Shown: piece after piece, positions 1 through 33,554 of the stretch | How positions within the stretch are numbered: the first letter of the stretch is position 1 | How the letters are laid out: each line of letters starts with the position of its first letter | IMG/VR virus record: IMGVR_UViG_3300012920_000129 | Span: 1 to 33,554 of that record | Direction: 5' to 3' (one strand) | Origin: a virus | Length of the DNA stretch: 33,554 nt | Position numbers and translations under genes: made by a program | Notes under the pieces: generated by a model | Told to the model about the DNA's origin: nothing | What the model saw: the letters and a program-made list of their open reading frames with translations, nothing else | Database searches by the model: none

Positions 1-3000
1 GTTAGAAGTAGCATCATTTATGGTAAATGAAGGTACGTGGAAGGTATGGAAATCAGATACAAATTGTGCAGTATTACTAGCATATGTTCTATTAGTAACA
101 TACTCATAAGAAGATCTATTGTCAGAAGAGCTTCCTACACTGCTATCCATTCTAAATGGAGCACTTGTCGCTAGAGCTCTAGTGTAAGATCCTGTGTGGA
201 ATTTAAACTCTCCTTCAAATGGAGAAGTGTTAGTTTGATTAAATCTAAAATCACTACCACTTAAACTAGTAACACTGCCATCGTTAGTAGGACTGAATGT
301 TCCATAATGGGTTGCATTTACCACTGGGGTTAATGCCTGGACTGTAACAACACCTATACCTGTTTCACCTTGAGCGCCATCTGCACCTTGTGTTCCATTG
401 CTACCTGCAGCACCTTGCGAACCTGCACCAAAGTTAAAGCATACTGTGTACCTATCACCATTTAAAATGTTTGTTGCAGAGGTATTTGCAACATGAGTTA
501 CATCAATTTCAAAAGCGGAACCAACAAGTGCTACAACAGATGTAGGTTTGTAGACTATTTGTTGCGATCCTCCTCCACTTTCCTTAGTAAAACTTATAGT
601 AATAGAATCACTATCAATAACTTCTTGTGTAATTAAAGTTAATAAACCGCTAAATGAAATATCAAATCTAAGTTTATCTACTAAACTATAGTTAGATTGA
701 TCAATGAATATAATTCCTCCATCTAAGAAATTAAAAATTTGGGATGCACCAGCTGGAACAGTAGTTGAAGAAATAGTACATCCTACTAAGCAATTTGCGC
801 TTCCACCTGTAGTTCCTACATTGCCTTGAGCACCATCAGCACCTTGGGTGCCTATACCTGTATCACCCTGAGACCCTGCTTTACCTTGTGCGCCTTGGGG
901 GCCATTATCTCCTTGGGGACCATTACCCCCAGTGTTACCTTGAGAACCTCCATTTCCTTGGGGACCGTTATTACCTTGAGGACCATTATCTCCTTGGGCA
1001 CCGTTCCCACCCTGAGCACCGTCATCACCTTGAAGACCTGTAGTTCCTTGGGCACCATTTTGACCCTGGGTGCCTATACCTGTTCCACCTTGAGCGCCAT
1101 CATCACCTTGAGTGCCAACACCTGTTTCGCCTTGAGTACCATCTGCACCTTGGGGACCATTATTACCTTGAGTACCTGCTCCTGTATTACCCTGAGTACC
1201 TACTCCTGTTTCACCTTGAGTACCATCTGCACCTTGGGCACCGTCTGCACCTTGTATGCCTGTTCCTGTGTTACCTTGGGTACCAACACCTGTTTGGCCT
1301 TGAGTACCATCTGCACCTTGGGGACCATTGTTGCCTTGGGTACCTGCTCCTGTATTACCCTGGGTGCCTATTCCAGTATTTCCCTGGGGTCCATTTTCAC
1401 CTTGGATGCCTTGTGATCCTGCTTGTACTACATTAAAACAGACCTGGTAATCATTACCAACTACAAAATTACCACCTCCAATTGAGGGAGCAGTTCCTGT
1501 AAAGTCAATAACTGTAATCCCATCAAAACTCCCAAGTGAAGCTCCTGTAGCTTGGAAAGTTCTTGAAAAGCTAGCTCCACTAATAGTAATGGTGTAAGTA
1601 CCTGAAAGACCAGAAGTGAGGTTATTCATCATTGCAGTTGCCTCTGCATTAGTAACTAAAACACCAACACTTATTGTAATAGTATTTACACTTGCCCAAG
1701 TTTCACTATTAGCTTTAAAGACTATACCGCCGTAATCAGCAGATGTAGTACTGTACTCTGGATAAGAACATCCTTGAGTTAAACCTTGGACACCCTGAAT
1801 GCCCTGTGTTCCCTGGGCTCCGTCACTACCTTGAGTACCCGTACCTGTGTTACCTTGGGTGCCAACTCCCGTTTCACCTTGGGTACCATCTGCACCTTGG
1901 GGGCCAGTATCACCTTGGGTGCCGGTTCCAGTTGCACCTTGGGTTGCAGTTCCGGTTTGGCCTTGGGTTCCATCTGCACCTTGGGGGCCAGTATCACCTT
2001 GGGTGCCTGTTCCAGTTGTACCTTGGGTACCAACTCCTGTTTCACCTTGGGTACCATCCGCACCTTGGGGACCAGTATCACCTTGGGTGCCGGTTCCAGT
2101 TGCACCTTGGGTTGCAGTTCCGGTTTGACCTTGAGCTCCGTCTTCACCTTGAAGACCATTATTACCTTGAATGCCTATACCTGTTTCACCTTGGGTACCC
2201 ACTCCTGTTTGGCCTTGAGTACCTACTCCTGTTTGGCCTTGGGTACCATCAGCACCCTGGGTGCCATCATTACCTTGGGCACCATCATCACCTTGAGTTC
2301 CATTATTACCCTGAGCTCCGTCTTTACCTTGAAGACCATTATTACCCTGAGCTCCATCTTGGCCCTGGGTGCCAGTACCTGTTTGACCTTGGGCTCCATC
2401 TGCACCCTGGGTGCCAGAACCTGTATTACCCTGAGCTCCATCTTCACCTTGAAGACCTATACCTGTTTGGCCTTGGGCTCCATCTTCACCTTGAAGACCT
2501 ATACCTGTTTGGCCTTGGGCACCATCAGCACCTTGGGTACCTGTGCCTGTTTGACCTTGGGCTCCGTCTTCACCTTGAAGACCTATACCTGTTTGGCCTT
2601 GGGCTCCGTCTGCACCTTGGGTACCTGTGCCTGTTTGACCTTGGGCTCCATCTTGACCCTGGGTGCCTATACCTGTTTGGCCTTGGGCTCCGTCTGCACC
2701 TTGGGTACCTGTGCCTGTTTGGCCTTGAGCACCATCAGCACCTTGGGTACCTGTGCCTGTTTGACCTTGGGCTCCATCTATGCCCTGGGCTCCATCATTA
2801 CCTTGGATGCCATTATTACCTTGAGAACCTGTTATACCTTGAATGCCAGCACCAAAATTAAAACAAACTACATACGTATCGTTATTGTTATAACTAGTTC
2901 CAAAATTATTAGATAAATCTACATCAACTTCAAAACTGGTTGCACCCACAGTAGGAGCACCCAATAAATTAAAGGTTGCTTGGGTAAACCCTCCTCCAGA

Positions 3001-6000
3001 TGTTTTTGTAAACGTGATTGATACATTAGAAAAATTAGTAAAATTAATTAAGGATAATAAATTATTATAAAAATAATCAAAATGTATCACTTCTGTTTGT
3101 GTAACGTTACTAACTGTAGCTCCTCCAGAAGTTGTAAATCTAACATTATCACCACTAAATGCTGTTAAAGTAGAGGTTTTTAATGTTGCATTTTTGCAAT
3201 TATCACTAAGACCTTGTACACCTTGAGTGCCTTGGGCACCATCTGCACCTTGAGTTCCTGCTCCAGTATTACCTTGGGTACCATCTTGACCCTGAGTTCC
3301 ATTATTTCCTTGGGCACCTTCTGCACCTTGAGCACCTGTACCTGTTTGACCTTGAGTACCGGTACCAGTTTGACCTTGGGTACCATCTATACCTTGAGCA
3401 CCGTCTTGGCCTTGTGTGCCATCTTCACCTTGGGGTCCTTGGCTTCCAAACCCTTCGGCACCATCTACACCTTGGGCACCTTGGGCACCATCTTGACCTT
3501 GAGAACCATCTGCACCCTGGCCAGCATTAGTACCACTAGTACCTTGGGCACCATCATCACCTTGAATACCATTTTCACCTTGGGCACCATCTTGGCCTTG
3601 GGTACCATCAGCACCCTGAGTGCCGTCTGTACCTTGGGTACCATCTGCACCTTGAGTGCCGTCTGCACCCTGAGTACCGTCTGCACCTTGGGTACCATCT
3701 GCACCTTGAGTGCCGTCTGCACCTTGAGTGCCGTCTGCACCTTGAGGACCATCAGCACCTTGAGCACCAAACCCAGCTTCGCCCTGGGGGCCATCAGCAC
3801 CTTGGGTACCTGTTCCGGTTTCACCTTGAGTCCCTACTCCAGTGCCACCTTGAGTACCGTCAGCACCTTGAGTACCATCTATACCTTGAGCACCATCTTG
3901 ACCTTGGGTACCATCATCACCTTGAGTTCCATTATTACCTTGAGCACCATCTTTACCCTGAAGACCATTTTCACCCTGGGTTCCATCAGCACCTTGGGTA
4001 CCATCTGCACCTTGGGATCCATCTGTACCTTGGGACCCATCTTGACCTTGAAGTCCGTTTTCACCCTGGGTTCCATTAGCACCTTGGGTACCATCAGCGC
4101 CTTGAGTACCATCTGTACCCTGAGACCCATCTTGACCTTGGAGGCCATTTTCACCCTGGGTTCCATTAGCACCTTGGGCTCCTTCTATACCTTGAGCACC
4201 ATCATCTCCATTAGTTCCTTGAGAGCCTTCTGCACCTTGAGTACCCGTACCTGTTTGACCCTGAGCTCCATCTGCACCTTGGGTTCCTGCTCCTACTATA
4301 GTAATACATAATTCATAATCATCATTTACACTAAAATTAGTTCCGCTTCCTCCTGTGATTGGGGTAGCGTCAAATTTAGCTACAGCATTACCATCTACGG
4401 TAGCTATAGCAAAACTAGTAAGTGTAAATGATTTTGCAAACCCACCTGAAAGTTTTTCAATACTAAGGGTTACTGTAGAAGGATTTGTACCAGATAAAGT
4501 ATTACCTGCAGCTACTAATGATGAATTAGAAACATACTGGAATATATTAAAGTAAATTTCGGCAACACTTGCTGCTGCTGATACATCACTTGAAAAATTA
4601 GAAGAAAATCCTAATAAATCTGAAGTAGCTGATTTATAAGTCCACTTACTACATCCATTTTCTAATCCCTGAGTTCCTTGAACTCCTTGTATGCCCTGAG
4701 TTCCTTGAGGACCATTATTTCCTTGAGGACCATTATTACCTTGGATACCTGTTCCAGTTTGACCTTGGGTGCCTACTCCAGTTTCACCTTGAGTACCATC
4801 AGCACCTTGAGTGCCATCACCTCCTTGAGCACCGTCATTACCCTGTGTGCCATTTTGGCCCTGGGCGCCGTCTGCACCTTGGGTACCGTCGGCACCTTGA
4901 GTACCATCACCTCCTTGAGCACCGTCATTACCCTGTGTGCCATTTTGGCCCTGAGTACCATCAGCACCCTGAGTACCGTCTGCACCTTGAGTGCCGTCTC
5001 CACCTTGGGCACCATCATTTCCTTGAGTTCCATTTTGGCCCTGGGCACCATCAGCACCTTGAGTACCATCAGCACCTTGGGAGCCATCCCCACCTTGAGC
5101 ACCATCATTACCCTGTGTACCATTTTGACCTTGAGCACCGTCTGCACCTTGGGTACCATCTGCTCCTTGGGCGCCATCGTTACCCTGGGCACCATCATCA
5201 CCTTGGGTACCTGTACCAGTTTGACCCTGGGCACCATCCTGACCTTGGGAACCATCTTGACCTTGAATACCTACTCCAGTTTGTCCTTGAGCACCGTCTG
5301 CACCTTGGGTACCATCTGCTCCTTGGGCGCCATCTTGACCTTGAGTACCATCCCCACCTTGGGCACCGTCATTACCTTGGGTTCCGTTTTGACCTTGAGC
5401 TCCATCAGCTCCCTGAGTACCATCTGCACCTTGAGTGCCATCACCTCCTTGGGCACCGTCATTACCTTGTGCACCATCCTGACCTTGGGCGCCATCAGCA
5501 CCCTGAGTACCGTCGGCACCTTGAGTACCATCACCTCCTTGGGCACCGTCAGTGCCTTGGGTTCCGTTTTGACCCTGGGCGCCGTCTGCACCTTGGGTAC
5601 CATCTGCTCCTTGAGCACCGTTATCACCTTGAGTACCATCTGCACCTTGTGCGGCATTAGCACCTTGGGTACCATCTTGACCTTGGGCTCCTGTGTTGCC
5701 CTGGGTACCTGCTCCTGTATTTCCTTGAGCACCATCTGCACCTTGAGATCCTATTCCAGTTTGCCCCTGAGTACCATCTGCACCTTGGGCTCCTCCATTA
5801 CCCTGGGCGCCGTCTGCACCTTGGGCACCATTTTGACCTTGGGTTCCGTTTTGACCTTGGGGACCATTATTACCTTGAGCACCATCAGCACCTTGGGTAC
5901 CTGCTCCAGTATTACCTTGAGCGCCATCTGCACCTTGGGCTCCTATTCCTACTCCCCCTTGAGCACCATCTGCACCTTGGGGACCATCACCTCCCTGAGC

Positions 6001-7713
6001 ACCATTTTGGCCCTGTGTACCGTTCCCACCTTGGGCACCGTCTGCACCTTGAGCACCGTTATTACCTTGAGTACCATCTTGACCTTGAACTCCTGAACCA
6101 CCTTGTGTTCCATTATCACCATCAGAACCTTGGGTGCCATTCTGGCCTTGGGTTCCGTTTTGACCTTGAGCACCGTCTGCACCTTGAGCACCGTTATTAC
6201 CTTGAAGTCCTACCCCTGTTTCACCTTGTCCCCCATTCTGACCTTGAGAACCTCCTTCACCTTGGGGACCTGATCCCCCTTGGGGGCCCTCAAGTCCTTG
6301 AATTCCTTGTAAACCCGCACCTGTTGGACCTTGTGAGCCAGGCCCCCCATCACTTCCTTGAAGTCCTACCCCAGTAGCACCGGTTTCACCTTGGCTTCCA
6401 TCTGCACCTTGAGCTCCATCGCTACCTTGGGCACCAGTATTGCCTTGAGGACCGGTTTCCCCTTGAGTTCCTGTTTCACCCTGACCAGCATTAGTACCAC
6501 TAATACCCTGGCCTCCTTGTGCACCATCTCCTCCCTGAGGTCCTGTATCACCTTGAGTACCAGTTGCACCTTGACCTGCATTAGTACCATCTGTACCTTG
6601 AGCTCCTGTATCACCTTGGGGACCGTTAGCACCCTGTGCTCCTTCAAAGCTACCAGTGTACATTAATCGGCCAGTTGAAGGTTGTCTTACTACAATTTCG
6701 TAATCTTCATTTGGAGCCCCACCTACAGATCCATGTTCTGGGATGTTTGGGAATTCAATCCTAGACCCAGAAGCTTCAAAATGGTTGGGGACAAATACTT
6801 CTCCAAATGTAGATCCTATATAAACTTCTGAAGATTGGGTACCAAAATATATAGTACCAACTTCAGAATTTAAAAGTTCAAAATCTTTATTTCGATCATC
6901 TAAACCGTGGTCTATATAATTAAAAGTGTTGCCTCCTTTAAACCCTTCTCCTTTAAAGAAAAGAATTTTACCATTTCTAATAGAAGCATTATTTTCTAAT
7001 GTTATAGAACCAGAGACCCCACCACTGTCTAAAGTTAAAGATTTTCCAAATAAAAATGATGATGCTGAAATATACTCATTAGATTTAATATGACTATATG
7101 CATGTATAAAGTTGTTTACAGTAAATGATTCATTATGTACCGAACCACCATCTGCTATAAACAATTTATCAGGACCATTTTCTTCGGTTCTAATTTTTAT
7201 ACTTCCTTCTTTATTAAGTATCCCTGTATGAGGGTAACCTTCAAAGGTGTAAACTGGGAGAGTAGTAACACTCCCCGAAAGAGCAGAACCTACAAATCTT
7301 CTAGCTTCTACATCTTTAGAGGCAGTAACAAATGCTCCTGAAATAATAAATGCTTCTATATCACCACTAGCAGAAAGAGCAACAGCAGCACTAGAAGTAA
7401 TCCCAATAGAAGCTGAAGAGCCTACAGTTAAAGTTTGTTGTAAATTTTGTTCTCCTATAGGAGCCGCACTAGCACTTTTTAATACAAGGTCACTATCTGT
7501 AATACCATCTCTAAACCAATATTCTACCGATTCGTTAGGAGCTGGGCTATCACTACCTGTTACAACAACAGTTAAACCTCTATGCCTGAAGTTTTGATCT
7601 ATAGATTGGACGGCATCAGCGCTAGAACTAAAAGGACCTATCCTTCTGTCTAATGCCGTAGGACCATTAAGGTTAAATCCTACCTGTATTTCAATACCTC
7701 CTGTTATAGACAT
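1..7713 (-). CDS. Giant collagen-like phage fibre protein (C-terminus beyond window)
   Basis: I read this frame without a stop from ATG at 7713 to position 1, so at least 2571 residues are visible and the C-terminus lies outside the window. Residues 1-357 are a non-collagenous head. Five Gly-X-Y blocks follow (about 658, 361, 357, 205 and 26 residues), separated by four related beta-rich modules of about 120 residues. The triplets are Gln-, Asp-, Asn- and Thr-rich (GAQGAD, GTQGNN type) with few prolines. The start overlaps the stop of the upstream gene (TAATG). Its place at the end of the baseplate operon and its likely trimeric triple helices suggest a long side fibre or virion surface fibre. 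Collagen-like phage fibres are known; this size and modular layout are unusual. The exact role and the receptor cannot be read from the sequence. Confidence 0.9.
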   Translation of the reverse strand, partial: MSITGGIEIQVGFNLNGPTALDRRIGPFSSSADAVQSIDQNFRHRGLTVVVTGSDSPAPNESVEYWFRDGITDSDLVLKSASAAPIGEQNLQQTLTVGSSASIGITSSAAVALSASGDIEAFIISGAFVTASKDVEARRFVGSALSGSVTTLPVYTFEGYPHTGILNKEGSIKIRTEENGPDKLFIADGGSVHNESFTVNNFIHAYSHIKSNEYISASSFLFGKSLTLDSGGVSGSITLENNASIRNGKILFFKGEGFKGGNTFNYIDHGLDDRNKDFELLNSEVGTIYFGTQSSEVYIGSTFGEVFVPNHFEASGSRIEFPNIPEHGSVGGAPNEDYEIVVRQPSTGRLMYTGSFEGAQGANGPQGDTGAQGTDGTNAGQGATGTQGDTGPQGGDGAQGGQGISGTNAGQGETGTQGETGPQGNTGAQGSDGAQGADGSQGETGATGVGLQGSDGGPGSQGPTGAGLQGIQGLEGPQGGSGPQGEGGSQGQNGGQGETGVGLQGNNGAQGADGAQGQNGTQGQNGTQGSDGDNGTQGGSGVQGQDGTQGNNGAQGADGAQGGNGTQGQNGAQGGDGPQGADGAQGGVGIGAQGADGAQGNTGAGTQGADGAQGNNGPQGQNGTQGQNGAQGADGAQGNGGAQGADGTQGQTGIGSQGADGAQGNTGAGTQGNTGAQGQDGTQGANAAQGADGTQGDNGAQGADGTQGADGAQGQNGTQGTDGAQGGDGTQGADGTQGADGAQGQDGAQGNDGAQGGDGTQGADGTQGADGAQGQNGTQGNDGAQGGDGTQGQDGAQGADGTQGADGAQGQTGVGIQGQDGSQGQDGAQGQTGTGTQGDDGAQGNDGAQGADGTQGADGAQGQNGTQGNDGAQGGDGSQGADGTQGADGAQGQNGTQGNDGAQGGDGTQGADGTQGADGTQGQNGTQGNDGAQGGDGTQGADGTQGADGAQGQNGTQGNDGAQGGDGTQGADGTQGETGVGTQGQTGTGIQGNNGPQGNNGPQGTQGIQGVQGTQGLENGCSKWTYKSATSDLLGFSSNFSSDVSAAASVAEIYFNIFQYVSNSSLVAAGNTLSGTNPSTVTLSIEKLSGGFAKSFTLTSFAIATVDGNAVAKFDATPITGGSGTNFSVNDDYELCITIVGAGTQGADGAQGQTGTGTQGAEGSQGTNGDDGAQGIEGAQGANGTQGENGLQGQDGSQGTDGTQGADGTQGANGTQGENGLQGQDGSQGTDGSQGADGTQGADGTQGENGLQGKDGAQGNNGTQGDDGTQGQDGAQGIDGTQGADGTQGGTGVGTQGETGTGTQGADGPQGEAGFGAQGADGPQGADGTQGADGTQGADGTQGADGTQGADGTQGADGTQGTDGTQGADGTQGQDGAQGENGIQGDDGAQGTSGTNAGQGADGSQGQDGAQGAQGVDGAEGFGSQGPQGEDGTQGQDGAQGIDGTQGQTGTGTQGQTGTGAQGAEGAQGNNGTQGQDGTQGNTGAGTQGADGAQGTQGVQGLSDNCKNATLKTSTLTAFSGDNVRFTTSGGATVSNVTQTEVIHFDYFYNNLLSLINFTNFSNVSITFTKTSGGGFTQATFNLLGAPTVGATSFEVDVDLSNNFGTSYNNNDTYVVCFNFGAGIQGITGSQGNNGIQGNDGAQGIDGAQGQTGTGTQGADGAQGQTGTGTQGADGAQGQTGIGTQGQDGAQGQTGTGTQGADGAQGQTGIGLQGEDGAQGQTGTGTQGADGAQGQTGIGLQGEDGAQGQTGIGLQGEDGAQGNTGSGTQGADGAQGQTGTGTQGQDGAQGNNGLQGKDGAQGNNGTQGDDGAQGNDGTQGADGTQGQTGVGTQGQTGVGTQGETGIGIQGNNGLQGEDGAQGQTGTATQGATGTGTQGDTGPQGADGTQGETGVGTQGTTGTGTQGDTGPQGADGTQGQTGTATQGATGTGTQGDTGPQGADGTQGETGVGTQGNTGTGTQGSDGAQGTQGIQGVQGLTQGCSYPEYSTTSADYGGIVFKANSETWASVNTITISVGVLVTNAEATAMMNNLTSGLSGTYTITISGASFSRTFQATGASLGSFDGITVIDFTGTAPSIGGGNFVVGNDYQVCFNVVQAGSQGIQGENGPQGNTGIGTQGNTGAGTQGNNGPQGADGTQGQTGVGTQGNTGTGIQGADGAQGADGTQGETGVGTQGNTGAGTQGNNGPQGADGTQGETGVGTQGDDGAQGGTGIGTQGQNGAQGTTGLQGDDGAQGGNGAQGDNGPQGNNGPQGNGGSQGNTGGNGPQGDNGPQGAQGKAGSQGDTGIGTQGADGAQGNVGTTGGSANCLVGCTISSTTVPAGASQIFNFLDGGIIFIDQSNYSLVDKLRFDISFSGLLTLITQEVIDSDSITISFTKESGGGSQQIVYKPTSVVALVGSAFEIDVTHVANTSATNILNGDRYTVCFNFGAGSQGAAGSNGTQGADGAQGETGIGVVTVQALTPVVNATHYGTFSPTNDGSVTSLSGSDFRFNQTNTSPFEGEFKFHTGSYTRALATSAPFRMDSSVGSSSDNRSSYEYVTNRTYASNTAQFVSDFHTFHVPSFTINDATSN
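352..429 (-). repeat. Collagen-like block 5 (about 26 residues)
   Basis: Short Gly-X-Y stretch (GAGSQGAAGSNGTQG and on to GETGIG) that leads into a non-collagenous region from 351 to the window edge. Confidence 0.88.
430..804 (-). other. Cys-bracketed beta module D between collagen blocks
   Basis: About 125 residues. It begins SANCLVGC and ends GDRYTVCFNFGAG. It is followed by a short fifth collagen block and a different C-terminal region. Confidence 0.75.
805..1419 (-). repeat. Collagen-like block 4 (about 205 residues)
   Basis: Gly-X-Y triplets of the GTQGAD/GPQGNN type with several G-V-G or G-I-G breaks. It begins after module C (QAGSQG) and ends at GTTGGSANC. Confidence 0.92.
1420..1782 (-). 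other. Cys-bracketed beta module C between collagen blocks
   Basis: About 121 residues. It starts LTQGCSYPEY and ends GNDYQVCFNVVQAG. It is the most divergent of the four modules in its first half, but the closing N-D-Y-x-V-C-F-N signature is kept. Confidence 0.72.
1783..2853 (-). repeat. Collagen-like block 3 with regular 14-residue phasing
   Basis: About 357 residues. Much of it consists of a 14-residue unit GAQGQTGTGTQGAD, that is four Gly-X-Y triplets plus one Gly-X, so a one-residue interruption (G-T-G or G-I-G) recurs at almost constant spacing. The DNA period is 42 nt. Confidence 0.92.
2854..3210 (-). other. Cys-bracketed beta module B between collagen blocks
   Basis: About 119 residues. 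It starts LSDNCKNA after collagen and ends NDTYVVCFNFGAG before collagen. It shares SITFTKTSGGGFTQ with module D (SITISFTKESGGGSQQ) and the terminal Y-x-V-C-F-N-F-G-A-G with module D, so B and D are the closest pair. Confidence 0.75.
3211..4293 (-). repeat. Collagen-like block 2 (about 361 residues)
   Basis: Gly-X-Y triplets, mostly of the GxQGxD/N/T hexapeptide type, with occasional Gly-X-Gly breaks. It lies between modules A and B of the giant fibre. Confidence 0.93.
4294..4668 (-). other. Cys-bracketed beta module A between collagen blocks
   Basis: About 125 residues with Ser/Thr/Val-rich beta-type sequence. A Cys sits right after the preceding collagen block (LENGCSKW) and a second lies just before the next one (DDYELCITIVGAG). 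It aligns by eye with the three later modules, mainly over the C-terminal 70 residues (SGGF, then N-D-x-Y-x-x-C). Confidence 0.75.
4669..6642 (-). repeat. Collagen-like block 1 (about 658 residues)
   Basis: Continuous Gly-X-Y triplets with Gln in most alternate Y positions, giving an 18-nt period at DNA level (plus strand ACCTTG steps). There are a few interruptions such as GTNAGQG. It begins just after the motif YTGSFEG and ends at QGLENGC. Confidence 0.93.
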
Positions 7714-9503
7714 TATATGAAGTTAAATTTATAGCTTTGATTAGTTTGGGTAGTCACATTGTTTGATTTATAAATATTATAAGAAACGTCGATCTGTCCA
7801 TCACCACCCCAGTTGTATTCTGAACCACTTAGATTAACTGTGGTTTTAGTAAAGTCACCAGTTACATTAAAATCATTACCATCAAAAATTGAAACTAGAT
7901 CTGAATATCTGTTAGGGTACACAAAATATAAAAATTCTACATTAGCATTAAAAGTAAATGTTTTATTAGATTTAGATGTAACTACTTTAGTAAAATTACT
8001 AGAAAATAATTCAAATTCACTTCCAGTTGCGGCTGAAAGGTCTATATTGCTGGCTCCGTGGTACATAGGGTATACATATTTTGTGGTAAAAGAATCGTCT
8101 AAACTTGTGCCTTCTGCATTATCTCCATTTACGCGAAATGTTACAGTACGAGAATTACTTCCCGCTATAGTAGTAGGATCAACACGTGCTACTCTAGTTC
8201 CACCCACAGATTGTTGATTTGTTCCTCCTCCATGTGTAACCCCAATAGAAAAGTTATCAAGTGATGAATTAAGCATTACAACTTCTCCATTTGATGGGAC
8301 TCCACCATCACTGTCAGGGGTAATAGTATATTCATAGGTATCAAATATATATGATTGGCTAACTTCACTAAAACTACTAACTGTAACATTAGTGCTACCT
8401 ATTTTAAGGCCTCTTCCCCCAGTTTGGTCAAATAATAATGTACTACTAATATATTCTATTAATATATTTCTAAGTACTTCTTCTAAAGTAGTTCCAGCTA
8501 CAAAAGTTTCATTATTGTCTACACCACCAACACTATCGTTAAGTACTGAAGTAAGATTTTGAGTTAAAACAGCTTCAAAGGCTGCACTACTAGTATAGAA
8601 GAATTGTCCGGATCCAGTATCAACTACTACTATATTATTAACACCATCTGATAAGGATACTGAGGCAAATAGTTGGTTGCTAGATGAGACAACGCTCGCT
8701 GTAATAGCACCAGATGCTAGTATGTCACCAGCTACTATATCGTTTATGATAAGATTTCCACTACCACTTAGGGCAACGGCCGCACTTGAAGTCATAGCAA
8801 TTGTAGTAGAGGATCCTACACTCATCACATCCTGTAAAGGATAAACATCTGCTATAGGAGAAACTTCAACACATATTCTTTCGTCTTGAACAAAAGGTTC
8901 ATTTGAAGTAGCTACTACAGTAGTTAAACTGTTGTTATCGGGGGTTGCTACTATAGAAGTAGCCCCTATAATTACTTGGTTTCCATAAGCTATATCTCCA
9001 TTAGTATAATTAGGGTATGGGGTTGTAACTGTTTGGGTGTTATATCTAAATTCTACAGTATTATTTAATGAAGTAAGAATTATAGAACCACTGCCCTCAT
9101 TTTGTGTTAGATATCCAAAAAGAGCAGTCCCTGCATATGATTGAGTATTTATTAATAGATAAACAGTCTCATCCACTTTATCAGTTGGCATTCTATGATT
9201 CGCAGAACTAAAAGCTCGTGATTGAGAATCCACAAAAGTTATAAACCCTGGATCACTGTATGCCAATGTATCTCCACCCCCCCATCCTGGTATTGCCTCA
9301 GAGGGACCTAATCCTTTACTTAAGTTAAAATAATAGTCAAAGCATACTCTGTCATCGTATCTGTAGCAAACATCTCCAGATGATACATCATAGTGTAAAA
9401 AAGGTCGATTAACAAAATCAGCAGGGCACTGATCAGCATTTAAGTTGATTGTACCTACTATACTTTGAGTAAAGTTCCCATCTATTGCAAATCGTTGAGC
9501 CAT
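7713..9503 (-). CDS. Phage structural protein, probable baseplate-fibre linker
   Basis: 596 residues starting MAQRFAIDG. It follows the upstream stop by 3 nt (TAA-AAT-ATG) and ends in a TAATG overlap with the giant collagen gene, so the two are probably translationally coupled. The N-terminal part has a cysteine-rich patch (GDVCYRYDDRVCFDYY). The middle carries a segment shared with other fibre genes here (LFASVSLSDG, then VVVDTGSGQFFYTSS). It is followed by NETFVAGTTLEEVLRNIL, a motif that, from memory, is common in virion proteins of marine phages. The C-terminal half is beta-rich with many Ser, Thr and Asn. No enzyme motif is visible. Context suggests a baseplate protein that helps attach the fibre encoded next; this is inferred from position. 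Confidence 0.8.
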   Translation of the reverse strand: MAQRFAIDGNFTQSIVGTINLNADQCPADFVNRPFLHYDVSSGDVCYRYDDRVCFDYYFNLSKGLGPSEAIPGWGGGDTLAYSDPGFITFVDSQSRAFSSANHRMPTDKVDETVYLLINTQSYAGTALFGYLTQNEGSGSIILTSLNNTVEFRYNTQTVTTPYPNYTNGDIAYGNQVIIGATSIVATPDNNSLTTVVATSNEPFVQDERICVEVSPIADVYPLQDVMSVGSSTTIAMTSSAAVALSGSGNLIINDIVAGDILASGAITASVVSSSNQLFASVSLSDGVNNIVVVDTGSGQFFYTSSAAFEAVLTQNLTSVLNDSVGGVDNNETFVAGTTLEEVLRNILIEYISSTLLFDQTGGRGLKIGSTNVTVSSFSEVSQSYIFDTYEYTITPDSDGGVPSNGEVVMLNSSLDNFSIGVTHGGGTNQQSVGGTRVARVDPTTIAGSNSRTVTFRVNGDNAEGTSLDDSFTTKYVYPMYHGASNIDLSAATGSEFELFSSNFTKVVTSKSNKTFTFNANVEFLYFVYPNRYSDLVSIFDGNDFNVTGDFTKTTVNLSGSEYNWGGDGQIDVSYNIYKSNNVTTQTNQSYKFNFI

Positions 9504-9506
9504 ATT

Positions 9507-10463
9507 TTAATAACCATAAGATCCCCCTCCCAACCCTGTATTGGTAGGTCCGGTATAAATATTAGAAGTTTGTGGAGGGGTGTTTACGGTAGGGGAGGAA
9601 GATAAAGTTTCTTCAGAAGTAGATATATTTCTTTTGTAAGATTTACACCAAAATGCTTTTTGAATTTTAGCATTCCATCTTTGACATAAACCTGCCTTAT
9701 AAAAAGTACATCCACTACATTGTTGCCCCTTATGTTTAGGCATATTTCCTAAATGATATGAAGGAGGTAAATTTGAAGGGACAATTTGACCAGAATCCCT
9801 ATACACTCTATTTAATCCTTGTTTTATAATTCCAGGAGTAAAATCAAAAAGTTGAAGATAATTATTTTTTAAATACTGAGATAATCCTAGTAAGTTTTCT
9901 CTTTGTTCTTTATAATCTACTGTATTTTTATTAGCTAAAGCAACTTTATCCTGCTCCCCAGAAATAACCCAAGGCAAAATAAAAGGAGTATATAAATAAA
10001 AATCTATACTTTTATCTTTAGTTTTTAATTGTTGATATTCTTTTTGACTTATTTCTATAAATAAAGATTCACTATTTTTTTTACAAAAATATCTATCAAA
10101 CTCACCTATTTCATAATCATCCGATGTAGGTTTTGGTGGTATGTATTGTGGTAAACGAGGAGCTTTTGGAGAATCGATACCTCTTAAATTAAGGTAGCTT
10201 AAAGTTTTCGTTGAAAATTGATATTCTTGATCTTGAGGGGTTTCTTCAGGAGTAGGTTCAGCTGCAGATATATCAGAAACTGAATCTTTTTGGAATTTTA
10301 CTAATTCTATAGTACTTTGGGTACTATCAGGGGTTTTACCTGCAAAATATTTTCCTGTTGATGTGGCCCAATAAAACCCAGTGTAAGGTTGACCTGTTTC
10401 AAGAATAACAAATTCATTGCTACTATATAAATTAGTTTCTATTTGAGAATTAGGAAAATACAT
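9507..10463 (-). CDS. Baseplate-region protein with HiPIP-like four-cysteine motif
   Basis: 318 residues. Residues about 20-55 hold a YTGFYWATSTGKYFAGKTP segment, a pattern I associate with phage baseplate proteins. Near the C-terminus are Cys249, Cys252, Cys260 and Cys273 (C-x2-C-x7-C-x12-C) in the context KGQQCSGCTFYKAGLC and FWCKSY. The last part fits the high-potential iron-sulfur protein signature (C-x6-9-[LIVM]-x3-G-[YW]-C-x2-[FYW]) except for Phe in place of Gly. A Gly/Tyr-rich tail follows. The start overlaps the hub gene stop (TAATG). A metal or Fe-S site in the tail tip is plausible, since the lambda tail-tip protein gpL carries a 4Fe-4S cluster. Zinc is equally possible. The role is unknown. 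Confidence 0.8.
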   Translation of the reverse strand: MYFPNSQIETNLYSSNEFVILETGQPYTGFYWATSTGKYFAGKTPDSTQSTIELVKFQKDSVSDISAAEPTPEETPQDQEYQFSTKTLSYLNLRGIDSPKAPRLPQYIPPKPTSDDYEIGEFDRYFCKKNSESLFIEISQKEYQQLKTKDKSIDFYLYTPFILPWVISGEQDKVALANKNTVDYKEQRENLLGLSQYLKNNYLQLFDFTPGIIKQGLNRVYRDSGQIVPSNLPPSYHLGNMPKHKGQQCSGCTFYKAGLCQRWNAKIQKAFWCKSYKRNISTSEETLSSSPTVNTPPQTSNIYTGPTNTGLGGGSYGY

Positions 10464-13405
10464 TATGCATTATTTTGAGACCATGAATTTATTCCGGGAT
10501 AAATAGGGATATCTAATGATAAAATTTCGGCTGCTGTTAATTCTGTAAAATCCTTACCGTTTTTTACTGCTAAATTTTTAGCTTCTTCTTGCCCAGTTGA
10601 TGATGAAAATTTCATACCAAAATGAAGAGGGTCATATCTATTAAAAGTAGCCCCCCAACTAGAAAGACGAGAGGTATTTAAAGCATCAACAATCCCTGTT
10701 TGAGCCCACTCTTCAGGTGAGTTACTATTACCTCTTACTTTTTTCCCAGTTGTTAAATCAATTAAAGTAATGTCCAAAGCCATACCATAGTTGTGGGGTG
10801 AGGTACCAGGAACCGCTGCTACCCCTGAATGGCTTGCGGTAGCTTTTTTCTGGTCTTCAAAAGTTCTAACAGCTGAATTAACACTAATTTTTAGACCCTG
10901 CATTAGGGGTTCTTTTAATGCTAAATTTAAAAATTCTAAGAAATAAGGTCTAGCTTTAGGATTAACATACTGTACTACAGTTTCGGGGGTGGTGCGAACA
11001 AATCTAGTTAAACCAAAACTTCTTTCAAGTGATTCAATATTACCCCACCATAACTCTGCTGGTTTAGAAGGGTCAGAGGCAATAGGTTCTCCAATATTTG
11101 AGGTTTCTTTTTGTCTTTTAGTTTGAGTTTTAGTATTTTCACCTTTTATTATACCACCAAGATCCGTAATTGGTTCACCCTTTCCAGCGGGCCATGAAAG
11201 AGTATTCACTGTAGTGGTCCATTCATTATCTTTAATATCGTGAGATACTCCTTGTACTATAAAATTAACATTTGAAGGATAAGATGGAGGTAAAATATAG
11301 TCAGGACCTATATCAAACTTAGTATACAAATCAAACCCTGCTATACCTTGCATAGTTAATGATAATTCTACGGGTATAAAGAAAGGAGAAGTAATTTCAC
11401 CTAATCCTGCTCTCCATTGTAGATCATAATTTAATATACTTTGAAGTGGAGTAGATGCTTCATCTATTCTACTTTGTTCATGTAAAGTTCCTAAGTTCCA
11501 ACATTGAGAAAGATGCGTAGATACATTAAATATTTCTTTAGTAAATAACTGGTAGGGGGATTTAGAAGTAGCCTGTCTATAAGGTTTAGCTCCATTAGCT
11601 ACCCTATCAGTTAAACCTTTGTTTAATTTTTGGAATGAAGAAATTTGTTCCCCTGCAGTAGCATCTGGGTTTTGGGCTGCTATAGCAATTGAATTTTGTA
11701 GATTTGGGAAAATTTTACTAGAAAATGATACATCTTTAACAAAACTACCTTCTTTAGCTTTAGTATCTACCCCATAAATGTAAATCTTTGCTGTTTCTCC
11801 TTCAGGAGTAACTCCCGGGATTGACATATCATCAAATATTTGGAGGGCATTGCTTTTTTCAGCATAGGAAATTTTTAGGGAGTTTAAATTCCCTGTGGCA
11901 TTCATTACTCCATCTAAAATATTTGTTACAATATCACCTAATGCTACTCTACCTTCTTCATCTTTAGTAGCGGTTATAGTTTCTAAAATAAAGTCTAAAT
12001 TTAGTAAAATTCCCATAATATCACCTTTGAACTTATTATCTGTACGAAATAAGTCATCAAACTCAGCACCTCTGGGGTAGGAATTAGAACCTGCTGTGCT
12101 TCTTCCATCAGTAATAGCGGGGGATGCGCTTTTTCCTAGTAAACAAACTTTAGGATCAATAGATTGTTGATAAGGATGGGTTAACATAGCAGAACGTTGA
12201 TAAAAATAATCTATACCTAAAATAGGTTCAGTACCATTGTAATATAAACATCTATCTTGGAGTAACCTTAAAAAGAAACCCATAGTAATATAATATTGGG
12301 GTACTTCTTCTCTTAAATGGGGAGCCCCATTAGTTTTCATATCAAATCTAACAATTTCTGATCCTTTACGTATGGGAAACCCAAAATAATCTTCGATTTT
12401 AACCCAAGTCATGCCATTTTCTCCTTTGATTTGACCTTCTGTTCCAGGGAGCTCGTTCCACCACCACGAGTTAGAGGTACTCATAAAATCACCGGCATAC
12501 TCTCCTTTTGTAGCATCTTTAACATTTTGGAATACCTGAGTAAGGATTTCTCCTTTAGGGTTTTTAGGATCTTCAAACACTTCTTTAGTAATTTGACTCG
12601 TTGTGTCTTCGGTAGCAGGGTGGTTTGTTCTTAAAGAATCAATTAAACCTCCTCTACTAATTACATCAAGTTGAATTTGATATGTTCCATCTGATCGGAA
12701 ACTCCAATTGAAATTACTAATGTATCCTAAAAACCCATCATAATTAAAATGAGAACTTTCTATTTCATCTTCAATTAAAGAATTAATTCTACTAAATGTG
12801 CCTTCTTTACCCCCGTTCATAAAAGCTTCAAAAGGTTTAGTAGAAAATGTATTTCTTTTTTCTAAATTACCCTCATTATCATAATATAATGAATGACCCC
12901 ATTCTACTAAAATAGTAAACCCTAATCTTAAATATAAAGTTTCAATAAGTCTAAATTGATCGGGATTGTGAGCTACAATACTTAAACTAGCCTTTCTTAT
13001 AGCGCCCCTATTAAGTGCTTGAATATTTAAGGATTCTACTGCTGGGGGTGGAGTGTATCCCCATTTATCTGTGTTACCTGCTACCCCATAATTAGATAAT
13101 ACTTGGGACGCTAAGGTATCGTTAGGGTCACTTAAGGCTTTATTTCCAAATCCACCTTTATCATTTACAACAGGGCCAAATAAAACCATATTTTTAGCTA
13201 AACCATTACCTTCTAATTTGAAATCAGAAACTTGAGCTAAAAAAGTATCATTAACATTTACACTAGAAGCTACCCTTAACCAAGAATTATTAGAATTTTG
13301 ATAAATTATATCATTTACATCTAAACTCTGTTTTCCTAATTTTTCTTGTCTTTTATTTATTTGAGCAGTTAATCCTGCTTTTAGATTTTCACCTATTATG
13401 CTCAT
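10463..13405 (-). CDS. Baseplate hub protein with C-terminal M15 peptidoglycan peptidase
   Basis: 980 residues. The first three-quarters have no strong motif but read like a hub/spike-base protein (for example ASLSIVAHNPDQFRLIETLYLRLGF and ISNFNWSFRSDGTYQIQLDV). The last 140 or so residues are a zinc peptidase of the M15/VanY type: SAVRTFEDQ (844-852), SPHNYGMALD with His871 and Asp878, and DPLHFGM with His928, which are the expected zinc ligands. It should cleave peptide cross-links of the cell wall during injection, the job the gp5 lysozyme does with gp27 in T4. The start overlaps the LysM-like gene by ATGA, and the stop overlaps the next gene by TAATG. The peptidase call is firm; the hub role rests on size, fusion and position. 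Confidence 0.86.
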   Translation of the reverse strand: MSIIGENLKAGLTAQINKRQEKLGKQSLDVNDIIYQNSNNSWLRVASSVNVNDTFLAQVSDFKLEGNGLAKNMVLFGPVVNDKGGFGNKALSDPNDTLASQVLSNYGVAGNTDKWGYTPPPAVESLNIQALNRGAIRKASLSIVAHNPDQFRLIETLYLRLGFTILVEWGHSLYYDNEGNLEKRNTFSTKPFEAFMNGGKEGTFSRINSLIEDEIESSHFNYDGFLGYISNFNWSFRSDGTYQIQLDVISRGGLIDSLRTNHPATEDTTSQITKEVFEDPKNPKGEILTQVFQNVKDATKGEYAGDFMSTSNSWWWNELPGTEGQIKGENGMTWVKIEDYFGFPIRKGSEIVRFDMKTNGAPHLREEVPQYYITMGFFLRLLQDRCLYYNGTEPILGIDYFYQRSAMLTHPYQQSIDPKVCLLGKSASPAITDGRSTAGSNSYPRGAEFDDLFRTDNKFKGDIMGILLNLDFILETITATKDEEGRVALGDIVTNILDGVMNATGNLNSLKISYAEKSNALQIFDDMSIPGVTPEGETAKIYIYGVDTKAKEGSFVKDVSFSSKIFPNLQNSIAIAAQNPDATAGEQISSFQKLNKGLTDRVANGAKPYRQATSKSPYQLFTKEIFNVSTHLSQCWNLGTLHEQSRIDEASTPLQSILNYDLQWRAGLGEITSPFFIPVELSLTMQGIAGFDLYTKFDIGPDYILPPSYPSNVNFIVQGVSHDIKDNEWTTTVNTLSWPAGKGEPITDLGGIIKGENTKTQTKRQKETSNIGEPIASDPSKPAELWWGNIESLERSFGLTRFVRTTPETVVQYVNPKARPYFLEFLNLALKEPLMQGLKISVNSAVRTFEDQKKATASHSGVAAVPGTSPHNYGMALDITLIDLTTGKKVRGNSNSPEEWAQTGIVDALNTSRLSSWGATFNRYDPLHFGMKFSSSTGQEEAKNLAVKNGKDFTELTAAEILSLDIPIYPGINSWSQNNA

Positions 13406-13713
13406 TCTGAGTTTTGTTGGTTAAAAAGATTTACAACTTGACCTGGGTTTGATGGGATTCTTAGTTGGGATCCTTCGGGTAAATGGAAAGAATTTTGGGG
13501 AAGGGATTTATTAGCAGAAGAAATAACCCACCATAAACTAGAATCTCCATAAAACTGATCAGCTAGTAAATCTAATCTATCCCCCCTAGAAGTCAAAACA
13601 TATATATCATTTTCTGATAAAGGGGGAGTAGGATATCTAACAGTAGAGTAAAAACGAGCTCCTTTGTTATCCTGAGGGTTTTGGTTTACTTTAATTCTAG
13701 AATATCTTGCCAT
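13402..13713 (-). CDS. LysM-like baseplate wedge protein (gp53-like)
   Basis: 103 residues. Residues about 30-85 carry a LysM-type pattern: DIYVLTSRGDRLDLLADQFY, then GDSSLWWVISSAN and a closing LRIPSNP. Small LysM proteins of this kind are found in contractile tails next to the hub (T4 gp53, P2 gpX) and help join wedge and hub rather than degrade the wall. T4 gp53 is roughly twice as long. The gene starts 2 nt after the stop of its upstream neighbour and overlaps the hub gene by 4 nt (ATGA), so the products are probably made together. Confidence 0.8.
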   Translation of the reverse strand: MARYSRIKVNQNPQDNKGARFYSTVRYPTPPLSENDIYVLTSRGDRLDLLADQFYGDSSLWWVISSANKSLPQNSFHLPEGSQLRIPSNPGQVVNLFNQQNSE

Positions 13714-13715
13714 AA

Positions 13716-15548
13716 TTATTGTTCTCTAAGTACATTTGCTCCTCTAGCTTCATGGGTAAATTCATATCCTTTTCCTCCTTCTCCTAAAGAAATAAATTGT
13801 GAATTAGGTGTTTTATCAACTCCATCAGTATAACTTCTATTTACTGTACTCTCCCTAAAGTTATGAATAGGAGTAAAGGCAAAATTAGATACTGTTATTC
13901 TTTGTGGTAATTGAAGGGAACCTGAGTCTTCTCTACCATCAAGTGTTCTTCCTATATCCCAAGGAGTATCATCGGGAATAGCAAAGTTAATACTTCGTAA
14001 TATACCATAAGTATTATTCAAATAATCACCTACAGTTAATTTTAATATGTTACCTCTCATAAATCCTCCTCCTGAGTAGTTAGGGGCTAAAGTAGAAGCT
14101 AAATAATTTAATTTATCGTAAACAAAGGCTTGTTCATATTTTGAATGAACTACAACATCAAAGCCCATAGAAATATCTCTATTATACCCATTATATTTAT
14201 AAAAATTATTTCCTCGACCCATATATTTAAAAGATTGCCAATCAGCACCATAAGAATCACTAAAATTATTAATATAAGATTTAAAGTGAATCCAAGTTGT
14301 AATGCTACTGTCCTCTAAATTTACTACCCCAATGTTGAATTTAATAATATCATTATAACCAGTTTTCTTTCTAGCACTTAAATCTTTAGAAGAATAAAGA
14401 GATTGAGCATTTACAGAATCAAAAGCATATACAGCATCTATATCAGCTTTAGTGTTATTACCGTTTCTTAAGTTAGTCGTATAATATGCCGCTCTATTTC
14501 TTCCCTTTAAACCAGGGTCTCCCTCACCATAAGTTTTAACCCTATTAAATTTAGTGTAATCAGTAGGTTTACCAATTAATTCATCTATTCTTTTAGATTG
14601 AACACCTGTAGAAGCTTGAGCATCTCTACTTAAAAATCTAGATTCAAAATTAGTAATACCAGTACCCCCAAACCCTGTAGTAATAGAAACAGACCTTTTA
14701 TTAAGGAGTTCTTGAGTATATACTAAAAATTGGGTTGTTTTAGGATTTTTTTCTTCTTGAGAAGGAAATAATTTATTTCTAGTTAAACCTTCATTAGTAT
14801 CAAATACCCTTCTAATCACTGATTTTTGTCCGGGTGCAGCATTGGGGCCTCCCTGGTAGCGGAATAAAATTTGGGGGTCACTAGATATACCAAATACCCC
14901 TAATCTAGCTTTATTTTGGTTATAACTTTTAGCGGCAGCATCCTCATTAGCTAATACAGCACGAAATTCCCCAAAGTCTCCAGTTTCGGCTGCAAAATTT
15001 AAACTTTGGTTTAGAGCATTTGGGGATTGTGTTAAAGGATCAGAATGAGGTACTAAATTAGTATCATATAATAATAATAACTTATTAGTACCTACTGTAT
15101 TGTAAGACTTTTTAGTTTTTTTAAGGTATTTATCTTGATCATCAATATTAAATTTTCTCCCTTGCCTTGAGAAATGAAGCCCAATAGGATTAACCGCAGC
15201 TTGAGCTAAAGTGCTTAGGGGATTATAAAATCTATCAGGTTCAGTTCCTGTAAGAGGAGATTGTCTAGAAAGTAATTCTTGTTTAGTTACAAAAAGTATC
15301 CCATTAGGGGATTTAAAACTACTCAAAAATTTTCCTAAACGAATTTCATCTTCAAGTACAGAGGACACAGAACGAACTCCTCCTCTAATAAGAAAATCAT
15401 TACCTAAAAAACTATTTGCAAAATTGATAGACTCCAGCCGTTCAGGGATGTCTTTTGTGAAGTAAGGTTGACCACTCCACCCACCCCCTCTCCTATCCCT
15501 CCCATACTTTAGAGAGGTTAAGTCTGAGGTCATATCAACTAAAGGCAT
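13716..15548 (-). CDS. Baseplate/tail-tube junction structural protein
   Basis: 610 residues. It begins MPLVDMTSDLTSLKYGRDRR and has a Gly-rich SGQPYFTKDIP stretch. The C-terminal third (VVVHSKYEQAFVYDKLNYLA, GNILKLTVGDYLNNTYGILRS, then PDDTPWDIGR) resembles the part of tube-initiator or tube-cap proteins that continues the tail-tube fold. Its place between the tape measure and the LysM/hub genes is where T4-type phages keep gp48 and gp54, but I cannot assign it to either. The start overlaps the upstream small gene by TAATG. No enzymatic motif is seen. Confidence 0.75.
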   Translation of the reverse strand: MPLVDMTSDLTSLKYGRDRRGGGWSGQPYFTKDIPERLESINFANSFLGNDFLIRGGVRSVSSVLEDEIRLGKFLSSFKSPNGILFVTKQELLSRQSPLTGTEPDRFYNPLSTLAQAAVNPIGLHFSRQGRKFNIDDQDKYLKKTKKSYNTVGTNKLLLLYDTNLVPHSDPLTQSPNALNQSLNFAAETGDFGEFRAVLANEDAAAKSYNQNKARLGVFGISSDPQILFRYQGGPNAAPGQKSVIRRVFDTNEGLTRNKLFPSQEEKNPKTTQFLVYTQELLNKRSVSITTGFGGTGITNFESRFLSRDAQASTGVQSKRIDELIGKPTDYTKFNRVKTYGEGDPGLKGRNRAAYYTTNLRNGNNTKADIDAVYAFDSVNAQSLYSSKDLSARKKTGYNDIIKFNIGVVNLEDSSITTWIHFKSYINNFSDSYGADWQSFKYMGRGNNFYKYNGYNRDISMGFDVVVHSKYEQAFVYDKLNYLASTLAPNYSGGGFMRGNILKLTVGDYLNNTYGILRSINFAIPDDTPWDIGRTLDGREDSGSLQLPQRITVSNFAFTPIHNFRESTVNRSYTDGVDKTPNSQFISLGEGGKGYEFTHEARGANVLREQ

Positions 15549-15751
15549 TATATTCTTCCTCCTTGTCCTTCAGGTGCGCTATCTTTGTATTGTTCTGGAG
15601 TGTTTCCGTCATTGCGATCTAAAACAGAGTCCGCAAGGAGATTTTCAACTCCGTTTTCACCTGCTACAGTGTTAACTTGAGGGGTTTGCCCATTTGTGCC
15701 TAATGTAGAATCACCACCTAGTAATTTATTTAAAAGTCCTGGATTTGCCAT
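15548..15751 (-). CDS. Small hypothetical protein at head of baseplate operon
   Basis: 67 residues, Asn/Gly/Asp-rich and acidic (MANPGLLNKLLGGDS to APEGQGGRI), probably largely disordered. ATG is at 15751, preceded by the conserved ATATTTAT element. The stop overlaps the next start (TAATG). Unrecognised. It is supported as a gene by its coupling to the next gene and by the upstream element. It could be a minor tail-tip component or assembly factor; nothing in the sequence decides. Confidence 0.65.
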   Translation of the reverse strand: MANPGLLNKLLGGDSTLGTNGQTPQVNTVAGENGVENLLADSVLDRNDGNTPEQYKDSAPEGQGGRI

Positions 15752-15785
15752 TGTTTAAAATTTTTGGGTTAAAAATTGATTTATT

Positions 15786-15794
15786 ATAAATATG
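15786..15794 (-). promoter_or_regulatory. Conserved CATATTTAT element upstream of the baseplate operon
   Basis: Plus strand reads ATAAATATG, 34 nt before the ATG at 15751. It is one of ten copies found before every gapped gene start. It would drive the unit from 15751 to the left edge. The function is inferred from position. Confidence 0.5.
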
Positions 15795-15799
15795 TAAAA

Positions 15800-18649
15800 T
15801 TATTGGGTTCTGTAAGATCCCATTCCTAACATAGTTCCTACTTTATTACCATCCATGTTAATTACTCCTCCTTTTTCTACAGCAGCTACTAAACGTTCTA
15901 ATAATTCTATAGTACGGCCATCATCTCCTCCTCCCATAGGATTAGTACCTCCTATTACTATATCATCAGGACGGAATTTTTGTATAGGTTGTCCTGGGCG
16001 AGAAATAAAATCAGCAGCTGTATCAGAAGCAACTCCCATACCCTCTGAATCTTCACCACCCCCAAAGGCATTAATTGCCATTTTTCCTAAGCCAGAAGTG
16101 TCTACATTATCAGATATTAAGTCGGCCACATATCTTCCGGCCATATCTCCTAAAACACCCCCTACGAAAGTGCCTACACCTGGTACTGGAATGAAACTTC
16201 CTAATATTGAGCCTAAAAGTCCACCCCCTAATCCCCCAATAGCATTTACTACTTGATTTCCTACCGCTCTGGGGTCAGCTCCTCCCCCAGCAGTTTGGGA
16301 TAACATGTAAGCTTCTATTGCGGGTCCTACAATCATTCCTAAACCAGGAACCCTTTTAAGGAATTTTGCTATATTAGGTCCTTTTAAAAATTTACCAATT
16401 GCTTGTTTAGGGTTTAATTTACCTGCTACTTCACCTACTTTACCAGCTACATTTGAAATAGCGCCTCCAGCTTTACTCACCATACTTTTAGCCCCTCCTA
16501 TAGCTTTACCTGCAAATCCTTTAGCTTTACTTGCTATGTTGCTGAAAAATCCACCACTTTTAGCAGCACCACCTGCTGCTGAGGAAGCACCTGCTGCTTT
16601 AGCTGCACCACCACCACCGGCTGCTGCTCCTGCTGCATTACCTAAATTACTAGCCATACCTCCTGCTGCGCCCGCAGCATTTTTTAGTGAACCTGTAAGG
16701 CCCTTAACATTTTTAGTTAAGTTTTTCATAACACCCCCACTGCCTTTCATATTTTTTAGGAACTTAGCAGAGTCTCTTACAAATGAAAGACCTTGCATAA
16801 GAGCTATAGCACCAGTAAGAAGTCCAATTGCAGTTGTTAATTCCGGGATAGCTGTAGCTACTTTATCCATAGCGTCTTTCATCCCCGTAAACGCCTCAGG
16901 GGACATAGCCTTCATCATCTGGTCCTGCATTTTTATTTGTCCTTCACGGAATTTTTCTTCTGCAGTTTGGGCTTTTCGCTTACTAACTAGTTCTTTTTTA
17001 CCTGAATCTGTTACTAACTTATCTAATTTACCTTGGGTTTGTGCTTTTAAGTCAGCTAATTGTTTTGCTTTTTCTTCTTCAGTTGCAGCACTTTCTAATA
17101 TGGCTTTTCTGGCTTCGGCTTCGCCAGACATAATTAAATCGTACTTTTTATTGACAGCATCGTCTAAGTTAGTAGCCCCTTCAACCTGAAGTTGGTTTAG
17201 GGCTTTTTGTTCAGCAAACATATCTGCCATTTCACCTCGACTCATACCCATTGCTTTAGCAATAGATTCTTGTTCGATACGATTCATTTTACTAAACTTA
17301 GCAGCAGTAATACCTTGTTTTTGGATCTCTTTAGCCATTCCTACCAAATCACCATCTAGGGCCATTTGTCTAGCTTTTTCTAAATTAAGATCTCTTCCAA
17401 GTAAAAGTTCTGCTTCTAACTCATTAGCAATGGATTGTTCAAAGTCTAATAAGTTACCTGCGATTGAGTCCATTTTATCAAGACTCAATCCCATTTTTTT
17501 AGCTTCAAATGCTGCTTTAGCTAAACTAAATCCTTGTGCTTCTAAAGAAAATTTAACAGCATTTGAGGTTTGATTAATATCTTTTAATATACCCTTATAA
17601 TCAAGTGCTGTATCATTTTGAGCATTTAATACTTTAACAGTACCAATTGCTTCATTAGTAAAATCTTCAAAACTTTGACCAGTAGCTAATGCAAATTTAT
17701 TTAAATTACCTGCTTCATCTGCTGAAAATCCTAATTGTTTGGTTAAAGTGGCAAATGTAGTTAAAGTACTAGAAGATAAATTAGCTGTGGTACCTAAAGC
17801 GGCGTTAGCATCATTTAAGGCAGCTGTAAGATCAGTTGCTACAAGGCCTATATTTTCTTGAGCAATATCTATAAACTTTTGTTGAAGTTTAGCTGCTTGG
17901 AGAGTACTTACATTTAGATTTTTTTCTAATGACACGGTAGCTTCATCAAATCTTTTAAACCCTTCAACAGCATTATCAGCTACCATAACCATAAATCCTT
18001 TAGCAAGATCTTTGGCAACCCCTTTAGAGGCCTTAGATAAGGCACTCATTTTATCGTTTGATTCTGCTAATTCATTATTGAAAGTTTCAGCAGCACCTGC
18101 CATTCCACTAAAGACTTTACCTACAATTGGAATAGATTGAGTAACTTCTGATAGTGTGGTGAAAGGGTTAGCCTTTTCCATTTTATCAGTAGTTTCTATT
18201 ATTTCCTCAAATTGTTGTTTGACTTCTTCAGCAATACTATTCTGTTCTTGCATTTGAACCAAGACCTCAGCTAAAGCATCTGCTTCTTGTAAAGCTGCTT
18301 CTTCTCCAATTGCATATAAAGCATTTATATCTTCTTGAAGGGTTACTATTTTGGCTGCCCTACCGGCGCTTTCAGCATCTAACTTAATAAGTTCTTTTTT
18401 AAACTCTTGGTTTTTCTTTAAACCCTTAAGTTGATCTTTAGTTAAGCTTTGGAGTTTACTAGCTAATTTATCAGCTTGTGATTGTGAAGTTTTAAAACTA
18501 CTAGCAGTATCACCTGTAGCTGTGGCAGCATTTTTAGCGGCATCCGCTAAGGCAGTACTTACACCACCTAAAGCTTGCTTTAGTCGTGTTGCCTCTCTAT
18601 TTATTTCCTTTAAAGTTTTAGGATTTAAATTTTTATCGAATTCCGCCAT
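15800..18649 (-). CDS. Tail tape measure protein
   Basis: 949 residues. The N-terminal half is helical and coiled-coil-rich with many Lys, Glu and Ala. A hydrophobic stretch lies near residues 600-625 (TTAIGLLTGAIALMQGLSF). An Ala/Gly/Ser low-complexity linker covers about 660-700, and a Gly-rich hydrophobic region near 800-845 (GLGGGLLGSILGSFIPVPG) could insert into membrane during DNA entry. It is the longest gene of the tail core and follows the chaperone pair, the standard position for a tape measure. T4 gp29 is about 590 residues; at about 0.15 nm per residue this one would set a tail near 140 nm. ATG at 18649 follows an ATATTTAT element by only 7 nt and has no Shine-Dalgarno. Confidence 0.93.
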   Translation of the reverse strand: MAEFDKNLNPKTLKEINREATRLKQALGGVSTALADAAKNAATATGDTASSFKTSQSQADKLASKLQSLTKDQLKGLKKNQEFKKELIKLDAESAGRAAKIVTLQEDINALYAIGEEAALQEADALAEVLVQMQEQNSIAEEVKQQFEEIIETTDKMEKANPFTTLSEVTQSIPIVGKVFSGMAGAAETFNNELAESNDKMSALSKASKGVAKDLAKGFMVMVADNAVEGFKRFDEATVSLEKNLNVSTLQAAKLQQKFIDIAQENIGLVATDLTAALNDANAALGTTANLSSSTLTTFATLTKQLGFSADEAGNLNKFALATGQSFEDFTNEAIGTVKVLNAQNDTALDYKGILKDINQTSNAVKFSLEAQGFSLAKAAFEAKKMGLSLDKMDSIAGNLLDFEQSIANELEAELLLGRDLNLEKARQMALDGDLVGMAKEIQKQGITAAKFSKMNRIEQESIAKAMGMSRGEMADMFAEQKALNQLQVEGATNLDDAVNKKYDLIMSGEAEARKAILESAATEEEKAKQLADLKAQTQGKLDKLVTDSGKKELVSKRKAQTAEEKFREGQIKMQDQMMKAMSPEAFTGMKDAMDKVATAIPELTTAIGLLTGAIALMQGLSFVRDSAKFLKNMKGSGGVMKNLTKNVKGLTGSLKNAAGAAGGMASNLGNAAGAAAGGGGAAKAAGASSAAGGAAKSGGFFSNIASKAKGFAGKAIGGAKSMVSKAGGAISNVAGKVGEVAGKLNPKQAIGKFLKGPNIAKFLKRVPGLGMIVGPAIEAYMLSQTAGGGADPRAVGNQVVNAIGGLGGGLLGSILGSFIPVPGVGTFVGGVLGDMAGRYVADLISDNVDTSGLGKMAINAFGGGEDSEGMGVASDTAADFISRPGQPIQKFRPDDIVIGGTNPMGGGDDGRTIELLERLVAAVEKGGVINMDGNKVGTMLGMGSYRTQ

Positions 18650-18656
18650 GATGGTA

Positions 18657-18665
18657 ATAAATATT
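18657..18665 (-). promoter_or_regulatory. Conserved AATATTTAT element before the tape measure
   Basis: Plus strand reads ATAAATATT, only 7 nt from the ATG at 18649 and just downstream of a hairpin terminator. If it is a -10 element, the transcript would be leaderless or nearly so. Confidence 0.5.
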
Positions 18666-18672
18666 CAAAAAG

Positions 18673-18698
18673 AAAAAGCATCATTTAGATGCTTTTTT
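18673..18698 (-). terminator. Hairpin terminator after the chaperone pair
   Basis: 10-bp stem AAAAAGCATC/GATGCTTTTT with a 5-nt loop, followed on the coding strand by more T residues. The stem overlaps the stop codon at 18681-18683. It is nearly symmetrical and so could also act on the other strand, although no opposing gene exists. Confidence 0.75.
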
Positions 18699-18977
18699 CA
18701 TTGTAGTTGAATATGTTGGTGGTTGAATTTGTTTAGAATTCTTTTGAGCTTCCTCCTTAGCAGCTCCCTGAAGCCAGCTTTGTGTGGCTTCATCTTGTTT
18801 AGCATTATTTTGTTTATCGTAATATTCTTTTATTTTATGGAATGTAAATTTTCTAAGCCAAGAAGGCATATTATATACATCGTTCCAAGAATACCCACCT
18901 TGTCCATGAAAAACTATTTCATGTATTTGGTTAAACAAATTTTGCCTAACTAGGGGTGCGGCATCAGGAGTCAGGCC
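18681..18977 (-). CDS. Tail assembly chaperone, frameshift-expressed second part
   Basis: Reading frame with good coding character that begins inside the end of the upstream gene and ends at 18681. From the T-run it reads GLTPDAAPLVRQN, then LFNQIHEIVFHGQGGYSWND, then MPSWLRKFTFHKIKEYYD, about 98 residues. It has no ATG before an internal Met well inside the domain; the only options are CTG or the TTG at 18938 without a ribosome site. This fits synthesis as an extension of the 247-residue protein by a net +1 (or -2) ribosomal shift, as in the lambda G-GT type of tail chaperones. It lies directly before the tape measure, where these chaperones always sit. T4 gp51 occupies the comparable position, but similarity is not established. 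Confidence 0.72.
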   Translation of the reverse strand, partial: GLTPDAAPLVRQNLFNQIHEIVFHGQGGYSWNDVYNMPSWLRKFTFHKIKEYYDKQNNAKQDEATQSWLQGAAKEEAQKNSKQIQPPTYSTTMKKASK

Positions 18978-19707
18978 AAAAAAAGCTCAAGCCGATTGGA
19001 AGTTGAACGGATTCATCTTCTCCGTCTTCATTAACTAATAATACATCCATATTCACATCAGGGGTGATTTGAGAATAGAATTTTCTAAATTCTCTGACAT
19101 CTTTAGCTAGAAAATAATTATTGATAAATTCTCTGATGTCTTTAGATTCTTCAGATCCATTTACAGATGTAATGGTATGAAATAATCTAGTAGTTACTTC
19201 GGCGGAAGTTGTTTTACTTATTTTTTTAAGTCCCTTTAATTCAGCTTCAATTTTCCTTTCATCGTGCCCCGTCAATAGTTTAAATGTTATTTCATTTCCA
19301 GTGTGGGGTAATTTAAAAGAAAATCTATTTTTACCTTCTTTAAATAAACTTTCGTCTATATCTTTATTTTCTAAAAGAGCTAAATCAACTTCTTGTTGTG
19401 TTCCCCCGTATGTAACTTCATACTTTCCACCATACGCCAAAATACGTGCAGCAATCATGATTGCGTTTTTATCACCCACTAGTAAATCATTATAATTAAA
19501 TTTAGTCATAATCAATGATTGAAGAAGTTTATCAATCACAGTTCCATTTTTAATATAATTTTGATTAGTAAGGATATCCTCTTCTTTAGCAGTCATATAT
19601 TTTATTTCAATTTTTCCTTCTGCTAAAGGGTGCCCTTCAGGGTATAATAAACCTTTTGATGGCAATTCTATAACCTCTGTGGGTAAATTAAATTGTGTGT
19701 CACTCAT
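18964..19707 (-). CDS. gp26-like T4 baseplate family protein / tail assembly chaperone
   Basis: 247 residues. The N-terminus ELPSKGLLYPEGHPL followed by IEIKYMTAKEEDILT is the hallmark of the T4_baseplate family (gp26 and relatives). The end is LPIGLSFFWPDS. In T4, gp26 takes part in assembling the central hub; in related phages the family occupies the chaperone slot before the tape measure. Start is ATG at 19707 with an A-rich leader and an ATATTTAT element 21 nt upstream. The gene is flanked by a terminator before and, after the overlapping partner, a second one, so the two form their own unit. The T7 run four codons before the stop probably extends a fraction of the product. Confidence 0.85.
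   Translation of the reverse strand: MSDTQFNLPTEVIELPSKGLLYPEGHPLAEGKIEIKYMTAKEEDILTNQNYIKNGTVIDKLLQSLIMTKFNYNDLLVGDKNAIMIAARILAYGGKYEVTYGGTQQEVDLALLENKDIDESLFKEGKNRFSFKLPHTGNEITFKLLTGHDERKIEAELKGLKKISKTTSAEVTTRLFHTITSVNGSEESKDIREFINNYFLAKDVREFRKFYSQITPDVNMDVLLVNEDGEDESVQLPIGLSFFWPDS
18975..18985 (-). promoter_or_regulatory. Candidate ribosomal frameshift site (T7 run)
   Basis: The coding strand reads C-TTT-TTT-TGG-CC near the end of the 247-residue gene, with zero-frame stop TGA at 18964-18966. Shifting +1 or -2 at the T run enters the open downstream frame. A -1 shift hits TGA after two codons, so the usual -1 mode does not work here. Confidence 0.6.
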
Positions 19708-19728
19708 TGTAAATAACTTTATTTTGAT

Positions 19729-19737
19729 ATAAATATA
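19729..19737 (-). promoter_or_regulatory. Conserved TATATTTAT element before the gp26-like gene
   Basis: Plus strand reads ATAAATATA, 21 nt before the ATG at 19707 and just downstream of a strong hairpin. A core variant of the element (TATATTTAT). Confidence 0.48.
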
Positions 19738-19744
19738 TAGAAAA

Positions 19745-19776
19745 AATAAAGGAGCGCGAAAATGCGCTCCTTTTTA
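19745..19776 (-). terminator. Hairpin terminator after the tail tube gene
   Basis: GC-rich 7-bp stem GGAGCGC/GCGCTCC with a 6-nt loop, flanked by A-rich and T-rich runs. The coding strand continues TTTATTTTTTC. It should end most transcription from the abundant tube gene before the low-level chaperone unit. Confidence 0.85.
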
Positions 19777-19796
19777 TACAATATTTTTGGCTGTTA

Positions 19797-20285
19797 TTAG
19801 TAGTTCAATACGCAGTAGTCCATATCTACTGTAAGATCAATTTGTTGTGGGTTTTCTGTATTATCGTAATTGTATTCCCCAAAGCTGGCTTCAGTGATGA
19901 TAGCACCCTTAATAACCCATTCACTTACTATATCACCTACAGGGCCCAATATGTTAAGGGTTAAGTCTTTTTTATAGAAATCAGAGTAGCCATCTCTACC
20001 TGTTACAGATTCGTGTCCTAATCTTACCCACTCCATTACTGCTTGAGCTCCAGAAGGAGTAATTGGATCATGAAGTGTTAAGGTAATAGGATTCCATACT
20101 GTTTTACCTTTAATTTTACGATAAACGTTAATATAATTTATTGTAATTGCTGGTTGGGAAAGACCAACTGCGCTTACACTTTTTATCGTGTAGCTGGGAA
20201 CCCCATCCAAATACAGTATGAACCGGTGTTGTTGTTTGGGTTCAAATGCTGTAAAGAAAATATCGTTTGAATCTAATACTGCCAT
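19797..20285 (-). CDS. Tail tube protein (gp19-like)
   Basis: 162 residues, almost the same length as T4 gp19 (163). It starts MAVLDSNDIFFTAFEPKQQHRF and ends VDMDYCVLNY. The KQQHRFILYLDG opening, the GLSQPAITINYINVYRKIKG stretch, the VWNPITLTLHDP segment and the FGEYNYDN near the end match the tail-tube family of contractile phages. Hexameric rings stack inside the sheath. It lies directly after the sheath gene as in T4. It has its own ATATTTAT element upstream and a strong terminator downstream, so it forms a single-gene unit suited to high expression. Confidence 0.93.
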   Translation of the reverse strand: MAVLDSNDIFFTAFEPKQQHRFILYLDGVPSYTIKSVSAVGLSQPAITINYINVYRKIKGKTVWNPITLTLHDPITPSGAQAVMEWVRLGHESVTGRDGYSDFYKKDLTLNILGPVGDIVSEWVIKGAIITEASFGEYNYDNTENPQQIDLTVDMDYCVLNY

Positions 20286-20302
20286 TGTTGTTGTGTTTGG
20301 TG

Positions 20303-20311
20303 ATAAATATT
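20303..20311 (-). promoter_or_regulatory. Conserved AATATTTAT element before the tube gene
   Basis: Plus strand reads ATAAATATT, 17 nt before the ATG at 20285. The leader on the coding strand is CACCAAACACAACAACA, with no Shine-Dalgarno. Confidence 0.5.
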
Positions 20312-20345
20312 GTAAAGTCTATTTTTTTATATTAATTTAAAGTTA

Positions 20346-22088
20346 TTAATATCCTCCTCCACCACCTCCTTCAGGGAATGTTGCCCCCGTTGGTTGAACG
20401 TTGAAGTTTAGGATTACAAATTCTGCTGTTTTAGTTGGTTGTAAGAAAACTTGTCCTACTAATTCATTTCTATCAATCACAGCTGGGGTGTTGATTGAAT
20501 CGTCCATAACAACTTTAAACGCGTATAAACCTTGTCTTTGTTGTACTGATTCGAGGTATGGGTTTACAATAGCTAAGAAATTATTTCTAGTAGCTTGTGT
20601 ATTTGCTTCGAATACTACATTTCCTGATTGAGAATCTAAGAATTGCTTTATGTTAATTAATAATCTTCTAACATTAACTCGATCTAGTGCTGAGGCTTTA
20701 GTTTGTAGTGTCTTTTGACCAAAGACTACTACTCCAGCTCCAGGGAAGGAAATGATTGGATTAACTTTATCTTCATAAAGCGTATCTCTCATAGCTTTAG
20801 TTAAAGTTCTTTGTGTTTTTACTACGTTTGGTAACGCACCTCTGTTTAAACCCGCCGGAGCGAACCAAGGCTCACCTACTTTATCATTATAAGCGTATAC
20901 TCCAGGAATTACCGTTGATGGTGGAACCCACTCTAATCTATTTGTTGATGGGTCATTGCATAATAACCAGGGGTAATAAGATGCTGCATATGAATTATTA
21001 AGGCTAACTGCTCGTCCAGTTACATCAGCAACTGATGAAGTGTAATCACCTAGATCAACTATAGCTATGCTATCAGCTCTATTCTTTGTGTTAGTTAACA
21101 ATATATCTAATGCAGATGTCATAGAGCCTGAATACCATAATCCAGGTGCTGCAATTGAAGTATACTTAAATTGTTCATCATTCAATAAGTAGAATGAAGC
21201 TGTAAAATCATCTGCAGATAAACCCTGAATATTAGCGTCTGAAATATCTTTTCCAAAGAGAGGGGTTGTTCCTGGGGTTCCTGTTGCTCCACCAAATCCT
21301 TTTGAGCCTGATCCTGCGTCGGTATTAACAGGAACACTAGCAGTAAAAGCCTGAACTCTTACATTCCCTAAACCGTCAGTATAATTAGGTGTTTCAGTAA
21401 TATCAGAAACAAAAACATATTTACTTCTGTTTGCGTAATCACCGTCTACGTTTACATAAACATCAGTTCCGGATCCGGCTACTGTAGTATTTTGGGTACC
21501 AATTACTTTACCTATAAATTGACTATCAAATGGGTCAAGATTTACATTATTGAATTGCTCAAGGATAATTTTTTCGTTGTCACTATCGTCTCCTCTTCTA
21601 ATAACAACTGTAAACGTTCCTGAAGATGTATTAGCATTAGTAATTTCATATCTAATGTTAGATCTAGAACCTGAGGTAAATATACCATTTACATCGGCAG
21701 CGGTTGTATCACTATTTTGATCATTACCTTGGGCTATAGTGTTTAGAGTAAATGAAGCACTATCTGCAGAGCCTGTTACACTAGCGGTTGCCGAAGTATG
21801 TGTATTTGCTACTGCTCTACTTACTAATAAAGTAGTACCACCATTATTAAAGTAGTTATAAGCTGCTTTTGAAGTAAAGTATGAAAAGGTACCACTACCG
21901 CTTATTAAAATATCGCCAAATACTGCAACATACTCAGGATAAGAAGATACTAAAGTAGGGATTTGAACAGGACCTTTAACTGTAGGTCCAACTATAGCGG
22001 CACCTGCTTCTACTATAGACTCAGGAAGAAACGATTGATCCGTTTCGTTGATATAAATGCCAGGAGAGACGATGTTTTGTGTTGCCAT
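20346..22088 (-). CDS. Contractile tail sheath protein (gp18-like)
   Basis: 580 residues, against 659 in T4 gp18. The N-terminus NIVSPGIYINETDQSFLPES followed by AAIVGPTVKGPVQIPTLVSS is the classic sheath opening. The middle is a variable, Ser/Thr/Gly-rich protrusion domain. The C-terminal domain has NPIISFPGAGVVVFGQKTL and VRRLLINIKQFLDSQ, the conserved sheath core that contacts the tube and neighbouring subunits. The tail ends GGGGGGY. ATG at 22088 with leader ATTACAAC and an ATATTTAT element 25 nt upstream. The tube gene follows after a short gap. Confidence 0.96.
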   Translation of the reverse strand: MATQNIVSPGIYINETDQSFLPESIVEAGAAIVGPTVKGPVQIPTLVSSYPEYVAVFGDILISGSGTFSYFTSKAAYNYFNNGGTTLLVSRAVANTHTSATASVTGSADSASFTLNTIAQGNDQNSDTTAADVNGIFTSGSRSNIRYEITNANTSSGTFTVVIRRGDDSDNEKIILEQFNNVNLDPFDSQFIGKVIGTQNTTVAGSGTDVYVNVDGDYANRSKYVFVSDITETPNYTDGLGNVRVQAFTASVPVNTDAGSGSKGFGGATGTPGTTPLFGKDISDANIQGLSADDFTASFYLLNDEQFKYTSIAAPGLWYSGSMTSALDILLTNTKNRADSIAIVDLGDYTSSVADVTGRAVSLNNSYAASYYPWLLCNDPSTNRLEWVPPSTVIPGVYAYNDKVGEPWFAPAGLNRGALPNVVKTQRTLTKAMRDTLYEDKVNPIISFPGAGVVVFGQKTLQTKASALDRVNVRRLLINIKQFLDSQSGNVVFEANTQATRNNFLAIVNPYLESVQQRQGLYAFKVVMDDSINTPAVIDRNELVGQVFLQPTKTAEFVILNFNVQPTGATFPEGGGGGGY

Positions 22089-22113
22089 GTTGTAATATTA
22101 TTTATATTTTGTT

Positions 22114-22122
22114 ATAAATATT
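22114..22122 (-). promoter_or_regulatory. Conserved AATATTTAT element before the sheath gene
   Basis: Plus strand reads ATAAATATT, 25 nt before the ATG at 22088. Confidence 0.5.
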
Positions 22123-22132
22123 CTAAAAGGGT

Positions 22133-22393
22133 TCAAGATTCGATTTCAGTTTTAGTAAAGACACCAGAATTTAAATCAATACTTCCATTGCCGTATTTTT
22201 GAGTTAAATCTTGACCAACTTTAGTTTCAGATTTTTTTAATTCTTCGATTTGTTCAGTTAATTTTTCTTTTTGCAACTCTAATAATTGAATATTATATTC
22301 TAATTGACCTAAATTAGCAATTATTTGATTTTGAGTGCTTTGGAGGTCATTTAAAACATCTAATTCTTCTTGCGATAACTTAATTTGTTCCAT
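22133..22393 (-). CDS. Small coiled-coil protein between tail-completion and sheath genes
   Basis: 86 residues. Residues about 5-58 form a heptad-patterned coiled coil (LSQEELDVLNDLQSTQNQII, then LLELQKEKLTEQIEELKKSE), followed by a short tail KYGNGSIDLNSGVFTKTEIES. ATG at 22393 has its own upstream ATATTTAT element. No family recognised with confidence. Position between gp15-like and sheath genes suggests a minor tail or assembly factor, and the clean coding frame plus element support it as real. Confidence 0.75.
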   Translation of the reverse strand: MEQIKLSQEELDVLNDLQSTQNQIIANLGQLEYNIQLLELQKEKLTEQIEELKKSETKVGQDLTQKYGNGSIDLNSGVFTKTEIES

Positions 22394-22405
22394 ATCTTTT
22401 TGTTT

Positions 22406-22414
22406 ATAAATATA
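22406..22414 (-). promoter_or_regulatory. Conserved TATATTTAT element before the coiled-coil gene
   Basis: Plus strand reads ATAAATATA, 12 nt before the ATG at 22393. A second copy in the same orientation (ATAAATATG) lies at 22426-22434, overlapping the end of the upstream gene. The two flank the 14-nt palindrome ATAAAAATTTTTAT. Confidence 0.48.
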
Positions 22415-22423
22415 TAAAAATTT

Positions 22424-23299
22424 TTATAAATATGAGTCTGATTTAGGGTCGGTGGTAACCGTTTCTGTAGTAAAAATAATTTTAGAAGGGCTATACAATT
22501 TTTTAGAAGCTGCAAGGTCTTTTTGCATCACATCAGGAATAAGATATCCTTTAAGAGTGATATTAAATGTAGCCTTTACTGTTCTTTGATCGTTAGAGGG
22601 AATTTCTGTTGACATATCAAAAGAATCTATTAAAGCATTAAACTTAAATCTTTCAGGATCACCCCAATATGAATTAGCAGCGTAGTTTACAGATTCAATA
22701 ATTTTATTTAATTGATCAGTGTAATAAGTATAAATTAAACAGCTATAAGCTATAGTAACAAAATCAGGAACTACTACGGCATAAAGTTCTTTAGTAGGAG
22801 AATGGGAAGTATTTAATAAGTTAAATTTATTGTAAGCGTTTTGTTTAGTATAAGTTTTTTGGAAAAAATCATAGTTGTTAGGATTGTTAGCATCTAACTT
22901 ACTGAGGAGTTTTTCATTAGTCATAGAATTTCTTGTTACTACAATTAAAGGAGCCATTATTTTTCCTTTATCATCTCTGTAGTAACCATCTTTTTGGATA
23001 TCTTTCCATCTTTCAGGATTTCCATACTTTATAGGTACAGCAATTCTTTGACCATTTTGAGTAACAAAAGGTTTTATAACATTATTAAAATAGTAAAATA
23101 TAGCTTCATCTATATCTTGGATCCCTAGATTAAAGGGTTTAGTATTATCTCCTCTAAAAGAAATTTTTTCACCCCTATTTATATCAGTGGAAATGGAACC
23201 ATTAGGATTTCCTTTCCCTAAAGGTTCATAGGGAGTAACCAAACTATTACTGATTTCTTTTTGAGATTTTGGGATGGGTATTCTTCCTTTAGTTGCCAT
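22424..23299 (-). CDS. Tail completion / sheath-terminator protein (gp15-like)
   Basis: 291 residues (T4 gp15 is about 272). The pattern IAVPIKYGNPERWKDIQKDG, then IMAPLIVVTRNSM, then LIYTYYTDQLNKIIESVNYA and SYWGDPERFKF, and a C-terminal TFNITLKGYLIPD follows the layout I know for T4 gp15-type tail terminators: an entry beta segment, a two-helix region and a closing beta segment. It would cap the end of tube and sheath and join the tail to the neck. It overlaps the gp14-like gene by TAATG and precedes the sheath. Assignment rests on pattern and order, not on an alignment. Confidence 0.7.
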   Translation of the reverse strand: MATKGRIPIPKSQKEISNSLVTPYEPLGKGNPNGSISTDINRGEKISFRGDNTKPFNLGIQDIDEAIFYYFNNVIKPFVTQNGQRIAVPIKYGNPERWKDIQKDGYYRDDKGKIMAPLIVVTRNSMTNEKLLSKLDANNPNNYDFFQKTYTKQNAYNKFNLLNTSHSPTKELYAVVVPDFVTIAYSCLIYTYYTDQLNKIIESVNYAANSYWGDPERFKFNALIDSFDMSTEIPSNDQRTVKATFNITLKGYLIPDVMQKDLAASKKLYSPSKIIFTTETVTTDPKSDSYL

Positions 23300-23808
23300 T
23301 ATAATCTTTCTCTAGTTATTCCTAACATATCTCCGGGTACATAATTGGTATTACATATAGTTGAAAGATTAGCCCCAAACTTTGCTAATCCTGGGTTTAA
23401 AGGATTAGGTTCATTGGGGTAATCTGGGTTTTTGCCCATAAAATATTGGTTAGAATTTATATTATTTACTTCGTAATAACCTTCATTATATAAAATAACA
23501 TCTCCTACTTCAGGTACTAAATTAGCATCTACTAAATCCGCCCTTAAAAATCTAAATTCAATTCCCCATTTGAAATCTACTCCTAAATCACTTTCTGGGT
23601 ATTCCTGGTCTTGCCTAACTATTAAAGCATTAAAAATAGTAGGATCAGCAAAATATCTTCCAGTAGAGGCTTCTCCATAAATATTAACTCGTGTATTACC
23701 TATTTGATACTTATAAAAAGAACATTGTTGGGTAATAATATCACCCATTAATTCTCTGTTTACTTTTTTAAACAGGCTTGTATCTCTTTGTCCTCCAAAT
23801 AATGCCAT
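23299..23808 (-). CDS. Neck protein (gp14-like)
   Basis: 169 residues, shorter than T4 gp14 (about 256). The opening DTSLFKKVNRELMGDIITQQ followed by FYKYQIGNTRVNIYGEASTG and GRYFADP is typical of the gp14 neck family in T4-like phages. The family forms part of the head-tail connector under the portal. The gene is coupled to both neighbours by TAATG overlaps, in the order gp13-gp14-gp15 as in T4. Confidence 0.8.
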   Translation of the reverse strand: MALFGGQRDTSLFKKVNRELMGDIITQQCSFYKYQIGNTRVNIYGEASTGRYFADPTIFNALIVRQDQEYPESDLGVDFKWGIEFRFLRADLVDANLVPEVGDVILYNEGYYEVNNINSNQYFMGKNPDYPNEPNPLNPGLAKFGANLSTICNTNYVPGDMLGITRERL

Positions 23809-24959
23809 TATCCAATGTAAATAGTATAGGGTACTGCTGCTAAATCTTTTTGTAAAAATTCTGATTCTTGGGCCTTTTTTTCTAATAATTTAGATCTTGA
23901 AGTTTCACTTAAGTAATTTCTTAACCTTTCTAGTAATGCCGTTTTTTCAGATGTAGCAGCTGATATTAGATCTCCATGATTTAATGTAGTTTCAGCTCCT
24001 GGGATTGGGATGGTAGTGTATTTACCCCTTATGTATCCTAACATTTCCTTAGCTAGAGCTAAAGTATATTCAAATATCCATTGTCTACCTATAGAATTAA
24101 TATTAGAATATGAAGGATTAGTATAAGGAACAGTTGAAATATCAGTTACAACTCCTGTCCCCAAACTACCAGAAACAATAGGATCATTTCTATCAGATTT
24201 TAAAATATATTGGAAATGTAATTTTTTATCTTTATTAGGAATAGGGAATATTCTAATTTTATTATTTACTAATTCAAAACTATAATTAGATTTTCTAATT
24301 TGATCATTAAAATCAATAGCTTGAATTTTTTGTAAATCATAGTTAATAGGCATTAGCAAAAAATTAATACCTGGGGTGTAATTTCCAAATCCAAAAGCAT
24401 CTAATAACCCTTGCACATCGGTACCAGTACCAGCATATGGATCAAAATATCTTACAATTGCTGGGTCACTTTCATAATATATTTTTTTAATTTCTATATT
24501 GTTTTTTTCTGTGCTTTGTGATACTGCAAATTCTTCTAAATCATAAATTTGTTGACCCGAGGTCATTTGGATACTGCCTGTTTTATATTCTGTAGTACCC
24601 CCAACTCCTGCTTCAGAACCATATGCTTCGGCAATTCTTATTTGAGTTCCTAAATTAGGACGGATTAGCTTATAATTAACTGAGGATCCAGTTGGTGATC
24701 CTTCAAAATCTAAATAATTTTCACTTGCTTGGTATGCAAATACTTCATTACCATATGTGGTTACTGCTTCTTCAAATGCTGTAAAAAAGTTGCTAGCTTG
24801 GAGTTCTACATCCGTTAAAGGATATCCTAAACGCCTAGCACAAAAGTCAGCTACTTTTTCTGCATCGATAGCAAATTCAATATCACTATCATAAAAACCA
24901 AAAGGTGTTTCTCCCGGGAAAAAAGAACTAGAGCCGGGCCAAATTGAAGGGTTTGCCAT
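23808..24959 (-). CDS. Head-tail neck protein (gp13-like)
   Basis: 383 residues (T4 gp13 is about 309). The N-terminus holds DIEFAIDAEKVADFCARRLG followed by PLTDVELQASNFFTAFEEAV, an adaptor-like helical pair. The middle has GQQIYDLEEFAV and IEIKKIYYESDPAIVRYFDP, segments I associate with gp13-type neck proteins of marine T4-like phages. First gene of a three-gene unit, with an ATATTTAT element and a terminator just upstream. Leader AAGAAAACAAC has no Shine-Dalgarno. Identity depends on order and pattern. Confidence 0.72.
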   Translation of the reverse strand: MANPSIWPGSSSFFPGETPFGFYDSDIEFAIDAEKVADFCARRLGYPLTDVELQASNFFTAFEEAVTTYGNEVFAYQASENYLDFEGSPTGSSVNYKLIRPNLGTQIRIAEAYGSEAGVGGTTEYKTGSIQMTSGQQIYDLEEFAVSQSTEKNNIEIKKIYYESDPAIVRYFDPYAGTGTDVQGLLDAFGFGNYTPGINFLLMPINYDLQKIQAIDFNDQIRKSNYSFELVNNKIRIFPIPNKDKKLHFQYILKSDRNDPIVSGSLGTGVVTDISTVPYTNPSYSNINSIGRQWIFEYTLALAKEMLGYIRGKYTTIPIPGAETTLNHGDLISAATSEKTALLERLRNYLSETSRSKLLEKKAQESEFLQKDLAAVPYTIYIG

Positions 24960-24970
24960 GTTGTTTTCTT

Positions 24971-24979
24971 ATAAATATT
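24971..24979 (-). promoter_or_regulatory. Conserved AATATTTAT element before the neck operon
   Basis: Plus strand reads ATAAATATT, 11 nt before the ATG at 24959 and directly downstream of the hairpin at 24981-25010. Confidence 0.52.
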
Positions 24980-24980
24980 A

Positions 24981-25010
24981 AAAAAGGCTCCTTAAATTGG
25001 AGCCCTTTTT
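24981..25010 (-). terminator. Hairpin terminator after the small collagen-like fibre gene
   Basis: Stem GGCTCC/GGAGCC extended by A-T pairs, 7-nt loop, with a T-run after it on the coding strand. Ends the fibre cluster before the neck operon. Confidence 0.82.
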
Positions 25011-25028
25011 AATTGTATTTAAAATCTA

Positions 25029-25559
25029 TTATACTACTACAGTAGTAAACTTTAAGTGATTACTACCGTTAAACCCATAAAAAGCATTAGTATCACTATT
25101 AAAATATATAGTACCTGAACCACTTATTGAAGCTGTGGTGGCATTTGTTCTTGCATTAAGTCTAAGCTCAGCTACAGAAGCAGTAAAGGGAACAATAGGA
25201 GTTGAACCATCTGCTCCTTGAGCACCGTCATTACCTTGAGTACCTGTTACACCTTGGGTACCTGTTGTACCTTGAGTACCTATTACACCTTGGGTACCTG
25301 TTGTACCTTGAGTACCTATTACACCTTGAACACCTTGAATACCTCCTGAGCCTAGGTAACTGCCCGTATAATAAAACTTACCGTCAGTTGTATCATATAA
25401 AACAGTTTTATGTGCATTAGTCTCTGGGTCTAGTGATAAAGAAGCAAATAATGAATTACTTCCTGAGAGTTCTCCTGTTATTGCTAATTTATCAATTACA
25501 TGGACTGACGAATTGCCTCCTGTAAAAGATTCAATATTATTTACTTTAAGTGTGCTCAT
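25029..25559 (-). CDS. Small collagen-like fibre protein
   Basis: 176 residues. The opening MSTLKVNNIESFTGGNS is, as I recall, common at the N-terminus of phage fibre proteins. A short cassette LFASLSLDPETNAHKTVLYD, then DGKFYYTGSY, leads into a collagen-like stretch of about 48 residues (GIQGVQGVIGTQGTTG and on to GADGS). The C-terminal cap is FNSDTNAFYGFNGSNHLKFT. The same cassette before collagen also occurs in the giant collagen gene at the left, so the two share parts. ATG at 25559 has an ATATTTAT element upstream, and a terminator follows the gene. Confidence 0.82.
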   Translation of the reverse strand: MSTLKVNNIESFTGGNSSVHVIDKLAITGELSGSNSLFASLSLDPETNAHKTVLYDTTDGKFYYTGSYLGSGGIQGVQGVIGTQGTTGTQGVIGTQGTTGTQGVTGTQGNDGAQGADGSTPIVPFTASVAELRLNARTNATTASISGSGTIYFNSDTNAFYGFNGSNHLKFTTVVV

Positions 25560-25574
25560 TATAGGGATTTATTA

Positions 25575-25583
25575 ATAAATATG
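25575..25583 (-). promoter_or_regulatory. Conserved CATATTTAT element before the small collagen-like fibre
   Basis: Plus strand reads ATAAATATG, 15 nt before the ATG at 25559. Confidence 0.48.
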
Positions 25584-25592
25584 TAATTTTAA

Positions 25593-26525
25593 TTAAAAAG
25601 TTATAGAACAAAACGATCCTGTTGAAATTGAAAGAGTACTACCATTACATATAGAAATAGTAGGACCTACAAACTGGTGATTTACGTTGGGTGGGATAGT
25701 TTGATCGTTACAAATTAGGTTAGGATTACCAAAACCTGCTAATACTAATAATAAATCATTTACATTAACTTGTCCATCTAAATTAATGTCACCCGCAGCA
25801 ACACCTCCTTCTCCACTACCTGTTGGGATGTCAGTTTGGCCAAAATTTGCTAATAAGTTTAATAAATTATTTACAGTGAAAGATCCAGTGGAGTTAAATG
25901 ATCCCGTGTTTTCAAAAGAACCTGAGTTCCCAAATGAACCAGAAAATGAACTCGAACCTTCACTATTAAATGATCCTGAATTATCAAATGAACCTGTGTT
26001 TGAAGTGGATCCAGTTATAGAAAAAGTAGTGCTTCTTAAAGATACAGGAACTGTAGGATCTCCAATTTGGAAAGAACTTGTTGTCATATCAAATAAAGCA
26101 ACATCTGAAACTAAGTGTCTGACCCTACCAGGGGCACTAGATTTCATCTGCACAAATGTTGTGTCATCAGATTCGTGAACAATTTGTTTACTTCCTGTTC
26201 TAAGACTTTTACCTTCTTTAAGATTTGTTACATCAGCTTTAGTAAATTTAGTAATCTTACCATCAGATGCTACGAAATTAATAGAGGCTGTAGATACATA
26301 AAGTTCTCTCCAAGCTGAGGTTGGTGAACCTAAGTCAAAAGAAGAAGTATTATCAGTTACAGAAGAAGAAGGGATTATATTCCCACCAATAGTTATACTT
26401 CCTGTAAGGGAGATATCGTTTTCATATATGTCATTAACTGATGTTTTAATCTCGTTGAATATAGCAGCATTAATTAAAGCTAAACTGCCACTATTTGTTC
26501 TATCGTCCCAGGTTATTTTTGACAT
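25593..26525 (-). CDS. Fibre protein with GSF repeats and dockerin-like domain
   Basis: 310 residues. Residues 1-170 are a fibre-type region (MSKITWDDRTNSG, DLGSPTSAWRELYVSTASIN). Residues about 171-216 are a short repeat of GSFxNxGSF units. Residues 214-265 look like a type I dockerin: a degenerate first half TVNNLLNLLANFG, then GDINLDGQVNVNDLLLVLAG FG with Asp246, Asn248, Asp250, Gln252, Asn254 and Asp257 as calcium ligands. Four Cys lie in the last 50 residues. Dockerins bind cohesins in cellulosomes and occur scattered in other bacterial proteins; in a virion fibre one could bind calcium and a partner protein or host surface. Start ATG at 26525 with an upstream ATATTTAT element. Confidence 0.82.
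   Translation of the reverse strand: MSKITWDDRTNSGSLALINAAIFNEIKTSVNDIYENDISLTGSITIGGNIIPSSSVTDNTSSFDLGSPTSAWRELYVSTASINFVASDGKITKFTKADVTNLKEGKSLRTGSKQIVHESDDTTFVQMKSSAPGRVRHLVSDVALFDMTTSSFQIGDPTVPVSLRSTTFSITGSTSNTGSFDNSGSFNSEGSSSFSGSFGNSGSFENTGSFNSTGSFTVNNLLNLLANFGQTDIPTGSGEGGVAAGDINLDGQVNVNDLLLVLAGFGNPNLICNDQTIPPNVNHQFVGPTISICNGSTLSISTGSFCSITF
25733..25886 (-). other. Dockerin-like duplicated calcium-binding motif
   Basis: Two copies of [V/T]VNxLLxxLAxFG at residues 214-229 and 253-266. Only the second has a full D-x-N-x-D-G-x-V-N-x-x-D loop; in the first the acidic ligands are replaced (NSTGSFTVNN). Confidence 0.75.
25887..26015 (-). repeat. GSF-N-G short peptide repeats
   Basis: About 43 residues built of six- to seven-residue units: NTGSFDNSGSF, NSEGSSSFSGSF, GNSGSFENTGSF. 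Regular Phe spacing suggests a small beta-solenoid or trimeric beta structure. Confidence 0.75.
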
Positions 26526-26536
26526 AATTTTTATTT

Positions 26537-26545
26537 ATAAATATT
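26537..26545 (-). promoter_or_regulatory. Conserved AATATTTAT element before the dockerin-like fibre gene
   Basis: Plus strand reads ATAAATATT, 11 nt before the ATG at 26525. Confidence 0.5.
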
Positions 26546-26571
26546 AGTGTTTTTATAAAATTAAAACTAAT

Positions 26572-28176
26572 TTATACTGCTGATGTAGATAAATTACCAC
26601 TATTATCTACAGATAATCTGTATTTAGTTCCATTAGGAGAAGTTAATATCAATCCTTTAGTACTATTATCTCCTGCAATTATATCTCCTGAGGCAGTAAC
26701 ATTTTGTGTAACCTCAAGATTGGTAGATATTTGTAGGTTATTTTCAAATGCGGAAAGTATATCAATATCGTTATATCCTATAACAATACTGGTATTATCG
26801 TCATAAATGTAACCAGCAGCATTAACGGCCCCTGTTCCAAAGTATATAGCTCCATCTACTGGTCCAGCTCCAGATTGGGGAATATTTAAAAATTTAGTAT
26901 TAATAGTAGCACTAGAACTTATATTACCTATAACTTCTAATTTTTCACCGGGTGTAGTAGTTCCTATACCAACATTACCATTAGAACCACTAATAGTTAA
27001 TGCAAGTCCATTAATTGCAACCGTAGATCCAGTGAAAAATCTAAAGTCATTTGTAAAAGATTGGAAGTTAAGTTCACCGCCTTCTCCTGATATTCTACCA
27101 TTATTTCCAAATTTTATAGCAGTTTCGTTACTACCATTTGCATTATCATTAAATACTAAATCACCACCTCCATTAGATTTAAATCTTACAATACCATTAT
27201 TTGTTGTATCTAAACTTCCTGTTATATCTAATGCAAATGATGGATTAGTTGTTCCTATACCAACCTTACTTCCATCACCTGTGATGCTTAATATACTTCC
27301 ACTAAATGTTAATCCTGGAATTGCTTCTACTGTAGGATTACCATCATTAACAGGAAGGTAAAAAGGCATTGAGATTGGTAGCTCTGTGTCTGTTGTATCT
27401 ACAAATCTAACTAATTGATCGGGGTTTGCATTTCCTTGTAAATTAATTAGATTAGGGGGAATGTTGCTTCCAGTAACTACACCTTCTATTTTTAATGTTG
27501 AACCATCAAAGGTTAACCCAGAAAGACCTTTAATTGTAGGGTTACCATCATTTACAAGAGGAAGGTCAAAAGGTAAACCTTCAGGAATACCTTGAGTATT
27601 ATCTACAAATATTGCTAACTGGTGCTCTAAGGGTTCACCTTGAGTATCAACAAATACAGGAACATCTGTTAAGTTATCAAAACTAAAAGCGCCTTGATAA
27701 GTTGAAGCACTTACTATTCCACTATTAATAGTATCAGTAGTAATAATGCTAGAGGTAAGGGAAGTAATTGTTAAAGCAGGAGCAGGTACAGCATCATCTA
27801 TTTTACTAGCTAATACATAAGAAGCAGAAATAGCAGATCTAGCAAGACTTGAAAAAGAAGATGATACTATAGTAATATCAAAAGTAGTTGAATCTCCCTT
27901 TTCAAAAGTTACTATGTTATCATTTACAGAAGCAGTTACTAATAAACTTCCAGTATCTGAACCTCCTCCACTAGGAAGGGTTAGTGAAAAAGTATCAGAA
28001 TTTCCTTTAGTAAAGGTAAGAATATCATCAGCAATAGAAGCTGTTAATAATAGGGATCCAGTATCTTGAGTTATACCTGGATCACCTTTAGGGCCAATAG
28101 CTCTAACTTCTACTACATTAGTAACGGCTTCCGATACTGTTACTTGGTTATTAGTTATGTCAACTGTAACGCTCAT
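26572..28176 (-). CDS. Phage tail fibre protein with VGIGTT repeats
   Basis: 534 residues. After a short GPKGDPG motif come two tandem copies of a 35-residue unit (DTGSLLLTASIADDILTFTK, DTGSLLVTASVNDNIVTFEK). Two copies of a longer unit follow, each with FVD, VNDGNPT and GLTF landmarks. Then come two VGIGTT-x-P motifs followed by LDITG/LEVIG, typical of trimeric fibre shafts in phages and Bacteroidota surface proteins. The C-terminus is GTKYRLSVDNSGNLSTSAV, a short beta cap. No S74 chaperone domain is visible. The start overlaps the upstream gene by ATGA, so the two are coupled. Likely a host-contact fibre; receptor unknown. Confidence 0.83.
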   Translation of the reverse strand: MSVTVDITNNQVTVSEAVTNVVEVRAIGPKGDPGITQDTGSLLLTASIADDILTFTKGNSDTFSLTLPSGGGSDTGSLLVTASVNDNIVTFEKGDSTTFDITIVSSSFSSLARSAISASYVLASKIDDAVPAPALTITSLTSSIITTDTINSGIVSASTYQGAFSFDNLTDVPVFVDTQGEPLEHQLAIFVDNTQGIPEGLPFDLPLVNDGNPTIKGLSGLTFDGSTLKIEGVVTGSNIPPNLINLQGNANPDQLVRFVDTTDTELPISMPFYLPVNDGNPTVEAIPGLTFSGSILSITGDGSKVGIGTTNPSFALDITGSLDTTNNGIVRFKSNGGGDLVFNDNANGSNETAIKFGNNGRISGEGGELNFQSFTNDFRFFTGSTVAINGLALTISGSNGNVGIGTTTPGEKLEVIGNISSSATINTKFLNIPQSGAGPVDGAIYFGTGAVNAAGYIYDDNTSIVIGYNDIDILSAFENNLQISTNLEVTQNVTASGDIIAGDNSTKGLILTSPNGTKYRLSVDNSGNLSTSAV

Positions 28177-28577
28177 ACAAAAGATCCTAAAGTAACATTT
28201 TTACTTAAATTTACTGCTCCTTCTATAACTCTTGTTACTACTGCACAAGTTCCACTACCTGAAGCAATTTCTAAATCATAATATGCTCTAGTAAAACTTA
28301 AATCTGAAGTGGTGTTGGCCGAAATAAATACTCCTATAGTACCTGAAGTAGGTGGATTTAACCCACCGGAGCCATTTAAATTTAATCCTGTGCCACAAGT
28401 TCCTAAACTTGAACTTAAAGTAAGAAGCAAATCACCTGCTCCTGGGGTAGAGCGGAATTGCATTCTAGCTTGATAATCAGTTAAATCAACTGGTTCAGAA
28501 TTAGAGTCTTTATATGCGATTTCAAAATCGACTGTAGCTCCTTGTTCAATAGTAAAGTTGTATTTTCCCGCAGCCAT
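28173..28577 (-). CDS. Small Ig-like virion protein (BppU-N-like)
   Basis: 134 residues with an all-beta pattern: YNFTIEQGATVDFEIAYKDS, DLTDYQARMQFRSTPG, then GTIGVFISANTT and AYYDLEIASGSG ending VIEGAVNLSKNV. This resembles the small beta-sandwich at the N-terminus of baseplate/receptor-binding proteins such as BppU, found near fibre genes in many phages. The two internal Cys could form a disulfide. It overlaps the next fibre gene by 4 nt, so it may cap or anchor that fibre. It has an ATATTTAT element and terminator just upstream. Confidence 0.75.
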   Translation of the reverse strand: MAAGKYNFTIEQGATVDFEIAYKDSNSEPVDLTDYQARMQFRSTPGAGDLLLTLSSSLGTCGTGLNLNGSGGLNPPTSGTIGVFISANTTSDLSFTRAYYDLEIASGSGTCAVVTRVIEGAVNLSKNVTLGSFV

Positions 28578-28588
28578 GTTGTTTTTGT

Positions 28589-28597
28589 ATAAATATT
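28589..28597 (-). promoter_or_regulatory. Conserved AATATTTAT element before the Ig-like/fibre pair
   Basis: Plus strand reads ATAAATATT, 11 nt before the ATG at 28577 and directly after a strong hairpin. Leader ACAAAAACAAC has no Shine-Dalgarno. Confidence 0.52.
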
Positions 28598-28600
28598 AGA

Positions 28601-28626
28601 AAAGGCCCCTCAATTCGGGGCCCTTT
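28601..28626 (-). terminator. Hairpin terminator after the giant YadA-like gene
   Basis: GC-rich stem GGCCCC/GGGGCC with a 7-nt loop and flanking AAA/TTT pairs. The coding strand continues into TTTTCT. Confidence 0.83.
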
Positions 28627-28641
28627 CTTATAAATTAAATA

Positions 28642-31600
28642 TTATCCTAATGAAATTTTTAACGTTGTTCCATCTCTCCATAATTGACCTGAAGATGTAG
28701 GATCTGAAGTGGGCAATGCCCCGGGGTCTAAGAAGACTCTAGAACTAGATGGATCGTTCTCTTCTGTCCAAATTTCAAGGACATTATTTCTATGGGCTTC
28801 GGTACCACCATTACCATACGCTAGACCCATATAGTAACTACTTGTAAGATATGAACCCATCGTCTTACTTCCAGTAGCATTATATTTACCTATTATAAAT
28901 CTACCATCATCTGCTGTGGAAGGTGCACCTGTATTGGCATCTGTAAGGTGGACTCCTAAGATTTGTGAACCTTCTTTACTAGCTACTACAAATTGACCAC
29001 TTGCAAAACTATAATTACCACTAGCAACTACTGCGTTACCTTGAGCATGTGAAAAATCACCAGATGCTGTTACGCCATACCCTTCGGCGTGGGCAGAAAC
29101 ACCATCAGCTCTTGTGTTTTTACCTTCAGTGTGTGAATGAGGTCCAATAGCTAATGTATTCAATCCTTCAGCATGTGAAGCAACACCCCTTGCTATTGAT
29201 CCTGAGCCTTCTGCGTGGGCATATGAAGCTTCTACAGATGTAAAGTAACCTTCAGCGTGTCCTGCTATAGCTGGGATCCAAGTTGCTCCTGTATCAAAAC
29301 CAGTGACTTTACTTTGGTAACCTTCAGCGTGTGAATAAGTACCAGAAGCTTCAGTTTCATAACCTTGAGCATGAGTGTAATCCCCAGATGCACTACTGTA
29401 ATAACCTTCAGCGTGAGATGCTATGCCTTTTGCTACTGATCCTGATCCTTCAGCATGGGAGGAATTTCCAGAAGCTATTGTTTTGATACCTTCGGAGTGA
29501 GAGCCTGTAGCAGATGCTAAAGTATTGTGACCTTCGGCGTGGGAATATTCTCCTGAAGCTGTTGAGGCTTGTCCTTCAACGTGGGAAGCTTGGCCTGAAG
29601 CTAAATTTATGATTCCCTCTGCGTGGGAATATTTACCTGATGCTAAATTATGCGCTCCTTCTGCATGGGATGATTGTCCTGTTGCATCTGAACTAAATCC
29701 TTCAGCGTGGGATGCTAATCCACTAGCTGTGGTAAAGGCACCTTCTGCGTGTGAAGCATTTCCTGAAGCTGTTGTGAATTTACCTTCAGCATGGGCTCCT
29801 AAATTAGATGCAACCGTATAATATCCTTCAGCATGGGCAGCTATTTGAGATGCTATTGATCCTGACCCTTCTGCGTGGGTATATTTACCAGAAGCTATAG
29901 TAAAGAAACCTTCAGCGTGGGCTGCTATTCCAGATGCTATTGATTGTGATCCCTCAGCGTGAGCACTTTGTGCTGAGGCTGAGGTGTGTCTACCTTCTGC
30001 GTGAGCACCTTGAGCGGTAGCGTCGGTACTAAACCCTTCAGCATGGGAATAAAAACCAGAAGCCATAGTATTATAACCTTCTGCATGTGATCCAAACGAT
30101 GTAGCATCAGTTTGAACTCCTTCAGCATGGGCACTAGTAGCAGTTGCTCTTGTAAATTGACCTTCAGCGTGTGCTGAAATTGCACTTGCTGTTGTATTGT
30201 ATCCTTCGGCGTGTGATGACATACCACTTGCAAGTGATCCTGAACCTTCGGCATGTGCATACTTGTTAGTTGCTTCTGATCTAAATCCTTCAGCATGTGA
30301 ATGGTTAGCGGATGCTATAGTAAGTTCACCTTCTGCGTGGGCCGCAATTCCTGATGCTGTAGTACCTAAGCCTTCTGCATGGGAAGCTATTCCTGATGCT
30401 ATCGATCCTGAACCTTCAGCATGGGCATATTTACCAGAAGATGTGGAGTTTCTACCTTGGGCATGGGAATAATCACCCGTAGCATCTGTGGCAGATCCTT
30501 CAGCATGAGATACATTTCCTGTGGCTGAAGTAGATTCACCTTCAGCATGGGAAAATTGACCCGAAGCTAAAGTATTGTGACCTTCGGCATGTGAATTAGT
30601 ACCTGTAGCCGAAGTATTTTCACCTTCAGCGTGAGAGGCATACCCTGATGCTGTTGTACTAATTCCCTCGGCATGAGATCCATGATTTGAAGCAACTGTA
30701 TTAATTCCTTCAGCATGAGCTGCTATACCACTTGCTAACGAGCCCGATCCTTCGGCATGAGCAAAATCACCGGATGATGTAGTAAGATTACCTTCAGCAT
30801 GAGTGGAAGTTCCAGATGATACAGTTTGGAAACCCTCAGCATGTGAATTAGCACCTGTTGCTTTAGTATCATTACCTTCAGCGTGTGAATAAATACCTGA
30901 AGCTGTAGTGATTCTACCTTCGGCGTGTGATGAAAGGCCACTTGCTCTAGTTGTAGAACCTTCAGCGTGGGATGAAATTCCTACAGCTGAGGTAGAATCT
31001 CCTTCAGCGTGTGAAAAATTACCAGAGGCCGTTGCTGAAGAACCTTCTGCGTGGGCTGCTATACCACTTGCTAATGTACTATCACCTTCAGCGTGGGCAT
31101 AATTTTGTGTAGCATCTGTAGAGTTTCCTTCGGCATGAGAAGCAAATCCTGAAGCTGTAGTAAGTCTTCCTTCTGTGTGGGAGGCTACTCCTTTAGCAAG
31201 TGTTTGATCACCTTCAGCGTGGGATATACTTGAAGATGCTATTGAACCTGAGCCTTCGGCGTGTGAAGCAAAAGCAAATGCAACTGTTTTATATCCTTCA
31301 GAGTGGGCTGCTGTTTGAACCGCAAATGTTTCGGAACCTTCAGCGTGGGAGTGATACCCTGAGGCTGTTGTATAATATCCTTCAGAGTGCGCGGCATACC
31401 CATCAGCAACAGTATGGTATCCTTCAGCGTGACCAGCATGGGCAGCATTAGATGTTCTAGTATTATATCCTTCAGCATGACTATAAACAGCAGAAGCAGT
31501 TGTGTTAAAACCTTCAGCGTGAGTATAAGCCCCTTGGGCATGTGTAAATGAACCTTCAGCATGAGCTGCATCAGAAGATGCACTAGTATAAAAACCTTCA

Positions 31601-33554
31601 GCATGTGAATAGCCACCTTCGGCTTTAGTTTGATATCCTTCTGCGTGAGATGAAGGACCATTTGCTTGGGTTTGATCTCCTTCTGCGTGAGCAGATGAGC
31701 CTGATGTTGATGTTTTGAATCCTTCAGCATGAGAAGCATCCCCTTTAGCGTTAGTTTGGAATCCTTCTGCGTGGGAAAAATCTGCTTCAGCATTTGTTTT
31801 ATATCCTTCTGCGTGGGTTGCTTCTCCATTTGCATCAGTTTTAAAACCCTCAGCGTGAGAATTATCTCCTAAAGCTGTTGTGAATGTACCTTCAGCGTGA
31901 GATGCATATCCCCTAGCTTCAGATGATGCACCTTCTGCGTGAGAAGCTTCTCCTATAGCTTTACTTCTACTACCTTCAGCATGAGATTGGTTTCCAGTTG
32001 CTCTAGTACCAAATCCTTCTGCGTGGGATTCGGCACCTTCAGCTTTTGTATCTACCCCTTCTGCGTGAGCTGCACTTCCTGAGGCAATAGTGTTTGAACC
32101 TTCGGCGTGTGCATATTGAGCTGTAGCTTTTGTTTGGAAACCAAATGCTTGGGAAGCTTCCCCAGAGGCTTCGTTATTCATACCAAAAGCGGCGGCATTA
32201 AATGCCGTTACCCTATTACCAAATCCTTGAGCTAAAGTACCTCTTTGGTCTAGTACATTATATTCACCAACAACAAAGACATTATCTGCACTACAGCTAA
32301 TAATATTACCTAATTCACCACCAAATGGGAAAGCAGATCCCGAAAGTGGACCTACACTTAAAAATCCTCCATTAGCTATTACTTGACCCCCCGAGTCTAC
32401 TCCTAAAGAGAAAGAAGTTTCATTACAACCTAAAGCACTAAGACCTGGGAAGTTTTCGTTTGCTATTTTGAAAAACTGTTTAGTAACAGAATCATTAAAA
32501 TTTAAGAATACTGGAACATCTTGTGAAGGTTCAGCTTTGAATAATTTAAATCTAGAGCTTTCTAAGGTTCCATAATAATGTAAATCGTCGTAAAAGGTTT
32601 CAGTACTAGTTTCACCATTCATTATGACAAATACCTTATCTCCTCTATTAAGAGTGACATCGTGTGCATCAAGTTGAAGATTAAAATCTATAACCGAATC
32701 ATAGACGCTATCTCCCCAATAACCCCCACCTCCACCAGTTGATGAAGCATTACCAGAACCATTTCCTCCTGAAGCATTAGAAGCGGCAGCCCAGGCTTCA
32801 TATGTAAATCCTGCTGGGGGAGATTGGTCATTTCCTGGGATATCAGTTTGAGTGTAATCGTTTCGTTGTTTAGTAATAACTCTTTGGCCTAATGTTGTAG
32901 GATTGTTACCATTTTTATCAACTTTTATAAATGTAAAGGTAAATGTATCTTCAATATTATTTGTAGAAGCACCTGCACCATTATATGAACGTGCAAATGC
33001 TCTAAAATCTATATAAGCTCTAAACTTAAACGTCCCATCAAAAGGTGCTATATAAACACTTGATGTTGCTCGTTGACCTTCAATACCCGGGAAGCCTATA
33101 TCACCTCCTGCTGTAACTTTTCTCCTACTATAATTTCCTTTTTCATCATTAAGGATATTATTAAACTGTAGAAGTTTAGCACGGTTTTCTAAACCAAATA
33201 TAGCACCTGTTTTTTTACTAGAATAAGGATCATATAAGGAAGAAGTAAAACCATGGGTCTCGTTATTTTGAAGTTGAGTTATGCTGCTTAATAGACCATC
33301 TCCACTTCCTTCGGGGGCTCCTGCTATTACATTGTCATAATAACTTGCTGTAGTTTGGTTATCTGTAATTCTTAATTGAAGTGGGAAAGAAGTTAATGCC
33401 TGGATAGGTTCATTGAAATATTGTAATGTTGGTTGACCTTCTGCTGAAGAAGTTACTGCGTATGAACTGCCAGATTCAGGCAAAGATATATGCCATTCAC
33501 TTGTAAATGATCCTGTTACTTCTATTCCTAATTCGTTAGTATCAAAACTATCTA
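28642..33554 (-). CDS. Giant YadA-like beta-roll adhesin/fibre (N-terminus beyond window)
   Basis: The frame is open to the right edge, so the true start lies outside; the TTG at 33483 is internal, with the in-frame upstream sequence GIEVTGSFTSEWHIS reading well. 1636 residues are visible. The first third is a non-repetitive Gly/Ser/Asp-rich region. Then come 73 copies of a 14-residue YadA-head type repeat with consensus ASGxxSHAEGxxTx. The end is DPTSSGQLWRDGTTLKISLG, a short cap that resembles other phage fibre ends. YadA-like repeats form trimeric left-handed beta-rolls, and HAEG variants are known in phage tail fibres. A long rigid host-recognition fibre is the likely role. A terminator follows at 28601-28626. 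Confidence 0.9.
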   Translation of the reverse strand, partial: DSFDTNELGIEVTGSFTSEWHISLPESGSSYAVTSSAEGQPTLQYFNEPIQALTSFPLQLRITDNQTTASYYDNVIAGAPEGSGDGLLSSITQLQNNETHGFTSSLYDPYSSKKTGAIFGLENRAKLLQFNNILNDEKGNYSRRKVTAGGDIGFPGIEGQRATSSVYIAPFDGTFKFRAYIDFRAFARSYNGAGASTNNIEDTFTFTFIKVDKNGNNPTTLGQRVITKQRNDYTQTDIPGNDQSPPAGFTYEAWAAASNASGGNGSGNASSTGGGGGYWGDSVYDSVIDFNLQLDAHDVTLNRGDKVFVIMNGETSTETFYDDLHYYGTLESSRFKLFKAEPSQDVPVFLNFNDSVTKQFFKIANENFPGLSALGCNETSFSLGVDSGGQVIANGGFLSVGPLSGSAFPFGGELGNIISCSADNVFVVGEYNVLDQRGTLAQGFGNRVTAFNAAAFGMNNEASGEASQAFGFQTKATAQYAHAEGSNTIASGSAAHAEGVDTKAEGAESHAEGFGTRATGNQSHAEGSRSKAIGEASHAEGASSEARGYASHAEGTFTTALGDNSHAEGFKTDANGEATHAEGYKTNAEADFSHAEGFQTNAKGDASHAEGFKTSTSGSSAHAEGDQTQANGPSSHAEGYQTKAEGGYSHAEGFYTSASSDAAHAEGSFTHAQGAYTHAEGFNTTASAVYSHAEGYNTRTSNAAHAGHAEGYHTVADGYAAHSEGYYTTASGYHSHAEGSETFAVQTAAHSEGYKTVAFAFASHAEGSGSIASSSISHAEGDQTLAKGVASHTEGRLTTASGFASHAEGNSTDATQNYAHAEGDSTLASGIAAHAEGSSATASGNFSHAEGDSTSAVGISSHAEGSTTRASGLSSHAEGRITTASGIYSHAEGNDTKATGANSHAEGFQTVSSGTSTHAEGNLTTSSGDFAHAEGSGSLASGIAAHAEGINTVASNHGSHAEGISTTASGYASHAEGENTSATGTNSHAEGHNTLASGQFSHAEGESTSATGNVSHAEGSATDATGDYSHAQGRNSTSSGKYAHAEGSGSIASGIASHAEGLGTTASGIAAHAEGELTIASANHSHAEGFRSEATNKYAHAEGSGSLASGMSSHAEGYNTTASAISAHAEGQFTRATATSAHAEGVQTDATSFGSHAEGYNTMASGFYSHAEGFSTDATAQGAHAEGRHTSASAQSAHAEGSQSIASGIAAHAEGFFTIASGKYTHAEGSGSIASQIAAHAEGYYTVASNLGAHAEGKFTTASGNASHAEGAFTTASGLASHAEGFSSDATGQSSHAEGAHNLASGKYSHAEGIINLASGQASHVEGQASTASGEYSHAEGHNTLASATGSHSEGIKTIASGNSSHAEGSGSVAKGIASHAEGYYSSASGDYTHAQGYETEASGTYSHAEGYQSKVTGFDTGATWIPAIAGHAEGYFTSVEASYAHAEGSGSIARGVASHAEGLNTLAIGPHSHTEGKNTRADGVSAHAEGYGVTASGDFSHAQGNAVVASGNYSFASGQFVVASKEGSQILGVHLTDANTGAPSTADDGRFIIGKYNATGSKTMGSYLTSSYYMGLAYGNGGTEAHRNNVLEIWTEENDPSSSRVFLDPGALPTSDPTSSGQLWRDGTTLKISLG
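29038..32109 (-). repeat. 73-copy 14-residue HAEG (YadA-head) repeat array
   Basis: Counting H-[A/S/T/V]-[E/Q]-G cores gives 73. The span of 3072 nt equals 72 steps of 42 nt plus one core plus 12 extra residues. The extras lie in two longer units: one with 2 added residues (NAAHAGHAEG) and one with 10 (near 29248-29319). All other units are therefore 14 residues. Confidence 0.93.

Follow-up and report, generated by a model that had tools for sequence, protein, structure and literature searches.

The virion genes in the window (the whole stretch of DNA analysed here, a 33.5-kb fragment) lie behind a short word that we take, with a probability of about 0.8, to be the late promoter of a gp55-like sigma factor specific to the clade. 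The word (consensus aTATTTATA) would act as a -10-like box that has no -35/-33 element; A-rich sequence comes next, and the start site would be a purine some 4 nt downstream. Every transcription unit that opens among the virion genes would be driven by a copy, and these units would often close with an intrinsic terminator. The reader is likely to be the host (Bacteroidota) RNA polymerase together with a phage late sigma, gp118 of Flavobacterium phage immuto and its homologs, which would recognise TATTTATA in place of T4's TATAAATA; the early genes of immuto have promoters of the host sigA type, with TTG near -33 and TATATTTAG.

The phage of which the window is a piece is T4-like, uncultured and a relative of immuto. 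The order of the virion genes is the same in the window and in vB_FspM_immuto (Immutovirus), with matching sheath, tape-measure and carboxypeptidase-like genes. Membership of the genus Immutovirus is left unclaimed, given a sheath identity of 48% to immuto, the nearest named relative. The clade that carries the word appears to be a large one, made up mostly of environmental, uncultured T4-like viruses of Bacteroidota: one scan confirmed at least 598 relatives of the sheath, and gp118 has at least 600.

The word in the window

The 9-mer HATATTTAT has 15 matches in the whole window, 14 of them on the coding (minus) strand and one on the other; 100 shuffles gave a mean of 3.97 (sd 2.26, maximum 12). 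Taken alone, the 11 gaps between genes that measure 12 nt or more, which add up to 539 nt, hold 10 copies, where 2000 dinucleotide shuffles gave a mean of 0.27 and a maximum of 3, and 0 copies of the reverse-complement word. De novo EM on the window alone scored 29.8 against a null of up to 28.8 (n = 11), barely above the null. The sites and the hairpins near them are as follows.

28589..28597, minus strand: AATATTTAT, 11 nt before the ATG of 28173-28577, directly after the terminator 28628-28598
26537..26545, minus strand: AATATTTAT, 11 nt before the ATG of 25593-26525
25575..25583, minus strand: CATATTTAT, 15 nt before the ATG of 25029-25559 (collagen-like tail protein)
24971..24979, minus strand: AATATTTAT, 11 nt before the ATG of 23808-24959 (head-tail adaptor-like), after the hairpin 24986-25004
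22426..22434, minus strand: CATATTTAT, second copy before 22393, 32 nt before the ATG, in the 3' end of the upstream gene 22424-23299
22406..22414, minus strand: TATATTTAT, 12 nt before the ATG of 22133-22393
22114..22122, minus strand: AATATTTAT, 25 nt before the tail sheath gene 20346-22088
20346..22088, minus strand: tail sheath gene, T4 gp18-like, phrog_23
20303..20311, minus strand: AATATTTAT, 17 nt before the ATG of the tail tube gene 19797-20285
19729..19737, minus strand: TATATTTAT, 21 nt before the ATG of the baseplate hub gene 18964-19707, after the terminator 19773-19748
18657..18665, minus strand: AATATTTAT, 7 nt before the ATG of 15800-18649 (tape-measure-like), after the terminator 18697-18673
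15786..15794, minus strand: CATATTTAT, 34 nt before the ATG of 15548-15751
9555..9563, minus strand: AATATTTAT, inside gene 9507-10463, 51 nt before the ATG of 7713-9503
7770..7778, minus strand: AATATTTAT, inside gene 7713-9503, 56 nt before the ATG at 7713 of the long collagen-like ORF
28598..28628, minus strand: intrinsic terminator, 12-pair stem, hairpin scan, adjoining the word at 28589
19748..19773, minus strand: intrinsic terminator, 10-pair stem, hairpin scan
18673..18697, minus strand: intrinsic terminator, 10-pair stem, hairpin scan
24986..25004, minus strand: hairpin with a T-rich tail; the scan lists the plus strand only, and the minus-strand tail was read directly

All ten gap copies named from the sequence (15786, 18657, 19729, 20303, 22114, 22406, 24971, 25575, 26537 and 28589) are there on the minus strand, with 7-34 nt between the end of the 9-mer and the ATG, or 16-43 nt counted from its first base. 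The statement that every gapped gene has a copy holds for these ten gaps but not for an eleventh, 18939-18963, which precedes a TTG-start ORF (18681-18938); that ORF is doubtful and overlaps the terminator hairpin 18697-18673. The four hairpins said to lie directly upstream of a copy were confirmed by the hairpin scan and the direct reading of one tail. All four in-gene copies that had been listed (7770, 9555, 22426 and 23677) are likewise present, those at 9555 and 7770 at the expected 51 and 56 nt from the starts 9503 and 7713, and these two are possible internal promoters. The in-gene copies had been described as sharing one orientation; this is not so, since a copy at 14192, on the plus strand inside gene 13716-15548, had been overlooked.

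Conservation among relatives

The comparison covered the best 80 of at least 598 sheath loci and the best 80 of at least 600 gp118 loci, of which A1 takes 32 and A2 takes 31. The relatives' ORFs were called for this analysis from ATG only, at 50 aa or more, so some start sites may be wrong. In the window and 80 relatives taken together, 286 starts follow a gap of 25-60 nt, and 254 of them have the word no more than 60 nt away; of the 293 with a gap below 10 nt, only 9 do. The reverse-complement control gives 25 and 5 for the same starts. Co-directional upstream copies of TATTTATA number 326 in the 80 sheath loci, against 16 of TATAAATA. The former outnumbers the latter in 75 of the 80, the reverse holds in 0, and the two are equal in 5. 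At the gp118 loci the contrast is less marked (127 vs 55). Among the 75 loci with sufficient upstream DNA, the sheath gene itself is preceded by the word in 65 (control 5) and lacks it in 10. The string AATATTTATAACAAA before this gene is identical in the window and its nearest relatives (L009-L012), while the flanks differ.

The same late word is found in immuto itself, except that C more often precedes it (acTATTTATA). There, 24 of 30 forward copies of TATTTATA are intergenic (mean 2.66, maximum 8 in 300 intergenic shuffles), and roughly 19 of the 21 structural gaps yield naTATTTATA by de novo EM. The word is scarce in some other phages. LR756508 has TATTTATA at 0 of 31 gap starts of the sheath region, though a gp118 homolog (40%) is present, and its de novo motif is an unrelated string. 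Mel-JY01 has TATTTATA at only 5 of 27 gap starts and ATATTTAT at 7 of 27. In the first 50 kb of Tenacibaculum phage PTm1, a T4-like phage with a Bacteroidota host, TATTTATA stands at 1 of 41 gap starts, ATACATA is in excess, and no gp118 homolog was found. The word thus seems tied to the immuto-like lineage and not to the host phylum, and the host -7 box alone was rejected as its cause, since PTm1 has neither a gp118 homolog nor more than a trace of TATTTATA.

What does the word do?

Judged from sequence, there is a strong case that the word is a promoter, and we infer that transcription starts at it and that it acts late. The flanking bases were analysed in 342 distinct contexts of 369. A purine is conserved four bases beyond the word; counting 12 bases from the first base, A or G is found in 95% and C in 0% of the 173 distinct sites that stand 20 nt or more from the ATG. 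No base preference is seen at -20 to -40 (KL at most 0.18). The sequence-only reading had left the choice between a phage-specific promoter and an RNA-level signal; the promoter half of it is now well supported by clade conservation, the separation of early and late words, terminators, loose spacing to the ATG and the purine position. Against a promoter, some copies lie 1-7 nt from the annotated ATG, too near for an ordinary leader.

Could the host make use of the word unaided? If the unusual Bacteroidota sigA promoter were the explanation, the host holoenzyme would read TATATTTA as a -7 box without any phage sigma. The consensus given for F. johnsoniae in excerpts of PMC6847099 is TTTG at -33 and TAHHTTTG at -7. 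The core TATATTTA, common to the late word and the sigA promoter, fits six of seven TAHHTTTG positions, the final G excepted, and the early promoters of immuto (TATATTTAG) resemble the late word. However, the late word has neither the -33 TTG/TTTG nor the full -7 box. TTG at -33 shows no excess at late sites: 34 of 342 have it and the control windows give 24 and 47, whereas TTG near -33 is present at 20 of 21 early sites of immuto, in host-type TTG-N19-TATATTTAG promoters. The base before ATATTTAT is A at 0.47 and T at 0.20, so the first T is relaxed, and the final G is not kept: TTT is followed by A at all sites, though this A belongs to the search word, and no G follows TTTA. Late and early words also divide by genome region. 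Of the 33 gap starts between 60 and 80 kb of immuto, TTG-N16-22-TAnnTTT stands at 22 and the late word at 4; between 110 and 160 kb the numbers are 2 and 15 of 25. Reading by host sigA is accordingly unlikely.

An element of the 5' UTR that serves translation, RNA stability or processing, with no promoter involved, is unlikely. The word always stands shortly before a start codon, in hosts that excerpts of PMC6847099 describe as having no Shine-Dalgarno sites, and recognition of an AU-rich element at the RNA level is conceivable. The spacing to the ATG is loose, however (median 19 nt, mostly 0-35), and starts with short gaps manage almost entirely without the word. Moreover, it directly follows a terminator at 41 of the 342 distinct sites under a strict rule, and the purine-only position downstream resembles an initiation site. 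Antisense or divergent transcripts from TATAAATA, acting as a promoter of the T4 type for the other strand, can practically be discounted: the string there is exactly the T4 late promoter, as had been pointed out, but no window genes hereabouts run in that direction, the gene side is where the conserved A-rich flank and its purine lie, co-directional TATAAATA is rare, and a word that works forward relative to the genes is not a T4 promoter facing backwards.

Comparison with T4

The late transcription of T4, which involves the gp55 sigma together with gp33 and the gp45 clamp, is textbook knowledge, and the TATAAATA box has been described as near-constant in T4-like phages. The late word resembles the T4 late promoter (PMC2988020, PMC2984593) in being an 8-bp AT-rich -10 box with no -35 box, placed before virion genes and often behind terminators. 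A further parallel may lie in its candidate reader, a putative phage-encoded sigma for which a structural model suggests the fold of region 2. On the coding strand, however, the core (A)TATTTATA is found instead of the T4 box, of which it is the exact reverse complement, and the candidate sigma differs from T4 gp55 by an extra C-terminal helical domain. The same pipeline applied to the T4 late region recovered the known TATAAATA at 12 of 18 gap starts, and TATTTATA also before 6 of 18. In cyanophages the late promoter also takes the form NATAAATA.

The gp45 clamp families were not found in immuto and its relatives (PF02916 in 0 of 11 records, phrog_223 in 0 of 7, PF09116 and PF00712 in 0 of 5), results that a diverged clamp may escape; one was possibly missed, since Mel-JY01 has an annotated clamp loader. 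Tentatively, a clade of T4-like Bacteroidota phages may have re-coded late transcription, such that TATTTATA, which mirrors the T4 box and comes near the host -7 box, is read without a gp45 clamp by a diverged sigma of the gp55 kind that bears a new C-terminal domain. A search of open-access papers on late promoters and sigma factors of Bacteroidota phages found no description of this box. Comparing gp55 with gp118 makes the evolution of promoter specificity in a minimal sigma testable. The word would also be a ready marker of late transcription units in uncultured Bacteroidota phages, and could help to give roles to proteins annotated as hypothetical, gp118 among them.

A candidate sigma factor

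The check that had been suggested, for a gene of a gp55-like or other sigma factor elsewhere in the genome, gave a candidate in the relatives of the window: immuto gp118, annotated as hypothetical. The relatives would thereby encode a sigma-region-2-like protein, gp118 being a putative, very diverged gp55-like sigma that is weak by sequence, and it is this sigma that probably reads the word. In an AlphaFold model of a gp118 homolog (L095), the top match is T4 gp55 in the RNAP-promoter complex (7d7c_F; 128 residues aligned, rmsd 5.3) at Z 9.7, although in helical models a Z under about 13 can arise by chance. Nearly all other structural matches are sigma factors, such as sigmaE region 2 with the -10 strand (4lup, Z 8.8, rmsd 2.5). 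The C-terminal extra helical domain, of about 95 residues, has no clear PDB relative (best Z 5.7, Foldseek none). Foldseek with the full model gave no match at E 0.001 or better, the best sigma-like one being at E 0.66, and no sigma was found among PDB sequences.

At the sequence level, a gp55 profile ranks gp118 first of the 228 immuto ORFs (E 0.0053; next 0.5), and hhalign gives P 0.0036 with a probability of only 9%. All Pfam and PHROG matches of gp118 are below cut-off or at E 0.0083-0.5. Sigma70_r2 is the commonest Pfam match: 19 of the 32 members have it, at E 0.01 for the best, and only 2 match the family that comes second. In 3 of 7 genomes Sigma70_r2 gives one match each, and that match is the gp118 homolog. 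phrog_12791 was found in 0 of 11 records, and 7 of the 14 control genomes also show phrog_234 matches when E values up to 10 are allowed. Contig G008 (155 kb) was rejected as a case lacking gp118, because its first gene is the immuto gp114 homolog and the gp118 neighbourhood lies past the contig end; a gp55 profile match in this contig (78 aa, E 0.003) was judged spurious, the protein being unlike a sigma. Contig G006 carries the candidate sigma as well as the sheath region, where the word is present.

The word in the window

The window encodes a T4-type virion set (sheath, tube, hub, gp25-like baseplate protein and head-tail adaptor), and no end repeats were found in the 33.5-kb IMG/VR record. 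Its closest named phage is Flavobacterium phage vB_FspM_immuto (immuto), with 48% sheath identity and the same order of sheath, tube, hub, tape measure and subsequent genes. Long collagen-like and repeat proteins are also encoded:

1-7713, minus strand: single open frame of ~2,570 codons, mostly collagen-like repeats, continuing past the window edge
28642-33483, minus strand: 1613-aa ORF, a long repeat protein in which 16 stretches match PHROG 25468, a family of unknown function

The 9-mer HATATTTAT (core TATTTATA; here, the word) has 15 matches in the whole window, 14 of them on the minus strand, versus 3.97 expected. Ten of these 14 fall inside the window's 11 gaps measuring 12 nt or more, versus a mean of 0.27 and a maximum of 3 in shuffled versions of the gaps, bearing out the element that the sequence-only reading had placed ahead of ten gapped genes. 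A copy before every gapped gene, as also claimed, holds for 10 of the 11 gaps; the last is empty, and the ORF downstream of it is doubtful. The in-gene copies do not all share one orientation as had been thought, since a plus-strand copy at 14192 was overlooked. Four copies directly follow terminator-like hairpins, as had been described, and the spacing from word to ATG varies from 7 to 34 nt. The sheath leader (22114-22122 and downstream) contains AATATTTATAACAAAATATAAATAA, and a T4-like TATAAATA sits just 3' of the word there, in the window and in three of its nearest relatives (L009-L011).

Conservation and promoter-like character

Is the word tied to gene starts beyond the window? Such a comparison had been proposed, and in immuto and 80 relatives the word is indeed enriched upstream of gapped starts. 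TATTTATA is the top intergenic-enriched 8-mer in immuto, where it has 30 forward copies, 24 of them between genes, although intergenic DNA is only ~5% of the genome. Among the best 80 of at least 598 sheath relatives, co-directional upstream copies number 326, versus 16 for the reverse complement; 75 loci favor TATTTATA, none the opposite, and five are equal. The sheath gene is preceded by the word in 65 of 75 loci. The loci share ancestry, so that these counts are non-independent; 342 of 369 sites are distinct contexts.

Starts with the word within 60 nt, by gap length (window and 80 sheath relatives)
Gap; word; reverse complement, same starts
<10 nt; 9/293; 5
10-25 nt; 33/93; 7
25-60 nt; 254/286; 25
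60-150 nt; 90/167; 6
>150 nt; 8/15; 0

The word resembles a promoter. The DNA 3' of it is A-rich. Twelve bases on from the start of ATATTTATA, A is 0.70, G 0.25, T 0.05 and C 0.00 (173 sites that lie 20 nt or more from the ATG), with G at ~0.03 in adjacent positions, as would be expected of an initiating purine. In the window and 80 relatives, no conserved element was found 20-40 nt 5' of the word, and at the -33 distance TTG does not rise above background (34/342; control windows 24 and 47). Applied to the T4 late region, the same method recovered the known box TATAAATA in 12 of 18 gap starts; in a pelagiphage and a cyanophage it recovered ATAAATA, in 8/15 and 8/16, respectively. Since TATTTATA is also present in 6 of the 18 T4 gaps, an isolated copy in an AT-rich gap does not settle the question.

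On these sequence patterns, we judge the word to be probably a real late-promoter box of unusual sequence, belonging to a large environmental clade and having a diverged gp55-like sigma (below) as its plausible reader.

Relation to host-type promoters

Immuto carries ~20 copies of TATATTTAG, almost all within the small-gene block located at 60-77 kb, and 20 of 21 sites have a TTG 17-23 nt 5' of them. These near-identical early promoters (TTG-N19-TATATTTAGGTATCAATAATTAAAAC), ahead of small hypothetical genes, agree with the Bacteroidota consensus TTTG / TAHHTTTG (PMC6847099), and occupy separate genome regions from the late class. The late word is therefore similar to the host -7 box, with the final G and the -33 element lost. 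The T4 late box would likewise be similar to its host's TATAAT (T4 facts from PMC2988020). Host phylum is not the sole determinant, since Tenacibaculum phage PTm1, a T4-like phage on another Bacteroidota host, has TATTTATA in just 1 of 41 gaps (1-50000). ATACATA is abundant there (11 intergenic, 12 elsewhere), possibly as another late box.

A candidate sigma factor

The gp55-like sigma that was to be sought elsewhere has a candidate in immuto and relatives, the hypothetical protein gp118, although the match is weak: a nine-protein gp55 profile ranks it top of 228 immuto ORFs at E 0.0053 (runner-up 0.5). Among immuto proteins, PHROG 234 (T4 late sigma) weakly matches gp118 alone (E 0.0083; hmmscan E 0.5), and the two families align collinearly across the first ~106 residues (hhalign P 0.0036, probability 9%). 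Of 32 gp118 homologs, 19 score against Pfam Sigma70_r2 at E ≤1 (best 0.01), versus 2 for the next family, and in 3 of 7 genomes the single Sigma70_r2 match, below cut-off, is the gp118 homolog. An AlphaFold model of a homolog (L095; mean pLDDT 77, pTM 0.46) gave no plain Foldseek match at E 0.001; its best structural alignment is T4 gp55 in the promoter complex (Z 9.7), followed almost exclusively by sigma factors. Profiles, alignment, Pfam and predicted structure combined make gp118 a likely, not proven, region-2 sigma, and a plausible candidate reader of the box. The fold of the C-terminal 99 residues is predicted with confidence (pLDDT 88.8) but has no clear relative in the PDB; this helical domain (L095 residues 134-232) is strongly conserved in the 31-member family set.

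In the phage collection, gp118 relatives occur only in immuto (four records), Mel-JY01 and LR756508. The first two have the word; LR756508 has it in 0 of 31 gap starts of its sheath region, so either the coupling of sigma and word is not strict or its box is altered. Among relatives' contigs, G006 holds both word and homolog, and G008 has the word and stops short of the gp118 neighborhood. Searches of immuto, G006, G014, G016 and Mel-JY01 turned up no T4 clamp family; this suggests late transcription independent of gp45, though it falls short of establishing it.

Mel-JY01 (PP395634), with its immuto-type sigma and late word, has the cyanobacterium Microcystis elabens as its recorded host. Its early regions carry Bacteroidota-type promoters, TTGCATA-N-cGTAnnTTTGta, and TTG-N18-21-TAnnTTTG occurs 43 times versus 21 expected (maximum 30 among 20 shuffles); its true host may be a Bacteroidota present in the culture.

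What the first reader, a model, noticed from the sequence alone, without database searches (positions are those of the whole stretch)
18675..19000. Programmed +1 or -2 frameshift joining a gp26-like protein to a downstream chaperone domain
Seen: the gp26-like frame ends GLSFFWPDS at 18964, with a T7 run (18978-18984) four codons before the stop. The next frame is open from the T run and reads GLTPDAAPLVRQN, then NLFNQIHEIVFHGQGG, with no ATG before an internal Met; the ATG overlapping the stop is in the wrong frame and ends after four codons. A -1 shift at the run meets TGA after two codons, but +1 or -2 gives one fused product. Known: phage tail chaperones before the tape measure are often made by frameshift, usually -1, rarely -2 (Mu) or +1 (Listeria PSA). 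Inference: a gp26-family version with an unusual shift.
Basis: partly seen in the sequence, partly recalled or inferred. Interest (0 to 1): 0.8.

Follow-up and report, generated by a model that had tools for sequence, protein, structure and literature searches.

The report
Forward ribosome slip in phage tail genes
Near the end of a tail-assembly chaperone gene this phage carries a conserved signal that should make some ribosomes skip one base and add an extra domain, and hundreds of related phages keep the same forward-slip signal while their T4-like cousins carry a backward-slip signal at the equivalent place.

Summary
The gp26-like gene (18964-19707, minus strand) ends AGC TTT TTT TGG CCT GAC TCC TGA. 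A startless second frame follows, running almost to the tape-measure gene. Of 18 gene ends in the window this alone has a long +1 extension. The T7 run is the only T run of 7 or more on the coding strand.

Relatives settle most of the rest. In 265 of 270 readable loci (170 non-redundant) the second ORF lies in the same +1 frame, with an in-frame YTT_Y codon at the overlap and no conserved start codon. It is under purifying selection (pN/pS 0.18-0.29). Relatives with a broken T run (TTT_CTT, TTC_TTT_T, TTT_CGT) argue against -2 and transcriptional slippage. Best reading: +1 slippage of P-site tRNA-Phe (UUU to UUY).

The pair corresponds to the T4 gp26/gp51 tail-assembly chaperones. T4-type relatives keep a -1 heptamer (T_TTT_TTC) instead. 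T4 itself carries a separate fused gene. Two Immuto-type relatives gained an ATG and lost the tandem TTT site.

This is a known kind of system in a direction-reversed variant. No protein evidence exists yet.

The parts
18964..19707 (-). gp26-like gene: short tail-assembly chaperone (TAC-N / 'G'), 247 aa, ends FFWPDS
   Evidence: PF12322 T4_baseplate 4.7e-7, above the curated cut-off; phrog_150 baseplate hub 1.9e-13; profile vs T4 gp26 hhalign E=1.1e-4, probability 56
18978..18984 (-). +1 slip site TTT_TTT_T (two tandem Phe codons, 242-243 of the gp26-like gene)
   Evidence: Only T>=7 run on the coding strand of the window; TTTTTTT in 151 of 170 non-redundant relatives and YTT_Y in all 170
18681..18977 (-). 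ORF2 in the +1 frame, 98 aa from GGC CTG ACT (GLTPDAAP...) to the stop at 18681-18683: gp51-like C-terminal domain (TAC-C / 'T')
   Evidence: Frame open with no usable start; tblastn to Immuto 41% identity over the whole query, 4e-10; pN/pS 0.18 in the window clade; homologous to the gp51-like domain of T4-type phages, hhalign E=3.7e-6
18971..18973 (-). TGA in the -1 frame two codons after the T run (TTG GCC TGA), which closes the -1 frame
   Evidence: Sequence; the -1 frame ends within about 100 nt of the gp26 stop, mostly within 50, in the 80 closest relatives
18950..18964 (-). Decoy ATG overlapping the gp26 stop (TGATG); encodes MPHP-stop in the wrong frame
   Evidence: Sequence
18936..18938 (-). 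First start-like codon (TTG) in the ORF2 frame, with no Shine-Dalgarno-like sequence; the only simple alternative to frameshifting
   Evidence: not at a position conserved as a start in relatives
15800..18649 (-). Tape-measure protein candidate immediately downstream of ORF2
   Evidence: 949 aa, no family hit; in the Immuto phage the gene at the same place is annotated tail tape measure protein
19797..20285 (-). Tail tube protein (gp19-like) immediately upstream of the gp26-like gene
   Evidence: phrog_4542 tail tube 1.4e-22; PF06841 0.002, below its cut-off

Best explanation
The 3' end of the gp26-like gene carries a programmed +1 ribosomal frameshift site. Most ribosomes read to TGA and make the 247-aa short chaperone. 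A minority, with peptidyl-tRNA-Phe in the P site on one of the two tandem UUU codons, slip one base forward onto the overlapping UUU and continue GGC CUG ACU, giving a 341-aa fusion (243 residues plus the 98-residue ORF2 domain). By homology the two products are the short and long tail-assembly chaperones (TAC-N and TAC-NC, the lambda gpG/gpGT type; T4 counterparts gp26 and gp51). They would coat the tape-measure protein and recruit tube subunits. Shown here by sequence: the frames, conservation, selection, homology, loss of the tandem site where an ATG is gained, and the incompatibility of -1, -2 and transcriptional slippage with relatives. Inferred: that slippage occurs, its efficiency, the P-site mechanism, and the chaperone role.
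For: Second ORF in the +1 frame in 253 of 258 loci across 86 clusters and 12 of 12 from genome assemblies. An in-frame YTT_Y codon in the overlap in all 253; the gene as a whole has 9 such codons in 248, so my estimate is roughly 25% by chance in an overlap of about 8 codons. Non-redundant set: 151 of 170 TTTTTTT; the rest mostly TTTCTTT, TTCTTTT, CTTTTTT, TTCCTTT, TTCTTTC, all still YTT_Y. Third-position information is 0.03-0.06 bits in most codons upstream but 1.63 and 2.0 bits at the two slip codons. Second slip codon: 0 TTC among 205 Phe codons, against 21% TTC elsewhere in the gene. No shared start codon: at most 39 of 217 at any offset. ORF2 pN/pS 0.18-0.29. Loss: L183 and L188, next to Immuto inside the +1 group (100/99 support), have an own ATG and TTC TTG TAT or TTC CTT TGG in place of the TTT codons. 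Homology to T4 gp26 and of ORF2 to the gp51-like domain. Gene order tube - gp26-like - ORF2 - tape measure. P-site UUU to UUC slippage is demonstrated for influenza PA-X (PMC3498833), and CUU_U, rarely UUU_U, is used in bacterial prfB (PMC5009743).
Against: No proteomic or reporter data. No conserved Shine-Dalgarno-like stimulator or downstream RNA structure was found, and the A-site codon is UGG, not a stop; natural bacterial +1 sites usually have a stop or a slowly decoded codon there. UUU_U is reported as a weaker slip site than CUU_U in E. coli (PMC5009743). L188 retains a CTT_T codon although its ORF2 has its own ATG.
Confidence: 0.92

Rival explanations
1. A programmed -2 shift as in phage Mu: tRNA-Phe slips back two bases on the T run and gives SFFFGLTP.
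For: Same resulting frame; a run of seven T allows -2 re-pairing in the window and most relatives (155 of 170 by the loose test). The Mu tail-chaperone case was described as the only known natural -2 shift in 2012 (PMC3498833).
Against: 14 of 170 non-redundant relatives in several lineages have sites where neither Phe/Leu codon can re-pair at -2 (TTTCTTT, TTCTTTT, TTTCTA, TTCTTTC, TTCCTTT), yet all keep +1 re-pairing and the same ORF2 frame.
Confidence: 0.04
2. Independent or coupled initiation of ORF2 from a non-AUG codon (TTG 18938), or re-initiation after the gp26 stop; no fusion is made.
For: A TTG exists in frame. Some relatives elsewhere in the family do have a separate ATG-started ORF2 (L183, L188, L007), so a free domain can function.
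Against: 85 of 213 loci have no ATG, GTG or TTG at all between the upstream +1-frame stop and about 8 codons past the gp26 stop, and no offset is a start in more than 39 of 217. Conservation of ORF2 begins right at the slip site (FFGLT). It would not explain third-position fixation of the tandem TTT.
Confidence: 0.03
3. Transcriptional slippage on the T7 run adds or drops T residues in the mRNA, so that a fraction of messages encode the fusion.
For: The T7 run is unique in the window, and polymerase slippage on homopolymers is known (general knowledge).
Against: T7 is short for bacterial RNA-polymerase slippage (general knowledge). In 15 of 170 relatives the run is interrupted, to 3 or 4 T, while the ORF2 frame is kept.
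Confidence: 0.01

Closest known systems
Lambda gpG/gpGT-type tail-assembly chaperones made by -1 frameshifting (Xu, Hendrix & Duda 2004, not read; reviewed in PMC5009743)
   Same: Two overlapping ORFs between tube and tape-measure genes; the downstream ORF has no start; a short major and a long minor product are expected.
   Different: Direction is +1, at a P-site UUU_Y codon rather than an X_XXY_YYZ heptamer; the gp26-family protein is not detectably lambda-like by sequence. The only structural hint is that HK97 tail chaperone 2ob9 is the top but non-significant Foldseek hit (E=1.3, probability 0.44).
T4 gp26 and gp51 (hub-assembly chaperones; tail-assembly chaperones of T4-like phages per Vladimirov, Gautam & Davidson 2022, not held, known here only from citing papers)
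   Same: The gp26-like protein is homologous to T4 gp26. T4 gp51 itself aligns as a gp26-like part (residues 13-185, E=1.6e-8) plus an ORF2-like C-terminus (residues 208-247, E=3.6e-5).
   Different: T4 encodes the long form as a separate, divergently transcribed gene, without frameshifting; the window's phage would make both forms from one frameshifted locus.
T4-type relatives with a T_TTT_TTC site (phiAS5, Rhizobium IC12, Agrobacterium Atu_ph07, cyanophage Sf-FS3 group)
   Same: Homologous gene pair (gp26 E=1.4e-33; ORF2 E=3.7e-6) and the same Phe-Phe place near the gp26 C-terminus.
   Different: ORF2 lies in the -1 frame with a canonical -1 heptamer (58 of 59 dereplicated loci). The cyanophage group also keeps an own ATG just after the stop, so in that group a -1 shift may be optional.
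Influenza PA-X (UUU_CGU) and bacterial prfB (CUU_UGA) +1 sites
   Same: P-site YUU re-pairs to UUY in the +1 frame. Streptococcus phage GXN1 has UUC_UUU_CGU, with PA-X's UUU_CGU core; TTTCTTT relatives have CUU_U as in prfB.
Phage Mu (-2) and haloarchaeal virus HSTV-2 (probably +1) tail-chaperone frameshifts
   Same: Tail-chaperone fusion reached in the +1/-2 frame.
   Different: Neither was found by the gp26 searches made here; Mu uses -2, which relatives argue against here.

Membership tests
Frameshifted tail-assembly chaperone pair (G/GT, TAC-N/TAC-NC) | Located between the tail tube and tape-measure genes | tested here: met
   sheath - tube - gp26-like - ORF2 - long gene annotated as tape measure in Immuto
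Frameshifted tail-assembly chaperone pair (G/GT, TAC-N/TAC-NC) | Downstream ORF in another frame, overlapping, without its own start, conserved | tested here: met
Frameshifted tail-assembly chaperone pair (G/GT, TAC-N/TAC-NC) | Conserved slippery site in the overlap | tested here: met
   YTT_Y in 170 of 170 non-redundant loci
Frameshifted tail-assembly chaperone pair (G/GT, TAC-N/TAC-NC) | Both products made, long form in the minority; they bind the tape measure and are absent from the virion | not testable with these tools
   Needs proteomics and biochemistry
T4 gp26 family (PF12322) | Sequence match to the family above its curated cut-off | tested here: met
   30.2 bits against a cut-off of 24.5; 27 of 38 relatives match at E<=0.01
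gp51 / TAC-C domain | ORF2 homologous to the C-terminal domain of gp51-like proteins | tested here: met
   Profile-profile E=3.7e-6 to the gp51-like domain of T4-type phages, which matches the T4 gp51 C-terminus at E=3.6e-5. Directly against T4 gp51 the match is not significant (P=0.28). No Pfam family above cut-off; DUF6760 is a weak hit in 14 of 41.
Canonical -1 frameshift (X_XXY_YYZ) | ORF2 in the -1 frame after a heptamer | tested here: not met
   The -1 frame meets TGA after two codons
Mu-type -2 frameshift | Slip codon can re-pair two bases upstream in all members | tested here: not met
   Fails in 14 of 170 non-redundant relatives; in the window alone it cannot be excluded by sequence
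prfB-type +1 frameshift | YUU_U slip codon in the P site | tested here: met
   TTT_T here; CTT_T available in several relatives
[quoted passage not shown]
   A site is TGG (sequence); no strong anti-SD pairing just upstream on average

The most novel reading that the evidence does not exclude
A stop-independent +1 frameshift signal made of two tandem Phe codons (UUU_UUU_U, no detectable SD or RNA-structure stimulator) arose once in an ancient phage lineage and has been kept across phages linked to Bacteroidota, cyanobacteria and Firmicutes, while the homologous T4-type gene pair uses -1 at the same Phe-Phe place. The direction of a programmed shift was therefore reversed during evolution, and in other branches the shift was replaced by a separate gene.
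Probability: 0.65. Interest if true: 0.72.

Novelty: new variant of a known kind. Interest (0 to 1): 0.62.

Why it matters
A standard review names T4 as the exception to the conserved tail-chaperone frameshift (PMC5009743), and a 2022 paper argued that T4-like phages use another mechanism (known here only through citing papers). The data here suggest that frameshifting is common in the wider gp26/gp51 family and that its direction has flipped between branches. This gives a natural series (+1, -1, separate gene, fused gene) for studying how recoding evolves. [quoted passage not shown] The second domain is mis-annotated or missing in the public records looked at (Immuto, Mel-JY01, SP-15, LIS04, GXN1).

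Tried and rejected
(1) -1 shift: rejected, because TGA follows after two codons. (2) -2 shift: disfavoured by relatives with broken T runs. (3) Transcriptional slippage: same argument. (4) Non-AUG start or re-initiation: no conserved start position. (5) Stimulators: no conserved SD or downstream structure; the window's downstream 81 nt fold with z -0.6, and relatives average z -0.5 against -0.34 in an upstream control, although 19% have z below -2 against 5% in the control, so some lineages may have a structure. (6) ORF2 fold: AlphaFold2 gives an all-helical model (pLDDT 78) with no significant PDB match. (7) Direct hhalign of ORF2 against T4 gp51: not significant; resolved only through the T4-type intermediates. 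(8) The automatic '-1' classification of 16 loci was mostly an artefact of longer chance -1 ORFs in contigs that also have the +1 ORF; re-tested by explicit +1 criteria. (9) Reading the fusion as one protein with a four-letter codon rule failed because TTTT also occurs in frame earlier in the gene. (11) Vladimirov et al. 2022 could not be read, so whether it already mentions +1 cases is unknown.

Full report
WHAT IS THERE. The window is a 33,554-base IMG/VR virus record. Its tail module lies on the minus strand. In order: sheath (20346-22088), tube (19797-20285), a gp26-like gene (18964-19707), a second ORF in another frame (ORF2, down to 18681), then a 949-codon gene at the tape-measure place (15800-18649). 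The gp26-like gene ends CCA ATC GGC TTG AGC TTT TTT TGG CCT GAC TCC TGA. It is the only one of 18 gene ends in the window with a long +1 extension, and the T7 run is the only T run of 7 or more on the coding strand.

ORF2 IS REAL CODING SEQUENCE. Its translation matches Flavobacterium phage Immuto (41% identity, 4e-10) and Microcystis phage Mel-JY01. Past the gp26 stop, where no other gene overlaps, pN/pS in the ORF2 frame is 0.18 in the window's own clade and 0.19-0.29 in three other clades, against about 1 to 5 in the other two frames.

THE ARRANGEMENT IS CONSERVED. Four scans of IMG/VR, searches of the phage collection and one scan of genome assemblies gave loci down to about 25% gp26 identity. 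Of 258 readable IMG/VR and phage loci, 253 have ORF2 open in the +1 frame across the gp26 stop, and all 253 have an in-frame YTT_Y codon in the overlap. All 12 readable genome-assembly loci agree (two of these are on one contig). After removing near-copies (85% over 300 nt), 170 remain: 151 have TTTTTTT, and the others mostly TTTCTTT, TTCTTTT, CTTTTTT, TTCCTTT or TTCTTTC. Third codon positions upstream carry mostly 0.03-0.06 bits of information, but the two slip codons carry 1.63 and 2.0 bits. The second slip codon is never TTC, while 21% of other Phe codons in the gene are. Caveat: YTT_Y on its own is common (9 of 248 codons in the window's gene), and relatives are not independent. The strength lies in universality at one place across 86 clusters.

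WHY +1. The -1 frame closes after two codons. -2 re-pairing is impossible in 14 of 170 non-redundant relatives that keep the ORF2 frame (a fifteenth flagged by the script, L279, is a mis-picked codon). Transcriptional slippage does not suit relatives with runs of only 3 or 4 T. A single P-site tRNA slip from UUU to UUY (or CUU to UUU) fits all of them. This is the mechanism established for influenza PA-X, UUU_CGU (PMC3498833); Streptococcus phage GXN1 has UUC_UUU_CGU at its junction. CUU_U and, less often, UUU_U serve in bacterial prfB (PMC5009743). Separate initiation is unlikely: 85 of 213 loci have no ATG, GTG or TTG anywhere before the conserved core, and no offset is a start in more than 39 of 217.

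NATURAL LOSS. Two relatives, L183 and L188, sit next to Immuto inside the +1 group (100/99 support). Their ORF2 has its own ATG just after the gp26 stop, and the slip codons have become TTC TTG TAT and TTC CTT TGG. L188 still has a CTT_T, so the loss there is partial.

WHAT THE PROTEINS ARE. The gp26-like protein belongs to PF12322, the T4 gp26 family, and aligns with T4 gp26 (E=1.1e-4). Its AlphaFold2 model (pLDDT 91) has the HK97 tail-assembly chaperone 2ob9 as its best PDB match, but at E=1.3 and probability 0.44 this is only a hint. ORF2 is homologous to the small gp51-like protein of T4-type phages (E=3.7e-6), which in turn matches the last 40 residues of T4 gp51 (E=3.6e-5). The body of T4 gp51 matches the gp26 family (E=1.6e-8). 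T4 gp51 therefore looks like the permanent fusion that the window's phage would make by frameshifting. T4 gp26 and gp51 are listed as hub-assembly chaperones (PMC3004832). Vladimirov, Gautam and Davidson (2022; not held) identified the tail-assembly chaperones of T4-like phages; a citing paper describes a short gene plus a separate longer fusion gene (PMC10885494).

THE DIRECTION DIFFERS BETWEEN BRANCHES. In phiAS5-like, Rhizobium IC12-like and cyanophage Sf-FS3-like phages the homologous ORF2 is in the -1 frame after a fixed T_TTT_TTC (58 of 59 dereplicated loci). The phiAS5 and IC12 groups have no nearby start; the cyanophage group also keeps an ATG just after the stop. XacN1 (T_TTT_TTT) and Atu_ph07 (T_TTT_TTC) are also in the -1 frame. 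On a gp26 tree the +1 rows fall in one group with later losses (92/64 support for that fork; several long branches, so deep placement is unsure). Direction thus appears to have switched at least once at the same Phe-Phe place.

HOW IT PROBABLY WORKS. Most ribosomes make the 247-aa short form. A minority slip +1 on UUU_U and make a 341-aa form carrying the helical ORF2 domain. By analogy with lambda gpG/gpGT, both would coat the tape-measure protein, with the long form recruiting tube subunits. Slippage, ratio and role are inferred. [quoted passage not shown]

NOVELTY. Frameshifted tail chaperones are a known kind; a review names T4 as the exception, and -1 poly-T sites in some contractile-tailed phages are known (PMC12846349). 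In the open papers searched I found no report of +1 shifting in gp26/gp51. I therefore call it a new variant of a known kind, with the caveat that the key 2022 paper could not be read.

Noticed in passing
L286-L369, gp26 3' ends: Cyanophage-type gp26 genes keep both a -1 heptamer T_TTT_TTC and an ATG for the gp51-like gene a few bases after the stop, so that group may make the domain both fused and free.
   Followed up: partly
L089 (T4) 4980-5729: T4 gp51 aligns as a gp26-like body (residues 13-185) plus an ORF2-like tail (208-247), that is, a permanent long-form chaperone.
   Followed up: partly
window 1-7713, minus strand: An ORF of at least 2571 codons runs off the window end. The region is repetitive enough to give long open frames on the other strand too, so those plus-strand ORFs are probably artefacts of one long repeat-rich gene, perhaps a fibre.
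   Followed up: partly
window 28642-33483, minus strand: A 1613-aa protein with dozens of SHAEG repeats; weak YadA-head hit (PF05658, 2.9e-4, below cut-off).
   Followed up: partly
window 25593-26525, minus strand: A predicted protein contains GDINLDGQVNVNDLLLVLAGFG, which reads like a dockerin-type calcium-binding repeat; Pfam gave no hit at 0.001.
   Followed up: partly
window 10463-13405, minus strand: A 980-aa protein with a C-terminal M15 peptidase domain (PF13539, 7.7e-6), probably a baseplate hub with a cell-wall peptidase.
   Followed up: no
L001 3636-3746; L002 3486-3722; L090 2321-2440; L005 and L006 after gp26: Public records of Immuto, Mel-JY01, SP-15, GXN1 and LIS04 annotate ORF2 from an internal start, as a separate gene, or not at all.
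   Followed up: yes
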